A stretch of DNA of 64,000 bases from NCBI GenBank assembly GCA_023143455.1, contig JAGLHT010000005.1, positions 1-64,000 on the forward strand. Direction: 5' to 3'. Source of the stretch: Desulfobacterales bacterium. Lineage in GTDB: Bacteria > Desulfobacterota > Desulfobacteria > Desulfobacterales > Desulfobacteraceae. A program made the translations under genes and the position numbers. Under the pieces are notes generated by a model. The model ran no database searches. It had not been told where the DNA came from and saw only the letters and a program-made list of their open reading frames with translations. Below are positions 1 through 64,000 of this stretch, piece after piece (position 1 is the stretch's first letter; each line of letters begins with the position of its first letter).

Positions 1-70
1 TGGTAGCCCTGTCTGCCCCTGACTTTTGCGTTAGCTTTTTCAATGTTTTCTTTATCTAAAGGAGGATAAA

Positions 71-607
71 ATGATTAAAAATAAATTTAAAAAGGTAAAG
101 ATAATTCTAATCATACTATGTCTAATTATATTCTTTTTAGGTATAAGATCGACAATGGTAAAGTATGATGTCACTGACGAGGCGATAATAAATGCAAGTC
201 CAGACGTTGTCTTTAACGCAGTCAAAGATGAAGCATGTGGGAAAACAAGCTGGTGGATGCCGCATCTTTCTTTAAAGCCTTGTGAAGAGTCTCTTTGTGG
301 CGTCGGTGATCTCATCGATGTAACCGTCCATGGTAAGCATCCAATAAAGTTCACAACAAAAACAGTTGAAATTAAAATGAACGAAATGATCAAAGGAAAT
401 TACATCGAAGGTGCATTCCGGGGGGAATCTGTATGGGAATTTAAAGACTTAGATGGTAAAACGAAGTTAAGTTTTCGGTGGCGTACTAAACCTGCGGGAT
501 TGTTGCTACGAATTTTGGCCCCTTTTTTACCTATTGAAAAAAATCATTCGGATGTGATGAAGGCGGGGTTTAATAATCTTAACAAATTTCTAGATCAAAA
601 ATCATAA
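71..607 (+). CDS. SRPBCC (START-like) family protein, membrane-anchored
   Basis: A 178-residue protein. Residues 8-27 form one hydrophobic segment (signal anchor or uncleaved signal) after a lysine-rich start. The rest reads like a START/polyketide-cyclase fold: a strand beginning near residue 35 (DEAIINASPDVVFNAVKD), a middle GDLIDVTVHG stretch, and a C-terminal amphipathic helix with the pattern found in lipid- or hydrophobic-ligand-binding SRPBCC proteins. No catalytic residues can be named, so the ligand is unknown. The start is supported by GGAGG 6 bases upstream. A GTTAGCT motif at 30-36 precedes it and an attC-like hairpin follows directly after the stop, so it may be an integron cassette gene. 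Family call is moderately sure; function is open. Confidence 0.6.
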   Translation: MIKNKFKKVKIILIILCLIIFFLGIRSTMVKYDVTDEAIINASPDVVFNAVKDEACGKTSWWMPHLSLKPCEESLCGVGDLIDVTVHGKHPIKFTTKTVEIKMNEMIKGNYIEGAFRGESVWEFKDLDGKTKLSFRWRTKPAGLLLRILAPFLPIEKNHSDVMKAGFNNLNKFLDQKS

Positions 608-667
608 AGCTAACAAGGCAAATTCAGCCGACGCAAAAAGCCGCGCGGCTGATTAGCAGCATTATGT
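608..667 (+). repeat. attC-like recombination site (possible integron 59-base element)
   Basis: Begins with AGCTAAC at 608-614, directly after a stop codon, and ends with GCATTATGT at 659-667. Inside are the inverted arms TCAGCCG (624-630) and CGGCTGA (646-652), and the outer bases also pair imperfectly. Order, 60-base length and position between two small accessory genes fit an attC site with degenerate core sites (consensus RYYYAAC and GTTRRRY). No integrase gene is in the window, so this is a structural inference. Confidence 0.45.
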
Positions 668-695
668 GCAAATATTATAAAATAAAGGACATATA

Positions 696-1262
696 ATGAG
701 AAAAGCAGAACATAAAGATAAGACCATTATAACAAATATTTTAGCGGTATCTTTTAAAAACGATCCTCAAGTTAATTGGTATTTGGAGGAATCAAGAAAT
801 AGAAACAAATTAAATATCCTGATAGATTATGTTTTTGAAGAAACAATAAGAAAAGGGGAGATTTATATTAGTGAAGACAATATGGCTACTGCCTTGTGGA
901 ATTCAGAGAAGGAAGAAATTATTTCCCTTAACTATATTTTTAGGAACCTCTCTTTTCTTTTCCGTATTGGAATAAAGAGTACGATAAGAATACTTAAAAT
1001 GAACAAATTAATTTACAGTCAATATCCAAAAAATGGAAGTTATTTTCACCTACATTTAATCGGTGTTTTGCCTGAAGCACAAGGGAAAGGACTTGCAAGT
1101 TCATTAATGAATCCAACATTAGCTAAAAAAAAGGGAAATAAAATTCCCGTATATCTTGAAACAGCAAATCCCAAAAACGTGGAGATATATAAAAGAAAAG
1201 GATTTAATGTTTTTAACACAATTCAGACAGAAAATATAACAATTTATTTTATGAAGACTTAA
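696..1262 (+). CDS. GNAT-family N-acetyltransferase
   Basis: A 188-residue protein of usual GNAT length. The acetyl-CoA binding motif A is visible near residues 124-140 as VLPEAQGKGLASSLM, matching the Q-x-x-G-x-G/A pyrophosphate loop. The C-terminal YLETANPKNVEIYKRKGFNV segment is the typical last strand-helix-strand (ETxNxxNxxxYxxxGF). It would transfer acetyl from acetyl-CoA to an amine; the acceptor cannot be told. The start has AAGGA upstream (ataaaggacatataATG). It follows the attC-like site at 608-667, and such acetyltransferases are common cassette cargo, which supports an accessory origin. Family call is secure; substrate unknown. Confidence 0.85.
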   Translation: MRKAEHKDKTIITNILAVSFKNDPQVNWYLEESRNRNKLNILIDYVFEETIRKGEIYISEDNMATALWNSEKEEIISLNYIFRNLSFLFRIGIKSTIRILKMNKLIYSQYPKNGSYFHLHLIGVLPEAQGKGLASSLMNPTLAKKKGNKIPVYLETANPKNVEIYKRKGFNVFNTIQTENITIYFMKT

Positions 1263-1695
1263 AATCTGTGTAAAATAATTGCTTACACGTCATACGGAGT
1301 TCGGAGGATTTGCAGGATTCACAGCCAGTAGGCTGATTTTGTTGAGGGATACAGACGCAGCTTCGCAACCCCACACGGCGCATAGCCGCGGTCGTTGAGA
1401 ACAAGAAGCAGTGAAAGAAACACATAACGAATAAGGATAGATTGTGTGAGGAACGAACCACGATCTTATCCGGTGGTTGGACAAGCCCGGCAAAATTTGT
1501 GTTGTAGTCTATATATAAGAAAATATCTGTTTTTGAATATGGAGAAGGTTATACGCCTTCAGAAAGATAGTCAAATTTAAGGCGCACTGGTGCAACAAAT
1601 CGTTGCTGACTACGCATTAGGCACCTATTATAGTGGTTTGGTAATGAAAATTTCTGTTAAACATCATAGCCAAACAATTTAAAAAGGATATAATT
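1263..1695. other. Non-coding stretch with a possible degenerate attC end
   Basis: No credible gene in 433 bases; two reverse-strand frames here overlap each other and have no family features. Base composition near 1290-1500 is richer in G+C than the flanking genes. Around 1592-1622 a small CAACAAATCGTTG hairpin is followed by GCATTAGGC, which resembles the right end of an attC site and lies upstream of the next gene. Too degenerate to call firmly. Confidence 0.3.
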
Positions 1696-2241
1696 ATGTC
1701 AGCTTTTTTTAAAATAACTTTTCTTGTTGTTTGGGTTTTTTTTATTCTTCCTTGGATTGGAATGGCAGCTTTTGTCATGGTTATACACGTTACGGATAGC
1801 TTTGAAATTGGTATATTTGTTTCAATTTTATTTTGTATACTTTCATCGGTGATTCTTTTAAGAATTTATAGTTTTTTTGCTAAACGTGCAGCCAATGTGA
1901 TTGTTGAATCTATAGCATTAAAACACGGCTTAAAAGATGAATATTTTTGTTATAATGATATGACAAAAATAGGTTTTATAATCGATAATACTCACCAAAA
2001 AGTTTATATAGGGAAGGCAAACAATGGAGTGGTTTTAAGTTTTTCTGAAATATCAAGTATTGAATGGGAAGATATCCCTGTCGAAATAGGAAACAGACTT
2101 CGTAGTAATCCTCGCTTTCGTCATAGCCTTCACTTAAGGACAACGAATTTCAAATTTCCATCGGTTGATTTTCTTTGTCCTAATAGGCGATCACAAGAAG
2201 AAGCATTTCAGAAAATCAGAGCCGCGCTTAAAATTTCATAA
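1696..2241 (+). CDS. Membrane protein of unknown function (DUF4755-like layout)
   Basis: A 181-residue protein with two hydrophobic segments (about residues 5-30 and 36-58), then a basic turn and a soluble domain of about 120 residues. The soluble part has an FIIDNTHQKVYIG strand and an EISSIEWEDI strand, a pattern I associate with small membrane proteins carrying a PH-like or DUF4755 domain. No enzymatic motif is visible. The start has AAGGA 7 bases upstream. It is the third small accessory gene in a row on this strand and may belong to the same cassette-like set. Real gene likely; function unknown. Confidence 0.55.
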   Translation: MSAFFKITFLVVWVFFILPWIGMAAFVMVIHVTDSFEIGIFVSILFCILSSVILLRIYSFFAKRAANVIVESIALKHGLKDEYFCYNDMTKIGFIIDNTHQKVYIGKANNGVVLSFSEISSIEWEDIPVEIGNRLRSNPRFRHSLHLRTTNFKFPSVDFLCPNRRSQEEAFQKIRAALKIS

Positions 2242-2913
2242 GCAACTGTTTGAAACAAAATTAGGATAGGTGATCATTCCTCGATATTTTTGACACCCAG
2301 TTAAGCCACTTTTTATTTCATATGAAAATATTTCCGCAGTTATGTATTATTATCCGAAGGCGGAATATCCCGAGCTTGGAATAGTTTAGGATACCAAGAC
2401 AATGCTTTATCAAAATTTTAATGGAGGCTGCTTTAAGATCTAGGTGCTAATAAATACAAATTAATAATTATCCATAGAATTTAAAATTATCATATCAAAT
2501 CTTGGCTGCATTACAAGCAACTAATGCTGTGTCTGATTGTCTTTTCTGGAGCATTCGGTTATTATTTTTTTTGTTTTTTAAAAAAATGTTCAGCCGGTGG
2601 AAGAAAAGACAATCAGATGCAGTATGGGTTAAACCAATGCATCAAAATTTGTAATATTCTAAGCTAAATTTTCTTATGGCAAATATACAGCACCACCATA
2701 ATCCACTGTCTAAATAAAACTATAATTATTTACCGGGTAATTATGTGTTTGACATTATGATTAAATTTTAATAATTTATCAAAAATTAATAAACCCTTTA
2801 AATTAAATAAAAAAATATACTTTAAAGTGGTTTTATAAAGTAAATATAAAAGGATGGCATCTCCTTTTTGAAAAACGATGCATAATTGTTTTTAGCAAAA
2901 TTAAGGTGAGGTT
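2242..2913. other. Long AT-rich intergenic region upstream of the sulfate permease
   Basis: About 670 bases with no usable reading frame. It contains the 16-bp inverted repeat listed separately (2532-2617). The stretch 2700-2913 is very AT-rich and should hold the permease promoter, but no convincing -35/-10 pair was found. Confidence 0.6.
2532..2617. repeat. Perfect 16-bp inverted repeat with 54-base spacer
   Basis: TCTGATTGTCTTTTCT at 2532-2547 is exactly complementary to AGAAAAGACAATCAGA at 2602-2617. The spacer has a T-run then an A-run that could itself fold. It may be a small palindromic element (MITE-like), a terminator for the upstream gene, or an operator. No second copy was found in the window. 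Confidence 0.7.
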
Positions 2914-5079
2914 ATGTTAACAAAATTTTTCCCGTTCCTGTTATGGTTTAACGACTATAACAAAGAAAAACTAAGCGCGGATATAATTGCCGGAATTACA
3001 GTTGCCATGGTTCTTATTCCGCAATCCATGGCTTATGCCCAGCTTGCCGGACTTCCTGCGTATTATGGTTTATACGCAGCATTTTTACCACCAATGGTGG
3101 CATCACTTTTTGGATCAAGTCGCCAGCTTGCAACCGGTCCTGTTGCAGTAGTATCACTTATGTCTGCAGCATCCTTAGAACCTCTGGCAACAGCCGGAGG
3201 ACCAGAGTTTATTGCCTATTCAATTATTCTGGCATTAACTGTGGGATGCTTTCAGTTATTCTTAGGGGTATTCAAACTTGGGCTTGTAGTAAATCTTCTT
3301 TCTCACCCGGTTGTGAATGGTTTTACAAATGCAGCAGCAATTGTTATTGCCTCATCACAATTTTCAAAATTATTCGGGGTATATGTTGATAAGGCGCCCC
3401 ACCATTATCAAACCATAATAAATGTATGCAAATCAGCTTTTCATTACACGCATTTTCCAACACTTTTAATAGGAATTTTAGCTATCGTTATTATGGTTGG
3501 CTTAAAACGTGTGAACCCTAAAATACCTAATGTCCTTGTTGCAGTCGCTGTAACTATTCTGATTTCCAAATTTACAGGTTTTAACAACAATAAGTTTATT
3601 GCTCTTGAAAACATCAAAGATCCAAAAATTATTCAAAGGATTAATGAATTTAATAATGATGTTAATAATATAGAAACGTTGAGTACAAAAAGAGCAGGTT
3701 TAAACAATGAACTTAAGGCTGCTCATGATAAGTCAGAAAGGCATGGTATTAATACCACTTCTACGGCGATTCTTGATATTGAACATAAGCTTGCTTTGAT
3801 ACAAGCCAAAATAGATCGTTTGACTGGAGCTGCTCATGTGAAAAGAGAAAACCTTAGGCTGGTTCATTTTGCAGTTTCAAAAAATGCAGGTGAAACCCCT
3901 TCTTTTTATACAGACTCTACATTACCTAATGGGCTTGAAACTGATGGTCACAAATGGAGAATAAAAGTTACAAACAAGCCATTGAACATAGCTAACCTGC
4001 AAATGATTGGAGCTGGTGCTGTTGTTGGTGATATTCCAAAAGGTCTTAAAATCGGAATACCTAAAGCTCCTAAAAATTCATCTTATTTGGCAGCTTTTTT
4101 GCAACTGTTTCCTTTTGCCGTAATAATTTCCCTTCTTGGTTTTATGGAGGCAATTGCAATTGCAAAATCCATGGCAGCTAAAACAGGTCAAAGATTAGAC
4201 CCAAATCAGGAGCTTATCGGTCAGGGTCTTGCAAACATAATTGGTTCCTTTGGACAGAGTTATGCAGTATCCGGTTCATTCTCCCGATCTGCTGTTAACC
4301 TCCAGGCAAATGCGGTCAGTGGTGTTTCTTCTGTTATAACAAGCCTCATGGTTGCAATAACTCTGCTTTTTTTAACTCCACTTCTTTATCATTTACCCCA
4401 GGCTGTTCTTGCAGCAGTTATCATGATGGCTGTTATTGGTCTCATAAATACTCAAGGTTTTGTGCACGCATGGAAAGCAAAACGCTCTGACGGAATTATT
4501 TCCATTATCGCATTTGTCTGCACACTCTATTTTGCTCCACATCTTGAAGAAGGTATAATGGTAGGTGTTGCCCTAACTTTTGCTCTTTTTATTTACAAGA
4601 ACTTAAGGCCAAAAGTAGCTCTTCTATCAAAATCCCCGGACGATACCCTTACAGATGCTATTAAAGACGATCTAAAAGAATGTGATCATATTGCTATTGT
4701 TAGATTTGACGGCGCTCTAATTTTTACAAACGCAACTTATCTTGAAGACAAAGTACTAGAATACATTGTAAAAAAACCCGATCTTTTGCACATTCTAATA
4801 GAATCAAGTGGTATAAATGACCTTGATGCTTCTGGTGAGGATGCACTCTCAATACTTGTTGATACTGTGCGTGGAAGTTATCGTGAAATATCATTCTGTG
4901 GTCTAAAAGAAGGAGTTCTTGCGGTATTAAAAAGAACTCATCTTATCGATAAAATAGGTGAGGAAAATTTATATCCTAATTCAAGAAGAGCATTAGAATC
5001 AATTCATAAAAAGATCCATGAGACAGAAGGTTGTGACAAATGTCCATTAAGAGCTTATGTATCATCATGTATTACTTAA
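2914..5079 (+). CDS. SulP-family sulfate/anion permease with C-terminal STAS domain
   Basis: A 721-residue inner-membrane transporter. The N-terminus carries the SulP signature (ADIIAGITVAMVLIPQSMAYA and AGLPAYYGLYAAFLPP), followed by many hydrophobic segments to about residue 570. Residues about 575-690 form a cytoplasmic STAS domain (HIAIVRFDGALIFTNATYLEDK). SulP proteins move sulfate or other anions, often with Na+ or H+; in a sulfate reducer import of the electron acceptor is a reasonable job, but the anion is inferred. An unusual hydrophilic insert of about 130 residues (230-365), partly heptad-like, interrupts the membrane domain; the tail ends with three cysteines (CDKCPLRAYVSSC). RBS AGGTGAGG precedes the ATG. 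A terminator follows at 5121-5150. Confidence 0.92.
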   Translation: MLTKFFPFLLWFNDYNKEKLSADIIAGITVAMVLIPQSMAYAQLAGLPAYYGLYAAFLPPMVASLFGSSRQLATGPVAVVSLMSAASLEPLATAGGPEFIAYSIILALTVGCFQLFLGVFKLGLVVNLLSHPVVNGFTNAAAIVIASSQFSKLFGVYVDKAPHHYQTIINVCKSAFHYTHFPTLLIGILAIVIMVGLKRVNPKIPNVLVAVAVTILISKFTGFNNNKFIALENIKDPKIIQRINEFNNDVNNIETLSTKRAGLNNELKAAHDKSERHGINTTSTAILDIEHKLALIQAKIDRLTGAAHVKRENLRLVHFAVSKNAGETPSFYTDSTLPNGLETDGHKWRIKVTNKPLNIANLQMIGAGAVVGDIPKGLKIGIPKAPKNSSYLAAFLQLFPFAVIISLLGFMEAIAIAKSMAAKTGQRLDPNQELIGQGLANIIGSFGQSYAVSGSFSRSAVNLQANAVSGVSSVITSLMVAITLLFLTPLLYHLPQAVLAAVIMMAVIGLINTQGFVHAWKAKRSDGIISIIAFVCTLYFAPHLEEGIMVGVALTFALFIYKNLRPKVALLSKSPDDTLTDAIKDDLKECDHIAIVRFDGALIFTNATYLEDKVLEYIVKKPDLLHILIESSGINDLDASGEDALSILVDTVRGSYREISFCGLKEGVLAVLKRTHLIDKIGEENLYPNSRRALESIHKKIHETEGCDKCPLRAYVSSCIT

Positions 5080-5120
5080 TTAATATTGATAGGTTATTAA
5101 AATAAGAATCTACTAATCAA

Positions 5121-5150
5121 CCCAGGGCACAAAGCGCCCGGGGGGTTTTT
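5121..5150 (+). terminator. Rho-independent terminator after the SulP gene
   Basis: CCAGGGC pairs with GCCCGGG (one mismatch) across a short loop and is followed by more G and then TTTTT. It lies about 40 bases past the permease stop. Confidence 0.7.
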
Positions 5151-5159
5151 GACCTAACT

Positions 5160-6383
5160 TTGGATGGTAAAAAAACAGAACTGGCAAACAAACAAAAAAT
5201 GCTTATACCCTCTCCCCAAAAAAAAGTATTTATAACTCTTTTTTTTACAATCTTCATAACAGTAACCGGAGTTGGAATTGTAGTCCCTCTTCTTCCAATT
5301 TTTGCCCATGAAATGGGTGCTTCAGGTCTTTATATTGGCATGGTCTTTGGTTCATTCTCTCTTTCAAGAACTATTCTCTTGCCTGTTTTTGGAAGACTCT
5401 CAGATAAAAAAGGGAGAAAACCATTTATACTTGCAGGGCTTCTAGGTTATGCCATAACTTCTTTGGCTTTTATGTTTACTACTAATGTTGAATCGCTTAT
5501 TATAGTCCGTTTTTTTCAAGGAATCGCTTCTGCTATGATCATGCCTGTTGTTCAGGCATATGTCGGTGAAATTACTGATAAAGGCAGTGAAGGATATTCC
5601 ATGGGGCTTTTTAATATGTCCATGTTTGCAAGCCTAAGCCTTGGACCTTTGATCGGTGGTGTTTTAAAAGACGCTTTTTCTATGAATTTTGCCTTTGGGT
5701 GTATGGGTGTTTTTTCTGCTGCTGGGCTTTTTCTAAGTATTATTTTCCTCCCTTCTGCTGACAAAGAAGATATCTCAGCACGAGAGCAAACTCCTGTATC
5801 ACTCTTATTGCTTATAAAAAACCTTGATATTCTTGCACTTATTTCAGTCAGACTTGCCTATACAGCATGTATCGGAGTTATCTGGTGTTTTGTTCCTCTT
5901 TTTGCAGATAAAGCATTTTCTCTTTCAAGCACTGAAACCGGCTTTCTTCTAATGTTTGGTATTTTTATAAGTGGCATTTTAAATCTGCCAATGGGTTATA
6001 TTGCTGATCGAGTGAATAAAAATGTTATGGTTATAACAGGTGGAATATTATGCACTTTTGCCATGTATCTTCTTACAATATCTGTTTCATACTATGATCT
6101 TGTAATAAGTGTTGCTGTATTTGGATTTGGCGGTGGTATTTCCAATCCTGCGTTAATGGCACTTGCAGTTCTTAAGGGTCAAGAAACCAGTGCAATGGCA
6201 TCTGTTATTTCGTTGATTACTGTTGGTCACAGCCTTGGAATGTTCATAGGCTCCGTAGTTGCCGGTATTATTATGGATCTTTCAAGCTTAAGCTATGTCT
6301 TCCCTTGCGGGCTTATATTAATGGCAACAGGAGTACTTGCTTTTATAATGTTAACAAAAATCAGCAAAAATACTCTTGCCTAA
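5160..6383 (+). CDS. Major facilitator superfamily transporter (drug-efflux type)
   Basis: A 407-residue protein with about 12 membrane segments. The loop between segments 2 and 3 carries MFS motif A (GRLSDKKGRKPFIL), and GPLIGG is typical of the antiporter motif C region. The size and motifs resemble proton-coupled drug or metabolite exporters; the substrate is unknown. The longest frame begins with TTG at 5160, which has no clear ribosome site; an internal ATG at 5199 (MLIPSPQKKVF) is an equally plausible start. The 3' end overlaps the convergent MetE/UroD-like gene by 23 bases. Confidence 0.85.
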   Translation: MDGKKTELANKQKMLIPSPQKKVFITLFFTIFITVTGVGIVVPLLPIFAHEMGASGLYIGMVFGSFSLSRTILLPVFGRLSDKKGRKPFILAGLLGYAITSLAFMFTTNVESLIIVRFFQGIASAMIMPVVQAYVGEITDKGSEGYSMGLFNMSMFASLSLGPLIGGVLKDAFSMNFAFGCMGVFSAAGLFLSIIFLPSADKEDISAREQTPVSLLLLIKNLDILALISVRLAYTACIGVIWCFVPLFADKAFSLSSTETGFLLMFGIFISGILNLPMGYIADRVNKNVMVITGGILCTFAMYLLTISVSYYDLVISVAVFGFGGGISNPALMALAVLKGQETSAMASVISLITVGHSLGMFIGSVVAGIIMDLSSLSYVFPCGLILMATGVLAFIMLTKISKNTLA

Positions 6384-7446
6384 CCCTCTCAGACAAGCCT
6401 TTTGTTAATTCAAGTACCTTTTTTGCTGCTTCAAAACTTATCGAACCTGTGCCACAGCTTGGAGTAATAAAAATCTGCTCCAATAACAATTGTTTATCAA
6501 GTCCTATTGCCTGAGCATGTTTAAGTTGCGCTTCAAATTTTGAGAACAATGTTTCAACACTTTCTTCTTCAATTATATCTTCCTTATGGGTCGGTACTAT
6601 CCCCCACGCTAACAGAGACCCTCTTTTTAAATATTTTTTTATATGATCAGGAAATAAAATAAATTTTTCAAAATATGAATATGCATCAAAGCTTATAACA
6701 TCAATTTTTGATTCAAGCAGCACATCCCATTGAGTGTTTGCACATACATGAACACCAGAAAACCCGCCTTCACTATGAACAGCATCTACTATTTCTTCTA
6801 AGGTCTCTGTTACATCTTCTTTTGTAATTGTTATATACGTGGAAGCCCCAAACCCTGCAAGACTTGGCTCATCAATAAAGATAATTGGGATCGCTCCTCT
6901 TTTTCTATATTCCTTTGCCTGCCATTTTGCATTCATAGCAAGTTTTTTTACAAAAACCTCCCTTAACTGCTCATTATAAAAAACAGATCTGTCAGTTTGA
7001 TCTTTTATACTAATGCCAAAGGTTACAGGTCCTGTGACCTGACCTTTAAGCGCAACACAAGGGACTTCTTTTTTATCAAGCTTCTCGTCAACCTGACGCA
7101 AAAACTCTTTAAAGCCCTTACCTGTTTCAGGAGTAAAAGAAAAGATAGAAGAATCTATTTCTGCGCCCCCTTCACTAACTGCAAAATACTCTTCAAAAAA
7201 TGCCAGATATTCCTCATCAAATCCTTGTTTTGTTGTATCAAGGTAAGACTTGCCTTCTTTTTGGACAAGCCCTGGCAACCCGGACATAAACTGCTCCATC
7301 ATGCCTTCTTTTGTAAATATAGGAAGTTGTGGCCACAAAGGTATTTCAGGAGTATATTCAAAAATAAGCTCTGTTGCCTCTTTATGGTTATTCATAGGTA
7401 AACTGCCAATAAGAACCGGAAGGCAATTTGGTTTGAAGTTTTTCAT
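6361..7446 (-). CDS. UroD/MetE-like (cobalamin-independent methionine synthase superfamily) protein
   Basis: A 361-residue protein of the UROD/MetE TIM-barrel superfamily. Visible landmarks are the N-terminal PVLIGSLPM strand, PEIPLWPQLP, the GVHVCANTQW segment matching the metal-ligand histidine/cysteine region of MetE, and the C-terminal ITPSCGTGSISFEAAKKVLE, which matches the TPSCG..S motif of methyltransferases that bind zinc. It is half the length of true MetE and lacks the N-terminal duplicate, like the short archaeal-type enzymes. Methyl transfer to a thiol is therefore the best guess; the methyl donor and acceptor are not known. A promoter (TTGACA-17-TTATAT) and a palindrome lie upstream. 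Confidence 0.75.
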   Translation of the reverse strand: MKNFKPNCLPVLIGSLPMNNHKEATELIFEYTPEIPLWPQLPIFTKEGMMEQFMSGLPGLVQKEGKSYLDTTKQGFDEEYLAFFEEYFAVSEGGAEIDSSIFSFTPETGKGFKEFLRQVDEKLDKKEVPCVALKGQVTGPVTFGISIKDQTDRSVFYNEQLREVFVKKLAMNAKWQAKEYRKRGAIPIIFIDEPSLAGFGASTYITITKEDVTETLEEIVDAVHSEGGFSGVHVCANTQWDVLLESKIDVISFDAYSYFEKFILFPDHIKKYLKRGSLLAWGIVPTHKEDIIEEESVETLFSKFEAQLKHAQAIGLDKQLLLEQIFITPSCGTGSISFEAAKKVLELTKGLSERVRQEYFC

Positions 7447-7472
7447 AGTTTAATAATCCTTTTTTTATAACA

Positions 7473-7524
7473 TATAAACATATATTAATATGTTTATATA
7501 ATACAAAAAACAGAGCCTTGTCAA
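7473..7524 (-). promoter_or_regulatory. Promoter with overlapping palindrome for the MetE/UroD-like gene
   Basis: On the minus strand TTGACA (7519-7524) and TTATAT (7496-7501) are 17 bases apart. Overlapping the -10 and start region, TATAAACATAT (7473-7483) is the exact complement of ATATGTTTATA (7488-7498), an operator-like inverted repeat. Confidence 0.5.
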
Positions 7525-7565
7525 CCAATAAAAGCTAATCTTTAATTAATGGAAAGATCCTCCTG

Positions 7566-7595
7566 TTGACTAATTATTATAGTTTTTGCTATCAT
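7566..7595 (+). promoter_or_regulatory. Sigma70-type promoter for the LURP-one-related gene
   Basis: TTGACT (7566-7571) and TATCAT (7590-7595) with an 18-base spacer, about 70 bases upstream of the chosen start at 7665. It points away from the minus-strand promoter, making a divergent control region. Confidence 0.45.
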
Positions 7596-7664
7596 ATCCA
7601 AATCTTTTAAAATTTTGTTAGGGTGAACCATGTGTTTAAAAACAAACAACAAAAGGAAAAAACA

Positions 7665-8252
7665 ATGAACACAGCACTAAGTAGAAATCTCTATCTAGTA
7701 AAAGAACACGTTGGAATGTTTAAAGCAGCCAACAACTATGACATCTATGATCCAGAAACCAATGAAATCATCATGGAATGCAGGGAGGACAACTTGGGCA
7801 TCTTTACTAAACTCCTAAGATTTACAGACTATAAGAGGATGACCCCTTTTGACGTACAAATCAGAACTCCTGAAGGGCAGCAGATTGTTCGCGTAAAAAG
7901 GGGGATATCAATCTTTCTATCAAAAGTAGAGGTTCTTGACGAAAATGATCAAGTTGTTGGTATGTTCAAGCAAAAGTTTTTCTCTATTGGCGGAGCATTT
8001 ACTGTTTTCGATGCCAATGAAGAACCAGTATGTCAACTCAAAGGGAAATGGACCGGGTGGAATTTTAAATTCATGACCAATGAAACAGAGCTTGCCCACG
8101 TCAGTAAAAAATGGGCTGGTCTTGGCAAAGAACTATTCACCAGCGCAGACAATTATGTACTGAAGATATCTGAGACCATACCTTCTGATCATGTAGCTCG
8201 GCAGCTCATTGTTGCTGCTGTAATGTGTATTGACATGGTTCTCAAGGAATAA
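7665..8252 (+). CDS. LURP-one-related / scramblase-like family protein
   Basis: A 195-residue soluble protein. The repeated short strands (YDIYDPETNEIIMECRED, VQIRTPEGQQIVRVKRG, VEVLDENDQVVGMFKQK, FTVFDANEEPVCQLKGKW) followed by a hydrophobic C-terminal helix give the 12-strand-barrel-plus-helix pattern of the LURP-one/phospholipid-scramblase fold. The biochemical role of bacterial members is not known to me. An upstream GTG at 7623 extends the frame, but the ATG at 7665 has AAGGA at proper distance and is preferred. It stands alone with its own promoter. Fold call good, function unassigned. Confidence 0.75.
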   Translation: MNTALSRNLYLVKEHVGMFKAANNYDIYDPETNEIIMECREDNLGIFTKLLRFTDYKRMTPFDVQIRTPEGQQIVRVKRGISIFLSKVEVLDENDQVVGMFKQKFFSIGGAFTVFDANEEPVCQLKGKWTGWNFKFMTNETELAHVSKKWAGLGKELFTSADNYVLKISETIPSDHVARQLIVAAVMCIDMVLKE

Positions 8253-8524
8253 ATTTGAACCTTTCTCTTTAAAAGACACACTTAAAGGATTAAAACCAAC
8301 GAGATAGCCCAGGCGTCCTCCTCTGGACCGGGAAAAAATAACCTTGTTCACACACAGGGACTCATATAGACTCCCCTGCCCGTCTTATTAAAGGCTAAAT
8401 AGACGATTTAACAAATTTTAGCTGAAGAAAAATCAAAATAGCTTTATAAAATTAATTTGATAGATTATTATAAAAAACAGGTTTATAAATATTGTCAGGC
8501 ATTATTAAAAAACAGGAGCAAATA

Positions 8525-9652
8525 ATGCGATATCGATTTTTAATTATAATAATGATTTTTTTCAATTTTAGTATCTCTTATGCTCAAGACAATGAAATCT
8601 GGACTTCATTTCGACAAAACAGAACAGACTTAATTGGATATAAAGACTCCAATCAAGAGGTTAAGATTAAGCCTAAGTTTGTTTTTTCAATTGCCAAGCA
8701 ATTTATAAATATAATTGCAGTGGTGGAAGAAATTGATAAAGAAAACCATGAAAGTTACTATTTACTTAAGAATGGGGAAAAGGTTGGTATAGACAATATC
8801 TATATTTGGGATAATACTCCTGATTGTGAGAGTGAAGAAAAAATAAGATTTAGAGATAAACTCACTGACAAAGTTGGATTTTTTGATAAAGACGGACAAA
8901 TAACAATCCCGGCTATTTATAATGAGGCTCTGCCGTTCAGAAATAATGTGACTGTAGCCTTGAAAAATGCAGAAAGAATTTGTTGGAATGAAACTAAATA
9001 TTCAGATCAAAACAAGTGTGAACATTGGAGTTGGAAAGACGGGGAAACCTATCTGATAAATGATAAAAATGAAATTCTAATTGAAAATTTTAATAATGAG
9101 AGTGACCTTGATTGGTTTTCACTAAAAATTATGGAAACTCAGAAAGATGAGTTAAATAGAGAATCATTTAAAGGAACAAATGGGAAATATTATTCATTTG
9201 TTAATTTTGAAAAGGAATTTAAAAATTGGTTTGAGTCGATTTTCCTTTTGTCAACAAACCTAAACTCTCTTACGAAAAATTGTTATACTGAAATTGCTTT
9301 TTGGTCAAATAACAAATCAGATTGGGTAAAAAGCATGGCGGACAGCTTTTTAGCAAAGAATAAAGAAATATTGATTGAACAAATTAATGATTTTCGACTA
9401 GGGAACATAGAATACTCCATTCGTAAAGAGAATTTAAACCCCTATATCTTTAATAGTGAAAAATATTCCACATATTTTGATTCCTGTGGGAATTCCAAAG
9501 AATGGCAGAACCCTGTATTTACTACTCTTGTTTCGCACAGAGATGAAAAAGGCATATTAGAATTAGATTTTAAAAACTATTTTGAATTCTTAAAAACCGA
9601 GAATGGATACAAATTGATAAGCTTAGGCTTAAAAGATAAGGAGTTAAAATAG
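8525..9652 (+). CDS. Secreted WG-repeat-like protein of unknown function
   Basis: A 375-residue protein with a clear signal peptide (MRYRFLIIIMIFFNF then SISYAQ, cleavage after about residue 20). Residues about 95-135 match a WG-type repeat (DKVGFFDKDGQITIPAIYNE followed by ALPFRN), and the preceding part (KPKFVFSIAKQF) looks like another, weaker unit. The C-terminal half is low in recognisable features. The frame extends upstream to 8492, but the ATG at 8525 has AGGAG 6 bases before it and creates the signal peptide. Probably exported to the periplasm. It is flanked by degraded genes, so it may be an accessory acquisition. Confidence 0.6.
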   Translation: MRYRFLIIIMIFFNFSISYAQDNEIWTSFRQNRTDLIGYKDSNQEVKIKPKFVFSIAKQFINIIAVVEEIDKENHESYYLLKNGEKVGIDNIYIWDNTPDCESEEKIRFRDKLTDKVGFFDKDGQITIPAIYNEALPFRNNVTVALKNAERICWNETKYSDQNKCEHWSWKDGETYLINDKNEILIENFNNESDLDWFSLKIMETQKDELNRESFKGTNGKYYSFVNFEKEFKNWFESIFLLSTNLNSLTKNCYTEIAFWSNNKSDWVKSMADSFLAKNKEILIEQINDFRLGNIEYSIRKENLNPYIFNSEKYSTYFDSCGNSKEWQNPVFTTLVSHRDEKGILELDFKNYFEFLKTENGYKLISLGLKDKELK

Positions 9653-9731
9653 AACAATAAATGTCCAGGCGTGAAACAATTGTTCAACACTGTGCGGTTG
9701 CGGCACGAAAATAAATACAAAGGCTTATTTG

Positions 9732-9842
9732 ATGGGAAAATGCAGTATCCAAGAAAAAAAGCCATCCCGGGCAACAATTGAAGTTTCAAAAAACCCTTTA
9801 GATGCTTTAGTAGAAATAGAATGTATTGCTGAAATAAAATAA
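9732..9842 (+). pseudogene. RidA-family C-terminal fragment
   Basis: A 36-codon frame whose residues 12-36 (SRATIEVSKNPLDALVEIEC) match the conserved C-terminal strand of RidA/YjgF proteins, including the arginine and the ALVEIE motif. The N-terminal two thirds of the usual 125-residue protein are absent; upstream sequence has no RidA similarity I can see. Treated as a relic. Confidence 0.6.
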
Positions 9843-9857
9843 GAAGAAAATCTTACA

Positions 9858-10316
9858 ATGCGTATAAAAGAAAAAGAGATAACAGATATCAAGGGCATCG
9901 AGGAAATAATCACTAAAGCCAAAGTTTGTCGTTTGGCTATGTCTCTTAACGACTGCCCCTATGTTGTACCTGTATGTTTTGGTTATAAAGATGAAATAAT
10001 TTATTTCCATTCTGCGAAAAAAGGCAAAAAAGTTGATATATTAAAACAAAACAATAAAGTCTGTTTTGAGTTTGATATTGATCATGAATTAGTGGAATCA
10101 GAAAAGGGTTGTAATTGGGGCATGAATTTCAAGAGTGTTATTGGCTTTGGAAAAACGTATTTTATTGAGAACCCAGAAGAAAAACAAAAAGCTTTAGACA
10201 TTATAATGCAACAATACACTACAAAACATTTTAAGTTCCCGGCAAAACAATTAAATAATACACTGGTATGGAAAATTGATATTGAGCAGATAACAGGAAA
10301 AAAATCAGGTTATTAA
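9858..10316 (+). CDS. Pyridoxamine 5'-phosphate oxidase family (NimA-like) flavin-binding protein
   Basis: A 152-residue protein with the split-barrel FMN-binding pattern of NimA-type proteins: CRLAMSLNDCPYVVPVCFGYKDEIIYFHSA, then GKKVDILKQNNKVCFEFD, then SVIGFGKTYFI. Such proteins bind flavin (or haem) and several reduce nitro compounds; many are only annotated as FMN-binding. Length is normal and the gene is intact. It sits between relics of RidA and LysE, so the neighbourhood gives no pathway clue. Confidence 0.85.
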   Translation: MRIKEKEITDIKGIEEIITKAKVCRLAMSLNDCPYVVPVCFGYKDEIIYFHSAKKGKKVDILKQNNKVCFEFDIDHELVESEKGCNWGMNFKSVIGFGKTYFIENPEEKQKALDIIMQQYTTKHFKFPAKQLNNTLVWKIDIEQITGKKSGY

Positions 10317-10340
10317 GCTTTCACAAAACAGGAGAATTAT

Positions 10341-10721
10341 TTGACAATTTATTCAGCAATAGGATTTTCACTGGCTATAATTGTTTTGGCAGCAACTCCA
10401 GGACCAGGCATGTTTGCCACCATTGCAAGAGCACTTGCATCAGGCTTCAGGCAAGCTTTTACTCTGATTTGTGGTATTGTTTTTGGTAACATTTCCTGTT
10501 CTTTGCCATTTTTGGACTCTCAATAGTTGCTCAAGCCTTGGGAGATTTATTAATTATTGTAACAATCGTTACTATTAGGAGCAACCTGTGTCTTAGGAAC
10601 ATATGCATTCCTTGCAAGCAGAGCACGACAGATGTTTTCAAATCAAAAAACCATTAAAAGGTTCAACCAAGCAGCCGGAGGTGTTATGGTAGGGGCTGGT
10701 GTTGCTTTGACAACAAGATAA
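10341..10721 (+). pseudogene. LysE-family exporter, deleted and frameshifted
   Basis: The first 55 or so codons (from TTG, with GGAG upstream) give a typical LysE/RhtB start (SLAIIVLAATPGPGMFATIA, then ALASGFRQAF). The frame shifts near 10490 and continues in another frame. The normal C-terminal end (FNQAAGGVMVGAGVALTTR then stop) reappears at about 10662-10721. The whole is 381 bases against about 615 for an intact gene, so an internal deletion plus frameshift has destroyed it. Confidence 0.75.
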
Positions 10722-10780
10722 AATAAAAAAAGAGAAATATAACAGATGGATGAACAAAAAGCAGGGCAAGAAACAGTGGA

Positions 10781-10876
10781 GCCAAAATAGATCCCAATGT
10801 GGTTTTTCCTCTGGATCTATTTAAAAAGATGGAACAAAAAAGAGTACTTGGCAGGCTTGCTGCTGATAGCTTTTGA
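10781..10876 (+). pseudogene. Fragment resembling glycine/betaine/D-proline reductase (GrdB/PrdB) family
   Basis: In the frame starting at 10781 the translation contains DPNVVFPLDLFKKMEQK and RVLGRLAADSF before a stop. It resembles the DxNVVxPLDRLrELxxeGxIGxxA segment of GrdB/PrdB-type reductases, many of which are selenoproteins. No start, no full domain, so a relic at most; recognised by eye only. Confidence 0.35.
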
Positions 10877-10907
10877 ACCACCAGCAACAAGGTTTTCATC
10901 TTTATGT

Positions 10908-12722
10908 TTATGAAGGGAAAGATGCCGCGTCTATATCAACCGCTACTGAACTTGTTCTCATCAAGCCGTTCATTCTACCTATTGTTATTGGAGCCTTTGT
11001 TTCTGCAAAAAAGGTAAGTGATTTAAGCAAACCATCATAAAAAGGTTTATCTTTTGCCTTTGCTGTTTCAAGTTTTGTTGCTGCGATTGTTGCTCTCCAA
11101 AGCAGCATCCACGCCATCATAACATCTCCTGTTGCATCTAAAAAAGGATGAGCATTTGCAAAAGCACTCAATACTTTTTCAGACATAGCTGCCTGCCCCA
11201 TGTGTAATGCCACTTCTGCAAGTTTATTAAAAAGTTCTTCAATGATCACAGCCTCAGTTTCAAGGGAAGGTATTTGTTTTGCAACAGCAATTGTTTTCTG
11301 CATTTCACCGAAAAGATCCATGATTGGCTTGCCTTTATTCAAACCAAGTTTCCTTCCAAGAAGGTCCATTGCCTGAACACCATTTGTTCCTTCATAAAGC
11401 ATGGTAATTCTGCAATCTCTTAAAAGCTGTGCAACTGGGTATTCTTCAATATATCCATATCCACCAAAAATCTGAACTCCCTGACTACAGATTTCAAAAG
11501 CCCGGTCAGTTACATAACCTTTTGCAACAGGAGTTAAAACCTCAATAAAACCTTCATATTTTTCTTTTTCTTCCTCGGTTTCAGCAATTTTTGCCATATC
11601 TGAGCAATAATTAACAAAATAAAGAAGGCTTCTTGCTCCTTCTACATAAATCTTCATTTCCATTAGTTGCCTTCTCACGTCAGGATGATTAATAATGGCA
11701 ACGGCTTTTGCTTCAGGATTCATCATCTCAAGAAGATTTTTTCCTTGAACTCTTGTTCTTGCATAATTAACAGCATGGATATATGAAGCAGATGCACAGG
11801 CAAAGCCTTGATATCCTACAAGAAGACGAGCTTCATTCATCATAAGAAACATGGCTTTCATGCCCTTGTTTTCTTCACCAAGAAGAGTACCGACACATTC
11901 TCCTTTGCCACCAAGAGCAAGAGAACAAGTGCTGTTACCATGTATTCCAAGCTTATGTTCAATACCGGTACAAACAACATCATTAGCATCGCCAATGGAA
12001 CCATCATCATTAACTCTATATTTTGGTACAAGGAAAAGGCTTATTCCTTTTGTCCCTTCAGGTCCGCCCTCTATGCGTGCAAGAGTTGGATGTATAATAT
12101 TATCAGCCATGTCATGGTCTCCACCTGATATGAAAATCTTTTCTCCCTTAATAGAAAATGTACCATCATCGTTTCTTGTAGCTGTAGTGGTTAAGGCTCC
12201 GACATCAGATCCTGCACCTGGTTCAGTCAAAAGCATTGTTCCGGTCCATTCTCCTGAAAAGAGTTTTTTTAAAAAAAGCTCTTTTTGCTTGTCCGTTCCA
12301 AAAGCCTCAACAAGTTTTCCTGCTCCGTGGGTAAGACCTGCATACATCATAAAAGGATGATTCGCACCATTAAAATATTCATAGGCAGCAGATGACGCTA
12401 ATCTTGGCATTCCTTGTCCGCCCCATTCGGGATCTTCGACCATGGCAAGCCATTCTCCTTCATTTAAAAGATCATAAGCCCTTTTAAATGATTTAGGTGT
12501 AGTGACCTCACCATTCTCAAAAGTACAGCCCTGCTCATCACCTTCTTTATATATGGGTAAAAGTTCTTTGATCGCAAAGTTTCTAGCTTCCGAAACAATC
12601 ATGTCTATTGTTTTTTTATTAAATTCAGCAAATTCTTCACTTTTATCAGCAAAATCCCCTGCCATAAATTGTTCATGAAGAACAAAGTCGATATCCCTTC
12701 TGTCTGCAATTTGTTGTGCCAT
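10908..12722 (-). CDS. Acyl-CoA dehydrogenase, long form with extra C-terminal domain
   Basis: A 604-residue flavoenzyme. It shows the N-terminal helical domain, the middle strand domain (LLTEPGAGSDVGALTTTA; IKGEKIFISGGDHD) and the C-terminal helical domain with IFGGYGYIEEYP and LYEGTNGVQAMDL. The glutamate of YEGT near residue 443 fits the catalytic base position of this family. The extra about 130 C-terminal residues and the total length match the 600-residue subgroup that includes 3-methylmercaptopropionyl-CoA dehydrogenase (DmdC), but the substrate cannot be deduced. FAD-dependent alpha,beta-desaturation of an acyl-CoA, with electrons to ETF, is the expected reaction. No ETF or thiolase genes are nearby. 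A palindrome upstream (12898-12915) may be an operator. Confidence 0.92.
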   Translation of the reverse strand: MAQQIADRRDIDFVLHEQFMAGDFADKSEEFAEFNKKTIDMIVSEARNFAIKELLPIYKEGDEQGCTFENGEVTTPKSFKRAYDLLNEGEWLAMVEDPEWGGQGMPRLASSAAYEYFNGANHPFMMYAGLTHGAGKLVEAFGTDKQKELFLKKLFSGEWTGTMLLTEPGAGSDVGALTTTATRNDDGTFSIKGEKIFISGGDHDMADNIIHPTLARIEGGPEGTKGISLFLVPKYRVNDDGSIGDANDVVCTGIEHKLGIHGNSTCSLALGGKGECVGTLLGEENKGMKAMFLMMNEARLLVGYQGFACASASYIHAVNYARTRVQGKNLLEMMNPEAKAVAIINHPDVRRQLMEMKIYVEGARSLLYFVNYCSDMAKIAETEEEKEKYEGFIEVLTPVAKGYVTDRAFEICSQGVQIFGGYGYIEEYPVAQLLRDCRITMLYEGTNGVQAMDLLGRKLGLNKGKPIMDLFGEMQKTIAVAKQIPSLETEAVIIEELFNKLAEVALHMGQAAMSEKVLSAFANAHPFLDATGDVMMAWMLLWRATIAATKLETAKAKDKPFYDGLLKSLTFFAETKAPITIGRMNGLMRTSSVAVDIDAASFPS

Positions 12723-12897
12723 TTTTTCCTCCCCGACCTTTGTTGGTAATATATTAAAAATGAATCTTTCCTCATTTATAAATCTAAATCAACCCATGTT
12801 TAAAAAAAATACAAACTTTGATTCTTTCTGCTATAAAAACAATTTGTTGTACCTTAATCATAATGCTTTTCGTTTCCATATAATCCTATTAATACAA

Positions 12898-12915
12898 AAT
12901 GAATCTCCATTCATT
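12898..12915. promoter_or_regulatory. Operator-like palindrome upstream of the acyl-CoA dehydrogenase
   Basis: AATGAAT, four bases, ATTCATT: a perfect 7+7 inverted repeat about 175 bases upstream of the minus-strand start. A related half, ATGAATCTTTCCTCATTT, occurs near 12758. The form is like TetR- or FadR-type sites; the regulator is not in view. Confidence 0.35.
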
Positions 12916-12966
12916 ATACTTTCAAAAATTATAGAGTCAATGATTTTTTAAAAAAAATACAAATTG

Positions 12967-13107
12967 ATGCAAAAAGGGCAGATATTTAAAATTCAAAAAT
13001 ATTGCCTGCATGATGGACCAGGAATAAGAACCACAGTATTTTTCCAAGGATGCCCGTTAAAATGCCAATGGTGTCACAATCCTGAAAGCCAGTCTTTTAC
13101 AAACTGA
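12967..13107 (+). pseudogene. Glycyl-radical-enzyme activase, N-terminal fragment
   Basis: A 46-codon frame with the start of a PflA-type radical SAM activase: [20 protein letters not shown] then [15 protein letters not shown]. The three cysteines of CxxxCxxC that bind the [4Fe-4S]-SAM cluster are present. The stop coincides with the first bases of an IS-end-like repeat, and the remaining about 200 residues are missing. Best read as an activase gene cut by a mobile element. Confidence 0.8.
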
Positions 13108-13166
13108 TCCTCCCCCGATATTGTGGAATCGGAGTTAAGACGTTATAATGCAAAACAGGGAGGGAA
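13105..13166. mobile_element. Insertion-sequence remnant, copy A
   Basis: Begins TGATCCTCCCCCGATATTGT and continues to GGGAGG. The first 24 bases and scattered later blocks (AGTTAAG, TATAATG) recur at 14286-14345. It separates the activase fragment from the glycyl-radical-enzyme C-terminal fragment. Only an end is left; no transposase. Confidence 0.55.
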
Positions 13167-13172
13167 AATCCA

Positions 13173-13286
13173 AACAACTACAGAGACCTTATTGTTAGAG
13201 TCGCAGGGTATAGTGACTATTTTGTTGATTTAACCCGGGCTTTGCAGGACGAAATAATTCAGCGAACAAATCACTGTGGGTTTTGA
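13173..13286 (+). pseudogene. Glycyl radical enzyme, C-terminal fragment with the radical-site glycine
   Basis: The frame gives [18 protein letters not shown] then [12 protein letters not shown] and a stop, the conserved C-terminal glycyl-radical loop (VRVxGYSxxFxxLxxxxQdEIIxRT). The glycine of RVAGY would carry the radical. Everything upstream of this about 37-codon stretch is missing. Together with the activase fragment and the 14023-14190 fragment it shows that a glycyl-radical-enzyme locus was broken up here. Confidence 0.8.
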
Positions 13287-13334
13287 AAGATTAAAAAATA
13301 AAAGACCCAACTAATAATTATTTAGCCCCATATA

Positions 13335-13859
13335 TTATTTCTTTCTCTTTAGTTTCATATAATTTTTATGATTAAGTAAAACAGCTAATTCCATAGAAGA
13401 AGGCCATTTGACTGCCCAAGCTTTGCCAGATTGATCAAAAACTTCCACCTTCAATACATCTGTCATAGTCACCCAAATAGGTAAGTTAACGCTAATCTCT
13501 GCTTGGTGCTCTTCTGTAATATACAAAGCTTTTCTTGGTTTGTCATCGTAGATCCAGCGCTTGTCTTCCCACGTTTTTTCCTTGAATAAGCTACGCCAAA
13601 ACCCCCTTGGCTTAATGTAATATCTTACGAAAATTACAGTTATTGGTCGATTACTGTCAGACCTAAGTATTAATTTATGCTGTGGTTGAATCTCACCAGC
13701 AATGCGCTTAAAGGAAAAATCAGATTTGCAAACCAATTTAGGCTGATCATTTTTATTATGCATACGCCTTACAAAATTGGCTATCCCTACAATCACTATG
13801 ACTATTCCAGTAATTGTGCCCCAAAATACTAATATTTCTGTTAAGCTCTCTGTTTCCAT
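13335..13859 (-). CDS. Single-span membrane protein of unknown function
   Basis: A 174-residue protein with one membrane segment (residues about 10-29, FWGTITGIVIVIVGIANFV), a basic stretch (RRMHNK) placing the rest in the cytoplasm, and a beta-rich soluble domain (KLILRSDSNRPITVIFVRYY; AEISVNLPIWVTM). No family motif is recognised. The ATG has GAGG 6 bases upstream. On the minus strand just before it is GTCTAAC (13914-13920 region) and a CCTGC.CAGT/ACTG.GCAGG hairpin that resembles an attC site, so it may be a cassette gene. It lies between pieces of the broken glycyl-radical-enzyme locus. Confidence 0.5.
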   Translation of the reverse strand: METESLTEILVFWGTITGIVIVIVGIANFVRRMHNKNDQPKLVCKSDFSFKRIAGEIQPQHKLILRSDSNRPITVIFVRYYIKPRGFWRSLFKEKTWEDKRWIYDDKPRKALYITEEHQAEISVNLPIWVTMTDVLKVEVFDQSGKAWAVKWPSSMELAVLLNHKNYMKLKRKK

Positions 13860-13934
13860 ATATCCTCTAAGATATAGCCCTGCGCAGTGTGTTTGATCAA
13901 CTGTGCAGGATCATTGTTAGACACCTTCTCATAT

Positions 13935-14022
13935 GTATCAAAGAATATTAGAGTTGTAAATAGAACTATGAATCAACTCTAATATATAGTTGAGTATGAT
14001 ATGTTTTTATAATGGCATTTGA
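13935..14022. repeat. 88-bp dispersed repeat, copy 1
   Basis: From TATCAAAGAATATTAGAGTT to the GATATGTTTTTATAATGGCA block; roughly 80 percent like 15993-16080. It directly precedes the 14023 fragment. Possibly a duplicated promoter region, since GATATG and TATAATGG are shared. Confidence 0.55.
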
Positions 14023-14190
14023 ATGGATAAAGAATGGATTGCCTCTTTTGGAACAGGAATATTTACAGAATTTCAGGGACAAAGGAGTCCAGGGCATACT
14101 GCATGCGGTGACATGATCTATACTAAAGGATTTTCAGATCTTAAAAAAGAGATACAAATCACTACGGATTTTGAAAATTTAAAACAATAA
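14023..14190 (+). pseudogene. Glycyl radical enzyme (PFL-like domain) internal/N-terminal fragment
   Basis: A 55-codon frame with TEFQGQRSPGHTACGDMIYT then KGFSDLKKEI. This matches the QRaPGHT...KiykkGflDfkkeI region near the N-terminus of glycerol-dehydratase-type glycyl radical enzymes. Start and stop here are accidental; the real protein would be about 800 residues. It is the third relic of the same locus. Confidence 0.6.
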
Positions 14191-14285
14191 AAACGCCGCA
14201 ACACAACCAGACCTTCACTGGAGTTATCATTCTTGACCAATCAAAGGTCAATGATACTTTTGTTACGCCAAGTATATTATATAAT

Positions 14286-14400
14286 GATCCTCCCCCGATA
14301 TTGTGGAAACATAGTTAAGCCAATATAATGGAAAATGGGAGGACAAAAACATGAGTATTAAACCAAGATGAAAATATGATCCTAATTTTGGACTCGAAGA
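14286..14400 (+). mobile_element. Insertion-sequence remnant, copy B, with dead transposase start
   Basis: The same TGATCCTCCCCCGATATTGT end as 13105, then an RBS (GGGAGG) and ATG at 14351. The translation MSIKPR-stop-KYDPNF looks like the first residues of an IS3-type OrfA with an in-frame TGA in place of an arginine codon, then loses similarity. The element is inactive. Confidence 0.5.
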
Positions 14401-14479
14401 AAAACCACCGCGTAGCGGTTCAGTTCAATATTTTTTAAAGTTGCTTTTGATATAATTCAATTGTGACATTGGTAGGGAG

Positions 14480-14654
14480 CTCCTGCTGGATGCCTTTTCT
14501 GAAAGTTAAGGACAAAGTAGATATGAATTTTGTTTTTTCAGGCGTTTAGGACCGCAGGCTGTTTGAGGGTGTATTTTCCCGAGTTGCTGCGGTTTAGCCT
14601 GGAAAAATAAAATTCCTACTTTGCTCCTTGTTCAGAAAAGATATCCAGCAGGGG
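14480..14654. repeat. Long imperfect inverted repeat (about 70-bp arms)
   Basis: The left arm 14480-14557 (starting CTCCTGCTGGATGCCTTTTC) pairs with the right arm 14587-14654 (ending CAGAAAAGATATCCAGCAGG) over nearly its whole length, with small mismatches and a loop of about 29 bases. It lies directly downstream of the flagellin gene and could act as its terminator or be a palindromic mobile repeat. Confidence 0.7.
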
Positions 14655-14695
14655 CGGTATGCGGTGGTATTAATCAGTTATAGAAGTATACTATT

Positions 14696-15532
14696 TCATC
14701 CTAAAACATTCAGGACTCTTTTTGATGCTTCACCAGCCTGAACATGGGCAAATGCCCTTGCTTTTGCGAGCAGTTTAATTCTGTTTAAATTAGAAGACTC
14801 TTCTGCAAAATCCAAATCTCTTATCTCGGACTCAGCGGAAAGTGTGTTTATACTGGTAGTAGACAGATTGTTAATTGTTGATTCCAATTGATTCTGGGTT
14901 GATCCAGCCTGGGACCGTTGCTTGTTAATGTAATCTATAGCCGCATCTGTCATCCCGATTGCTGCCGAGACGCCTTCATCGGTTGTTACATCAATATCTG
15001 CCAAAGTACCAAGAGCTTCATTGGAGATTTTTGAAGGATCAATGGAACCTAAAGATATTGCAATGGTTTCCCCTGAAGATGCACCAATCTGAAACTGTTT
15101 ATCTGTAAATGTACCAGATAATAATTTCTGACCGTTAAAAGAGGTATCATTTGCAATATTTCCCAAAGCTTCAAGGGATTTGCTAATATCCGCCTGAATC
15201 GCTTGACGGCTTTCAGTTGATTGTGATGCATTCCCTGCCTGAATTGCCTTAACCCTGATATTTTGAAGTAACTCTGTGGCCTGCTCCATGGCACCATCTG
15301 CCACCTGGACGATGGAAATGGCATCATTGGCATTGCGAATTGCCTGACCAAATCCTCTCGCCAAACTGGCAAGTTTATCGGCAATTATCATGCCTGATGC
15401 ATCATCTGCTGCTTTATTGATTCTTTTCCCTGTGGAAAGACGCTCTATTGATCCTGATAAATCCCTTTGACCTTTTTGCAATTGATAGCTGGAAAAGGCA
15501 CTGATCGGGTTTGTGTTGATTCGTAAACTCAT
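14696..15532 (-). CDS. fliC: Flagellin, short form
   Basis: A 278-residue flagellin. The conserved N-terminal D0/D1 helices (SLRINTNPISAFSSYQLQK; SIERLSTGKRINKAADDASG) and C-terminal helices (SAESEIRDLDFAEESSNLNR; LLAKARAFAHVQAGEASKRV) are both intact. The variable D2/D3 part is almost absent, giving a short filament subunit. It would be exported through the flagellar system and polymerise outside the cell. RBS AAAGGAGG precedes the ATG. No other flagellar gene is in the window, and no clear sigma28 promoter was found upstream. Confidence 0.95.
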   Translation of the reverse strand: MSLRINTNPISAFSSYQLQKGQRDLSGSIERLSTGKRINKAADDASGMIIADKLASLARGFGQAIRNANDAISIVQVADGAMEQATELLQNIRVKAIQAGNASQSTESRQAIQADISKSLEALGNIANDTSFNGQKLLSGTFTDKQFQIGASSGETIAISLGSIDPSKISNEALGTLADIDVTTDEGVSAAIGMTDAAIDYINKQRSQAGSTQNQLESTINNLSTTSINTLSAESEIRDLDFAEESSNLNRIKLLAKARAFAHVQAGEASKRVLNVLG

Positions 15533-15596
15533 TTTAACCTCCTTTTATTTCCCAGATTATTCTATAATTATAAGGGATTATAAGAATAAATCAAAC

Positions 15597-15631
15597 AAAA
15601 AAATAAAAAACCCCTGATCAGACACTAGGGG
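15597..15631 (-). terminator. Rho-independent terminator of the SEC-C gene
   Basis: On the minus strand CCCCT, an 11-base loop and AGGGG are followed by a run of T (A-run at 15597-15610 on the plus strand). It lies between the SEC-C gene and flagellin. Confidence 0.6.
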
Positions 15632-15660
15632 CGATATAAAATGAATTGATGTAAAAAACC

Positions 15661-15948
15661 TTATTTACTGCAGCATTTTTTATACTTTTTATCGCTTCCA
15701 CATGGACAGAGATCATTGCGTCCCACTTTTTTTTCGATAATTTTTGTTTTTACCGGATTCAACAATATTTCTAAGGCGGTGATATCCTCAGGTTTATCTG
15801 GTTTCAATTCAATTGTATGTTTCCAACCGCTTTCTTTAAATATTAATTCTAATTCTTTCACTCTTTCTTCTGTTTGTACATTTACAAGGGCGGGATTCTT
15901 TTTTGTTCCCAATTTTGCTGTCTTTTTACCATTAAATATTTTTTCCAT
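15661..15948 (-). CDS. SEC-C/SWIM metal-binding motif protein (PBPRA1643 type)
   Basis: A 95-residue protein. The C-terminus is a SEC-C zinc-binding motif, [18 protein letters not shown], with the CxC...CC pattern. The N-terminal part ([57 protein letters not shown]) matches a small family of stand-alone SEC-C proteins. Zinc binding is expected; the partner is not known. A terminator follows it. Upstream is one copy of the 88-bp repeat, which may carry its divergent promoter. Confidence 0.8.
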
Positions 15949-15992
15949 CTTTTCTCCATTAAGGTATTATATAAGCTCTTTGCAATAGTTTT

Positions 15993-16080
15993 GTATCAAA
16001 AAACGTTAGAGTTGTAAATAGGGCTGTGAATCAATAGTATATATATTTGAATATGATATGTTTCTATAATGGTATTGAAA
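15993..16080. repeat. 88-bp dispersed repeat, copy 2
   Basis: Similar to 13935-14022 from TATCAAAAAACGTTAGAGTT through GATATGTTTCTATAATGGTA. It lies between the divergent SEC-C and EamA genes. Confidence 0.55.
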
Positions 16081-16197
16081 GAGAGCCCCTGCAGGATATC
16101 TATTACCAAATTTTTACTATTCAGTTGCAATTAGTTCAAAATTCAAGTAGCTTTTCTGTGCATTAATGCAAAGAACTCGTGAAAAGGTTATATATCA

Positions 16198-17091
16198 ATG
16201 GGTTTAATTCCATTTGCCGGTGAATTTTATTCTATTTTAACTGCTTTTGTATGGGCAGTTGCTGTTATATTTTTTAAAAAAAGCGGTGAAACAGTTCACC
16301 CGATAATGCTTAATATTTTTAAAAATATGCTTGCATTTATCCTGTATTTTTTTACCATCATAGCTGTTGGAATTGATCTGCCTCCTGACACATCAGTTCA
16401 ATTTTATGTGATTCTCATTGCAAGTGGAGCACTCGGAATCGGAGTTTCAGATACATTCTTTTTTGCGAGTCTGAACAGGCTTGGAGCAGGATTATCAGCT
16501 ATTGTTGACTGCATGTACAGCCCTTTTATCATTATCCTTTCTGTTATTTTTTTAAATGAAAAAATGACCTTCTGGCAAATTATAGGAGCCTTACTCATTC
16601 TTTCTGCAATTCTTACTATTGCAGGCAAAAAAGGAAGAGCTTATATAACAAAGCATGACTTTTTTGTTGGTATTTTATATGGTGCCATTGCAATGATAAC
16701 CATGGCTATCAGCATCGTTATGGTAAAGCATATTTTGGCAACGACCAGTGTTCTCTTTGTTGTCCAGATCAGGTTTATAGGTGGAATAGCAGTCATGCTA
16801 TTTATATTAGGCTTTCACCCGAAAAGAAAAATAATCTACCAATCTTTATTTACAAAAAAAAACTGGGGCTATACAATTGCTGGCTCGTTTACTGGTGCAT
16901 ACATTGCCACCATAATCTGGATGGCCGGGATGAAATATACTCAAGCTTCAATCGCTGCTGCCTTAAATCAAACAAGCAGCCTTTTTATTTTTATTTTTGC
17001 TGCCATGTTTTTACATGAACCTTTAAACAGGTACAGAGTTGCAGGACTTATTTTAGGAATTACAGGTGTCTTTTTTGTAATCTTAGGATAA
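16198..17091 (+). CDS. EamA/DMT-family transporter
   Basis: A 297-residue protein with ten hydrophobic segments in two halves, the EamA drug/metabolite transporter layout. The first half has ALGIGVSDTFFFASLNRLGA and FLNEKMTFWQIIGALLI; the second has KYTQASIAAALNQTSSLFIF and FLHEPLNRYRVAGLILGITG, the paired EamA signature (E near the end of segment 4/9). Likely an exporter or importer of a small metabolite; substrate unknown. The RBS (GAAAAGG) is about 10 bases upstream, so the ATG at 16198 is plausible. It is transcribed towards the rpmH operon but separated by about 170 bases with a new promoter. Confidence 0.88.
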   Translation: MGLIPFAGEFYSILTAFVWAVAVIFFKKSGETVHPIMLNIFKNMLAFILYFFTIIAVGIDLPPDTSVQFYVILIASGALGIGVSDTFFFASLNRLGAGLSAIVDCMYSPFIIILSVIFLNEKMTFWQIIGALLILSAILTIAGKKGRAYITKHDFFVGILYGAIAMITMAISIVMVKHILATTSVLFVVQIRFIGGIAVMLFILGFHPKRKIIYQSLFTKKNWGYTIAGSFTGAYIATIIWMAGMKYTQASIAAALNQTSSLFIFIFAAMFLHEPLNRYRVAGLILGITGVFFVILG

Positions 17092-17162
17092 TTGTGATAC
17101 AAAACCGATCATAAGCTGTGTTAATTCCACAACAATCTCCTGTTTAAAAACACATTCAATCC

Positions 17163-17191
17163 TTGACATTTTATACAAAAGGAGCTATTAT
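17163..17191 (+). promoter_or_regulatory. Strong sigma70 promoter of the rpmH operon
   Basis: Perfect -35 TTGACA (17163-17168), 17-base spacer and TATTAT (17186-17191), about 70 bases before the rpmH start. Confidence 0.75.
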
Positions 17192-17263
17192 TCTTTTTTA
17201 CTATAAAGAGTATGATTGGATAGTCAGGCAAAGCATTAAATATTTAATTTGAGGATTTGATTT

Positions 17264-17398
17264 ATGAAAAGAACTTTTCAGCCAAGCAACCGTAAACGGA
17301 CTAGAAAACACGGATTTCTAAAAAGGATGTCAACAAAAGGTGGGCAAGACATTATCAACAGGAGAAGAGCAAAGGGAAGAAAAAGACTCGCTTTATAA
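17264..17398 (+). CDS. rpmH: 50S ribosomal protein L34
   Basis: A 44-codon gene. The translation [18 protein letters not shown] through GRKRLAL is a canonical bacterial L34, very rich in arginine and lysine. GAGG precedes the ATG by about 7 bases. It heads the classical rpmH-rnpA-yidD-yidC-jag-mnmE order, which in many bacteria sits beside dnaA and the replication origin; here an EamA gene lies upstream instead. Confidence 0.98.
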
Positions 17399-17412
17399 AC
17401 AGGATTTAAGTA

Positions 17413-17760
17413 TTGACACTATTCTCATTTCCAAAAAATAAAAGAATACTTAAAAGAAAAGATTTTATTAGGCTATCAAAACAGGGGAAAAAGGTATTAA
17501 CTCACTATTTCATAGCAGTTATAACAAAAGGTGCAGCAGACAACAATCGAATCGGAATTACTGCATCAAAGAAAGTAGGGAATGCTCCCGAGCGTAACAG
17601 GATCAAGCGGTTAATTAGAGAATATTTTAGGCATAGACAAGAGAATCACACGGAGACAAAGGACATCAATATCATTGCAAGAAAAGGCATTATTTCATTA
17701 TCTAACAAGGAAATTAACAAAGAGCTTGAAAAGCTTTTCAATAAAATTACAGAAATATAA
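17413..17760 (+). CDS. rnpA: Ribonuclease P protein component
   Basis: A 115-residue basic protein, normal length for RnpA. The signature [20 protein letters not shown] then IREYFR contains the RNR motif that contacts RNase P RNA. It supports the catalytic RNA in removing 5' leaders from pre-tRNA. The start is TTG, 14 bases after the rpmH stop, with AGG upstream. Its stop shares a base with the yidD start, so the two are translationally coupled. Confidence 0.97.
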
Positions 17761-17972
17761 TGACTAAACAAATTTTAATAATTTTTGTTAAAACATATCA
17801 ATATTGCATATCACCATTTTTTGCACCATCATGTCGTTTTTATCCGACATGTTCAGTATATGCAATTTTAGCCATTGAAAAACATGGCAGCATTAAAGGT
17901 TTTTTCCTTGCAGTAAAAAGAATTTTAAAATGCCATCCTTTCCACTCCGGAGGATTCGATCCTATTCCATAA
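17760..17972 (+). CDS. yidD: Membrane protein insertion efficiency factor YidD
   Basis: A 70-residue protein with the YidD hallmarks [20 protein letters not shown] and [14 protein letters not shown], then [13 protein letters not shown]. The conserved cysteines and the HPxxxGGxDPxP end are intact. It is peripheral to the inner membrane and aids YidC-dependent insertion. Overlaps the rnpA stop by one base and precedes yidC by about 130 bases. Confidence 0.97.
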
Positions 17973-18100
17973 ATTATATTCTAAAAAGCCCCCCCCCTCT
18001 TTCTCCTGGTGAGACTAAATAATGTTTGATTCATGACTTAATTTAGTTTCTAACATATTTATTTTGGATTATTATTGCAGATATATTCTTAGGAGAAAAA

Positions 18101-19789
18101 ATGAATGATGAAAAAAGGTTGCTTCTAGCAATTGTTCTTTCAGTTGTTGTGCTTGTTGGATGGAATTTCTTATATATTCAACCCCAGGCAAAAAAAACCG
18201 CACAGAATGTAAAAACCACTGAACAACAACCAGTCACCAATCCAAGCGGGACAGACTCAAAATCTAAGGTATCTGATTACCAGCCTGTAAAAGATACAAA
18301 CTTGACAGAAAGTACTCAAGAGAATCAAGGTATTAGAATGAAAGATTTCAGAACCATATCTGTTGCAACACCATTGTACAATATCTCTCTTTCTGAATAT
18401 GGGGCTGCTGTCACAAGTTTTACTTTAAACAACTATAATGAAACAAATAAAAAAGACTCTCAACTCAAAGAATTAGTCCCCAAAGAAATAATCCGGGGAT
18501 TATTCAGGTTGAGCCTTAAAGGAAAATCAATCTCAAACTTTGATTCAGCTATTTTTAAAGCTGATGCCCGCCAAAATAAAACTATCCTCCGGGAGGGGCA
18601 AAAAAAGATATCTTTTACATGGACTTCCCCTGAAGGAGTTGTCTTTGAAAAAATATTCACATTTCACGCTGATACATATCTGATCGGTTGTGACATAATT
18701 ATAAAAAATGGTGCTCCAATGCCATTAAATGATTCTCTTGGCATCTCTGTTGCAGGCTTTTTAGACAAAGCTGCTGAAAAAGAGGCAAGCTTTACTTTTG
18801 CAGGCCCCATAGGTATTGTTGATAACGAGCTCCAGGAAATCAAAAAAAAGAAGATTGAAGACAAAGACACCTATAGTGGCAATATTACCTGGGCAGGTTA
18901 TACAACAAGATATTTTATGTCCTGTGTAATCCCTGAAAAACCTGTTAATGGAGAATTTAAGGTTTCAAATTCAAACGATATTCTTACATCAACACTTTAT
19001 CTCCCTATGGAACGAATAGATCCGGGTAAAATGTTAACAGTACCCCTCAGTTGTTTTATGGGTCCCAAAAGCCTTGCAATACTAAAAAAATCCAAAGAAT
19101 CACTTACAAAAGCTGTTAATTTTGGCTGGTTCACCATTCTTGCAAAGCCATTATTAATAGGAATGAATTTAATTCATCAAGTTCTCCCCAACTACGGTGT
19201 TGCCATTATTGTTCTCACAATATTAATAAAAATAGTTCTGTGGCCTCTTGGCACTAAAAGTTATAAATCAATGAACGAAATGAAAAAAGTACAGCCTCTT
19301 ATGGTGAAAATAAGAGAAAAATATAAAGATGATAAACAAAAAATGAATAAAGAAGTTATGGCACTTTACAAGACATACAAGGTGAATCCGGTAAGCGGGT
19401 GCCTTCCTATGATAGCTCAAATGCCAATTTTCTTTGCTCTTTATAGAATGCTATACCAGGCAATTGAATTAAGACACGCTCCATTTATGGGATGGATCCA
19501 GGACTTGTCAGCCCCGGACAGACTTTTTCACTTTAATTTTTCTATCCCTTTTATGCAGGAACCTTATGGGATTCCATTGCTGACAATTATTATGGGGGCA
19601 ACATTCTTTTTACAACAAAAAATGACGCCCACATCAGGTGATCCTACCCAGGCGAGAATGATGATGCTTATGCCTATATTCATGACTGTTATTTTTATCA
19701 ATTTCCCGGCAGGTCTAGTGTTATACTTTTTTGCCAATAATATCATTTCAATGGGGCAACAATATTACATTCAAAAGAAATTCTCTTAA
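18101..19789 (+). CDS. yidC: Membrane protein insertase YidC
   Basis: A 562-residue Gram-negative-type YidC. Residues 5-25 are the first membrane segment (LLLAIVLSVVVLVGWNFLYI), followed by a large periplasmic beta-supersandwich domain (about 85-340) and the conserved insertase core from about residue 345 (GWFTILAKPLLIGMNLIHQV; ILIKIVLWPLGTKSYKSMNE; NPVSGCLPMIAQMPIFFALY) with the last helices near 490-555. It inserts membrane proteins alone or with SecYEG. RBS AGGAG is upstream. Operon member between yidD and jag. Confidence 0.97.
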   Translation: MNDEKRLLLAIVLSVVVLVGWNFLYIQPQAKKTAQNVKTTEQQPVTNPSGTDSKSKVSDYQPVKDTNLTESTQENQGIRMKDFRTISVATPLYNISLSEYGAAVTSFTLNNYNETNKKDSQLKELVPKEIIRGLFRLSLKGKSISNFDSAIFKADARQNKTILREGQKKISFTWTSPEGVVFEKIFTFHADTYLIGCDIIIKNGAPMPLNDSLGISVAGFLDKAAEKEASFTFAGPIGIVDNELQEIKKKKIEDKDTYSGNITWAGYTTRYFMSCVIPEKPVNGEFKVSNSNDILTSTLYLPMERIDPGKMLTVPLSCFMGPKSLAILKKSKESLTKAVNFGWFTILAKPLLIGMNLIHQVLPNYGVAIIVLTILIKIVLWPLGTKSYKSMNEMKKVQPLMVKIREKYKDDKQKMNKEVMALYKTYKVNPVSGCLPMIAQMPIFFALYRMLYQAIELRHAPFMGWIQDLSAPDRLFHFNFSIPFMQEPYGIPLLTIIMGATFFLQQKMTPTSGDPTQARMMMLMPIFMTVIFINFPAGLVLYFFANNIISMGQQYYIQKKFS

Positions 19790-19804
19790 AGGGAGGTATC
19801 TATA

Positions 19805-20746
19805 ATGAAACAAACTCAGGAATTTGGTGGAAAAGATATCGATAGTGCGATAAAAAATGCTTGCTTTGAATTAAACCTTTCCAAATCAGATCTTCGATAT
19901 GATATTATTTCCACGGGCGCCTCGGGAATATTTGGAATTGTTGGAAGAAAAAATGCAAAAATTCGTGTTTCTCTACCTGACTATAATTCAAAAACCCATA
20001 AAAACAGAAATGATGATAATGGGGTTCAATCCATAGTTGATGAAGCCTTTGGTGTAAAACCAAAAAAAACCAAACCAAAGCAAGAGGATAAAAAGGCTTC
20101 TCCTTTGGTAAACAAGGAACCAATTGAGAAAAAACCAGTAAAAAAACAACCCGCTGAGAAAAAACCGGTTGAAGAAAAACTGGAATCAAAAGAATCAAAC
20201 AATCAAGAAAACGAACTAAAAGAGCAGATAGAACAGGAAATCGTTGATGTTACTAAAGAATCAATTGATCTTGGGACACAGGCCATCCAAAAAATGATTG
20301 GCCTGATAACAGATGACGCCATAGTAAGCTTTGAAACAGACAGAGATAAACTTCTACTCAAAGTTAGTGGTGGCAACTCAGGTATTTTGATCGGAAGAAA
20401 AGGACAAACTCTTGAAGCAATGCAGTTCCTTGCCGATAAAATAGTTAACCGAAAAAGTGAGACCAGGGTAAGAGTCAAAGTTGATATTGAGGGGTACATG
20501 GAAGCACGAAAAATCAATTTAATTCAACTTGCACACAAAATGGCTGATAAAGCAAAAAAAACAGGAAGACCTACAACTATCAACCAAATGAGCGGTCAGG
20601 ACAGACGAATCATACATCTTACTTTAAAAGAAGACTCAAGGGTAAGAACCCAGAGTAAAGGAGATGGCTATTATCGAAGGTTGATTATTTTACCAAGAAG
20701 AGCAGGGTCTTTTAAAGAAAAAAGTCAACACATACAAGAAAAATGA
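19805..20746 (+). CDS. jag: Jag/SpoIIIJ-associated RNA-binding protein (KhpB)
   Basis: A 313-residue protein in three parts. Residues 1-52 are the Jag_N domain (EFGGKDIDSAIKNACFELNL; TGASGIFGIVGRKNAKIRV). A charged linker rich in KKPV/EKKP repeats spans about 75-145. The C-terminal half holds a KH domain (GGNSGILIGRKGQTLEAMQF) and an R3H domain (DRRIIHLTLKEDSRVRTQSK). The fold binds RNA and in other bacteria works with YidC-linked or cell-envelope functions. GGGAGG lies upstream of the ATG. Its stop overlaps the mnmE start by four bases (ATGA). Confidence 0.95.
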   Translation: MKQTQEFGGKDIDSAIKNACFELNLSKSDLRYDIISTGASGIFGIVGRKNAKIRVSLPDYNSKTHKNRNDDNGVQSIVDEAFGVKPKKTKPKQEDKKASPLVNKEPIEKKPVKKQPAEKKPVEEKLESKESNNQENELKEQIEQEIVDVTKESIDLGTQAIQKMIGLITDDAIVSFETDRDKLLLKVSGGNSGILIGRKGQTLEAMQFLADKIVNRKSETRVRVKVDIEGYMEARKINLIQLAHKMADKAKKTGRPTTINQMSGQDRRIIHLTLKEDSRVRTQSKGDGYYRRLIILPRRAGSFKEKSQHIQEK

Positions 20747-22134
20747 CAAATGATACAATAGCTGCGATATCAACTCCTCCTGGCAATGGTGGTATTGGTG
20801 TAATTAGAATATCAGGCCGCAACTCTCTTGATATCATATCAAAACTGTTTGGCAGAACAAAAACAGGAGTTGAAGATTGCATTTCTTTACAATCTCACAA
20901 AGTATATCATGGATATATCTTTGATTCTGTAACAAAACAAATCATCGATGAAGTCCTTGTAATACCTATGTTAGCACCATCTTCATATACAACAGAGGAT
21001 GTTATAGAAATACAGGCTCATTCGGGAAGTATTGTAATGCGCTCCATTCTTGATCAGGTACTCTCAAAAGGAGCAAGACTTGCTGAACCTGGAGAATTTA
21101 CAAAACGAGCTTTTTTAAACAAAAGGATTGATTTAACCCAGGCTGAAGCTGTAATAGATATTATAAATGCAAAATCTGTTAAATCCCTAAAAGCCGCGGC
21201 TTCTCAGAGCAATGGTGTCTTAAGAAAGAATATTGAACGGTTAAAAGCAGAACTTGTAAACCTTTTAAGTCTGCTTGAGGCTGCAATAGATTTCCCGGAT
21301 GATACTGACAATCCTTTTTCAAACAAACAAGGAATTTTAGTTGTAAAAAAAGTTCTTTCTGACTGCAAAAGGTATATTCAACTATATGATGATGCATGTT
21401 TTATAAGAGAAGGTATTAAGCTTGCTATTTGTGGTGCCCCAAATGTTGGGAAATCAAGCCTCATGAATTGCCTTCTTGAAGAAGAAAAATCCATAATTAC
21501 ATCTATCCCGGGCACAACCCGTGATCCGATTCAGGAAAACCTCAATATAAATGGTATAAGCTTTACTATTTCTGACACTGCCGGCATTCATTCCACTAAT
21601 GACCTTGTTGAAATCATTGGTATGGAAAAGGCTAAGGAACACATTCTTAATGCTGACCTGTTATTGTATATGAAAGAAGTTGGTCAAAGTATCTCTAAAA
21701 AAGAACTTAACCAAGTGATTCCAAAAGATAAAAAAGTTCTTTTTGTTGTTAATAAAATCGATCTTGTGAAAGATAAAGACGTGCTGATCTTACCAGAGAT
21801 GCCTGAACCATTTCAAAATATTCCAAAAATAGGGATATCAGCTCTTGAAAACCTGGGCATTGATGACCTTAAAAACATGGTTATAAATATGACTATTACG
21901 GATTTGGATGTAAACACAAATAGCATCATCCCAAACATAAGACACAAGGAGACCTTAAAAGAAGCTGTATTCAACCTTGAATCAGCTGAAAAAAGCATGC
22001 TCAATGAACATAACGAAGAAACCCTTGCCTTTGATATTAGAAACAGCCTTAATGCTCTAGGGAAAATCACAGGTGAAACTACTGAAATAGATATTCTTGA
22101 TCATATTTTCAGCAACTTTTGCATAGGAAAATAA
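20743..22134 (+). CDS. mnmE: tRNA modification GTPase MnmE
   Basis: A 463-residue protein of normal length. N-terminal folate-binding domain (DTIAAISTPPGNGGIGVIRI; FTKRAFLNKRIDLTQAEAVI), then an inserted G domain with P-loop GAPNVGKSS, switch DTAGIHST and NKID, and the C-terminal cysteine motif FCIGK. With MnmG it installs carboxymethylaminomethyl groups at U34 of certain tRNAs. It overlaps jag by four bases and is followed after 11 bases by the YkgJ-type gene. No mnmG follows within the window. Confidence 0.97.
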   Translation: MTNDTIAAISTPPGNGGIGVIRISGRNSLDIISKLFGRTKTGVEDCISLQSHKVYHGYIFDSVTKQIIDEVLVIPMLAPSSYTTEDVIEIQAHSGSIVMRSILDQVLSKGARLAEPGEFTKRAFLNKRIDLTQAEAVIDIINAKSVKSLKAAASQSNGVLRKNIERLKAELVNLLSLLEAAIDFPDDTDNPFSNKQGILVVKKVLSDCKRYIQLYDDACFIREGIKLAICGAPNVGKSSLMNCLLEEEKSIITSIPGTTRDPIQENLNINGISFTISDTAGIHSTNDLVEIIGMEKAKEHILNADLLLYMKEVGQSISKKELNQVIPKDKKVLFVVNKIDLVKDKDVLILPEMPEPFQNIPKIGISALENLGIDDLKNMVINMTITDLDVNTNSIIPNIRHKETLKEAVFNLESAEKSMLNEHNEETLAFDIRNSLNALGKITGETTEIDILDHIFSNFCIGK

Positions 22135-22145
22135 AGGAATAAACA

Positions 22146-22796
22146 ATGGCTCTGGATCTAAGGGAACATTTTGTAAAATATGAAGCAATAGTTACAATGA
22201 TCGACAAAATCTTCGAGCGTGTAAAAAAAGAATACCCAAAAGAAGTTTTTTGTAAAGAAAAATGCAGTGATTGTTGCTATGCAATCTTTGATGTTACAAT
22301 CATAGAAGCCTTATATATAAATCATAAATTCAAAGAAAAGTTTTCTGGCTCGGAAAAACAGGAACTTATTGACAAAGCATCAAAAACAGATCGTGTCCTG
22401 GCTAAACTTAAAAGAAATATCCAAAAAGAATTAAAACAAGGAAAAAACGAAGTTGAACTCCTTGCGAAAATGGGCATCGAGCGGGTCAGATGCCCTCTTT
22501 TAGGCAGCAATGATCTTTGTATCCTGTATGACTCCAGACCAATAACATGCCGACTATACGGCATTCCTACATCCAGTGCCGGCATGAGCCATATCTGCGG
22601 CAGAACCAATTTTAAAGAAGGTGGGAAATACCCTACTGTTAATACAGATAAAATATATTCTCAACTTCAGCTTATTTCTGCAGAAATGATAAAAGCCATA
22701 AAATCAAAAAATATTAAAATGCATGACATGCTTATACCTATATCAATGGCTTTAATTACCAATTTTAATGAAGAGTATCTTGGAGTTGATAAATAA
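22146..22796 (+). CDS. YkgJ-type cysteine-cluster protein
   Basis: A 216-residue protein with the zinc- or iron-chelating cysteine pattern of the YkgJ family: CKEKCSDCCYAIFDVT near residue 40, and RCPLLGSNDLCILYDSRPIT followed by CRLYGIP near residues 118-143. The metal and the role are not established for this family. It sits in the mnmE operon (11-base gap before, 1-base gap after), so it is co-expressed with ribosome/tRNA maturation genes. Confidence 0.85.
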   Translation: MALDLREHFVKYEAIVTMIDKIFERVKKEYPKEVFCKEKCSDCCYAIFDVTIIEALYINHKFKEKFSGSEKQELIDKASKTDRVLAKLKRNIQKELKQGKNEVELLAKMGIERVRCPLLGSNDLCILYDSRPITCRLYGIPTSSAGMSHICGRTNFKEGGKYPTVNTDKIYSQLQLISAEMIKAIKSKNIKMHDMLIPISMALITNFNEEYLGVDK

Positions 22797-22797
22797 A

Positions 22798-23154
22798 ATG
22801 GAAAACTTTACAAAAGAAGAAATAGAACAAAAGAAGAAAACGATATTTGATGCCATGGGCAAACGCGGGCAAAAGCAGATCTTAAAAAGAGGTTATGAAG
22901 CGTGGAACCCTTTTGCAGAGCCCAAAGATCCTATAGATATAAGAAAAGACAAAACCAAACGTACGTCACAAGTGCTTATAAGAGAATTCTTACAGCAGAC
23001 CAGCCATGATGATTTTTCCAATGAATTTGCCCAGGGAGCTCTAGACCTGTGCTTTGGCATTATTAATGAAGATGAAAAAACAAGAGGAATGTTTGAATTT
23101 TCAATCTGGTATAAAGCTCTTTTAATAAAAGAAGGCCATGAAGAAGACCTATGA
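22798..23154 (+). CDS. Conserved-looking small protein of unknown function
   Basis: A 118-residue acidic/basic, soluble protein with no membrane segment. The start at 22798 lies one base after the previous stop, which fits translational coupling, and is preferred to an in-frame ATG at 22768 inside the upstream gene. Features are KRGQKQILKRGYEAWNPFAE and a helical C-terminus (FSNEFAQGALDLCFGIINED). I recognise no domain. Its tight packing between the YkgJ-type and methyltransferase genes suggests a functional link with them. Confidence 0.7.
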   Translation: MENFTKEEIEQKKKTIFDAMGKRGQKQILKRGYEAWNPFAEPKDPIDIRKDKTKRTSQVLIREFLQQTSHDDFSNEFAQGALDLCFGIINEDEKTRGMFEFSIWYKALLIKEGHEEDL

Positions 23155-23983
23155 AAAAAAAATAATTCTGGAAATTCTTGAAAATTCTGAATCAAAACTC
23201 ACTCCATTAAACCTTATTAAAAAAATAGTCAGAAAAACAAGAATTGCATCAACCAGTGCTAAAAAGACAATTAAAGAGCTGACTTCCCAAAACGAGCTTG
23301 CTTATACTTACTTTTTCGGCTCCACATATATAGAACTATCCTTTAACAAACCTGTAAAAATAACAGAGCGTTTCGTTCTGACACCTTTCGGAATAAAAGG
23401 AACAACTAACAGAAAAGATATAAATATCATTATCGATCCGGGAATTTCCTTTGGCTCAGGAAGGCATCCTACAACCAGGCTTTCTCTTAAGGCATTAGAC
23501 CATGTAATTACCCTTAGTGAAATGAACCAGTTAAAGCCCATATTTTCAAACAATACTCTTACGGGGCTGGATATTGGAACCGGTTCAGGGGTTCTTGCCA
23601 TTGCAGCATGTAAAACGTGTGTGTCAAACTGCCTTGCCCTTGATATTGATCCAAACTCCCTTGTTGAAGCAAAAAAAAATGTTATACTCAATGATTTTGA
23701 AAACAAGATTATAGTTTCAGATACTGATATTGATACTTTAAAAGGAGAATTTTCACTTATTCTTGCAAACTTAAGATATCCAACTTTAAAAAACCTTGCA
23801 AAAAAAATTACTTTGCTATCTAAAAAAAATACTGTTTTGATAATGTCGGGCATCAGAACTTATGAAAAAGATGATTTAATAACCTTATATACCAACTGTG
23901 GCTTTAACCTTTTATTTGAAAAAGACGAAAAAAAATGGTCATGTATTGCAATGCAAATAGAAAATTTTAAAGAGGAAATTTAA
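23138..23983 (+). CDS. PrmA-like class I SAM-dependent methyltransferase with winged-helix-like N-terminus
   Basis: A 281-residue protein. Residues about 90-270 match ribosomal protein L11 methyltransferase: DPGISFGSGRHPTTRLSL (the PxxxFGTGxHxTT motif) and the SAM-binding LTGLDIGTGSGVLAIAA, then ALDIDPNSLVEAKKN. The usual PrmA ANIL motif is ANLRYPTL here, and the N-terminal 75 residues look like a winged helix (LEILENSESKLTPLNLIKK; STSAKKTIKELTSQNELAY) instead of the PrmA substrate domain. It therefore may methylate another protein. Overlaps the upstream gene by 17 bases. Confidence 0.75.
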   Translation: MKKTYEKKIILEILENSESKLTPLNLIKKIVRKTRIASTSAKKTIKELTSQNELAYTYFFGSTYIELSFNKPVKITERFVLTPFGIKGTTNRKDINIIIDPGISFGSGRHPTTRLSLKALDHVITLSEMNQLKPIFSNNTLTGLDIGTGSGVLAIAACKTCVSNCLALDIDPNSLVEAKKNVILNDFENKIIVSDTDIDTLKGEFSLILANLRYPTLKNLAKKITLLSKKNTVLIMSGIRTYEKDDLITLYTNCGFNLLFEKDEKKWSCIAMQIENFKEEI

Positions 23984-23984
23984 T

Positions 23985-24617
23985 ATGTATAGACGATTCT
24001 CTTTAATACTTGTTATTCTTTTCTTTTGCTCCCATGCTTTTGCAGATATTTACTATTGGATAGACAAAGATGGCGTAAAACACTTTTCAAATGTCTCTAC
24101 ACCTGAATCAAACATAAAAGTAATTAAAGAAAAAGAACAATTAACTTCGTTTTTCCCAAAAGAAATTAACGAAACCGGTAATTTTGAAGTTCTCAAGGTT
24201 TATGATGGAGATTCCATTAAAGTTAAAGGCTACAACCTGATATTTATGGTAAGGCTTGTGGGAATTGATACACCGGAAACAGGCAAAAGTTCGTATTCAG
24301 GTCAGCCCTTCAGCTCAGAAGCTAAAGAATTTCTTGAGAAAAATATAGCAGGACAAAAGGTGGTTTTGAAAAGCTATGGTATGGGTAGATATAACAGGCA
24401 GCTTGCAGAGGTTTTTATAAACAATATAAATATTAACCTTGAAATATTAAAAGCCGGTCTGGCTGAAGTATATAAAGGCAAACCGGCAAAAGATATTAAT
24501 ATTAACCACTATTATGATGCCCAATCCTATGCAAAGAAAAGGCAAATAGGAATCTGGTCTTTAAACTCTAAAGAATATAAAAGTCCGAAACAATGGAGAA
24601 AAGAGCATCCCAGGTGA
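23985..24617 (+). CDS. Secreted thermonuclease-family nuclease with DUF4124-like N-terminus
   Basis: A 210-residue protein. The signal peptide is residues 1-20 (SLILVILFFCSHAFA). Residues 21-50 (DIYYWIDKDGVKHFSNVSTP) match the DUF4124 motif. The rest is a staphylococcal-nuclease fold: VLKVYDGDSIKVKG, FMVRLVGIDTPETG with the catalytic arginine, and YGMGRYNRQLAEVFI with the second arginine. It should cut DNA/RNA in a Ca2+-dependent way outside the cytoplasm. It starts one base after the methyltransferase stop and ends the operon; ssb converges 4 bases later. Confidence 0.9.
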   Translation: MYRRFSLILVILFFCSHAFADIYYWIDKDGVKHFSNVSTPESNIKVIKEKEQLTSFFPKEINETGNFEVLKVYDGDSIKVKGYNLIFMVRLVGIDTPETGKSSYSGQPFSSEAKEFLEKNIAGQKVVLKSYGMGRYNRQLAEVFINNININLEILKAGLAEVYKGKPAKDININHYYDAQSYAKKRQIGIWSLNSKEYKSPKQWRKEHPR

Positions 24618-24621
24618 TAAT

Positions 24622-25095
24622 TTAGAATGGAATATCATCTTCAGGTTCTGGTCCTGGGCTAGGGTCATTGCCTTGCATATTCCCTGCCTGACCAGGATCG
24701 GATGGTCCTGAATAACCCTGACTTCCTCCAGAAGAAGTTGCACCGCCTGAAGAACCAGAACCCCCTTTATCTCCTAAAAACTGAACTGTATTAGCTACAA
24801 TGTCAGTAACATAATGTTTTTGGCCATCTTTTTCATAATCACTTGTTTGAATTCTTCCTTCGATATACACTTGCCTGCCTTTAGAAAGAAATTTTTCACA
24901 ATTTTCACCAAGTTTTCCAAAAACAACAATTCTATGCCACTGGGTTCTTTCTTTTTTTTCACCGGAGGCCTTATCATACCATTCTTCGCTTGTAGCAACG
25001 CTGAAATTCACCACTGCGGTTCCCTGCTGAGAATACCTGATTTCAGGGTCTCTTCCCAGTCGCCCAACAACGATAGCTTTATTTATACCAGCCAT
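24622..25095 (-). CDS. ssb: Single-stranded DNA-binding protein
   Basis: A 157-residue SSB. N-terminal OB fold (AGINKAIVVGRLGRDPEIRY; TQWHRIVVFGKLGENCEKFL; VYIEGRIQTSDYEKDGQKHY), then a flexible glycine/serine-rich linker and the acidic tip DDIPF, which recruits partner proteins. It binds ssDNA as a tetramer in replication and repair. RBS AGGAG is upstream. It is monocistronic and convergent with the nuclease gene. Confidence 0.98.
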   Translation of the reverse strand: MAGINKAIVVGRLGRDPEIRYSQQGTAVVNFSVATSEEWYDKASGEKKERTQWHRIVVFGKLGENCEKFLSKGRQVYIEGRIQTSDYEKDGQKHYVTDIVANTVQFLGDKGGSGSSGGATSSGGSQGYSGPSDPGQAGNMQGNDPSPGPEPEDDIPF

Positions 25096-25217
25096 TTAAA
25101 ACTCCTATACTTTTAATGTTTTAAAATTTTAAGTTTGATACTAAATCAAAAGTATTACCTGAATATGGAATCAGTGTCAAACATATAACACAACATGGCT
25201 CTTAAACACACTTATAA

Positions 25218-25574
25218 TCAGAATGTAAAAACCGTAGCATTTTCCGATATTTCAAAAAGCTTTGATGCGCCTGCAAACACAATTGATTCATCAACATCTG
25301 CCTCGCCAACATGGCGAGCTTCAGCACAGGGAATTCAGACAAAAATAGGCACCTTGTTTTTAAGTAGAAACTGGTAATGGGCGCCTGCTTCATCACCAGT
25401 TGGTGCAACTACATTATCAATCATATTATGTTTAACAGTCATGACTGCATCATCAGTAAGAAAAAGGCTAACCTCGTAATTGTTTTCTTTGGCTGCCTTT
25501 GCAAGTTGAAAAGCCCTTGTAACTCGGGTTGGATCTTCAAGCCCGCGTGTTAGAACAAATACAAACTTTCTCAT
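25218..25574 (-). CDS. DsrE-family protein with in-frame UGA, predicted selenoprotein (UxxC)
   Basis: Read through the TGA at 25335-25337, the frame gives 118 residues with the DsrE/F-like fold: FVFVLTRGLEDPTRVTRAF, VSLFLTDDAV, then KVPIFV-U-IPCAEARHVGEA and a C-terminal ENATVFTF. Homologues carry CxxC where this has UxxC, a typical redox motif. Without read-through the protein would lose its active site and last 39 residues, although these remain in frame and family-like. A hairpin at 25302-25318 fits a bacterial SECIS. DsrE proteins handle sulfur or act as small redox carriers; this role is inferred. RBS GGAGGAG precedes the ATG. Confidence 0.8.
25302..25318 (-). promoter_or_regulatory. SECIS-like hairpin of the DsrE-family selenoprotein
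   Basis: On the minus strand CTCGCCA, loop TGT, TGGCGAG: a perfect 7-bp stem with a G in the second loop position. The apical loop begins 23 bases after the UGA, inside the 16-37 base range of bacterial SECIS elements. Confidence 0.65.
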
Positions 25575-25707
25575 TTCTCCTCCTTATTATTAATTTATAG
25601 CTTTTTAGTAATATAAAAAACAATTGATTAATATCCCTTAAACTTGCAATATTAATACAATAAAATATCTATAATTGAAACCATACAAAAGAAACAAGGG
25701 GAAAATT

Positions 25708-26136
25708 ATGGCTGAGCTTAAAGTAAAAACAGATACTATCCAGGTAAGCCTTGCAACCGGGTGTGATGTTAAAAATATCACCACTCAAATTAATCAGGTG
25801 GTTATCGAGTCAACCATTGAAAACGGTATGGTAAATATCTTTGTTGTTGGATCAACTGGCTCTGTCACAACTATTGAATATGAACCAGGTGTTGTGGAAG
25901 ACTTGAAAAGGACTCTTGATGAAATTGCACCCCAGGGAATAGAGTATGAGCATGAAAAAGCATGGCATGATGGAAATGGCCACAGTCATGTACAGGCAGC
26001 TATTCTTGGTCCTTCTCTGACTATCCCAGTAAGGTCCTCAAGACTGAAACTTGGAACATGGCAACAGGTGGTTGTAATCAATCATGATAATAAGCCCCGA
26101 AAACGTGAAATAGAAATAACCATTACAGGTACCTGA
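25708..26136 (+). CDS. YjbQ/UPF0047 family protein
   Basis: A 142-residue protein with the YjbQ pattern: ITTQINQVVIESTIENGMVN, VVGSTGSVTTIEYEPGVVED, and AWHDGNGHSHVQAAILGPSL with the conserved GNGHSH histidines, then LGTWQQVVVINHDNKPRKRE. Members have a beta-sandwich fold; thiamine-phosphate synthase activity has been reported for some, but the main role is unsettled. A longer frame begins with TTG at 25675; the ATG at 25708 with AGGGG upstream is preferred. Stands alone. Confidence 0.9.
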   Translation: MAELKVKTDTIQVSLATGCDVKNITTQINQVVIESTIENGMVNIFVVGSTGSVTTIEYEPGVVEDLKRTLDEIAPQGIEYEHEKAWHDGNGHSHVQAAILGPSLTIPVRSSRLKLGTWQQVVVINHDNKPRKREIEITITGT

Positions 26137-26171
26137 AAAAACTCAATCAATATCCATAAATACCCGTTCCG

Positions 26172-26368
26172 GCCTGCTTACCTTGCACGCCCTTGCGCCT
26201 GATGGATTTTTTAAAGTTCAAAAGACCTTCCATTAAACCACGGAAACTGCGGGCAGGTATGTCCTCAAACAGTCCGTGGTTTTAGCATTCCAGGTCTTTT
26301 GCGCGTGACCTTCAGGTTAAACTTTTACAAAAATCCCAGGCAATCCGGTCGTTGCAAGGCAAACAGGC
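26172..26368. repeat. Long imperfect inverted repeat (80-100-bp arms)
   Basis: Left arm 26172-26249 pairs with right arm 26270-26368: GCCTGCTTACCTTGCA opposite TTGCAAGGCAAACAGGC at the outside, CAAAAGACCT opposite AGGTCTTTTG in the middle and AACCACGGA opposite TCCGTGGTT at the loop. It follows YjbQ and may be a terminator or a palindromic mobile repeat. Confidence 0.7.
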
Positions 26369-26701
26369 CTGCACTGGCAGTTGTACCTTCAAACTAAAAA
26401 AATTTTATTTACCTTCTGCTTACAACCATATCCTTGAGTGATAAATAATTATCAAGTAAGTTTACTAATAACCATGAACATATATCATGTAGAGTTGAAT
26501 GATATATAGAAACTATGTAATTACTTTACGATCGGGCGCTGCGCAGCCGTCCATCTGCCCGCGGATCAAGGGTCGTTACACAAGGCAACGGGGGCGTGGT
26601 GTACAATTAGCCGATTATATCCACCACACTCCCTCGACTTGTCAACAAGCCACTACACTGGACAAGCCAGTGAGCTAAATATTAGCCATCCGGAGGAATA
26701 T
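26369..26701. other. Intergenic stretch with G+C-rich block
   Basis: No gene seen. The block 26530-26610 is much richer in G+C than its surroundings and contains short complementary runs, for example around CGTTACACAAGGCAACG, suggesting foreign DNA ahead of the unknown gene at 26702. Confidence 0.4.
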
Positions 26702-27262
26702 ATGGAATATAGAATGGTTCATTTCTCAGAAATTGGGTCACTTAGCGCTTCGCTGCAATTTTTTTCTTTTTCTGAGGCGCACTTATATTCTGCTGCGAAT
26801 CTCTGCTCTATTTTGGCTTCATCCCCCTCTGAATCGACATATTCTAGGGGTGCTGTAGTATTGTCTCTTACATTTCATGGAATTGAGCTTTTTTTAAAAT
26901 CTGCAATACTTGGAAAACCACCAGATGAAAAGTTCGGTGGAAAAGCAGGACATGATGTGGAAACGCTTGGTAAAAGATATGCAAACCTCTACCCTGGAAA
27001 AATATTTGAATTTGAAATTCCATTTGGCACAGAAGAGGTTGAACTGGTTGAACCTGACCCACGTGTCGTCGATGAATTGAAGACATTTATTGCAGAACAT
27101 AAAAAAGCTACTCCACCCGATCAACAAAACCGTTATCCTTTAGATACAGAAGGTAATCCGTGGAATGGTATTTATGCTTTTGAACCAAACACATTTTTAC
27201 CTGTAATTAAAAAGGCGCAACAAGATATTTCGCGATTAAAGGAATTAATCTTCAATGGCTAA
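26702..27262 (+). CDS. Unknown protein, HEPN-like helical core
   Basis: A 186-residue soluble protein. GGAGG 5 bases upstream selects the ATG at 26702 over a TTG at 26639. The middle portion SRGAVVLSLTFHGIELFLKS with KAGHDVETLGKRYANLYPG resembles the helical arrangement of HEPN-type proteins (conserved H/E/K positions and a later H), but an Rx4-6H catalytic motif is not evident. The C-terminus (YAFEPNTFLPVIKKAQQDIS) is helical. It stands alone between repeats and a G+C-rich block, fitting an accessory, possibly defence-type gene. Function not assigned. Confidence 0.5.
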   Translation: MEYRMVHFSEIGSLSASLQFFSFSEAHLYSAANLCSILASSPSESTYSRGAVVLSLTFHGIELFLKSAILGKPPDEKFGGKAGHDVETLGKRYANLYPGKIFEFEIPFGTEEVELVEPDPRVVDELKTFIAEHKKATPPDQQNRYPLDTEGNPWNGIYAFEPNTFLPVIKKAQQDISRLKELIFNG

Positions 27263-27375
27263 CCCAGCAATACAGTTGACATCCAGGACCGGGCTCGTTT
27301 GAAAAATAGTTCCTGTCTTGGAATTATCAGTTACTTAAACGACCAGTGGAAGCCCTGGCTGCAACTGATCGCAAC

Positions 27376-27598
27376 GTTCTCGGTGGCTTTTTTTGCGTTG
27401 CTTTTGGATGGCTTTGCCTAGGAGGGAGGTTGCAGATTGTGGGGCATCATTGGTTGCTGTTCTTTACTGGTTCTTAGTGCAATGGAGCGGTTAAAAGGGA
27501 AAACTGTTTGAGCGAAGCGAGTTTTTTCCCTTCAGCGTAATGTAGCTTAGAACCTGTTAAGAATAGATCAATCTGTGACCCATAATCTGCAACCTCCC
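27376..27598. repeat. Palindromic dispersed repeat, copy 1
   Basis: Segment Y (27376-27440, GTTCTCGGTGGCTTTTTTTG at its start) and segment X (27486-27598) both recur at 47302-47505 in the opposite order. The ends GGGAGGTTGCAGATTGTGGG (27424-27443) and CCCATAATCTGCAACCTCCC (27579-27598) are complementary at 19 of 20 bases, enclosing about 135 bases. X also contains a GGGAAAA...TTTTCCC hairpin around GAGCGAAGCGAG. Confidence 0.75.
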
Positions 27599-27934
27599 GG
27601 ACTGAGTAGTGATATCTACATATGGATTCTTCTTCTTACAAATATTCAGATTCGGACAAACACATATAGCAATTGGAAGATTCCTAAATTAAAAAGACGA
27701 GAAGATATCCAAAGTCAAAATGTTATTTTCCATAATCACCAAGGATTCATTTTAATATTTTCTGTATATGGACATAGGTTTTACTTTGTTATTAAAAAAT
27801 GTTAATTATTTATCATCGCTGGATGATTAATGATATCCTGAGAAAAGGGGTATCCTGCAAAGAGAGATTCTTAAAGGGAAACTCCATAAACGCGGAAAGC
27901 CATGAAGCAGTGAACCTGATTGGAGCCAAATGCC

Positions 27935-29080
27935 ATGGATCATTTTAAACAGTGGGAAATTATTTTAATTGATGATGAAGAAGATATAAGAGAAGTTTTA
28001 TCAATTGTTCTTGAAGATGCAGGATATTCTGTAACAACTGCAAGTGATGGTGACTCAGGCATAAAACTTTGTGATGATATTCAGCCCCAGATTATTATTA
28101 CTGATATTCGTATGCCCGGAATGGATGGAATTCAGGTGCTTGAGGCAGTGAAAAAGGATTATCCGGATATAGAAGTTATTGTTGTTACAGCATTTGGCGA
28201 GATGGAGCTTGCAGTCAAGGCTCTACAATTAGGTGCCTCTGATTTTGTGACCAAACCTATTGATGAAGATGTCCTGATGGTTTCCATAAAGAGGGCTCAA
28301 CAAAGATATACTTCAAGAAAAAAGCTACAGGATTATACAAGATTCCTTGAAAGGGAGATTAAAAATCAGGCAAGTATTCTGCACCAGGATAAAATGATGT
28401 CTCTAGGAAGGCTTTCTGCAAGTGTTGTCCATGAAATCAATAATCCCCTTTTTGGAATACTGAATTATATAAAGCTTATGATCAAGATTATAGGGCGTGG
28501 GCAATTAAAAGAAGAATCCATTCAAAAGTTCGGGCAGTATCTTGATCTTGTAGAAAAAGAAACCCAGAGATGTTCTGACATTGTTTCCAATCTTTTGACC
28601 TTTTCAAGAAAATCAGAGCCCAGCTTTGAGCAGCTGGATATTTCTGATCTTTTCAAAAAATGCATCCTGCTCAGCCAGCACAAACTTGAACTTTGCAATA
28701 TTGACTTGATCTCCAAGATAGAGCCCGATATACCTGCAGTTAGAGGTGATTCAAATCAGCTCCAGCAGTGCTTGATTAATCTTATTTTTAATTCAATAGA
28801 TGCAATGCCGAATGGAGGTACTCTGAATTTATCCTGTGTTTATGATTCAAAGGATAATCATGTGTTAATTATAGTTCAGGACACAGGGTGTGGTATTAAG
28901 GACAAAGATATTGCTCATATTTTCGAGCCCTTTTTTACTACCAAGGAAGAAGGTTATGGTGTTGGACTCGGACTTTCAACAGTTTATGGTATAATCGAGC
29001 ATCATAATGGCAGAGTAAATGTAGCTAGTAAACCTGGAAATACATCTTTTAAAATGTATCTGCCAATCGAGGCAAAGTAA
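27935..29080 (+). CDS. Hybrid response regulator-histidine kinase (REC-HisKA-HATPase)
   Basis: A 381-residue cytoplasmic protein. Residues 8-122 are a receiver (ILIDDEEDIREVLSIVLEDA; IIITDIRMPGMDGIQVLE with the phospho-Asp; VVTAFGE; KPIDED). HisKA follows with SASVVHEINNPLFGILNYIK (His near 165), then HATPase with NLIFNSIDAMPNGG, DTGCGI and FEPFFTTKEEGYGVGLGLS. Such soluble kinases pass phosphate in relays. The longest frame starts with TTG at 27920; the ATG at 27935 has GGAG 9 bases upstream. The sigma54 activator starts 6 bases after its stop, so the pair is co-transcribed and probably a cognate pair. Confidence 0.93.
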   Translation: MDHFKQWEIILIDDEEDIREVLSIVLEDAGYSVTTASDGDSGIKLCDDIQPQIIITDIRMPGMDGIQVLEAVKKDYPDIEVIVVTAFGEMELAVKALQLGASDFVTKPIDEDVLMVSIKRAQQRYTSRKKLQDYTRFLEREIKNQASILHQDKMMSLGRLSASVVHEINNPLFGILNYIKLMIKIIGRGQLKEESIQKFGQYLDLVEKETQRCSDIVSNLLTFSRKSEPSFEQLDISDLFKKCILLSQHKLELCNIDLISKIEPDIPAVRGDSNQLQQCLINLIFNSIDAMPNGGTLNLSCVYDSKDNHVLIIVQDTGCGIKDKDIAHIFEPFFTTKEEGYGVGLGLSTVYGIIEHHNGRVNVASKPGNTSFKMYLPIEAK

Positions 29081-29086
29081 ATTGTT

Positions 29087-31612
29087 ATGAATCATTCAAT
29101 TGATTGGAAAATTGTTTTAATAGATGATGAAGAGGATATCCGCCAGGTTATTTCAATAGTTTTATCAGATGCTGGATATGAAGTAGCTACTGCCGCTGAT
29201 GGAAAAACAGGTATTGAGGTCTGCAAGGAATTTTCTCCCCAGATTGTAATAACAGATGTCCGCATGCCTGTGATGGATGGGATAAAAGTCCTTGAAATAT
29301 TAAAGCGGAACAGCCCTGATATTGAAGTAATAGTATTAACAGCTTTTGGTGAGATGGACAAGGCTGCCAAGGCTCTTGAACTGGATGCCTCTGACTATAT
29401 CAGCAAACCCATCAGTGACGATGTCCTCTTTATTGCTTTAAAACGTGCCCAAAAAAGATATTTATCAAAGCAGCAGATCAAAGAGTATTCAACTCTTTAT
29501 AATAACAAGGGAATTACCCAGTTATCCGGGAACAGCTCTTTCCCTCATAATGTCATTGAAGGATCAATTGATGGAGCAATTGCATGTGATAAAGATGATT
29601 ACATAATTTCTTTGAACAGCTCAATACTGAAACTCCTTGATTATAATGAGGATGAAATTCTGAACAAAATGAAGCTTAATGAGCTTTTTACTGTAAAGGA
29701 AAAAGAAAAAATTGATGAGGAATTAATGAGTGAACAATATGGCTGGGGAAAGAGGATATCACTTTATGAAACTTTTTTAATTGATAAAAATGGTTCCAGT
29801 ATCCCCGTCCAAATGTCAGCTACTTTATTGATGGAGCAAAAAAATAAAATTGGCATGATTTGCTTTTTTAAAGACCTCAGAAAGCAGATGATTCTTTGCG
29901 ACCAGTGGACTCAACTTCTTGATCAGATCAATATCGGTGCATTTACCATTGATTTTAACCGACGTATTACATCCTTTAATGACAGTGCACAGACCATTAC
30001 CGGCCTTAAGGAATCTGAAGTTATTGGCAAAGACTGCCGTGAAATTTTTCCCAATATCCATTGCCATGCCAAATGCCCCTTTCATGAATCAGGCCAGGAA
30101 AACGGTGATAACTTTTCCATTGAAATTACAGATCAGAAGGATAATAAGCATTTAATAACCCGCCTTTCAGCGCCTCTTTACGGGTCAGAAAACAGGATAA
30201 CGGGATGCCTGACCATACTGCAGGATCATGCGGCTCTGGCAGATTTAATCAACAGAGTGAATTATAAGGAAAGAAGTCTTAAAACAATACTTGATAATCT
30301 AGATATAGGTATTTTTACCGTAAACCGGGGAGGATATACTACATTTTTTAATACAGCAGCTGAAGTAATATCTGGCTTGAACAGGCGCCAAATATTAGGA
30401 AGACCTTGCATAACAATATTCGGGGATGAAAAAAGCAGTGAACCTGAGCTGATAAAAGAATCCATACTACTGGGCGAGTCTCGGTCCAACAACGAATGCC
30501 AGATCATTACCCCGCAGGGCGAAGTTATCCCTATAAGGGCTGATTATATACCCTTGCACAGTGATCAGGGAAAAATTATCGGCTGCTTATCAACAATACA
30601 AGATCAAACTCTTTCACAACAGTTTAAACAAGTAATCAGCAATAGATATACTTTTCACAGTATGATTGGAAAAGATCCAATTATGCAGAAAATTTTTAAC
30701 ACAGTGCGGGTGGTGGCAAAAAGTGATGCCAGTATTCTTATAGAAGGTCCTACAGGAACCGGAAAAGATCTTCTTGCAAAGGTTATACACTCTTCGAGCA
30801 ATCGTGCTGAAAAACCATTTGTTAAAGTAAATTGTGCGGCTCTTCCTGAAAATCTGCTGGAATCAGAACTCTTTGGATATAAAAAAGGAGCCTTTACAGG
30901 TGCAGGGAAAGATAAGCCCGGTAGATTTCAGGAAGCAGATAAGGGGACAATTTTTCTGGATGAAATTGGAGATATCCCTCTTTCCCTTCAGGCAAAATTT
31001 CTTCGAGTTCTGGAAGACCAGGAGTTTTATCCATTGGGCAGCAGACAGACAGTAAAAGTGGATGTCAGAATTATCTCGGCTACCAATAGAGGACTTCATA
31101 CATTGGTTGAAAAACATCAGTTTAGACAGGATTTGTATTATAGGCTTAATGTCATGCATATTAACCTTCCATCACTGAAGGAGAGAAAAGATGATATCCC
31201 GTTGATAATCAGTCATATTGTCCGCAAACTATGCAGTACCAGATCCATCGCCTCCTATAATATTTCAAAGGATACCATGAAACTGCTTTTAAATTACCAT
31301 TATCCAGGCAATATAAGAGAGCTTCAAAATATTCTGGAACATGCTCTTATTGTATGCCAGGGTAAAATAATTGAACCTGAGCACCTTCCATTATCTTTGC
31401 AGAGTGAGTTTTTTGCCCTGGAAGATAAAAAAAATATTAAAGATCAAATTCAACACTATCCTTTGCATAGCCTTGATATTGATGAGCGTGAAATAATACT
31501 CTCAACATTACGAAAACATAATTGGCATAAGGCTAAGTCAGCCAAGGCACTTCAAATTGATAGAACCACTTTATGGAGAAAAATGAAGAGCCTGGGTATC
31601 CATCCTACATAA
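29087..31612 (+). CDS. Sigma54-dependent transcriptional activator, REC-PAS(x3)-AAA-Fis
   Basis: An 841-residue regulator. Residues 7-125 are a receiver (DWKIVLIDDEEDIRQV; VITDVRMPVMDGIKVLE). Three PAS-like domains follow (about 150-270, 275-390, 395-510); the second contains a C...C...C pattern (DCREIFPNIHCHAKCPF). The sigma54-interaction AAA+ domain covers about 525-760 with Walker A EGPTGTGKD, GAFTGA and FLDEIGDIPL. The C-terminal Fis-type helix-turn-helix is AKSAKALQIDRTTLWRKMKS. It activates sigma54 polymerase from a distant site. Directly downstream are a TGCAAC palindrome and a -24/-12 promoter ahead of the Hdr cluster, its likely target. Confidence 0.95.
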   Translation: MNHSIDWKIVLIDDEEDIRQVISIVLSDAGYEVATAADGKTGIEVCKEFSPQIVITDVRMPVMDGIKVLEILKRNSPDIEVIVLTAFGEMDKAAKALELDASDYISKPISDDVLFIALKRAQKRYLSKQQIKEYSTLYNNKGITQLSGNSSFPHNVIEGSIDGAIACDKDDYIISLNSSILKLLDYNEDEILNKMKLNELFTVKEKEKIDEELMSEQYGWGKRISLYETFLIDKNGSSIPVQMSATLLMEQKNKIGMICFFKDLRKQMILCDQWTQLLDQINIGAFTIDFNRRITSFNDSAQTITGLKESEVIGKDCREIFPNIHCHAKCPFHESGQENGDNFSIEITDQKDNKHLITRLSAPLYGSENRITGCLTILQDHAALADLINRVNYKERSLKTILDNLDIGIFTVNRGGYTTFFNTAAEVISGLNRRQILGRPCITIFGDEKSSEPELIKESILLGESRSNNECQIITPQGEVIPIRADYIPLHSDQGKIIGCLSTIQDQTLSQQFKQVISNRYTFHSMIGKDPIMQKIFNTVRVVAKSDASILIEGPTGTGKDLLAKVIHSSSNRAEKPFVKVNCAALPENLLESELFGYKKGAFTGAGKDKPGRFQEADKGTIFLDEIGDIPLSLQAKFLRVLEDQEFYPLGSRQTVKVDVRIISATNRGLHTLVEKHQFRQDLYYRLNVMHINLPSLKERKDDIPLIISHIVRKLCSTRSIASYNISKDTMKLLLNYHYPGNIRELQNILEHALIVCQGKIIEPEHLPLSLQSEFFALEDKKNIKDQIQHYPLHSLDIDEREIILSTLRKHNWHKAKSAKALQIDRTTLWRKMKSLGIHPT

Positions 31613-31620
31613 ACCATTTC

Positions 31621-31636
31621 TGCAACATATGTTGCA
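31621..31636. promoter_or_regulatory. Perfect palindrome, candidate activator (UAS) site
   Basis: TGCAACATATGTTGCA is a perfect 16-bp palindrome 95 bases upstream of the -24 element. Further TGCAAC-like half sites follow at 31637-31662. Distance and form fit an enhancer for a Fis-type sigma54 activator. Confidence 0.55.
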
Positions 31637-31730
31637 ACAAACGCTGCGAAACAATGCAACACTCCTTTTGCTGGTTTTATTTATTTTTATAACATCCTGT
31701 AATATTAAAACAATTTTATCAATTTTAATT

Positions 31731-31746
31731 ATGGCATATTTTCTGC
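31731..31746 (+). promoter_or_regulatory. Sigma54 (-24/-12) promoter of the Hdr cluster
   Basis: TGGCATATTTTCTGCA has GG and GC dinucleotides separated by exactly 10 bases, as in the TGGCAC-N5-TTGCA consensus. It lies about 75 bases before the receiver gene at 31819. Confidence 0.65.
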
Positions 31747-31818
31747 AACCACCCCTTATTAAAGGCAATAAAACCCTTTGTTTATTTAATTTATTTTAAG
31801 ACAAATAAGAGAGGTTAA

Positions 31819-32247
31819 TTGAAAAAAGCATCAGCTAAGCAGAAGATATTGGTTGTTGACGATGATCCAGACATGAGGATTTTCTTTGCAACAATTCTTA
31901 AGACAGGAGGATTTCAGCCAGTGGTTGCCAAAAATGGAACCGAAGGCTTAAAAAAAGTCAGATCACAAAAGCCAGTGTTCATAATTATTGATGTACCCAT
32001 GCCTGGGAACGGTGGGATGAAAATGTACAAGTGTTTAAAACAGGATAAAAATTTAAGCTGCATTCCGGTGATCATGGTATCCTCCATTGACAAACAGACC
32101 TTCACCAATTACCAGAAAACAAAAGGGATCAGGTTGGGCCAGGATATTACAGTTCCGGAAGCGTTCCTGGAAAAACCGCCTGAAGCGGCAGAGATACTTG
32201 ACCTGATAAAGGCTGCTCTGTCAAGGGGTATCAGTCCTAATGAATAA
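31819..32247 (+). CDS. Stand-alone response regulator receiver
   Basis: A 142-residue single-domain receiver. ILVVDDDPDMRIFFATIL gives the acidic pair, FIIIDVPMPGNGGMKMYK the phospho-Asp, IPVIMVSSID a serine in the switch position and AFLEKPPEA the conserved lysine. No output domain, so it probably serves as a phosphate shuttle or binds a partner. The start is TTG with AGAGAGG upstream. First gene after the sigma54 promoter and 67 bases before hdrC, so it should be co-expressed with the Hdr subunits. Confidence 0.9.
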   Translation: MKKASAKQKILVVDDDPDMRIFFATILKTGGFQPVVAKNGTEGLKKVRSQKPVFIIIDVPMPGNGGMKMYKCLKQDKNLSCIPVIMVSSIDKQTFTNYQKTKGIRLGQDITVPEAFLEKPPEAAEILDLIKAALSRGISPNE

Positions 32248-32314
32248 AGCGGTAAAAATCTATAATCGGCAACAACTGTATTTTGGAATATAACACTTAT
32301 ATGGATCGTATCCT

Positions 32315-32860
32315 ATGGAAGATTTAAACAAAACACCAGGCCTTTTCAAAGACGTTCAAGAAATGGTTCAATCATGCATACAATGTGGAACCTGTTCAGG
32401 TTCATGCTTAGCAGCATCAGTCATGGAACACACTCCTCGCCATATATGGCGCTTGGTTCAGCTTGGCTGTAAAGAAGACGTGCTAAACAGCAAGAGCTTT
32501 ATTTATTGTGCTTCTTGCTATTATTGTACGCTTCGCTGCCCGCGAGGCCTACCACTGACAGAAGCCATGGCAAAGCTCAAAGAGATCTCTGCCAAAAGTA
32601 GCCAAAAAAAACACAAAAGCAGCATGGATTTTTATAAATACTTTGTAAAAAGTGTCTGCCGGCATGGTCGTGTCAACGAAGTGGAATTGATGACAAATTA
32701 TTTGATTTCGACAAAAAACCCCGTAACCTCTCTGAAGTATGCCCCCCTGGGAATGAAGCTGATGGGTAAGGGAAAGTTGTCCTTTGGGAATGCTTTAAAA
32801 GGGAACGGTGTATTGGATGTTTTATTTGCCAAAGTCAAAGAGATGGAGGACAGAACATGA
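32315..32860 (+). CDS. hdrC: Heterodisulfide reductase subunit C-like iron-sulfur protein
   Basis: A 181-residue protein with two [4Fe-4S] motifs typical of HdrC: CIQCGTCSGSC near residue 21 and CASCYYCTLRCP near residue 69. No membrane segment, so this is the soluble HdrC type. It would pass electrons between HdrA flavin/clusters and HdrB. Its ATGA stop/start overlap with hdrB shows translational coupling. Known Hdr enzymes of sulfate reducers are proposed to couple exergonic and endergonic electron transfers; the substrate here is not known. Confidence 0.93.
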   Translation: MEDLNKTPGLFKDVQEMVQSCIQCGTCSGSCLAASVMEHTPRHIWRLVQLGCKEDVLNSKSFIYCASCYYCTLRCPRGLPLTEAMAKLKEISAKSSQKKHKSSMDFYKYFVKSVCRHGRVNEVELMTNYLISTKNPVTSLKYAPLGMKLMGKGKLSFGNALKGNGVLDVLFAKVKEMEDRT

Positions 32861-33726
32861 GTTATCTTTATTATCCGGGTTGCTCACTTGAAGGAACTTC
32901 TCAAGAGTATAACATATCAACCCGTGCATTGTTTTCTTCCCTAGACATTTCTTTGAACGAAATACCTGAATGGACTTGCTGCGGCGCTAGCGCTGCGGAA
33001 TCTGTCAGCTATCTGCTGTCATTATCGTTGCCGGCTCGCGTGCTGGCACTCGCTGAAAAAATGGATGATTGCGATCAACTGCTGGTACCTTGCAGTGCTT
33101 GCTATCTCAATCTGAAAAAGGTTGAAGAGAAAGTAAAAAAGGACCCTGTCTTATTGGAAAATCTTAACACCATTTTAGAAGCAGAAAACCTCAGTTTGAA
33201 AAACAGCACCAAAGTAAAACATTTGCTGGAAGTATTATCCAAAGATGTCGGTCCGGATTCCATCCAAAAGAAAACTAAAAAATATTTGAACGGTCTCACC
33301 ATTGCTCCATATTATGGTTGTCAATGCCTCAGACCCTATCCTGTTTTTGATGATCCTGAAGCTCCCACCTCCATGGAACCGCTATTGAAAGCCGTCGGAG
33401 TGAAAGTTCATCAATGGAACATGGGGTCCAAATGTTGTGGAGCTTCGCAAATGGCTACTAAAAGTGACATCGCCGTCAAATATGTAGCAGACATTTTACG
33501 AGCCGCCAAAGGTGCCGATGCTATTGTGACGGTATGTCCAATGTGTCAAATGAACCTGGAAGCTTATCAAGAAAAGGTTTGCAGCACTGCCGGAGAAGAC
33601 CTGCACACTTCAATTTTATATTTACCTCAGCTGCTTGGAATTGCTCTTGGATTGTCTGCCAAGGAGCTTGGATTTGATTTTAATCTTGCGGTCAGCAAGG
33701 GCTTAAGACAAAAAATGGTGATCTAA
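32857..33726 (+). CDS. hdrB: Heterodisulfide reductase subunit B-like protein (two CCG domains)
   Basis: A 289-residue protein with two cysteine-rich CCG domains: YYPGCSLEGTSQEYN, TCCGASAAES and VPCSACYLNLKK in the first; APYYGCQCLRP, SKCCGASQMATKS and VCPMCQMNLEAY in the second. In HdrB these cysteines hold two noncubane [4Fe-4S] clusters that cleave a disulfide. Normal length. It overlaps hdrC by four bases and precedes hdrA by 51 bases. Confidence 0.95.
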   Translation: MSYLYYPGCSLEGTSQEYNISTRALFSSLDISLNEIPEWTCCGASAAESVSYLLSLSLPARVLALAEKMDDCDQLLVPCSACYLNLKKVEEKVKKDPVLLENLNTILEAENLSLKNSTKVKHLLEVLSKDVGPDSIQKKTKKYLNGLTIAPYYGCQCLRPYPVFDDPEAPTSMEPLLKAVGVKVHQWNMGSKCCGASQMATKSDIAVKYVADILRAAKGADAIVTVCPMCQMNLEAYQEKVCSTAGEDLHTSILYLPQLLGIALGLSAKELGFDFNLAVSKGLRQKMVI

Positions 33727-33777
33727 TTGAACACTTTACATGTTTTAGATAACAAAATTTTGACCAGGAGGTCTGAT

Positions 33778-36700
33778 ATGGATGAACGGATCGGGTTTTA
33801 CATTTGTCATTGCGGTATAAATATCGCTTACCGGGTACGGGTGCAGGAAGTGGCCGATTATATTGCTGCACTGCCCAACGTAGCCATTTCCCGTGATTAC
33901 TTGTTCATGTGCTCTGATCCAGGCCAGGAACTGATTGAAAAGGATATCAAGGAGTATAATCTTTCAAGGGTAGTTGTTGCTTCATGTTCTCCAAGGATGC
34001 ATGAAAAGACTTTCCGTTCAGCATGTCAGAGGGCTGGCCTTAACCCATACCGGGCTTTTCATATGGTAAGCGTCAGGGAACAGGTTTCCTGGGTAACCCT
34101 GGATGAAGACCAAGCTACTCAAAAAGCTAAAATACTGGCCTGCGCTGGTGTGCAGCGTGTGGTGCATCAGTATGGTCTTATCCCTGCAGTTTTTCCGGTT
34201 AACACCAATACACTGGTTGTGGGTGGTGGAATTGCAGGCATGCAGGCTTCCCTTGATATTGCAAAAGCCGGATTTAAGGCATACCTGGTTGAAAAACAGC
34301 CTTCCATTGGAGGGCACATGCTTCAATATGACAAAACTTTTCCTACACTTGACTGTGCAGCCTGTATTGGGACACCAAAGATGGTCTCTGTAGGCCAGGA
34401 ATCGAATATTGAGCTTCTCTCCTACAGTAAAGTAGAAGATGTCAGCGGGTTTATTGGAAATTTTCACGTAACCGTACGCAAAAAAGCCCGCTATGTGGAA
34501 AACAATTGCACCGGATGCGGGGAATGTGAAAAGGTCTGCCCGGTCAGCACACCGAATGAATGGGATGTAGGAACCAAACTGAGAAAGGCCATATACCGAC
34601 CTTTTCCCCAGGCTGTGCCCATAACATATTGTATTGAAAAGTATGACCGTGCCCCCTGCACTGAAACCTGCCCTGCTGGAACAAATGTGCAGGGTTATGT
34701 TGCTCTGGTTAAAGTTGGCAAATATCAGGAGGCAGTAAAGCTGATAATGGAGAAAATTCCTCTGCCCGGAACATTGGGCAGAGTATGCCCTGCCCCATGT
34801 GAAAAAGCATGCCGGAGAGCAGAGGTGGACACCCCGATCGCAATTCGTGAGCTTAAACGTTTTGCAGCAGACCATGTTGATTTTACAACTCTGGATCTGC
34901 CTGAAATTGAAGAAAGAGAGGAAAAAATTGCTATAGTAGGATCTGGGCCTGCAGGTCTGTCCGCAGCTTACTACCTTCGTTTAAAAGGATACAAAATCAC
35001 AATTTTTGAGGCTCTTGATGAACTTGGGGGGATGCTTAAGGTCGGAATCCCGGATTATCGGCTTCCTGCCGATGTTTTAACCAGAGAAATTGATTATATC
35101 ATAAGACATGGTATTAAAGTTAAAAAAGGTGCCTGCTTTGGAAAAGATTTCAATATTCAAGATCTTAAAAAACAAGGTTTTAAGGCCATATTTCTGGGCA
35201 TTGGTGCCCATAATTCAATACAGATGCAGATCCCTGGTGAAAAAAATACTAAAGGCATTATCGATGCTGTAACTTTTTTAAGAGATGTGAATCTGGGCAG
35301 CAGGGAAAAACCCGGCAACAAGATCATAGTAATTGGAGGTGGAAACGTTGCCATTGATGCAGCCCGCACAGCCAAACGCCTTGGCGCACAGAAAGTTACC
35401 ATTGTATACCGAAGGACCGAGCAGGAGATGCCAGCCTATAAAGAGGAAATCAAAGGAGCACTGGAAGAAAAAATAGATATTTCATATTTAACAGCTCCGG
35501 TTCAAATCATAAGTGAAAATCAAAAAGTATCAGGTTTTGAATGTATGAAAACCGAGCTGGGACCTGCAGATGCATCCGGGCGAAGAAGACCTGTACCAAT
35601 AGAGAATTCTGAATTCATTATTCCCTGTGACACCATTATACCGGCCATAGGTCAGAGCATTGACACGTCATGGTCAAAGGGTGAACCTGATTTTGCACTG
35701 AATCCAAATAATACTTTTGATGTCAATTCTGATACATTTCAAACAAGTATTCCAGATGTATTTGCAGCAGGCGATGCAGTAACAGGTCCTGCAACAGTTG
35801 TTGAAGCTATTGCCGCCGGCCACAAGGCAGTTGATTCTATTCATCGCTATATCAGCGGTGAAGAACTGGTTCAAACAAGGGAAGAAAAAATCGTACAAGA
35901 AGTTAAGAAAGATGGCTGGAAACCGATCCCGGAGAGTACAAAGGCAATTCCAAGAGTTTCTGCCAGGCACCTTGATCCGGTTAAGAGAGATGTAACATTT
36001 GATGAGGTTGATTCCAATTTTTCAGAAGAAGATGCAAAACTTGAAGCATCACGCTGTATTGATTGCGGCGGATGCTGTGAATGCAAACTTTGTGTAAGCG
36101 CATGTGAAGCCAAAGCCATCAATCATGAAATGGAAGATACCATTGAGATAATCGATGTGGGATCTATTATTGTTGCCACCGGGTTTGACCCTCTTGATCC
36201 TTCACCAATGTCCCAGTACGGGTATAATAAATATGCCAATGTTTTTACCAATTTTGAGTTTGAAAGGCTTTCAAATGCAACAGGTCCTACAGGCGGTAAG
36301 CTTTTAAAACGTGATCCTTTAGACCGTCTCAAATTTACAGATCCGCCAAAAAGTGTTGCAATTCTTCATTGCATAGGCAGTCGTGATATCAACTACCATG
36401 AATACTGCTCAAGAACATGCTGCATGTATGCACTTAAATATGCCCACCTGCTCAAGGATAAATGCGGTCATGATATTAAAATTTACAATTTTTATATTGA
36501 TATGCGCTGTTTTGGCAAAGGTTATGAAGAATTTTATCAGCGCGTTCAAAGCGAAGGTGTCTGCATGATTCGAGGCAAAGCTGCTGAAGTGGAAGAAAAA
36601 GACGGTATGCTCATCGTCAAAGCTGAAGACACTTTGTCCAACCGCATGCTGAATGTTTCTGTTGAAATGGTGATCCTCTGCACAGCCATGGAACCATGTC

Positions 36701-37158
36701 CAGATGTTAATGAGGTTGCAAGGACTTTTGGCATCAGCACAGGAGGGGATGGATTTTTTTTAGAAGAGCATCCTAAACTTGAACCGGTTTCTACAGCAAC
36801 AAGCGGGGTTTTTATTGCAGGAGCCTGTCAGGGTCCTAAGGACATTCCTGATACTGTTGCCCAGGCAAAGGGAGCAGCCTCTGAAGCCCTTTCCTTAAGC
36901 GCTTCGGGCAAAGTTGCAGTATCACCAATGATATCTTCCATTGATCCGGATGTCTGCATAGGATGTCAAATATGTATAGGGCTGTGCCCTTACTCTGCAA
37001 TTGAATTTAATGAAAGAAAAGCCATTAGTGAAGTAAATGAAGCTGTATGTAAAGGCTGTGGCAGTTGTGCTGCATACTGTCCAAGTGGCGCGGCAAAGGT
37101 GCGGCATTTTACAGATAAGCAGGTTTTTTCAGAAATAGAAGGCCTGCTGGCAGGCTAA
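33778..37158 (+). CDS. hdrA: HdrA fused with a GltD/NfnB-like NAD(P)H-binding module
   Basis: A 1126-residue flavoprotein. Residues 4-140 are the HdrA N-terminal domain (IGFYICHCGINIA), 145 on is an FAD Rossmann fold (TLVVGGGIAGMQASLDIAK) with TLDCAACIGTPKM, then a ferredoxin motif near 245 (CTGCGECEKVCPV). Residues about 281-690 are an inserted module like glutamate synthase small subunit/NfnB (APCTETCPAGTNVQGYV; GRVCPAPCEKACRR; KIAIVGSGPAGLSAAYYL; KIIVIGGGNVAIDAARTAK), giving an extra FAD and an NAD(P)H site. HdrA core resumes, with two C-terminal ferredoxin motifs near 1057 and 1092. The ATG at 33778 has AGGAGG; a TTG frame reaches 33727. Flavin-based electron bifurcation is expected by homology. 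Confidence 0.92.
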   Translation: MDERIGFYICHCGINIAYRVRVQEVADYIAALPNVAISRDYLFMCSDPGQELIEKDIKEYNLSRVVVASCSPRMHEKTFRSACQRAGLNPYRAFHMVSVREQVSWVTLDEDQATQKAKILACAGVQRVVHQYGLIPAVFPVNTNTLVVGGGIAGMQASLDIAKAGFKAYLVEKQPSIGGHMLQYDKTFPTLDCAACIGTPKMVSVGQESNIELLSYSKVEDVSGFIGNFHVTVRKKARYVENNCTGCGECEKVCPVSTPNEWDVGTKLRKAIYRPFPQAVPITYCIEKYDRAPCTETCPAGTNVQGYVALVKVGKYQEAVKLIMEKIPLPGTLGRVCPAPCEKACRRAEVDTPIAIRELKRFAADHVDFTTLDLPEIEEREEKIAIVGSGPAGLSAAYYLRLKGYKITIFEALDELGGMLKVGIPDYRLPADVLTREIDYIIRHGIKVKKGACFGKDFNIQDLKKQGFKAIFLGIGAHNSIQMQIPGEKNTKGIIDAVTFLRDVNLGSREKPGNKIIVIGGGNVAIDAARTAKRLGAQKVTIVYRRTEQEMPAYKEEIKGALEEKIDISYLTAPVQIISENQKVSGFECMKTELGPADASGRRRPVPIENSEFIIPCDTIIPAIGQSIDTSWSKGEPDFALNPNNTFDVNSDTFQTSIPDVFAAGDAVTGPATVVEAIAAGHKAVDSIHRYISGEELVQTREEKIVQEVKKDGWKPIPESTKAIPRVSARHLDPVKRDVTFDEVDSNFSEEDAKLEASRCIDCGGCCECKLCVSACEAKAINHEMEDTIEIIDVGSIIVATGFDPLDPSPMSQYGYNKYANVFTNFEFERLSNATGPTGGKLLKRDPLDRLKFTDPPKSVAILHCIGSRDINYHEYCSRTCCMYALKYAHLLKDKCGHDIKIYNFYIDMRCFGKGYEEFYQRVQSEGVCMIRGKAAEVEEKDGMLIVKAEDTLSNRMLNVSVEMVILCTAMEPCPDVNEVARTFGISTGGDGFFLEEHPKLEPVSTATSGVFIAGACQGPKDIPDTVAQAKGAASEALSLSASGKVAVSPMISSIDPDVCIGCQICIGLCPYSAIEFNERKAISEVNEAVCKGCGSCAAYCPSGAAKVRHFTDKQVFSEIEGLLAG

Positions 37159-37199
37159 TTGATATTATTAAAAATGTAATTTTACAAGGGAGTATCATC

Positions 37200-37622
37200 A
37201 TGACGGAATTTGAACCAACTATTGTCGCATTCTTTTGTAACTGGTGTACTTACACAGCCTCTGATCTGGCAGGTACATCCCGTCTTTCATATCCGCCCAA
37301 TATAAAAATCATACGTATGATGTGCACTGGTATGGTTGATCCCAAATATGTGATAAAAGCCCTGCTGGAAGGCGCAGATGCAGTGCTGATAAGTGGCTGC
37401 CATCCGGGCGACTGCCATTATATAAATGGTAACTATAAAGCAAGGAGGCGGGTCAAACTTTTAAAGGAAATGTTAAAAAGGTTTGGACTTGAAGAAGAAA
37501 GACTCAGGCTGACATGGATTGGTGCCAGCGACGGACTTCAATTAGCTGAAACAATCAATACAATGGTTGATCAGGTCAAAAAACTTGGTCCCAGTGAAAT
37601 AAAATCAACAATGGTAATTTAA
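37200..37622 (+). CDS. mvhD: MvhD/FrhD-type iron-sulfur (2Fe-2S) subunit
   Basis: A 140-residue protein of the MvhD family: PTIVAFFCNWCTYTASDLAG, RMMCTGMVDPKYVIKALLEG and DAVLISGCHPGDCHYINGNY carry the conserved cysteines for a [2Fe-2S] cluster. It links an electron-input module to HdrA. AAGGGAG precedes the ATG. In methanogens the partner is a hydrogenase; here no hydrogenase is nearby and the next gene is FrhB/FdhB-like. Confidence 0.93.
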   Translation: MTEFEPTIVAFFCNWCTYTASDLAGTSRLSYPPNIKIIRMMCTGMVDPKYVIKALLEGADAVLISGCHPGDCHYINGNYKARRRVKLLKEMLKRFGLEEERLRLTWIGASDGLQLAETINTMVDQVKKLGPSEIKSTMVI

Positions 37623-37689
37623 AGTTAATGATTGATGACTGGCTTTCAAATAAAAGCGAGTAAATCATTACCCAGTTTGGAGGATACAA

Positions 37690-38841
37690 ATGTCAACTTT
37701 TTCAAAGCTTGAAGTTAAGGACAAGGACATTGTCACATCTTTGCAGGGATTTTTTAAAACTCTGCTTGAGTCGAAAAAAATCGATGCATTTATGGTGCCC
37801 TGGCATCTTCCCATGAAAGAAGTGGTAATGCCGACATTGATAAGTGATGTTGAGCAACTTGATAAAGCAGATCCCCTTGCGCCGTCGTTTCCAATGAACG
37901 CCGCAAAAATAGCTTCAAGACTTACTAAAAAACCAGCGGGTCAGACCATTGCCCTGGTAATGAGATCCTGTGAAATCCGTGCTTTTATTGAACTAATAAA
38001 ACTAAAGCAGGGGTCCTTGGATAATACTGTATTGATAGGTATTGATTGTCTTGGTGCATTTGATAACAGGGATTATGCAAGTTTTGCCAAAAAAGAGGTT
38101 TCCACAGTGCGGTTCTGTGACAAAATACTGAAAGATAAATCTGAGAACATTGAAGGGCTTAATCTTGCAGCAGCCTGCAAGGTCTGTGAACATCCTGTTC
38201 CCGACAATGCAGATATTATTATTGGCCTTTATGGCATTGATTACCAGTCTGAACTGCTCCTAGAAGCACCCACTGTTAAGGGCGAAGAACTTTTACAAGC
38301 CTTAAATCTTCCAAAAACTTCAGAGTCAGCATCCCGCCAGCAGGCTATAAAGTCACTTATATCAGACCGTGAAGCCAAAAGGGATAAGATGTTTGAAGAA
38401 ACATCTCTTGCAACATCAAATATTGAAAAGCTGTCCGGCTACCTTGCTAGCTGTGTTAACTGCTATAACTGTAGGGTTGCCTGCCCAGTATGTTATTGCA
38501 GGGAGTGTGTCTTTGTCACAGATGTTTTTGATCATGATTCTTTTCAGTACCTTCAGTGGGCCAAGAAAAAAGGCAGGGTTAAAATGCCTACAGATACTGA
38601 TTTTTTTCATCTTACAAGGATGGCCCACATCAGTCTGGCATGCGTTGGCTGCGGTCAGTGTTCAAATGCCTGTCCCAATGACATACCCTTAACGGAACTT
38701 TTCAGGACTGTTTCACACCATACTCAGAAGGCTTTTGAATATGAAGCCGGAAAAAATATTGAAGAACCAATACCATTATCTGTTTTTAATGACAAAGAAT
38801 ATGAAGAAGTGGTTGGGATTAACAAGCAAAGTACAGAATAA
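37690..38841 (+). CDS. FrhB/FdhB-like iron-sulfur protein with C-terminal ferredoxin domain
   Basis: A 383-residue protein. The N-terminal two thirds resemble the beta subunit of F420-reducing hydrogenase/formate dehydrogenase (TIALVMRSCEIRAFIELIKL; VLIGIDCLGAFDNRDYA). The C-terminal third has two cysteine clusters, CVNCYNCRVACPVCYCREC near 255 and CVGCGQCSNACPNDIPLTEL near 320. It probably holds a flavin plus [4Fe-4S] clusters and passes electrons between a soluble carrier and MvhD/HdrA; the carrier is not known. GGAGG is upstream, and the HdrD-like gene follows 12 bases later. Confidence 0.8.
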   Translation: MSTFSKLEVKDKDIVTSLQGFFKTLLESKKIDAFMVPWHLPMKEVVMPTLISDVEQLDKADPLAPSFPMNAAKIASRLTKKPAGQTIALVMRSCEIRAFIELIKLKQGSLDNTVLIGIDCLGAFDNRDYASFAKKEVSTVRFCDKILKDKSENIEGLNLAAACKVCEHPVPDNADIIIGLYGIDYQSELLLEAPTVKGEELLQALNLPKTSESASRQQAIKSLISDREAKRDKMFEETSLATSNIEKLSGYLASCVNCYNCRVACPVCYCRECVFVTDVFDHDSFQYLQWAKKKGRVKMPTDTDFFHLTRMAHISLACVGCGQCSNACPNDIPLTELFRTVSHHTQKAFEYEAGKNIEEPIPLSVFNDKEYEEVVGINKQSTE

Positions 38842-38853
38842 CAGGAGTCAATC

Positions 38854-40173
38854 ATGAGCGAAACTGCCATTAAACTAAGAAAACGAGAAAAAACAAGTCT
38901 GTTTGATCAAGTCAAAGAGCTACTGCCTGATGGTGGGAATCTGAATCTCTGCCTTACGTGTGGTCTTTGCAGTTCCGGATGTCCGGCAACTGGGCTTGTA
39001 TCCATGGATCCCAGAAAAATGCTCAGAATGATAGCATTAGGATTGGATGAAGAAGTTCTTGCATCTGACTGGCCATGGATGTGCACAATGTGTCAAAGAT
39101 GCATATATGCCTGCCCCATGAAAATAGATATTCCCCAGTTGATTTATAATATAAGAGCCCAAAGACCCAGAGAAGAAAGACCAAAGGGAATATTGGGCTC
39201 GTGTGATATGGCCCTTAAAAATGATACCAACAGCGCCATGGGAACCAATGAAGAAGATTTTATTTTTGTTGTTGAAGATGTTTTAGAGCAATACCAGGAA
39301 GAACAGCCTGAATTTGCAGAAATGCAGGCTCCAATTGATAAAGAAGGTGCAGAGTTTTTTCTGAACCAGAACTCCCGTGAGCCTGTCACAGAACCTGACG
39401 AAATGGTTCCATTATGGAAGATTCTTCACCTTGCAGGTGTTGACTGGACCTATGGGAGCAAAGGCTGGGCAGGTGAAAACTACTGCATGTTTCTGGCAGA
39501 TGATGATGCCTGGAAACATGTGGTTCAGACCCAGACAGACCAGACTCACAAGCTCAAGTGCAAGACTTATCTGAATACTGAATGAGGCCATGTGACCTTT
39601 GCAGTCCGGGCCGGACTGAAAAAATTCAATATAGAGCATAACTTTGAGGTAAAAAATATTTATGAGTATTATGCAAAATGGATAAGGGAAGGCAAACTCA
39701 AACCTAATTCAGACTGGAACAAGGAGCTGGGTATAAAATTTACCTGCCAGGATCCCTGCCAGATTGTCAGAAAAAGCTATGGAGATGAAATAGCAAAGGA
39801 TTTTCGCTATGCAATAAAAGCAGTTGTGGGAGAGGAAAACTTTGTGGACATGTCTCCAAATTTTTCTAACAACTACTGCTGTGGAGGAGGCGGGGGATTC
39901 CTTCAGTCAGGATTCAAGGAAGAGCGTCTGGAATACGGCAGGATAAAGGACAGACAGATAAAAGAGACCAAGGCAGATTATGTGATTGCCGGATGCCATA
40001 ACTGCCATGCCCAGATACATGAGTTATCTAAACATTATGAAGGAAATTACCCTGTTATACATTTCTGGACTATCCTTGCACTGTCCCTGGGCGTATTAGG
40101 TCCCAATGAACGTACATATCTGGGAGATGATCTTATGGAGGTTAATGTGTTTCATCCTGAGACAGCAATGTAA
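38854..40173 (+). CDS. HdrD-like (HdrC-HdrB fusion) protein with in-frame UGA, predicted selenoprotein
   Basis: Read through TGA at 39583-39585 the frame is 439 residues. The N-terminus is HdrC-like with LCLTCGLCSSGCPA and WMCTMCQRCIYACPMKI. A linker leads to CCG-type motifs: TYLNTE-U-GHVTFAVRAG, FTCQDPCQIVRK, NNYCCGGGGGFLQSG and VIAGCHNCHAQIHEL. In HdrD/DsrK-like proteins the residue at U is normally the Cys of an ECGH motif. Sec is codon 244. Taken as two genes, the first would lack its catalytic domain and the second would start at a GTG without an RBS. A SECIS-like hairpin lies at 39602-39618. Predicted soluble; partner of the HdrA proteins on both sides. Confidence 0.85.
39602..39618 (+). 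promoter_or_regulatory. SECIS-like hairpin of the HdrD-like selenoprotein
   Basis: CAGTCCG, loop GGC, CGGACTG: a perfect 7-bp stem with G in the first loop positions. The loop starts 23 bases after the UGA, the same spacing as the second SECIS candidate at 25302-25318. Confidence 0.7.
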
Positions 40174-40218
40174 TAAATAGATTTAATAAAATAGACTTTT
40201 GAAAAAAATTTAGGGGGT

Positions 40219-43200
40219 ATGATGAGAAAAAAAATAGGCACTGCCATGGTAGTTGGGGCTGGAATCAGCGGCATCAGGAGTGCCCTTGATCTTGCCGAGT
40301 TTGGCTACAGTGTTACCCTTGTTGATAAGGCACCAAATATCGGCGGTATTTTAAGCCAGCTGGATTACCAGTTTCCCAATGACAGATGCGGTATGTGCAA
40401 GATGCTTCCTCTGGTCAACCGGGATTCATCTTCCCAATATTGTCTTCGCAAAGGTCTGTTCCATGAAAATATCAATATAATGCTGGGGACTCGATTGACA
40501 AATATTGAAGGAGAACCAGGCAAGTTCAAGGTAATACTGAAGCAGAAGCCCTCATCAGTTGATCCTGATCTTTGTACTGGCTGTGGAGAATGTGCCAGAG
40601 TTTGTCCAGTTCTAGTGCCTGATTCTTTTAATATGGGGCTTTCTGAAAGGAAGGCCATTTATCTTCCTGTGCCACATAATATTCCCAATACATATACTAT
40701 AGATTTTTCAAGCTGCACCCGTTGCGGTGAATGTGTCAGCGCATGTCCTACAGGAGCAGTTAAGCTTCCTGAAGAAAAAAGGAAAAATTTTAATATCCTA
40801 GTTGTGGATGATGAACTTATTGTAAGGGATTCCTTAAAAGAATGGCTTGAAGATGAAGGGTTTTCAGTTGAAATGGCTGATTCAGGACAAACAGCCCTTG
40901 ATATGCTCAAGCAGAACACCTATCACCTCATGCTTACTGATATTAAAATGCCTGGAATGGATGGAGTAGAACTTTTAAAGGAAGCTAAAAAAGACCTCCC
41001 CGAGTTGCCTGTTGTAATGATGACCGCCTATGCAACTGTTGAGACCGCAATTGAGGCAATGAAACAAGGTGCTCTTGATTATCTTCTAAAACCTTTTGAT
41101 CCAGAAACTTTTACTCCAAAAGTTTTAGAGATATACCAGACCCTTGAAGTTGTACAGGAGATAGAACTAGGTGTAAATGCAATTATAGTAAGTACAGGCA
41201 CAGAGTATTTTGATCCTTTGCAGTCAAATAATACTTTTGGATATGGCAGATATCCTGATGTTGTAACCAGCAGGGAATTTGAAAGACTTTTAAGTGGCAC
41301 AGGACCTGAAAATGGTTTGCTGCAAAGGCAGTCTGATAAAAAGCCTTTGAAAAAAATCGCATGGTTTCAGTGTGTTGGTTCCAGAGATATACAGACAAAT
41401 GCAGATTTCTGCTCTTCAATCTGCTGTATGCATGCAATTAAAGAGGCAAGACTTGTTAAAGAAAAACTTGGGCATAATATTGAAACAACTATTTTTTATA
41501 TGGATATGAGGGCATTTGGAAAATCCTTTCATCAATATAAAAACCAGGCGCAGAACGAATATGACGTCTGTTTCAGCAGGAGCCGGGTGCATTCAGTAAC
41601 AGAGAATAAAGAACTTGGCGGCCTGATGGTTCAATACGTTGATCAGAAGGGAACCCGCAATGAAGAACAATTTGACATGGTCGTACTATCCATCGGTCAG
41701 AGACCATCTTCCGGCACAAAAGAGCTTGCCCGGATTACAGAACTTCCTTTAAATAAGTGGGGATTTTGCGAATCTGAACCTTTTTCAACCAGCTTATCGT
41801 CAAAAGAAGGTATTTTCTTTGGGGGTTCCTTTGCAGGACTAAAAGACATAAGTGAGTCAGTTATCGGGTCAAGCTCTGCTGCTTTGTCAGCATCCCGTTT
41901 TATACATTCAATCGGCGGAAGTCTGTCTTCTGAAACTGATGAAGAAATAGAGTTAAAAGATGTCTCCCGCCAGATGCCGAGTGTATTGATTGTTGTATGT
42001 ACTTGCGGAAAACCCCAGATAGAAGGTGTTGAACAGGAACAGCTAAAAACAAACCTTTTAAGAGATCCGGCAGTAAATGATATTGTCTTTATTGAAAATA
42101 CATGCACAGCCCTGGGGCTGTCAAATCTTAAAGAAGTATTGGAAAAAAGCAATGCAAACCGTATGCTTATAGGTGCCTGTCTGCCCCATGTTTATACCGG
42201 CAAAGTTAATCAACTTTGCAAGGGAACCGGGTTTCATCCTCAAGCTGTGAACGTTGTTGATATTTACAGCCAGGATGCTTTAAAGGCTAAAGATGAAGGC
42301 GGTCAATCCCTTGAATCAATTATCGAACAAAAGCTTAAAATGGGTTTTGCCCATCTCAAGCGAATGGACCCGCCATTGGCTCCCATTGCTTCATCAATAC
42401 AAAAAGCCTTGGTTGTAGGAGGCGGCATTGCCGGAATGACAGCATCACTTGCTGTTGCTGATCATGGGTTTAAAGTTGATTTAGTAGAATCCCAAGACCA
42501 ACTGGGAGGGAATCTATTTTGGCTCAAAAGTACAATTGAAGGAAATGATATAAAAGAGCTGTTTGAAAAAACAGTGAAGAAAATAGAGAATCATCCTTTG
42601 GTAAAAGTTCATACTCAGGCTGAAATAACCTGTTCATTTGGAAGCGTTGGCAATTTTCACACATCAGCCCACAGTAAAAAAGAGGACAAACCCCTATCCT
42701 TTGAGCATGGGGTCGCCATCCTTGCAACTGGCGGTAAGGAAGCTTTGACCACTTCTTATGGCTATGGAACCAGCAAGGCGATTGTTACCCAAAAAGAATT
42801 TGCATTGAACCTGGATGATGGATCAATTAATCCAGCCAGTCTTGAAAGTGTTGTAATGATCCAGTGTGTGGAGTCAAGAGAGCAGGACAAGAAGAATTAC
42901 TGCTCAAGGGTATGCTGTGCAACTGCCTTAAAAAACGCATTGCTTCTCAAAGAGAAAAACCCCCAAGTAGGCATATATGTTTTATATCGGGATATGATGA
43001 CAACAGGGTTTCTTGAATCCTATTATACACGTGCAAGAAAAGAAGATGTTATTTTTATTCAATATGATGTTGAAAATAAACCAGAAATCACAAAAGATGG
43101 TGAAACAATTAAAATAACGGCGTTTGAGCCCATACTTGGAAAAAATATTGAAATAAGTGCCGATCTGCTTATTCTTGCAACAGGACTGGCTCCTGATTTT

Positions 43201-43647
43201 TCTGATGCCATGGCTGGAAATTTTGGAGTCCGTAAAGATGAATTCGGATTTTTCCAGGAAGCAGAATCCAAATGGCGTCCTGTTGATTCTTTAAAAGAAG
43301 GCATTTTTTCCTGCGGAATATGTAATTCACCTCGAAATATCACAGAAAGTATTGCAACTGCAGAGGCTGCAGCCCAAAGGGCTTTGAGGATTCTTGGTGA
43401 TAATAAAATATTAGCTGGAAGCATTGTTGCACAGGTGCATCCAAGCCTTTGCAGCCTTTGTGAAAGATGCATTGAAGCCTGTCCATATGATGCCCGTTAT
43501 ATCCATCATGAGAATACCCATGTTGCTGTTAATCCCATCATGTGCCAGGGATGTGGTTCCTGTGCAGTTGTTTGTCCTAACAGTGCTTCAGCTTTAGCAG
43601 GTTTTATAGACCAGCAGTTATTTGATGTAATAGATTCAGCCTTTTGA
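40219..43647 (+). CDS. Double HdrA-like flavoprotein with an internal phospho-acceptor receiver domain
   Basis: An 1142-residue protein. Residues 8-60 are an FAD Rossmann fold (TAMVVGAGISGIRSALDLA). Ferredoxin motifs lie at 119-129 (CTGCGECARVC) and 166-176 (CTRCGECVSAC). Residues about 191-305 are a receiver domain: ILVVDDELIVRDSL (Asp197/198), LMLTDIKMPGMDG (Asp241), VVMMTAYA (Thr269) and LLKPF (Lys291), all key residues present. HdrA then resumes (FQCVGSRDI). From about 585 a second HdrA-like unit begins (VLIVVCTCGKPQIEG), with another Rossmann fold near 730 (ALVVGGGIAGMTASLAVAD) and C-terminal ferredoxins near 1075-1115. A cytoplasmic redox enzyme that could be switched by phosphorylation; the next gene encodes a kinase. 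Confidence 0.9.
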   Translation: MMRKKIGTAMVVGAGISGIRSALDLAEFGYSVTLVDKAPNIGGILSQLDYQFPNDRCGMCKMLPLVNRDSSSQYCLRKGLFHENINIMLGTRLTNIEGEPGKFKVILKQKPSSVDPDLCTGCGECARVCPVLVPDSFNMGLSERKAIYLPVPHNIPNTYTIDFSSCTRCGECVSACPTGAVKLPEEKRKNFNILVVDDELIVRDSLKEWLEDEGFSVEMADSGQTALDMLKQNTYHLMLTDIKMPGMDGVELLKEAKKDLPELPVVMMTAYATVETAIEAMKQGALDYLLKPFDPETFTPKVLEIYQTLEVVQEIELGVNAIIVSTGTEYFDPLQSNNTFGYGRYPDVVTSREFERLLSGTGPENGLLQRQSDKKPLKKIAWFQCVGSRDIQTNADFCSSICCMHAIKEARLVKEKLGHNIETTIFYMDMRAFGKSFHQYKNQAQNEYDVCFSRSRVHSVTENKELGGLMVQYVDQKGTRNEEQFDMVVLSIGQRPSSGTKELARITELPLNKWGFCESEPFSTSLSSKEGIFFGGSFAGLKDISESVIGSSSAALSASRFIHSIGGSLSSETDEEIELKDVSRQMPSVLIVVCTCGKPQIEGVEQEQLKTNLLRDPAVNDIVFIENTCTALGLSNLKEVLEKSNANRMLIGACLPHVYTGKVNQLCKGTGFHPQAVNVVDIYSQDALKAKDEGGQSLESIIEQKLKMGFAHLKRMDPPLAPIASSIQKALVVGGGIAGMTASLAVADHGFKVDLVESQDQLGGNLFWLKSTIEGNDIKELFEKTVKKIENHPLVKVHTQAEITCSFGSVGNFHTSAHSKKEDKPLSFEHGVAILATGGKEALTTSYGYGTSKAIVTQKEFALNLDDGSINPASLESVVMIQCVESREQDKKNYCSRVCCATALKNALLLKEKNPQVGIYVLYRDMMTTGFLESYYTRARKEDVIFIQYDVENKPEITKDGETIKITAFEPILGKNIEISADLLILATGLAPDFSDAMAGNFGVRKDEFGFFQEAESKWRPVDSLKEGIFSCGICNSPRNITESIATAEAAAQRALRILGDNKILAGSIVAQVHPSLCSLCERCIEACPYDARYIHHENTHVAVNPIMCQGCGSCAVVCPNSASALAGFIDQQLFDVIDSAF

Positions 43648-43657
43648 AGCTGAATCT
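43632..43657 (+). promoter_or_regulatory. Intercistronic hairpin after the HdrA-receiver gene
   Basis: AGATTCAGC and GCTGAATCT form a perfect 9-bp stem that spans the stop codon. No T-run follows, so it more likely stabilises or attenuates mRNA than terminates it; the kinase gene begins 35 bases later. Confidence 0.5.
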
Positions 43658-43691
43658 TAATCAATAATAAAAAGGATGGAAAGTTAAGCAA

Positions 43692-44834
43692 ATGGAAGCA
43701 ACCAAAAAAAAACTTATCCTGCTGGTGGATGATGAGCAGGATATCCGGGAAGTCCTTGCAATTGCCTTAACTGATATTGGTTATGATGTGCTGGAGGCTG
43801 CAAATGGAAAGCAGGCATTAAAAATTTTTAAGGAGGAATCCCCGACAATTGTCCTTACTGATATTAAAATGCCGGGCATTGATGGCATTGAAATACTGAA
43901 AAAAATAAAACAGAAGAATCCAGAAACTGAAGTAATTATGATTACAGGGCATGGAGATATTGATATTGCCATAAAAAGTCTGAAATACGAGGCAATTGAT
44001 TTTATTACCAAACCCATAAGCAGTGATGCTTTAGAGATTGCACTTAAAAGGGCAAATGAAAAAATAGTTACAAGAAACCAACTCAAACAATATACTGAAA
44101 ATTTGGAAGACCTTCTCAGGCAAAAATCAATGCTCAGGGATAACCTTTCATCTCTCGGAGTTATGATAGGCTCCATTTCCCATGGAATAAAAGGTCTTTT
44201 AACAAATCTTGACGGCGGTGTTTATCTTATGGAATCAGGTTTTGGTAAAAAAGATGAACAGCTCATTGATGAAGGTTTTGATATATTGAAACTTACCATT
44301 GATAGAATTAAAAAAATGATTTTTGACATTCTTTATTACTCCAAGGAAAGAGAGATAAAAATTAAAAAAATCAATTTACTAAAATTTGCAAGTGATATTG
44401 CAGATATTTTGGAACAAAAGGCTTTATCCCACGGCATAAAAATTGTTCGTGAGTTTGACAATGCGCCTTCTAAGTTTTTTGCAGATCCTGAACACATTCG
44501 TTCAGCCCTTATAAATATTCTCGATAATGCAGTTGACGCATGTATTGAGGACAAAGGGGAAAAAGATCACAAGATTATTTTTACATTAAAACAGGATGAA
44601 AAATATAATATTTTTGAGATACATGATAATGGCATAGGCATGGATCAAAAAACCAGGGAAAAAATCTTCAACCTTTTTTTCTCTTCCAAACATAACAAGG
44701 GCACAGGTTTTGGTCTGTTTATATCCAAAAACATTATCCAGCAGCATGGAGGTATTATTAATTTAAAATCTGCCAAAGGAAAAGGAACCTGTATACAGGT
44801 TAAACTTCCAATAACAGATTATGAAAACAGATAA
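43692..44834 (+). CDS. Hybrid response regulator-histidine kinase (REC-HisKA-like-HATPase)
   Basis: A 380-residue soluble protein. Residues 7-122 are a receiver (LILLVDDEQDIREVLAIALT; IVLTDIKMPGIDGIEILK; MITGHGD; TKPISSD). The dimerisation helix holds the phospho-His in IGSISHGIKGLLTNLDGG (near 161), followed by HATPase motifs ILDNAVDACIEDKG, HDNGIGMDQ and SSKHNKGTGFGLFISK. The gene follows the HdrA-receiver gene by 44 bases and is probably co-transcribed, making that receiver a candidate target. It overlaps the convergent membrane kinase by 16 bases. Confidence 0.93.
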   Translation: MEATKKKLILLVDDEQDIREVLAIALTDIGYDVLEAANGKQALKIFKEESPTIVLTDIKMPGIDGIEILKKIKQKNPETEVIMITGHGDIDIAIKSLKYEAIDFITKPISSDALEIALKRANEKIVTRNQLKQYTENLEDLLRQKSMLRDNLSSLGVMIGSISHGIKGLLTNLDGGVYLMESGFGKKDEQLIDEGFDILKLTIDRIKKMIFDILYYSKEREIKIKKINLLKFASDIADILEQKALSHGIKIVREFDNAPSKFFADPEHIRSALINILDNAVDACIEDKGEKDHKIIFTLKQDEKYNIFEIHDNGIGMDQKTREKIFNLFFSSKHNKGTGFGLFISKNIIQQHGGIINLKSAKGKGTCIQVKLPITDYENR

Positions 44835-47128
44835 TCGGTTTTTTTATTATTGGCAAAGGGAAATTGTATAATAAAGGTAGCACCACCGGTAACCTTATCA
44901 CACTCAACTTCTATGTTGCCCTTGCATTCTTTCATAATCCCATAACTGATTGAAAGTCCCAATCCAGTGCCTTTACCTACTTCCTTGGTTGTAAAAAAGG
45001 GTTCAAAAAGCTTATCTTTTATACCATCCGGAATCCCTAAACCAGTATCCCTGACCTTTACAATCACATGTCTGTCTTTAGAAAAAGTTTCTATGTATAT
45101 TTTTTCATTGTCAATCATAGAGTTTTGCTGCTCACTTTTTTCTTCGATGGCATCCCTTGCATTGACCAAAAGATTTATAAACACCTGTTCGATGCGGCTA
45201 GGGTCGGCTGTTATGGCAGGAATATCCTCTTGTATGCTCCAGACTACCTCGATACCTCTTACTTTTAGCTGCTGGCTGAAAATATCATGGGCACGCATGA
45301 GGATTTCATTAACATTGATATCTTCAAAGTTGATATCTGATTTTCGGGCAAAATGGCGCATATGTTCTATGATTTTTGAAGCACGGTCTACATTATTGTT
45401 GATTTTTACCAATAGTTTATGAAAAATTGATTCTTTGATTTTTTCTTTTTTATCAACCTTTTTTAAGATAAAGTCGCTTGCTGTTTTTATAACCGATAAA
45501 GGCTGGTTTAATTCGTGGGCAATGCCAGTGGACATCTCCCCTAAAGTTGCCATTTTCCCTGCCTGTATCAGTTCGCGTTCTGTTTCAAGACGTTTTGTGA
45601 TGTCACTTGTTGTTACAAGCAGTACTTTTTTATCATTATACTCTGAAGGTGAAATCCAGATATCAACATATATATTTTTCCCATCTTTAATTTTATGTTT
45701 TACCTGGTTGAGAGTTGATGATGATTTGACAAGATCAAACATTTTTCCTTTTTCTTCATTAATGAAAAAATTCTGGAATGACTGATTTAATATTTCATTT
45801 TTATCAAATCCATATACAGATTTGACACTCTGATTGCAGTCAAGCAGTTCCAAAGTTTCTTCGTTTAGAACAAATACAGGGTTTGGGATATTATTAAAGA
45901 TAGACTGGTATTTTTTTTCTGATGCTTCAAGTTTTTTCTCCAAATATTTTCTTGATGTAATATCAATGCTCATCTCCATGGCTGATATTACTTCACCCTT
46001 TACATTTCTTATGGGTGATGTAATAAATATCCAGTGATTCATTGTCCCGTCTTTACCGATCCCTGACTCTTCTCCATAATGAGACTTTCCATCTTTAAAT
46101 GTTTTTTCAACAGTACAATTGTCACATTTCCTGTTAAGTCCCTTATATGCCTGATAACAGTGGGCACCTGGTTTTGGCTGAAAGCTTTTTCCAAACTGCC
46201 GGTTATAACGCAAGAGTTTGTAATCTCTGTCCTGTACGCTTATCATACAAGGGGCATAATCAAAAAGGGTTCTGTATTCATTTCTCTGTGCATGCAGTTC
46301 TGTCTGCTGGATATGGATTTGATCTCCCATACTGTTTATTAAATCAGCAAGTTGTCCCAGTTCATCTTTCTGGTATATAGCAATTTTGGTTTCAAAATTA
46401 CCGCCTGCAATCTGAACTGTTCCTTCCATCAATTTCTTAATGGGAATATTGATAAATTTATAAACTAAGAAAAATATTATTGTGAAAATAATTATAAAAG
46501 CAAGTAAAGCAAGGCTAATAACTGCCTTTTTTGCATCCATGATCTCCTTGTCACGGGCTTCCAAGGAGACCACGACATCAAGTGTTCCCAAAATTTTTTT
46601 GTTTTTGGGATGGACATGGCAGTCTTCTGTTGAACATCCTTTTTCGTTGTAGATTGGGCTGATGATTCCAAGCTGGCGATATCCCTGGAGGGAATTGATT
46701 ATACGTGTTCTTTGGGAAAGTTCGATACGTTCAAGCGGTGGTTCTGATTTGTGGCATATATTGCAGGCTTCAGCTTTTATGTTTGTTTCTTTGTTTACCT
46801 CTGTTTCAATGTTTGAGAATTTTATTTCTCCGGCTTTGTTGTAAATATGAATTCTTTCTATTCCCCCCTGCTTTCCAATATTCTGTATAATCTGTGTAAT
46901 ATCATCCCGAGAATTCAGTGTCATTGCATAATGGGTTCCAAGCCTTATTGTTTCGGTCAATCTGTCAGAATCAGCAATAATATGGTTCATTAATTTTTCT
47001 TTTTGATAATTGATGTTGAAATAGGCCCAGGCTGAAATGATCACAAGCAGTGAAACACCAACAAAAATAATAAACTTGGAAACTATATTCATCCTGAAAA
47101 TATATTTTTGTTTTTTCATATCTTCCAA
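44819..47128 (-). CDS. Membrane histidine kinase with periplasmic c-type haem motifs
   Basis: A 769-residue sensor kinase. Membrane segments are about 17-38 and 202-223; between them a periplasmic domain carries CNICH (122-126) and CSTEDCH (165-171), consistent with covalent haem c. HAMP follows (224-275), then two PAS domains (about 290-400, with CYQAYKGLNRKCDNC, and 405-520), HisKA (GEMSTGIAHELNQPLSVI) and HATPase (NLLVNARDAIEE; DTGLGIP; GKGTGLGLSISYGIM). It could sense redox state or a gas via haem. The frame opens with TTG at 47128; the ATG at 47119 (MKKQKYIF) is the alternative, neither with an ideal RBS. It converges on the Hdr cluster. Confidence 0.92.
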   Translation of the reverse strand: MEDMKKQKYIFRMNIVSKFIIFVGVSLLVIISAWAYFNINYQKEKLMNHIIADSDRLTETIRLGTHYAMTLNSRDDITQIIQNIGKQGGIERIHIYNKAGEIKFSNIETEVNKETNIKAEACNICHKSEPPLERIELSQRTRIINSLQGYRQLGIISPIYNEKGCSTEDCHVHPKNKKILGTLDVVVSLEARDKEIMDAKKAVISLALLAFIIIFTIIFFLVYKFINIPIKKLMEGTVQIAGGNFETKIAIYQKDELGQLADLINSMGDQIHIQQTELHAQRNEYRTLFDYAPCMISVQDRDYKLLRYNRQFGKSFQPKPGAHCYQAYKGLNRKCDNCTVEKTFKDGKSHYGEESGIGKDGTMNHWIFITSPIRNVKGEVISAMEMSIDITSRKYLEKKLEASEKKYQSIFNNIPNPVFVLNEETLELLDCNQSVKSVYGFDKNEILNQSFQNFFINEEKGKMFDLVKSSSTLNQVKHKIKDGKNIYVDIWISPSEYNDKKVLLVTTSDITKRLETERELIQAGKMATLGEMSTGIAHELNQPLSVIKTASDFILKKVDKKEKIKESIFHKLLVKINNNVDRASKIIEHMRHFARKSDINFEDINVNEILMRAHDIFSQQLKVRGIEVVWSIQEDIPAITADPSRIEQVFINLLVNARDAIEEKSEQQNSMIDNEKIYIETFSKDRHVIVKVRDTGLGIPDGIKDKLFEPFFTTKEVGKGTGLGLSISYGIMKECKGNIEVECDKVTGGATFIIQFPFANNKKTDYLFS

Positions 47129-47301
47129 CCAGATAAAGTTATTATTTATATTAACATATTTATAAAATTATGTTGCAATTTTTGAGCCTTAATATTAAAA
47201 ATGATGATCTTTGTAGCATACAGTTTGCATTTTTTAAAGAACACAAAAATTTAATTTTATATTTAATATATTGGTTGCTCTAATTACTTTCTAATCAAAG
47301 A

Positions 47302-47505
47302 AGCGGTTAAAAGGGAAAACTGTTTGAGCGAAGCGAGTTTTTTCCCTTCACCGTAATGTAGCTTAGAACCTGTTAAAAATAGATCAATCTGTGACCCATA
47401 ATCTGCAACCTTCCCAAAAAGATAACCGCGAGGCTTGGGGGTTCTCGGTGGCTTTTTTTTGTGTTGCTTTTAGATGGCTTTGCTGGGCAGGAAGGTTGCG
47501 GATTG
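47302..47505. repeat. Palindromic dispersed repeat, copy 2
   Basis: Segment X (47302-47415) matches 27486-27598 with about three differences in 113 bases; segment Y (47441-47505) matches 27376-27440 and lies after X instead of before it. AATCTGCAACCTTCC and GGAAGGTTGCGGATT enclose Y as an inverted repeat. The rest of the 47129-47713 gap shows no gene. Confidence 0.75.
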
Positions 47506-47713
47506 AGTAATGATACCAATCTTATTTTAGAAACTCATAATATAAGAAAATTATGATTTTTTAGTTTTTTGATTTACATCTTGATTCACTTGGAATATTA
47601 TGTTTAATAATTCAAATTAATTAAAGCTTTTTTCCATTGAATTTTGGTAGTAAAAAATATTAGTAGTTAAATCATTTTTCTTACACCAGATTTCAAAATT
47701 ATAAGGACAATAT

Positions 47714-48277
47714 ATGAGAAAGGCTATGAAGAAATTTATCAAACCTGCTATTTTTATTGCCATTGGTGTCCTAATCGCTTTCCCTATTTTCAGCCTGACC
47801 TATTACACAATGGTAAGAACATCGACCCCTGCATTCTGTACTTCATGTCACGAAATCAGACCCGCATATGATAGCTGGAAAACATCTACCCACGTTAATA
47901 ATGCCCAGGGTTTTACTGCCGACTGTATGGACTGTCACCTACCTGCTCCCCAAGACACGTTCAACTTTTTTTATGCTAAAACAGCCCATGGTATTAAGGA
48001 TGTTTTTGCTCATTTTGTCGGCGGACCATATGACAGAGAATATAGCAGAAATCATGCCTATGAAACTTTTAAAAATGCCCAGTGTCAGAAATGCCATCGT
48101 AATATTTTACACATTCCTGATAAACGAGGAGCAATGCTGGCGCACCGAACAGTTATATATCCCAAAAAAGGATATGAAAAAAAATGCGTTGACTGTCATA
48201 AAAATCTCGTCCATGTTGATAGGGATGTTTATCAATATAAAGGAAGACAGCAACCATACCGAGGATTAGGTATATGA
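47714..48277 (+). CDS. NapC/NirT/NrfH-type tetrahaem cytochrome c (quinol dehydrogenase)
   Basis: A 187-residue membrane-anchored cytochrome. Residues 12-33 are the anchor (AIFIAIGVLIAFPIFSLTYY). Four CxxCH motifs follow: CTSCH, CMDCH, CQKCH and CVDCH. This is the NrfH/NapC layout, oxidising menaquinol and passing electrons to a periplasmic partner. The next gene, 56 bases on, encodes an octahaem cytochrome, its likely partner. RBS AAGGA is upstream. Confidence 0.92.
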   Translation: MRKAMKKFIKPAIFIAIGVLIAFPIFSLTYYTMVRTSTPAFCTSCHEIRPAYDSWKTSTHVNNAQGFTADCMDCHLPAPQDTFNFFYAKTAHGIKDVFAHFVGGPYDREYSRNHAYETFKNAQCQKCHRNILHIPDKRGAMLAHRTVIYPKKGYEKKCVDCHKNLVHVDRDVYQYKGRQQPYRGLGI

Positions 48278-48333
48278 CTATGAATAGCTGAAAATAAAGA
48301 AAATATTCAAATAACACAAACAGGGAGTTAACC

Positions 48334-49725
48334 ATGAAAAAAAATATTTTTATTTTGTTCATTATTGGATTGCTATCTATTATTACGGTGTCTTTAGCAA
48401 TTAGTCAGGATGTTAAAATGAATTTTCCCAAATCAAAAGAGTTTAGGATTGAAAGGTCTATGTCTCCCCAGGCCATGGCATGTATAGAATGCCATAAAAA
48501 AGAACACCCGGGAATATTCTCAGATTGGGCAGATAGTCGTCATGCCAGTGCAAATATAACTTGTTATGACTGCCATGTTGCTGAACCCCATGATGCTGAT
48601 GTGAGTCAATCTCATTATAAAGAATATGAGTCAAATGATACAAAATATGGCCAGAAAAAAAATATGGTACCAGTCTCTGCTGTAGTAACTCCTAAAGATT
48701 GTTCCAGATGCCACCCAGATGAGGCAATACAATATAGTAAAAGCAAGCATGCCAACACTCTTGAAATTATTTGGAAAATTGATCCTTGGTTGAACAATGG
48801 TATGAATAGTGATTTTGAAAGGGTTAATGGTTGCTATCACTGCCATGGAACTATATTAAAAATGGAAAATAAAGAACTCACTCCTGAAACCTGGCCTAAT
48901 GTCGGTGTGGGTAGAGTAAACATGGATGGCAGCAAGGGCAGTTGTACAAGCTGCCATACACGTCATCGATTCTCGATTATGGAAGCACGAAAACCCCAGG
49001 CCTGTGGTCAGTGCCATCTAGGTCCGGATCATCCTCAAATTGAAATCTTCACTGAGTCAAAGCACGGAGGTATATACGATGCCTTTGGTGATGAATATAA
49101 CTGGAAAGCAGCTCCTGGAACATGGACGCCCGGTGTTGATTTTAGAGGCCCTACATGTGCTTCCTGTCATATGTCAGGTGCAGGAACAGTGATGACTTCC
49201 CACGACGTTACTGAACGCCTATCCTGGGAACTTCAGGCCCCTTTAACAATAAGACCTGAAGACTTTAAACCGTTCCCCTCCAAAACCAACTGGAAAGAAG
49301 AAAGACAAAAAATGCAGGAAGTTTGTAAGCAATGCCATGGAAAAAAATGGATTGAGGCTCATTACAGTCAGATGGATAAGACCATAGAAGAATATAATGA
49401 AGTATATTTTAAACCAGCAAAAGCAAAGTTAGATGAACTTTATAGTAAAGGACTTCTTGATAAAACCAGATTTTTTGATGAGCAGCTTGAAGTGGAATAT
49501 TACGAACTATGGCATCATGAAGGTCGTCGAGCTAGGATGGGAGCTGCAATGATGGCACCAGACTATTCATGGTGGCATGGATTTTATGAATTAAAAAAAC
49601 GATATGTTAAATTCATGGAAGAGGCCAACCATCTTATCAAAACTGGAGAGAAGGCTTATGTGGCAAAAGATTTCCCGAATTCTACCGGAAATAAGACAAA
49701 GCCTCCCGAATTATTTAAAAAATAA
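48334..49725 (+). CDS. Octahaem cytochrome c of the hydroxylamine-oxidoreductase-like family
   Basis: A 463-residue secreted protein with signal peptide (KKNIFILFIIGLLSIITVSL). Eight CxxCH motifs are visible: CIECH, CYDCH, CSRCH, CYHCH, CTSCH, CGQCH, CASCH and CKQCH. Their spacing, the HGGIYDAFGDEYNWKAAPGT block and the C-terminal helical region with APDYSWWHGFYELKKR fit the HAO family. Paired with an NrfH-type quinol dehydrogenase it more probably works reductively (nitrite, NO or hydroxylamine to ammonium) than as an ammonia-oxidiser enzyme; whether the cross-linking tyrosine of true HAO is present cannot be settled by eye. Periplasmic. Confidence 0.85.
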   Translation: MKKNIFILFIIGLLSIITVSLAISQDVKMNFPKSKEFRIERSMSPQAMACIECHKKEHPGIFSDWADSRHASANITCYDCHVAEPHDADVSQSHYKEYESNDTKYGQKKNMVPVSAVVTPKDCSRCHPDEAIQYSKSKHANTLEIIWKIDPWLNNGMNSDFERVNGCYHCHGTILKMENKELTPETWPNVGVGRVNMDGSKGSCTSCHTRHRFSIMEARKPQACGQCHLGPDHPQIEIFTESKHGGIYDAFGDEYNWKAAPGTWTPGVDFRGPTCASCHMSGAGTVMTSHDVTERLSWELQAPLTIRPEDFKPFPSKTNWKEERQKMQEVCKQCHGKKWIEAHYSQMDKTIEEYNEVYFKPAKAKLDELYSKGLLDKTRFFDEQLEVEYYELWHHEGRRARMGAAMMAPDYSWWHGFYELKKRYVKFMEEANHLIKTGEKAYVAKDFPNSTGNKTKPPELFKK

Positions 49726-49739
49726 ATATTAATAAAAAC

Positions 49740-49779
49740 ATATGAAGCTGTTTAATAATATCGTTGAACAGCTTCATAT
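49740..49779. terminator. Hairpin, probable terminator after the octahaem gene
   Basis: ATATGAAGCTGTT and AACAGCTTCATAT form a perfect 13-bp stem around a 14-base loop, 15 bases past the stop. No T-run follows on the plus strand, so strength is uncertain. Confidence 0.55.
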
Positions 49780-49919
49780 CTACTGAAACTGTTAGTCATA
49801 AGCGATCAAACAAGCCAGAGCGTTAAAAGCTTCCCGGAACTTCCATCCTTTAAAGTGCAAACCACCTTGGCAGCATATAGCAATTGACAAATAACTATTA
49901 TACTATATAAACCAATACT

Positions 49920-51098
49920 ATGAAAAAAACCGCTCTTGAAAAAAGAATTAAAAGAAACGTTATTGCAAGAAAACATACTTTTTTTGCATCTTGCGCGCCT
50001 GGATTAAAAACACTTCTGGTCAATGAAATTAATAATCTAAATATAAAATCCAAAAAAATAAATATTAGAGAAGGTGGCGTTGAATTTTTTGGTAAAATTC
50101 ATGATTGTTATCTTGCAAATCTGCACTTGCGTATACCAATAAGAATTTTAATGAGAATTGCAGAATTTAAAGCTGAAAATTTTTCAACTCTGGAAGAAAA
50201 ACTTGGAAAATATGACTGGGAACTCCTACTTCAAAAAAACGCAAAACTGAATTTCCATGTTTCAACAAAAAAATCAAGGCTCTATCATACCAGTGCCATT
50301 GCCCAAAGAGCCGATGCGATAATATCTGACAAACTATTAACCCATGACAACAGGCTACCCAATATCAAAGAAGATATCTCTCATGATATATTTATCAGAG
50401 CTGAAAATGATCGCTTTGAAATCTCGTTAGACAGTAGCGGAGATCTCCTACATAAAAGAGGTATCAAAGAAACCACAACTCATGCTCCTCTTCGCGAAAA
50501 CCTTGCCTGGGCTGTACTTTTATTTACCCAATTTTCCAAAGATGATGTTCTTATTGATCCCATGTGCGGGTCTGGAACTTTTTCCCTTGAAGCTTCCATG
50601 TTTAAACAAAATATCCCTCCCGGGTTTTTTAGAAACTTTGCTTTTGAAGAATGGCAATGCTTTAGAGAAGAAAAGTGGAACTATATAAAAAAACATGCTC
50701 AAAATAAATTTGAATCAAGCATAAAAAAGGATATCTTTGCATCTGATATTGATGGTAAAGCTATCTTGGCTTGTAAAAAAAATTTACAAAAGCATGACTT
50801 TAACAACATTGAAATTCAGAAAGCTGATTTTTTCACTATTATTCCTGAAAAATTTACAACAGAAAAGGGAGTCCTTATACTAAATCCTCCCTATGGAAAG
50901 AGAATTGGCAACCAACAAACTTTATCCTCATTTTATAATGAAATCGGGAAAAAACTTGAACAAGATTTTAAAGGATGGAGCGTTGGAATTATTATGCCGG
51001 AAAAGCATCTTTTAAAAAATTATAATTTTCAAAAAAGTGCAATAAGGTCTTTTTATCATGGAGGCTTGGATATTTTCCTATTAACTTGCATAGTTTAA
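49920..51098 (+). CDS. THUMP-domain class I rRNA N2-guanine methyltransferase (RlmL/YcbY-like)
   Basis: A 392-residue protein. N-terminal THUMP-type RNA-binding region (FFASCAPGLKTLLVNEINNL; REGGVEFFGKIHDCYLANLH; RLYHTSAIAQRADAI), then a Rossmann methyltransferase with VLIDPMCGSGTFSLEASMFK and the catalytic LILNPPYGKRIG. This matches the N-terminal half of RlmL, which makes m2G2445 in 23S rRNA; the RlmK half is absent, as in many non-enteric bacteria. Position specificity is inferred from the family. Stands alone. Confidence 0.88.
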   Translation: MKKTALEKRIKRNVIARKHTFFASCAPGLKTLLVNEINNLNIKSKKINIREGGVEFFGKIHDCYLANLHLRIPIRILMRIAEFKAENFSTLEEKLGKYDWELLLQKNAKLNFHVSTKKSRLYHTSAIAQRADAIISDKLLTHDNRLPNIKEDISHDIFIRAENDRFEISLDSSGDLLHKRGIKETTTHAPLRENLAWAVLLFTQFSKDDVLIDPMCGSGTFSLEASMFKQNIPPGFFRNFAFEEWQCFREEKWNYIKKHAQNKFESSIKKDIFASDIDGKAILACKKNLQKHDFNNIEIQKADFFTIIPEKFTTEKGVLILNPPYGKRIGNQQTLSSFYNEIGKKLEQDFKGWSVGIIMPEKHLLKNYNFQKSAIRSFYHGGLDIFLLTCIV

Positions 51099-51107
51099 CC
51101 TGATTGT

Positions 51108-51956
51108 TCAAACCATGTTTAAAAGTTCTTCTACTTTTTGCATATTTTCTGAAAACTCAATTATTATTTCAGGCATTTCACTGGCATTTATACCAAGCTC
51201 TTCCATAGCTTCCTTATGAAACCTATATGCAATATTATCAGCTCCAATACCTATACCAAACATCATACAAACACAATCTGCAAAATATACAACTGCAACG
51301 TCCTTATCTTTATACATGGAACTATCCTGGCAATGATGATTCCGAATAATGGTTACCATTTTAGGACTGAACTTCCAGATTTTTGCAATCATTGCTCCAA
51401 GCTCTGAATGGTCTACTCCAAGGATTTTCTTTTCTGCTTCTATAAAACCCATATTCTGATTTAAAACAAGAGCATTTATTTTTTCAAAACTGTTAGAAAC
51501 AAACTTATCAAGGACTGTCTTGCCGATATCTTTTAATAATGATGCAGTAAATATTGTATTTTTATTTTCCATAGACAGTCTATTTGCTATCTGCTTTGCA
51601 ATTAAAGCTGATGAAACTGAATATTTCCACATTGCCCCTTCAGCAAACCCATATCCATCAAGTTTACAGCCAAGAACACTTGCTCCAGACTTCATAAGAA
51701 CAAGCTCGACAATTTGATCAATACCTATCAAAGACACAGCATCTTCAACCGATTCAGCAGGTTCTTTAAGACCAAAATAAGCCGAATTGCAAATCTTTAA
51801 AAGATTAGCAGTTACAGCAGGATCATATTTAATTATTTTTGCAATATCTTTCATTGAAGAATCTGGCTTGTCAATAATTTCAATAATCTGATTTACAATC
51901 GCCGGAATTGGCTTTAATTGTTTAATCTCTTTTACCAACTCTTGCATTGCAACCAT
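51108..51956 (-). CDS. HDOD-domain signalling protein
   Basis: About 282 residues from the preferred ATG (MVAMQELVKEIKQLKPIPAI), which has AGGAG/GAGAGG upstream; a TTG-started frame reaches 52034. The HDOD pattern covers residues 5-200: VNQIIEIIDKPDSSMKDIAK, IIKYDPAVTANLLKICNSAY and ASLLKDIGKTVLDKFV, with an HSELGAMIAKIW segment. HDOD proteins are non-catalytic relatives of HD-GYP domains used in bacterial signalling. It lies beside a GGDEF gene in the same direction. Confidence 0.9.
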   Translation of the reverse strand: MVAMQELVKEIKQLKPIPAIVNQIIEIIDKPDSSMKDIAKIIKYDPAVTANLLKICNSAYFGLKEPAESVEDAVSLIGIDQIVELVLMKSGASVLGCKLDGYGFAEGAMWKYSVSSALIAKQIANRLSMENKNTIFTASLLKDIGKTVLDKFVSNSFEKINALVLNQNMGFIEAEKKILGVDHSELGAMIAKIWKFSPKMVTIIRNHHCQDSSMYKDKDVAVVYFADCVCMMFGIGIGADNIAYRFHKEAMEELGINASEMPEIIIEFSENMQKVEELLNMV

Positions 51957-52082
51957 CTTTTCACCTCTCCTGACTCTGATAATCATAAGGCGATAGCCAG
52001 ATAAAGATTTACCTACTTTAACGATAGTTTTCAAATAATATTTTACTTCAGCGGGATTAATAAATCAAGAAAAGACTATAGA

Positions 52083-53159
52083 TTAATTCTTAACCGTTTT
52101 TTTAGAATCAATAGAAGGGCACACTTTAATTAGCCCAGGCATAACAGTGTTTCTACCATTTAATTTTGCCTTATACATCATTGTATCAGCATCATGAATC
52201 AATTGATTCATATCTGAAGAGCCCTCTCCTAAGCTCGCAACACCAAAACTTGCTGTAACCCTTATTTCTTTGCCTGTATTTAATTTTATTCTTGTATTTG
52301 AAACATTCTCTCTGATTCTGTTGGCAAGTTCCATTGCTTTTTGTTTGTTTGTTTCAGGAAGAATCACAATAAATTCTTCTCCTCCATATCGAGCAAGGAA
52401 ATCTGCTGTTCTAATATTATTTTTAACCAGAGAAGATACCTTTTGTAACACCAGATCTCCTGCCTGATGTCCGTAGGTATCGTTGATCTTCTTAAAATGA
52501 TCAAGGTCAAACATAAAAATTGAAAGCTCTTTTTTATGTCTCAGTGTATTGGAGATATTTCGTTCTAACTGAGCTTTAAATTCCCGCCTGTTATAACACA
52601 TAGTCAACGGATCAATAGCTGCGGCATCAAATAACTTTTTCATGCCTAATTGCCTTGAAATGGCTGTCTGGGTAGTTTTTAAAATCATATCTATCTCATC
52701 ATCATGAAAATCAAGCAAGCCTTTATTGGTCAATATATACACTCTAGCGAAATAATCATCTTCTTTAATTTCATAGGAGGTAATATCTTCCATGTTAAAC
52801 TTTTGTTCCTCATTTTCAGAGTGTTCAGGTGAAAAAGTATAATTTAAGTAATTGAGTTTAGCTTTATCTTTAACACTAAAATCCTCTATTACAGCTTTTT
52901 CCAGTGATTCCTTATATGTACGTGGGTCAAGCCAAATATCCAAATTACTCTTTTGCTGTATTACAAAGGCAAAAAGTCTGTAATTTAAAATATTCTTTAA
53001 ACAATGGGAAAGCTCGCTAAGAATTTCTTCTGTGGATTCTTTCTGATGGATTGTGATGATATAATTTGTCAGTCTTTTATGGTCTGCCTGTTTCCCAACC
53101 GTTTTAAACATAGTTGTAAAAATTGTTGATATTTTATTGGACAGACTATTAATTGGCAT
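52083..53159 (-). CDS. Diguanylate cyclase (GGDEF)
   Basis: A 358-residue protein. The N-terminal 180 residues lack a recognised domain but look GAF-like (LSHCLKNILNYRLFAFVIQQ). The GGDEF domain is at about 190-350: DPLTMCYNRREFKAQLERNI, FDLDHFKKINDTYGHQAGD and RYGGEEFIVILP, with active-site GGEEF. An RTAD motif five residues before it fits the inhibitory I-site. It makes c-di-GMP from two GTP. Transcribed in the same direction as the HDOD gene, 127 bases away. Confidence 0.95.
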   Translation of the reverse strand: MPINSLSNKISTIFTTMFKTVGKQADHKRLTNYIITIHQKESTEEILSELSHCLKNILNYRLFAFVIQQKSNLDIWLDPRTYKESLEKAVIEDFSVKDKAKLNYLNYTFSPEHSENEEQKFNMEDITSYEIKEDDYFARVYILTNKGLLDFHDDEIDMILKTTQTAISRQLGMKKLFDAAAIDPLTMCYNRREFKAQLERNISNTLRHKKELSIFMFDLDHFKKINDTYGHQAGDLVLQKVSSLVKNNIRTADFLARYGGEEFIVILPETNKQKAMELANRIRENVSNTRIKLNTGKEIRVTASFGVASLGEGSSDMNQLIHDADTMMYKAKLNGRNTVMPGLIKVCPSIDSKKTVKN

Positions 53160-53360
53160 TTTTTACTTTCCCCATTGTTTGTTATTTATCATTGCTCAAT
53201 TTCTAAAAAACAATTAAAGAATGAAAATGCAATTATAATGCCAATACTAAAAAAAGACTAAAAATGATGTTATTTCAAATGGTTATAGAAATATGACCTG
53301 ATTTACTATTACGCAACCTAGGCAAAATTGATACAAAAAAGCGTCAAAAGCATGACGAAA

Positions 53361-53939
53361 CTATACGTTCCCTTTTAATCCGATTTCCAAAGCTACTTTT
53401 TGCATACCAGCAATTGTTTCTGTAATAAGCTCGCCTATTTCTATTCCCAGCATTTGAGCTCCTTTGTCAATCACAGATCGATTAACCCCTGCGGCAAAAG
53501 ATTTATCTTTCCATTTTTTCTTTACAGACTTTGCCTTCATATCAAGAACACTTTTTGACGGTCTGACTAATGCTGTGCTTGCCACAAGTCCTGTAAGTTC
53601 ATCGACAGCATAAAGAGTTTTTTCAAGTTTTGTTTCAGGTTTGACATCTGTGCACAACTCCCAGCCATGGCTCATAACAGCTCGGATATAATCCTCAGGC
53701 CAGCCTCTTTCTAAAAGAATCTCCTTTGTTTTACTACAATGTTCTTCAGGATACCTTTCATAATCAAGATCATGTATAAGCCCGATAACTCTCCACATCT
53801 CTACGTCTTCACCAAATTTTTCAGCAAAATGTGCCATAACTGCTTCTACTGAAAGCGCATGCCTGATAAGCCCGGGTTTTGAATTATATTCATTTAGCAA
53901 ATCAAAAGCCATTTTCCTTGTCGGTGCTACAGTGTTCAT
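53361..53939 (-). CDS. HD-domain protein, putative metal-dependent phosphohydrolase
   Basis: 192 residues from the ATG with GAGG upstream; a TTG frame extends to 53966. HD motif residues are LIRHALSVEAVMAHFAEKFG, IGLIHDLDYERYPEEHC and VMSHGWELCTDVKPETKLEK, followed by YAVDELTGLVASTALV. This is the YqeK/HDIG-like type that hydrolyses nucleotides or phosphoesters; the substrate is unknown. It is monocistronic and divergent from panC. Confidence 0.88.
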   Translation of the reverse strand: MNTVAPTRKMAFDLLNEYNSKPGLIRHALSVEAVMAHFAEKFGEDVEMWRVIGLIHDLDYERYPEEHCSKTKEILLERGWPEDYIRAVMSHGWELCTDVKPETKLEKTLYAVDELTGLVASTALVRPSKSVLDMKAKSVKKKWKDKSFAAGVNRSVIDKGAQMLGIEIGELITETIAGMQKVALEIGLKGNV

Positions 53940-54057
53940 ATAAACCTCATATAAATGTCTTTGCAATTTATTAATTTTTTATGTAAAATTTCAATACTGG
54001 TATTTTACTAATTAGTCAATAAAGATTTGAGTTTAATAGGGGCAGGAATAAAAAACA

Positions 54058-54909
54058 ATGGAAATCTTCAAAAAAGCATCAGAAATGCAAGCATGGTCAA
54101 GGCAAATCATAAAACAAGGCGAGACTATTTGCCTTGTCCCTACAATGGGATATTTTCACAAAGGACATCTTTCACTTATTGAAAAAGGAAAAACTCTTTA
54201 TGACAGACTAGTAGTAAGTATATTTGTAAACCCAACTCAATTTGGAGAAAACGAAGACCTTGACTCATATCCTGTTGACCTTGACAACGATCTTTGCCAT
54301 GCTGAGAGGCTCCATACAGATGCTGTTTTTCTTCCCTCAAAAAACGAAATGTACAAAGAGAATTTTCAGGCATATGTTGAGCTTGCAAACCTTCCTAATC
54401 ACCTTTGCGGCCTTTCAAGACCTGTTCATTTCAAAGGAGTTGCAACCATTGTAACAAAGTTATTTAATATTGTAATGCCTGATGCAGCTGTTTTTGGACA
54501 AAAAGATTATCAACAACTTAGGATTATTCGTCAAATGACAAAGGATTTGAATTTTGATATCAAAATCATTGGGGCTCCCATAGTAAGGGAAGACGATGGC
54601 CTTGCCATGAGCTCAAGAAACGCATATCTCACACCCAAACAGCGTGAATCAGGCCTCTGCCTTTCAAAATCCATTGAAAAAGCAAAAGCAATGATCAAGC
54701 TAGGAGAAACCGATGCAGATATTATTTTAAATAAAATAGATGTTTTTATAAATTCTTTTGAAAAGGCACAAATTGATTATGCGACCCTGTGTGACCCTGA
54801 AACCCTCGAAACGGTAAAAGGGATCAAAGGGAAAACACTTTTTGCACTTGCTGTAAATTTTGGGAAAACTAGGCTCATAGATAATGCTATTCTTGATCCA
54901 GAACAATAA
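54058..54909 (+). CDS. panC: Pantothenate synthetase
   Basis: A 283-residue protein of normal length. PTMGYFHKGHLSLI holds the HxGH ATP site, SIFVNPTQFGENEDLDSYP binds pantoate, FGQKDYQQLRIIRQM and DDGLAMSSRNAYL (KMSKS-like) complete the active site. It condenses pantoate and beta-alanine with ATP to give pantothenate for CoA. RBS AGGGGCAGG is upstream. Its end overlaps the convergent secreted-protein gene by 23 bases. panB and panD are not in the window. Confidence 0.97.
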   Translation: MEIFKKASEMQAWSRQIIKQGETICLVPTMGYFHKGHLSLIEKGKTLYDRLVVSIFVNPTQFGENEDLDSYPVDLDNDLCHAERLHTDAVFLPSKNEMYKENFQAYVELANLPNHLCGLSRPVHFKGVATIVTKLFNIVMPDAAVFGQKDYQQLRIIRQMTKDLNFDIKIIGAPIVREDDGLAMSSRNAYLTPKQRESGLCLSKSIEKAKAMIKLGETDADIILNKIDVFINSFEKAQIDYATLCDPETLETVKGIKGKTLFALAVNFGKTRLIDNAILDPEQ

Positions 54910-55765
54910 CTACCCGGCATTCTTTAAAAAAAGAATGCCGCTCAATTAGTTTCTCTATTTTTTCAGCATCAGATTTATTCAAAATTATTGAATTTTTATC
55001 CTCTCCTAGCCTTAAAGCTTTTAAAACAAGAGGATTTTCACCAACTCTTTTATTTACAACAGCTTTTTCCATACTACAAAAATATTTACAAACACCATAT
55101 TGGGCAGCATATTCTCTGTTAATAAAAACTGCGCTGTATATTTCTTCCCCATACTCATTTTTAATAACAGGATACAATGAAGGCTCAAACTTAAGCCCCC
55201 TGGCATCTAAAACAAACCCGGTATATCTTCCTCTTTGTTTTTGAACATCGCTATTGGTCTCAATTGATTTTATTTCAGGAATCTGGATTATCTCATGGGG
55301 AAGAATAAACTGAAGAAAGCTGCCATACATTGAAGTTTCAACCTCTATTTCCAATGCACCATCAGATGTATAATGCTGTTTTATTACAGAAACATCGGAA
55401 ATGGTATTTTCAATTTGTGCCATAATATCATCATTTGATGCCACAAACTCTTTTACACTATTTGTTGCAATTTTTATATTTTTAAGTATAGAGATAAGAT
55501 TCTTAGTTGCATCTGTTTTTGCAGCACCAGGGATTGAGCTTGATGACTTGCCTTTATCTTCTTTTGAGGGAGATGCTTTGCCTTTTGCAGTAATGCATCC
55601 TGTACCCCAGCTAATAGCTCCATTCTCAAGCTTTGTAACATACCCTTTTTCCGGACAAGGTATATTGTCTGCAAAGCCTATGGTTGGGTTAAAAAACAAA
55701 AGAAACAAAAAAACAGAAATCCCCATGATCATTATATTATTATATTTTAATTTACTTTTATTCAT
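54887..55765 (-). CDS. Exported protein of unknown function
   Basis: A 292-residue protein with a signal peptide (IMIMGISVFLFLLFFNPTIG, cleavage near residue 32). A lysine/serine-rich linker (about 60-80) precedes a soluble domain that includes YTGFVLDARGLKFEPSLYPV and EIYSAVFINREYAAQYGVCK with two cysteines (VCKYFC). The middle and end resemble LPP20/FlgT-like envelope proteins, but this is weak. It directly abuts mobB (same strand, 0-base gap), which is probably incidental packing. Likely periplasmic. Confidence 0.65.
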   Translation of the reverse strand: MNKSKLKYNNIMIMGISVFLFLLFFNPTIGFADNIPCPEKGYVTKLENGAISWGTGCITAKGKASPSKEDKGKSSSSIPGAAKTDATKNLISILKNIKIATNSVKEFVASNDDIMAQIENTISDVSVIKQHYTSDGALEIEVETSMYGSFLQFILPHEIIQIPEIKSIETNSDVQKQRGRYTGFVLDARGLKFEPSLYPVIKNEYGEEIYSAVFINREYAAQYGVCKYFCSMEKAVVNKRVGENPLVLKALRLGEDKNSIILNKSDAEKIEKLIERHSFFKECRVVIVLDQE

Positions 55766-56254
55766 TTATACTTTCAAATATTGCTTTTCGATAAACTGAG
55801 TTATAGCGTCAATATCCTTAAGACCAAACCTTGGAACATCAGGAGCATAATCTGAATCAGTAACAAAAGCATCCAGGTTATTATCATCCATACATAATGG
55901 CCCTTTATGATCTCCATCTGATCTGAAAATCTCAATTTTTGGAAGATTTTCTCTCTTAAATCCTTCTACCAATACAATATCCATATCAGAGAGATATGCT
56001 TGTATCTCTTCTATCACATCAAGTTCTTCATCTTTTACAAGTGCAATTATCCCGGGAGCTATTAAAAGGGTTGCATCTGACCCTGCATTTCGATGTCGCC
56101 AGGAGTCCTTTCCCTTCTTATCCATATGAAAACCTTTATGTGTATGCTTTACAGTGCCAACGATATAGCCTTTTCTCTTTAATTCCTTAATTAACTTCTC
56201 TATAAGTGTTGTTTTACCTGCGCCGGATTTTCCAACAATAGAAACTATATTCAA
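55766..56254 (-). CDS. mobB: Molybdopterin-guanine dinucleotide biosynthesis protein B
   Basis: A 162-residue P-loop GTPase. SIVGKSGAGKTTLIEKLIKE is Walker A, GTVKHTHKGFHMDKKGKDSW with RHRNAGSD is the MobB signature, and MDIVLVEGFKRENLPKIEIF the distal motif. It assists MobA in adding GMP to molybdopterin for enzymes such as formate dehydrogenases. mobA is not adjacent. Start ATG at 56254. Transcribed ahead of the exported-protein gene. Confidence 0.95.
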   Translation of the reverse strand: MNIVSIVGKSGAGKTTLIEKLIKELKRKGYIVGTVKHTHKGFHMDKKGKDSWRHRNAGSDATLLIAPGIIALVKDEELDVIEEIQAYLSDMDIVLVEGFKRENLPKIEIFRSDGDHKGPLCMDDNNLDAFVTDSDYAPDVPRFGLKDIDAITQFIEKQYLKV

Positions 56255-56337
56255 TTTTATATCCCATTGATTAGTATTATTTCATTAGTATTTAAAAATT
56301 TAATAATTATGTAAAAAAAAGTCAAGGCGCACCAATT

Positions 56338-57234
56338 CTAATTTTCTCTATCTTCCACCATTATACTAATAATCTTTTTAATGTCTACCTCAGCTGTCTC
56401 AACATTAAGAGTACATCCACCAGCACCGTCATGCCCTCCACCACTATAATTTGAAAGAAGTTTACCAATATTTACATTACTTTTATTATTAAAAATACTT
56501 TTTCCAATACTTAAAAGAATTTGATTTTTATTTTCGACCTTATTTCTTATTGTAATGCTTGCAATAGTATCAGGGAAAAGATGATATGAAAGAAACCTGT
56601 TGCCAGAAGGAGATTGATCAAAAGACCTAAAATCAGTTACAGATATATTCCCTTCTATTTTTGTATATTCTTTAAGATATTTTTCATAAACAATATTCTC
56701 CTCTAAAACAATCTTTGCTCTCTTTTTTACTTCGCTATCTTCTATAATATCTTTGATTGGCATATCCTTTAATAAAGAGATAAGCTTATTCCAATATTTC
56801 GGATCAGACTCATCCTTGTTTTTCACAGTCATGGAAAGAAGAATATATGGATATTTTTGGGGATTTAGCACTTGATCTTTAGTAAGTTTCGCTGCATCAA
56901 TAATATCGGTCTGTTCAACAAGCTCATCAAAATTCTTTTTTAAAAGACCTTTTTCTTTATAATATTCGTAAACAATTCCTGCGGCTGAAGGAGCTATTTT
57001 AAATGAGCCTTCAACTTTTGAGAAAGGAACATTTGAAATATGATGATCAAACCATACAGAGCATCTTTCATCATAGGGCAGATTTGCCATGATATCGCCA
57101 TCCTTAATATCTGCTGTACCTTGCTGAACATCTCCAGGCTCAATCCATTTCACAGGCTCTGTAATATTTTCCGATTGTTCTATAAAAACTGCACATACAA
57201 TCCCATCAAAATCCGGCCTTGTTACTATTCTCAT
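56338..57234 (-). CDS. DHH-family phosphoesterase (exopolyphosphatase-like)
   Basis: A 298-residue protein with DHH-family motifs: RIVTRPDFDGIVCAVFIEQ, CSVWFDHHISN (DHH), and C-terminal SNYSGGGHDGAGGCTLN, the GGGHxxAGG substrate loop of DHHA1. Members hydrolyse polyphosphate, nanoRNA or cyclic dinucleotides with Mn2+. The usual four acidic/His metal ligands appear present. Substrate not determinable. It follows the DUF362 gene in the same direction after 14 bases and is probably in its operon. Confidence 0.85.
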   Translation of the reverse strand: MRIVTRPDFDGIVCAVFIEQSENITEPVKWIEPGDVQQGTADIKDGDIMANLPYDERCSVWFDHHISNVPFSKVEGSFKIAPSAAGIVYEYYKEKGLLKKNFDELVEQTDIIDAAKLTKDQVLNPQKYPYILLSMTVKNKDESDPKYWNKLISLLKDMPIKDIIEDSEVKKRAKIVLEENIVYEKYLKEYTKIEGNISVTDFRSFDQSPSGNRFLSYHLFPDTIASITIRNKVENKNQILLSIGKSIFNNKSNVNIGKLLSNYSGGGHDGAGGCTLNVETAEVDIKKIISIMVEDREN

Positions 57235-57248
57235 AATTTATATATTTT

Positions 57249-58688
57249 CTAACTCCTTATTGTATTCCAAAATCTGGAAACTATCATACGCAAATAACTG
57301 ATTGCAATACCAAAAACCAATCTTTTATCATAATTTGGATTTTTTATTTTCCCAAGAAAAGAAAGATAATGGACATGGTCTGCGACACAGATTGTGCAAC
57401 CTTTTGCATGTATAAAGGGTTTTTTCCCAAGAAATAAACCCTTGAAAAAAGATCCTATATTTTTTTTAAGCATGTCATTGGATTTTGTTTTACATTCATT
57501 TACTTCGGTTTTTGTCTTAAAGTTAGATTCGATTTTCACCTTTCTCCCCTGAATCTCTCCTTCCCATGAAGTACAGTCTCCTGCAAAAAGTACTTTTTCT
57601 CCCTTTGTAAGGTTAAGAGGCTTATCAACTTTTCCGATTACAACACGTACTTTTTCCATCTTATCTTCAACCTCAGGATCAAAGCCTTTAAAAATGTGCA
57701 TTGCCTCTTGTAAAGCTCCAGGACATCCTCCCCAGCAATAGTCCCGCCCTTCCGGAAATTTACCTAAGGTACATGAGATGGCTTTGTGATCTTTAAAATA
57801 ATCATCAATTCGTTCCATGCAAAAAGCGAAATCTTTTGTTTTCTTCTGAACTTCGGCAAGGGGATAATCGCCTGACACTTCAATCTCATCAAGGTTCATT
57901 GGTCCAAACCCTCTTTGAGATGTTAAACATAGATGTTTTAAATCTTGAGGATCCACATTGACCATATGACAACATACAGTATCCACAGCGCATGAATTTG
58001 TACCCATAATAATAGCGCCCAAAGGAAATGGCTCAGGAGTTAACATCATCTTTTGCCCTGCAATAATTCCATCAATGGCTATAAATTTTGGCTGAACTAC
58101 CTCCTGCAAATCAGCAATTTTCTCTTCTAAATGAATATTATGATCAACCAGTCTGTGCCGGTCATCCTGAATACCAATAAAATTTTTCAAACTCAAAGTA
58201 AGCCTTGTCCAGGGATGAGATTTAAACTTGGGAAGATTAATTAAAAAATCACACTGGGTAACAGACTTTGGAATAAAAACTCTGTCTCTAAGTCTTCCTT
58301 CTTTTGTTAACTTTACAGGAACACTTTTTTCTTCATCAAAATAATATGTTTTTGCTTTATGTTTTTTAATTACTTCAGGATAGCCTGCATGCTTAAAACA
58401 AAATCTTGTGGGAATGGTTATGCCACATCGTTCACCCACACTTATTTCTTTTACATTTTCTGAAGTTTTTTTTGTGGCATCAAGCGCACCATCTAAAAGT
58501 TCTTTTCTCGTAAAAGCATAGGGAAAAATTTCTGGGTGTGCAATTACAGTGTTTGGTTTTAAAAGGATATTCCCAAAAGGCTTAACTCCTAATTCTTCCA
58601 TACCTTCTTTGACAATCTTAGAAATAAGATCAGGGTCATACTCATTACAACGCCTTATAATAACCTTATGTTCAAGCAATTTACCCAT
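57249..58688 (-). CDS. DUF362-domain iron-sulfur-type protein
   Basis: A 479-residue protein. The DUF362 core spans about 30-300: GMEELGVKPFGNILLKPNTV, CDFLINLPKFKSHPWTRLTL, SLKNFIGIQDDRHRLVDHN and GTNSCAVDTVCCHMVNVDPQ. Cysteine-containing segments follow (CSCTLGKFPEG-like region, YCWGGCPGALQEAMH; HAKGCTICVADHVHYL). The biochemical role of DUF362 proteins is poorly known; some carry ferredoxin domains. A GGAGG lies before the start. Two-gene operon with the DHH gene. Confidence 0.85.
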   Translation of the reverse strand: MGKLLEHKVIIRRCNEYDPDLISKIVKEGMEELGVKPFGNILLKPNTVIAHPEIFPYAFTRKELLDGALDATKKTSENVKEISVGERCGITIPTRFCFKHAGYPEVIKKHKAKTYYFDEEKSVPVKLTKEGRLRDRVFIPKSVTQCDFLINLPKFKSHPWTRLTLSLKNFIGIQDDRHRLVDHNIHLEEKIADLQEVVQPKFIAIDGIIAGQKMMLTPEPFPLGAIIMGTNSCAVDTVCCHMVNVDPQDLKHLCLTSQRGFGPMNLDEIEVSGDYPLAEVQKKTKDFAFCMERIDDYFKDHKAISCTLGKFPEGRDYCWGGCPGALQEAMHIFKGFDPEVEDKMEKVRVVIGKVDKPLNLTKGEKVLFAGDCTSWEGEIQGRKVKIESNFKTKTEVNECKTKSNDMLKKNIGSFFKGLFLGKKPFIHAKGCTICVADHVHYLSFLGKIKNPNYDKRLVFGIAISYLRMIVSRFWNTIRS

Positions 58689-58833
58689 CCTCCTATAAAT
58701 ATGACAGCTATTTTAATAAAAATAGTTATAATCTTACCATAGATACAAATTAAATTAAAAATATTTTTTGTTAACCTTTTTTAATCGAATAGTATAAAAT
58801 AAGGTTTTACTGAGGCTTTAGGACTTTTACTAA

Positions 58834-59643
58834 ATGAAACTAATTGATGCACATTGTCATTTGCAGTCCTCACGATTAAGTGAGAATATTGATCAGACAA
58901 TTAAAAACGCTAACTCTGCAGGTGTTGAATATATGGTCTGCTGTGCAACGTGTGAACAAGACTGGCTTGATGTACAAAATCTTTCTTTAGAACATGATTT
59001 TGTTATCCCATGTTATGGAATACACCCATGGTATATGGATAACATTTCATTCGAATGGGAAAACAAGCTTGCAGATCTTTTAAGGACCGAAAAAACAAGG
59101 CTTAAAAATAATTTTTTACCAGGGATTGGTGAAGCAGGGCTGGATTTTGCCATTAAAGTGCCCAACAGACCATTACAAGAAAAAATATTTACAGATCAGC
59201 TAATCCTTGCAAAAGAGCTGGAGCTTCCCATTTCAATTCATATTAGAAAAGCATGGGATTTGTTTATCAACATACTAAAAAAAATAGGCGACCTTCCAGC
59301 TCAAGGTCTTATACATTCTTATTCAGGGTCTGCTGATATGATTCCAATATTTGAAAAATATGGTTTCTATATCTCTTTTTCAGACTCCATAACACGGCCC
59401 AATGCCAGAAAGCCAATTAAAGCCCTGGAAATTGTATCAGAAAATAGAATGTTGATTGAAACAGACAGCCCTGATATTCTGCCAAGCATGCCACTACATC
59501 AGGAGAAAAATGCAATCAATAAACCAGAAAACCTTGTTTTTATTGCAAATATTGCTTCACAAATAAAAAAAATTCCTGTAAAAGAATTTGTAGTAAAAAC
59601 ATATAATAATGGAGTCAGGTTATTTAATATATCAGGACAATAA
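58834..59643 (+). CDS. TatD-family metal-dependent hydrolase
   Basis: A 269-residue TIM-barrel hydrolase. LIDAHCHLQSSR holds the HxH metal ligands, CYGIHPWYMDN, GIGEAGLDFAIKVP the conserved Glu, LPISIHIRKAWD, GLIHSYSGSADMI, and RMLIETDSPDILP the final Asp. It is a probable DNase or D-aminoacyl-tRNA-deacylase-like enzyme of the TatD group. Starts a plus-strand run with crcB (5-base gap) and tcdA (18-base gap). Confidence 0.93.
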   Translation: MKLIDAHCHLQSSRLSENIDQTIKNANSAGVEYMVCCATCEQDWLDVQNLSLEHDFVIPCYGIHPWYMDNISFEWENKLADLLRTEKTRLKNNFLPGIGEAGLDFAIKVPNRPLQEKIFTDQLILAKELELPISIHIRKAWDLFINILKKIGDLPAQGLIHSYSGSADMIPIFEKYGFYISFSDSITRPNARKPIKALEIVSENRMLIETDSPDILPSMPLHQEKNAINKPENLVFIANIASQIKKIPVKEFVVKTYNNGVRLFNISGQ

Positions 59644-59648
59644 AAATT

Positions 59649-60026
59649 ATGGAGGGTATTTTTCTAGTTGGTATTGGTGGTTTTATAGGGGCTGTAATGC
59701 GCCATATGGTTACAATATGGTCTAAAGGACTCTTTGAAGGACTATCCTTTCCCCTTGGCACGCTCATTGCTAATATTTCTGGTTGCCTTTTATTAGGACT
59801 TTTAAATGGATGGGCTGAAAACCATCATTTTTTTACTTCTCAAATCCGATTATTCATGTTTGTTGGAATTCTTGGCAGTTATACTACCTTTTCAACATTC
59901 AGTTATGAAACCATTGAAATGATGCAAAATGGAGATTCTATTCAAACTCTGCTTAATATAACAGTTCAAGTAATAGTAGGACTTTTTGCTGCATTTATTG
60001 GTTTTCAGATAGCATTCAAATCATAA
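59649..60026 (+). CDS. crcB: Fluoride ion exporter CrcB/FluC
   Basis: A 125-residue four-helix membrane protein. The FluC hallmarks are GGFIGAVMRHMVTIW, FPLGTLIANISGCLLLGLLN (the conserved Asn) and GILGSYTTFSTFSYETIEMM (the TTFSTF phenylalanine box). It works as a dual-topology dimeric fluoride channel. A GGAGG-like purine run lies at the start. No fluoride riboswitch was recognised upstream. Confidence 0.96.
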   Translation: MEGIFLVGIGGFIGAVMRHMVTIWSKGLFEGLSFPLGTLIANISGCLLLGLLNGWAENHHFFTSQIRLFMFVGILGSYTTFSTFSYETIEMMQNGDSIQTLLNITVQVIVGLFAAFIGFQIAFKS

Positions 60027-60044
60027 AAAATAAGATCAATTTTA

Positions 60045-60785
60045 ATGAATCAATTTACACGGACAGAACAACTTCTCGGGTCTGAAGCATTAAATAAAAT
60101 CAAACAAGCAAAGATTGCAGTCTTTGGGCTTGGAGCTGTTGGTTCATTTGCCGTAGAAGCATTGGCACGAACAGGTGTTGGATTTTTCAGCCTGATTGAT
60201 TTTGATGAAATAGATATAACTAATATCAATCGCCAAATTTATGCTTTGCATTCCACAATTGGAAAAAAAAAGGCAAAACTTGCAAAAAAAAGAATAAAAG
60301 ATATTAATCCTAACGCTATTGTTGAAATCCATGATTCCTTTGTTAATGCTGAAAGCATAGAAACCTTGCTATCAAAAGATATTGATGTTGTTATCGATGC
60401 CATAGACGGATTAAACTCTAAAGTGAACCTTATCTGTAAAGCAAAAGAGAATGGTTTGAAAATAGTTTCGAGCATGGGAGCTGCCGGTAAAACAGATGCA
60501 TCCATGATAAAAATAAGTGATATTTTTAAAACAAGTGTTTGCCCCCTTGCACGATTTGTAAGGCGAAGGCTTCGCAGGCGTGGAATTTCTGAAAATGTCA
60601 AATGTGTTTACTCTATGGAAGAACCAAAGAATAGTGTTCAAGAAATTGTCTCTGAATTAGAGTTAGAATTAAATTCAGAGCCAGACCATGGAAGAAAAAG
60701 ACCTCCCCTTGGGACAGTCCCTTATATAACAGGAACTTTTGGTTTAATGATCGCCAATATTGCAATTGACGAAATCATAAATTAG
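60045..60785 (+). CDS. tcdA: tRNA threonylcarbamoyladenosine dehydratase
   Basis: A 246-residue E1/ThiF-like protein. QFTRTEQLLGSEALNKIKQA, AVFGLGAVGSFAVEALARTG (nucleotide loop), DFDEIDITNINRQIYALHST, and VKCVYSMEEPK with the C-terminal GTVPYITGTFGLMIAN are TcdA/CsdL hallmarks. It uses ATP to close t6A37 to cyclic t6A on tRNA. Ends the TatD-crcB-tcdA run; the downstream gene is convergent. Confidence 0.93.
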   Translation: MNQFTRTEQLLGSEALNKIKQAKIAVFGLGAVGSFAVEALARTGVGFFSLIDFDEIDITNINRQIYALHSTIGKKKAKLAKKRIKDINPNAIVEIHDSFVNAESIETLLSKDIDVVIDAIDGLNSKVNLICKAKENGLKIVSSMGAAGKTDASMIKISDIFKTSVCPLARFVRRRLRRRGISENVKCVYSMEEPKNSVQEIVSELELELNSEPDHGRKRPPLGTVPYITGTFGLMIANIAIDEIIN

Positions 60786-60802
60786 ATCTTAATTGAAAAT
60801 TT

Positions 60803-61303
60803 TCATTCTCCATTGATCTGCCTTAAAGTTTCTTCCAATACCATTAACTTTTGTTTGTTTTTAGGATTTTTAGACAATTTTTTGAGATCGATCAATGTTT
60901 TAAGATCAAGCACCTTAACAATACGGTTCCTAAACTTAATCTCCACGGTATGTTTAAGGAGATCAGCATAAACCTTTCTCTGCTCAATAAAAGATAAAAC
61001 ATCAAGAGGACCAAATCGAGTTTTAAGGAGAAAATGACCCATACCTGAGATATCTTTTCCATTGGGTTCAATCACCTTATCATCTGGACGACGATATATT
61101 GCATCAACTGATTTGAGAAATTTAATCAATTTGGATATATTTTCAGAAGATTGATTATGGACTATGTCAACATCCATTGTGGTGACAGGTGCTCCTTGTA
61201 CAACAGCAGCAAGACCGCCAACCAAAATAAATTCTATGTCCGATTCCAATAAACCTTCAAGAATTGCACTTAGATCTAATGCTGTTTGCTTTTTGTTGCT
61301 CAT
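60803..61303 (-). CDS. Nucleotidyltransferase-like protein (MNT/AbiEii type)
   Basis: 166 residues from the ATG with AGGA 6 bases upstream (a longer frame reaches 61321). The N-terminal motif FILVGGLAAVVQGAPVTTMD then VDIVH is the hG[G/S]xxA...TxDxD pattern of minimal nucleotidyltransferases, and VKVLDLKTLIDLKKLSKNPK matches the second half of AbiEii/type IV toxin proteins. It may be the active partner of a toxin-antitoxin-like pair with the overlapping upstream small gene, but no toxin activity is shown. Confidence 0.75.
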   Translation of the reverse strand: MSNKKQTALDLSAILEGLLESDIEFILVGGLAAVVQGAPVTTMDVDIVHNQSSENISKLIKFLKSVDAIYRRPDDKVIEPNGKDISGMGHFLLKTRFGPLDVLSFIEQRKVYADLLKHTVEIKFRNRIVKVLDLKTLIDLKKLSKNPKNKQKLMVLEETLRQINGE

Positions 61304-61502
61304 ATGCGTTCCTAAGCTCAATAATTGTACGTATCATGTTATCATTAGAAAGGATCCGATCATCAGGTGACAATTTAAGAAACATTGCAATTAAGCTCTT
61401 GTCAACATTTAATGAATCTTCTGTTTTTATTTCACTATTCATATTTATGATTATAGGATGCAACTCTGCCAAAAACAAGGAGATGGTTTCAAAAGATTGC
61501 AA
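61257..61502 (-). CDS. Small acidic protein upstream of the nucleotidyltransferase
   Basis: Up to 81 residues; the frame opens with TTG at 61502, with an alternative ATG at 61442 (MNSEIKTEDSLNVDKSLIAM). Neither start has a good RBS. Helical, charged; FLKLSPDDRILSNDNMIRTI is its clearest part. It overlaps the nucleotidyltransferase by 47 bases, the arrangement seen in toxin-antitoxin and two-component accessory operons. Function by position only. Confidence 0.45.
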   Translation of the reverse strand: MQSFETISLFLAELHPIIINMNSEIKTEDSLNVDKSLIAMFLKLSPDDRILSNDNMIRTIIELRNAYEQQKANSIRSKCNS

Positions 61503-61713
61503 TTAATTAAATTTTAATTGCAATGAAGCTTGTTCAAAATGGCAAAACCTTGGAGCGAGCTTAATTGATAAATTTGCACAAAACATATATTTTTTACCAT
61601 ATTGATATCATCTATAGATTACTCTTTTTCTATCATGATTATCAATTGGATTTCCTAAAAAATTTATGACAAACAGAACAATAGTAATTAAATAAATTTA
61701 AAAGGAATACAAA

Positions 61714-62799
61714 ATGATAAAAAACTTTTTTGCCACCAGATGGGGGGTTATCTGTGTTGGTGCAATTATTGGTGTTTTAGCCGGGTTGCTGCAAAAATTT
61801 GGAAACCCCGGGAATATGGGAATTTGTGTTGCGTGTTTTGAAAGAGACATTGCAGGAGCAATAGGACTTCACAGAGCAGGTGTTGTACAATATATCCGCC
61901 CGGAAATTATTGGGTTTGTTTTAGGTGCCTTGGTCGCAGCTTTCAGTTTTAAAGAATTTAAACCTCGTTCAGGTTCAGCTCCCATTGTCAGGTTTACTCT
62001 TGGCATGTTTGCAATGATTGGGGCACTTGTATTTTTAGGCTGCCCCTGGCGGGCGCTTCTACGCCTTGCCGGTGGAGACGGAAATGCAATCATAGGTCTA
62101 ATTGGACTTGCAGGTGGTATCTGGATAGGTGTTCAATTTTTAAAAAATGGATACAACTTAGGACAAAGTAAGCCGACACATAAAAGTGCAGGTCTGCTTT
62201 TACCTCTTCTAATGCTTGGTCTTCTATGCTTGATGCTTATTTATCCTCAGCTTGCTGGCGAGAACAAAGCAGGAGTGTTATTTTACAGCCTTAAAGGTCC
62301 TGGAGCCATGCATGCACCATTGTTGCTATCCCTTGGAGCTGGTCTGTTTATCGGTTTTATTGCCCAGAGAAGCAGATTCTGTACCATGGGTGCTTTCAGA
62401 GATCTGATTTTATTCCGACAAATGCATCTTTTTTCTGGAGTGATAGCATTAGTGGTCTTTGCATTTATTACAAACTTTGTTTTTGGTCAATTTAACCCGG
62501 GATTCACCGGCCAGCCGGTTGCTCATGCAATGCATATCTGGAATTTTGCAGGGATGGTGCTTGCAGGTCTTGCATTTGCGCTTGCCGGAGGTTGTCCTGG
62601 GCGTCAACTTTTCCTTTCCGGTGAAGGTGATGGGGATGCTGCAATTTTTGTTCTGGGAATGATCATGGGAGCTGCAATTGCACACAATTTCGGGTTAGCA
62701 AGTTCGCCAAAAGGTGTTGGTCCGCATGGGGTAACGGCTGTGGTAGTCGGGCTTGTAATCTGTTTATTCATTGGGTTTACAATGAGAAAAAAAATATAA
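61714..62799 (+). CDS. yedE: YedE-family putative selenium transporter
   Basis: A 361-residue membrane protein with about ten segments in two YeeE/YedE halves. Signature cysteines are in GNMGICVACFERDIAGAIGL, VFLGCPWRALLRLAGGDGNA, RSRFCTMGAFRDLILF and AGGCPGRQLFLSGEGDGDAA. This fits the selenium-associated YedE subfamily, found next to selD/yedF-type genes. Transport of selenite or selenium compounds is suggested by genomic context in the literature, not shown here. AAGGA precedes the ATG; a TusA-like gene follows after 11 bases. Confidence 0.88.
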   Translation: MIKNFFATRWGVICVGAIIGVLAGLLQKFGNPGNMGICVACFERDIAGAIGLHRAGVVQYIRPEIIGFVLGALVAAFSFKEFKPRSGSAPIVRFTLGMFAMIGALVFLGCPWRALLRLAGGDGNAIIGLIGLAGGIWIGVQFLKNGYNLGQSKPTHKSAGLLLPLLMLGLLCLMLIYPQLAGENKAGVLFYSLKGPGAMHAPLLLSLGAGLFIGFIAQRSRFCTMGAFRDLILFRQMHLFSGVIALVVFAFITNFVFGQFNPGFTGQPVAHAMHIWNFAGMVLAGLAFALAGGCPGRQLFLSGEGDGDAAIFVLGMIMGAAIAHNFGLASSPKGVGPHGVTAVVVGLVICLFIGFTMRKKI

Positions 62800-62810
62800 G
62801 GAGTTTAATT

Positions 62811-63029
62811 GTGAGTACAACAATTGATACAAGAGGGCTTTCCTGTCCTCAGCCAGTTTTAATGTTTATGGATGCTGTGAAATCAGGCAATGAAAATGAA
62901 ATAATAGTTTTTACTGACACTGATGCATCAAAGGAAAATGTATCAAGAGCAGCTGAAAACAAAAAATATACAATTAAGGACATTGAACAACAAGGGGATG
63001 AATATAAAATTACTCTTATTAAGGATTAA
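62811..63029 (+). CDS. TusA/SirA-like carrier, YedF type
   Basis: A 72-residue protein with the TusA motif TIDTRGLSCPQPVLMFMDAV (catalytic Cys of CPxP), then EIIVFTDTDASKENVSRAAE. The C-terminal DsrE-like domain found in full YedF is missing, so it is a stand-alone carrier domain. It probably carries selenium or sulfur as a persulfide-like species. Start is GTG with GGAG upstream, in the yedE operon. Confidence 0.85.
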   Translation: MSTTIDTRGLSCPQPVLMFMDAVKSGNENEIIVFTDTDASKENVSRAAENKKYTIKDIEQQGDEYKITLIKD

Positions 63030-63052
63030 TAGTAAATATAATTTTTTTTAAC

Positions 63053-63586
63053 ATGCTAAGTATATTTAAAAACAAAAAAGACACTATTTTATCAAAGGAA
63101 GGTCTTGGCATACTGGTGTTCGAAAACACCAGTGAAGTCATTCAGGCTGAAAAGACCTTAAAGTCAAATAATGTCAAAATACGAGTAATGGGTCCTCCCC
63201 CTGGAATTCAGACAGGATGCGACCTTGTTATTGAATTTGAACTTATTAAAGAACTGAATATTTTACGGCTTTTAAAAAAAGCAGATATTTCTCCTCAGCA
63301 AATAGTTCCTGTCACAGACCCTTTACTCATACCAGTGGATCTGTTCCATGTAAAAAATTTCGGGGCGTTTTTAATGGTCAGAGCCGCAAATATGAAAATC
63401 ACAATAGAAATAGAAACTCAATTAATTGTAAATATTTCAGGAGGCGGATGCCCAGATGTACCATATCTTGCTTGTAAAATGGTAGGAAAAACTCTGGCAC
63501 AGGCACCTGACCCCCTTGAAATCGGGCATACACTTTGTGGCTATGCTCTTGGGCTTGCCTTTGAGGAGATAAAAAAACAATGTTAG
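63053..63586 (+). CDS. DUF3343-containing putative Se/S carrier protein
   Basis: A 177-residue protein. Residues about 15-85 (GLGILVFENTSEVIQAEKTL; KIRVMGPPPGIQTGCDLVIE) match DUF3343, a small family proposed as selenium/sulfur carriers. The C-terminal part (IVNISGGGCPDVPYLACKMV; GHTLCGYALGLAFEEI) adds further cysteines and is not recognised. It follows the TusA-like gene by 23 bases and overlaps the next gene by 7 bases, so all four are co-transcribed. Confidence 0.75.
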   Translation: MLSIFKNKKDTILSKEGLGILVFENTSEVIQAEKTLKSNNVKIRVMGPPPGIQTGCDLVIEFELIKELNILRLLKKADISPQQIVPVTDPLLIPVDLFHVKNFGAFLMVRAANMKITIEIETQLIVNISGGGCPDVPYLACKMVGKTLAQAPDPLEIGHTLCGYALGLAFEEIKKQC

Positions 63587-64000
63587 CAGTTGTAGGCACT
63601 GTTACTGATCAGGATTTTCCTTTGACAACAGGCAATATTAATATGATTGATGGTCAGCTATGTATTAATGGGAAAAATCTCCTGACAAATCGTGGAACAC
63701 CAGCACTCTTGGGTGCAATGGTTACCACACTAAACACACTTAGCCCATCAACTGATAACATTCAGGACACCACAGGATTTATTGCCGGCGATATTGGGCT
63801 TGGAAATGGAAGCTCCAAATTATATCAATATCTTGTTGAAAATATTCCTCATATGGATATTGATGTTATTGTGTTTCATTACCTCCAACCTGATGTTGAC
63901 TGGCACAACAAAATTCTGTTTAAGCTCAACGATTTGAAAAAAAAGCCTGTTATAATTGCAGACGCTGGATTCATGTATGCAGCCAAAATGAGTGGCCTTG
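63580..64000 (+). CDS. Partial gene, ribokinase-/NAD(P)HX-dehydratase-like protein
   Basis: Cut by the window end; 140 codons seen. It starts with ATG inside the end of the DUF3343 gene. The sequence AVVGTVTDQDFPLTTGNINM, GFIAGDIGLGNGSSKLYQYL, DVIVFHYLQPDVDWHNKILF and PVIIADAGFMYAAKMSGL looks like a ribokinase-like Rossmann fold, as in NAD(P)HX dehydratase (NnrD) or related sugar kinases. Its place in the selenium cluster suggests an associated role. Incomplete, so the call is loose. Confidence 0.5.
   Translation, partial: MLAVVGTVTDQDFPLTTGNINMIDGQLCINGKNLLTNRGTPALLGAMVTTLNTLSPSTDNIQDTTGFIAGDIGLGNGSSKLYQYLVENIPHMDIDVIVFHYLQPDVDWHNKILFKLNDLKKKPVIIADAGFMYAAKMSGL

Follow-up and report, generated by a model that had tools for sequence, protein, structure and literature searches.

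A receiver domain with an intact phospho-acceptor inserted in a double HdrA flavoprotein of Desulfobacterales, and its linkage to histidine kinases

The window, by which we mean the whole 64,000-nucleotide stretch of Desulfobacterales DNA analysed here, carries a gene for a 1142-residue flavoprotein, HdrA(REC), in which two HdrA units share one chain and a receiver domain (REC) lies within the first. Genes for Hdr-type subunits precede it and two histidine kinase genes follow it. The features, in window coordinates, are:

32315..33726, +, HdrC and HdrB genes
33727..37158, +, HdrL, an HdrA with a GltD-type insertion (type III)
37200..37622, +, MvhD-like [2Fe-2S] subunit
37690..38841, +, FrhB/FdhB-like subunit
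38854..40173, +, HdrD-like (TmcB/HmcF-like) protein with an in-frame TGA at 39583-39585, probably selenocysteine
40219..43647, +, HdrA(REC), 1142-aa flavoprotein of type II (double HdrA) carrying the receiver
40237..40548, +, aa 7-110, FAD-binding N-terminal part of unit 1 (aligned with 5ODC chain A; AlphaFold2 model)
40549..40779, +, unit 1 inserted ferredoxin domain, aa 111-187, with Cys119-129 and Cys166-176
40786..41154, +, receiver domain (REC), aa 190-312 (Pfam, residues, orthologs, Spo0F match)
40939-40941, +, phospho-acceptor Asp241 of REC
41155..41988, +, remainder of the unit 1 thioredoxin-reductase-like domain, aa 313-590, with E355 and K408
41989..43644, +, unit 2, aa 591-1142: HdrA N-terminal domain, second FAD domain, C-terminal ferredoxin
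43692..44834, +, candidate phosphodonor of 380 aa, a REC-histidine kinase (REC and HATPase)
44819..47128, -, membrane PAS histidine kinase with a periplasmic CxxCH / Cx3-4CH sensor

The frame at 40219-43647 (+) is open for 1142 codons without a stop or frame break. Pfam finds in its product an intact Response_reg domain (PF00072) at aa 193-299 (E 2e-32) together with Fe-S motifs and FAD/NAD domains, and the receiver has the fold, the acidic pair (Asp197 and Asp198), the phospho-acceptor Asp241, the Thr/Ser position (Thr269) and the Lys (Lys291) of a two-component receiver, all at the positions that the original prediction had given. The same prediction called the domain CheY-like, a label that we do not keep, since REC is nearer to FixJ/NtrC-type receivers than to CheY. 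REC comes after the CxxCxxCxxxC motif (Cys166-176) and before 'EIELGVNAIIVSTG'; in solved HdrA the second cluster motif runs straight into the next strand, and this is where REC sits in the window protein. With REC excised and 5ODC as reference, aa 8-183 and about 312 onward form one continuous HdrA unit, in agreement with the predicted insertion between the second ferredoxin motif and the remainder of unit 1 of a double HdrA. Residues 591-1142 make up another HdrA unit, N-terminal domain included, and the chain thus contains the two thioredoxin-reductase-type FAD domains that define type II HdrA. The NCBIfam model HdrA2 (NF040770) scores 648 bits over four stretches, under its curated cut-off of 1100 bits.

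Of 194 genomes sampled from the window's order, about 74 gave a REC-containing HdrA, mostly 54-68% identical, to a junction query (aa 110-400) applied with a strict threshold, and the same protein is also found in families outside the order (395-genome phylum sample). The window's genome is fragmented and 79% complete, and an assembly artefact or frame error could in principle have fused two genes. However, the junction is repeated at similar identity in about 73 other genomes, including the single-contig assemblies G172 and G115, and we therefore regard chance or frame error as excluded, with a negligible probability left to it: the receiver belongs to one open frame and is not a separate gene. 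An apparent 1541-aa version (L050) has an HdrA frame that extends upstream into GC-rich sequence without HdrA similarity, and therefore no further fusion is claimed. When unit 2 was used as query, a gap in the identities separated orthologs (at least 42%), which are REC-containing proteins, contig-edge fragments aside, from REC-less HdrAs, which are different paralogs at about 40% identity or lower. Apart from copies cut by contig ends, we saw no REC-less ortholog in the sampled genomes.

The 39 orthologs that we aligned show no variation at the five catalytic positions of REC or at any of the eight ferredoxin cysteines. No other domain is as well conserved as REC, whose mean pairwise identity is 0.72; other segments have 0.66, 0.56, 0.37 and 0.53, and the linker after REC has 0.34. 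Because REC is so conserved, a survey of named organisms mostly matched generic receivers, the named fusions being L091-L093 only.

In solved HdrA, E356 and K409 lie near the flavin, and the pair was proposed to mark bifurcating HdrA (PMC12054007). Their equivalents in unit 1, E355 and K408, are invariant in 39/39 orthologs, and bifurcation or confurcation probably takes place in unit 1. At the Glu position of unit 2 the window protein has Ala862, and 34 of the 39 have Glu; for residue 905 of unit 2 the alignment included partial, gapped sequences, and we therefore quote invariance for unit 1 only. An AlphaFold2 model of aa 1-590, run with a small alignment, has a pLDDT of 81 and a pTM of 0.77, REC blocks being mostly above 90, and the full chain gives a pLDDT of 81 and a pTM of 0.78. 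Since the modelled HdrA part matches 8RVU (Z 38 over 410 residues), the modelled REC matches Spo0F (Z 22) and unit 1 of the full-length model matches 8RWN (target-normalised TM 0.92), neither fold appears to be disturbed by the insertion; both are kept in the models. In solved HdrA complexes the inserted ferredoxin domain is the binding site of FmdF/MvhB and the anticipated exit of low-potential electrons (PMC12350162).

At most orthologous loci the gene order is HdrL(GltD)-MvhD-FrhB-like-HdrA(REC)-HdrC-HdrB, with kinases after or flanking these genes, and the window differs in having HdrC-HdrB placed before HdrL. HdrB is present at 27 of 32 fusion loci and MvhD at 30 of 32, compared with 0 of 20 other HdrA loci for both. 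Our preferred explanation makes HdrA(REC) the central flavoprotein of an electron-transfer complex, HdrL-MvhD-FrhB-like-HdrA-HdrC-HdrB, in the cytoplasm of sulfate reducers. Upstream at 27920-32247 (+) lies a signalling block comprising a REC-kinase, a REC-PAS-sigma54-type regulator and a stand-alone receiver, and relatives of these genes recur at many HdrA(REC) loci.

The gene directly after HdrA(REC) encodes a REC-histidine kinase (REC and HATPase), as predicted; its orthologs show an H-box-like SHGIKGLL motif that is also present in the window kinase. The two kinase genes converge and share 16 bases at their 3' ends (44819-44834). Mere proximity of a kinase was rejected as proof, because 14 of 20 control HdrA loci also have at least one, and we therefore relied on orthologous kinases and on the excess of kinases. 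Orthologs of the 43692-type REC-kinase occur at 15 of 32 fusion loci and those of the c-heme-type PAS kinase (44819 type) at 22 of 32, versus 0 of 20 control loci in each case; the kinase more often conserved is thus the convergent one at 44819-47128 (-) and not the REC-kinase. Fusion loci have 2.0 kinases per locus versus 1.0 at control loci (p=1.6e-4, not corrected for phylogeny). Taken together with the conservation of REC, these counts uphold the earlier claim of an intact phospho-acceptor in a bifurcating-type HdrA: it is strongly conserved and genetically tied to histidine kinases.

Across nine orthologs the sensor of the 44819 kinase has an invariant CxxCH (9/9), a second Cx3-4CH and a mean column identity of 72%. 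All nine sensor members match the Mcp40H-20 sensor family PF21563 (best E 4.6e-7), the window copy scoring 23.0 bits against a cut-off of 27, and comparison with 3b42 gives an E of only 0.85. We refer to the sensor as c-heme-type, its heme binding being putative. The Geobacter chemoreceptor sensors GSU0582 and GSU0935 bind c-type heme (PMC3460858), and a periplasmic c-heme Cache sensor family includes NO binders (preprint PMC12889525). A kinase with the c-heme-type sensor is found in 62 of 74 fusion genomes versus 31 of 120 others (Fisher 1.5e-15, not corrected for phylogeny), and in 43 of the 74 it lies no more than 15 kb from the fusion, many contigs being short. The 12 fusion genomes without it include incomplete ones. 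Adjoining the sensor kinase gene in the window, at 47714-49725 (+), are genes for an NrfH-like cytochrome and then a multiheme c-type cytochrome, a possible source of a periplasmic signal.

We lean, at somewhat better than an even chance, towards the view that phosphorylation controls HdrA(REC) at its low-potential electron exit, a view in which we infer the phosphotransfer, the choice of kinase and the effect on electron flow. A functional receiver would border the C-terminal end of the inserted ferredoxin domain, which serves as docking site and expected exit. Asp241 would be phosphorylated by a system of histidine kinases (in many genomes, the membrane c-heme-type sensor kinase plus the REC-kinase), altering the REC surface beside the exit, and this surface would decide whether ferredoxin or a partner subunit docks. 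Were docking gated in this manner, electron bifurcation would be controlled post-translationally by the periplasmic redox or gas state. Receivers often work through phosphorylation-dependent dimerisation, and a double HdrA may replace the HdrA homodimer, so that added contacts could matter; phosphorylation might then govern assembly, dimerisation or localisation of the Hdr complex instead of the ferredoxin exit. That REC is inserted precisely at the ferredoxin domain speaks against this reading, although our findings are compatible with either, and we judge it fairly unlikely.

Control at the electron exit can be set against a second order of the phylum (families f112, f173 and f175), where the operon is much alike and this HdrA likewise carries a REC-like insert. 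There the phospho-site is degenerate in 15 of 15 loci (among L073-L075 and L195-L221), with signatures such as DEGTK, DAGAK, DPDAH, TPDAK and HQDAT versus DDDTK in the window's order. Where the frame was correct, the proteins checked retain both E355 and K408. Residues were read from the actual loci, leaving out L197 and L199 (wrong frame). Of the 19 genomes of this order, 10 gave no match to the c-heme-type sensor kinase, and the other nine never have it near hdrA; adjacency is therefore 0 of 19 versus 43 of 74 in the window's order (Fisher 1.1e-6). Other, unrelated kinases lie near some of the sister-order loci, and the operon there also has a USP (universal-stress-type) gene without REC. 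An active phospho-site and a linked c-heme-type kinase thus go together, and the contrast supports a phosphorylation role in the window's order.

The sister order is at the same time an argument for REC acting chiefly in structure or docking, for instance as a permanent clamp on a partner subunit, with phosphorylation irrelevant to catalysis, since the domain is held at the same place with a destroyed active site. Receivers also function as protein-binding modules. Against such a purely structural use are the invariance of the five catalytic residues in 39/39 orthologs and the orthologous kinases linked to the gene in the window's order, and we hold it to be unlikely. Nevertheless, because the domain is kept without its phospho-site, phosphorylation cannot be its sole role, and the receiver probably has a phosphorylation-independent one as well.

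USP-REC-USP proteins are encoded at some fusion loci (L046:14706-16019, L047:10836-12152 and L080-L086), the same receiver module thereby appearing in two unrelated scaffolds at one locus. Their receiver shares about 54-71% identity with the HdrA one. A tree of 92 receivers, built on a short alignment and with several long branches, places the HdrA and USP receivers in one group (87/84), the USP receivers nested within, and pairs the two receivers of the L047 locus (88/91). The linker and first helix 'RDSLKEWL' are shared, which suggests that both receivers have the same partner kinase. These proteins and the REC-kinase hint at a receiver network on one kinase system, and with the sigma-54-type regulator encoded nearby (29087-31612) they would also fit signalling in the reverse direction: the redox state of the enzyme would expose or hide REC as a phosphate sink or partner, informing the kinase and a transcription factor. 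A sink, however, need not sit inside the bifurcating unit, and we find this reading improbable.

Returning to phosphorylation control at the exit, its most extended form is one in which a phosphorelay starts at a periplasmic c-heme redox or gas sensor kinase and ends directly on a bifurcating flavoenzyme, whose ferredoxin branch it switches. The switch would be conserved across the window's order and missing from the sister order, which retains the domain. This is a tentative proposal to which we give somewhat less than an even chance. If it is true, a membrane sensor may directly switch an energy-conserving enzyme by phosphorylation. HdrA(REC) may also account for the way in which sulfate reducers adjust low-potential electron flow in the cytoplasm to the surroundings beyond the membrane.

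Several known systems share parts of this architecture. Type II HdrA, the double thioredoxin-reductase-domain form described in archaea (PMC12054007), likewise has two HdrA cores per chain and the bifurcation-linked Glu/Lys pair in unit 1, but no receiver is described there, and HdrA(REC) is bacterial with REC inserted in unit 1. HdrA with a GltD insertion is already known as HdrL (PMC2702500) or type III (PMC12054007) and also bears a foreign domain around its inserted ferredoxin domain; in HdrL an NAD(P)H-type redox module precedes the second cluster motif, whereas REC is a signalling receiver after it, and HdrL is a separate gene of HdrA(REC)'s own operon. The HdrA of HdrABC-MvhD/Elp/Fdh complexes (5ODC, 8RVU, 7BKB) has the unit 1 fold and cluster motifs in common with HdrA(REC) (Z about 38 over 410 aa), and unlike it has a single HdrA unit per chain and no receiver.

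Response regulators with enzymatic outputs, including a REC-thioredoxin reductase, are a recognised category (PMC5847659). They share with HdrA(REC) a receiver on a metabolic enzyme, in one case a flavoprotein of the same superfamily; these fusions are described as phyletically narrow, whereas the REC studied here is part of a bifurcating-type enzyme with several subunits, occurs throughout an order and has a pseudo-receiver form in another. Since such fusions are recognised, the general mode of control, which the original prediction had taken as not known, is known, and it is the HdrA case that is new: we found no description of a receiver or response regulator in HdrA in the open literature that we searched. 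A widespread bifurcating-type enzyme with an intact phospho-acceptor at the predicted ferredoxin exit makes post-translational control testable, and the related order's natural group without the phospho-site adds a comparison for bifurcation control. HdrA-REC is of high interest because direct control of electron bifurcation thereby becomes testable.

Finally, the HdrD-like gene before HdrA(REC) (38854-40173, +) has its TGA in the context YLNTE-TGA-GHVTF, with a perfect 7-bp hairpin just downstream, and the TGA recurs at the same position in L044, L045, L076 and L091. A search for SelB in the window's genome gave only sub-cut-off or contig-edge matches, and the selenocysteine reading therefore rests on the conserved TGA; the gene probably encodes a selenoprotein. 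At G000:C88:48132-48680 (L006) and G000:C15:22753-23229 (L008), the matches to other HdrA paralogs of this genome run through one in-frame TGA, which suggests further selenocysteine HdrAs.
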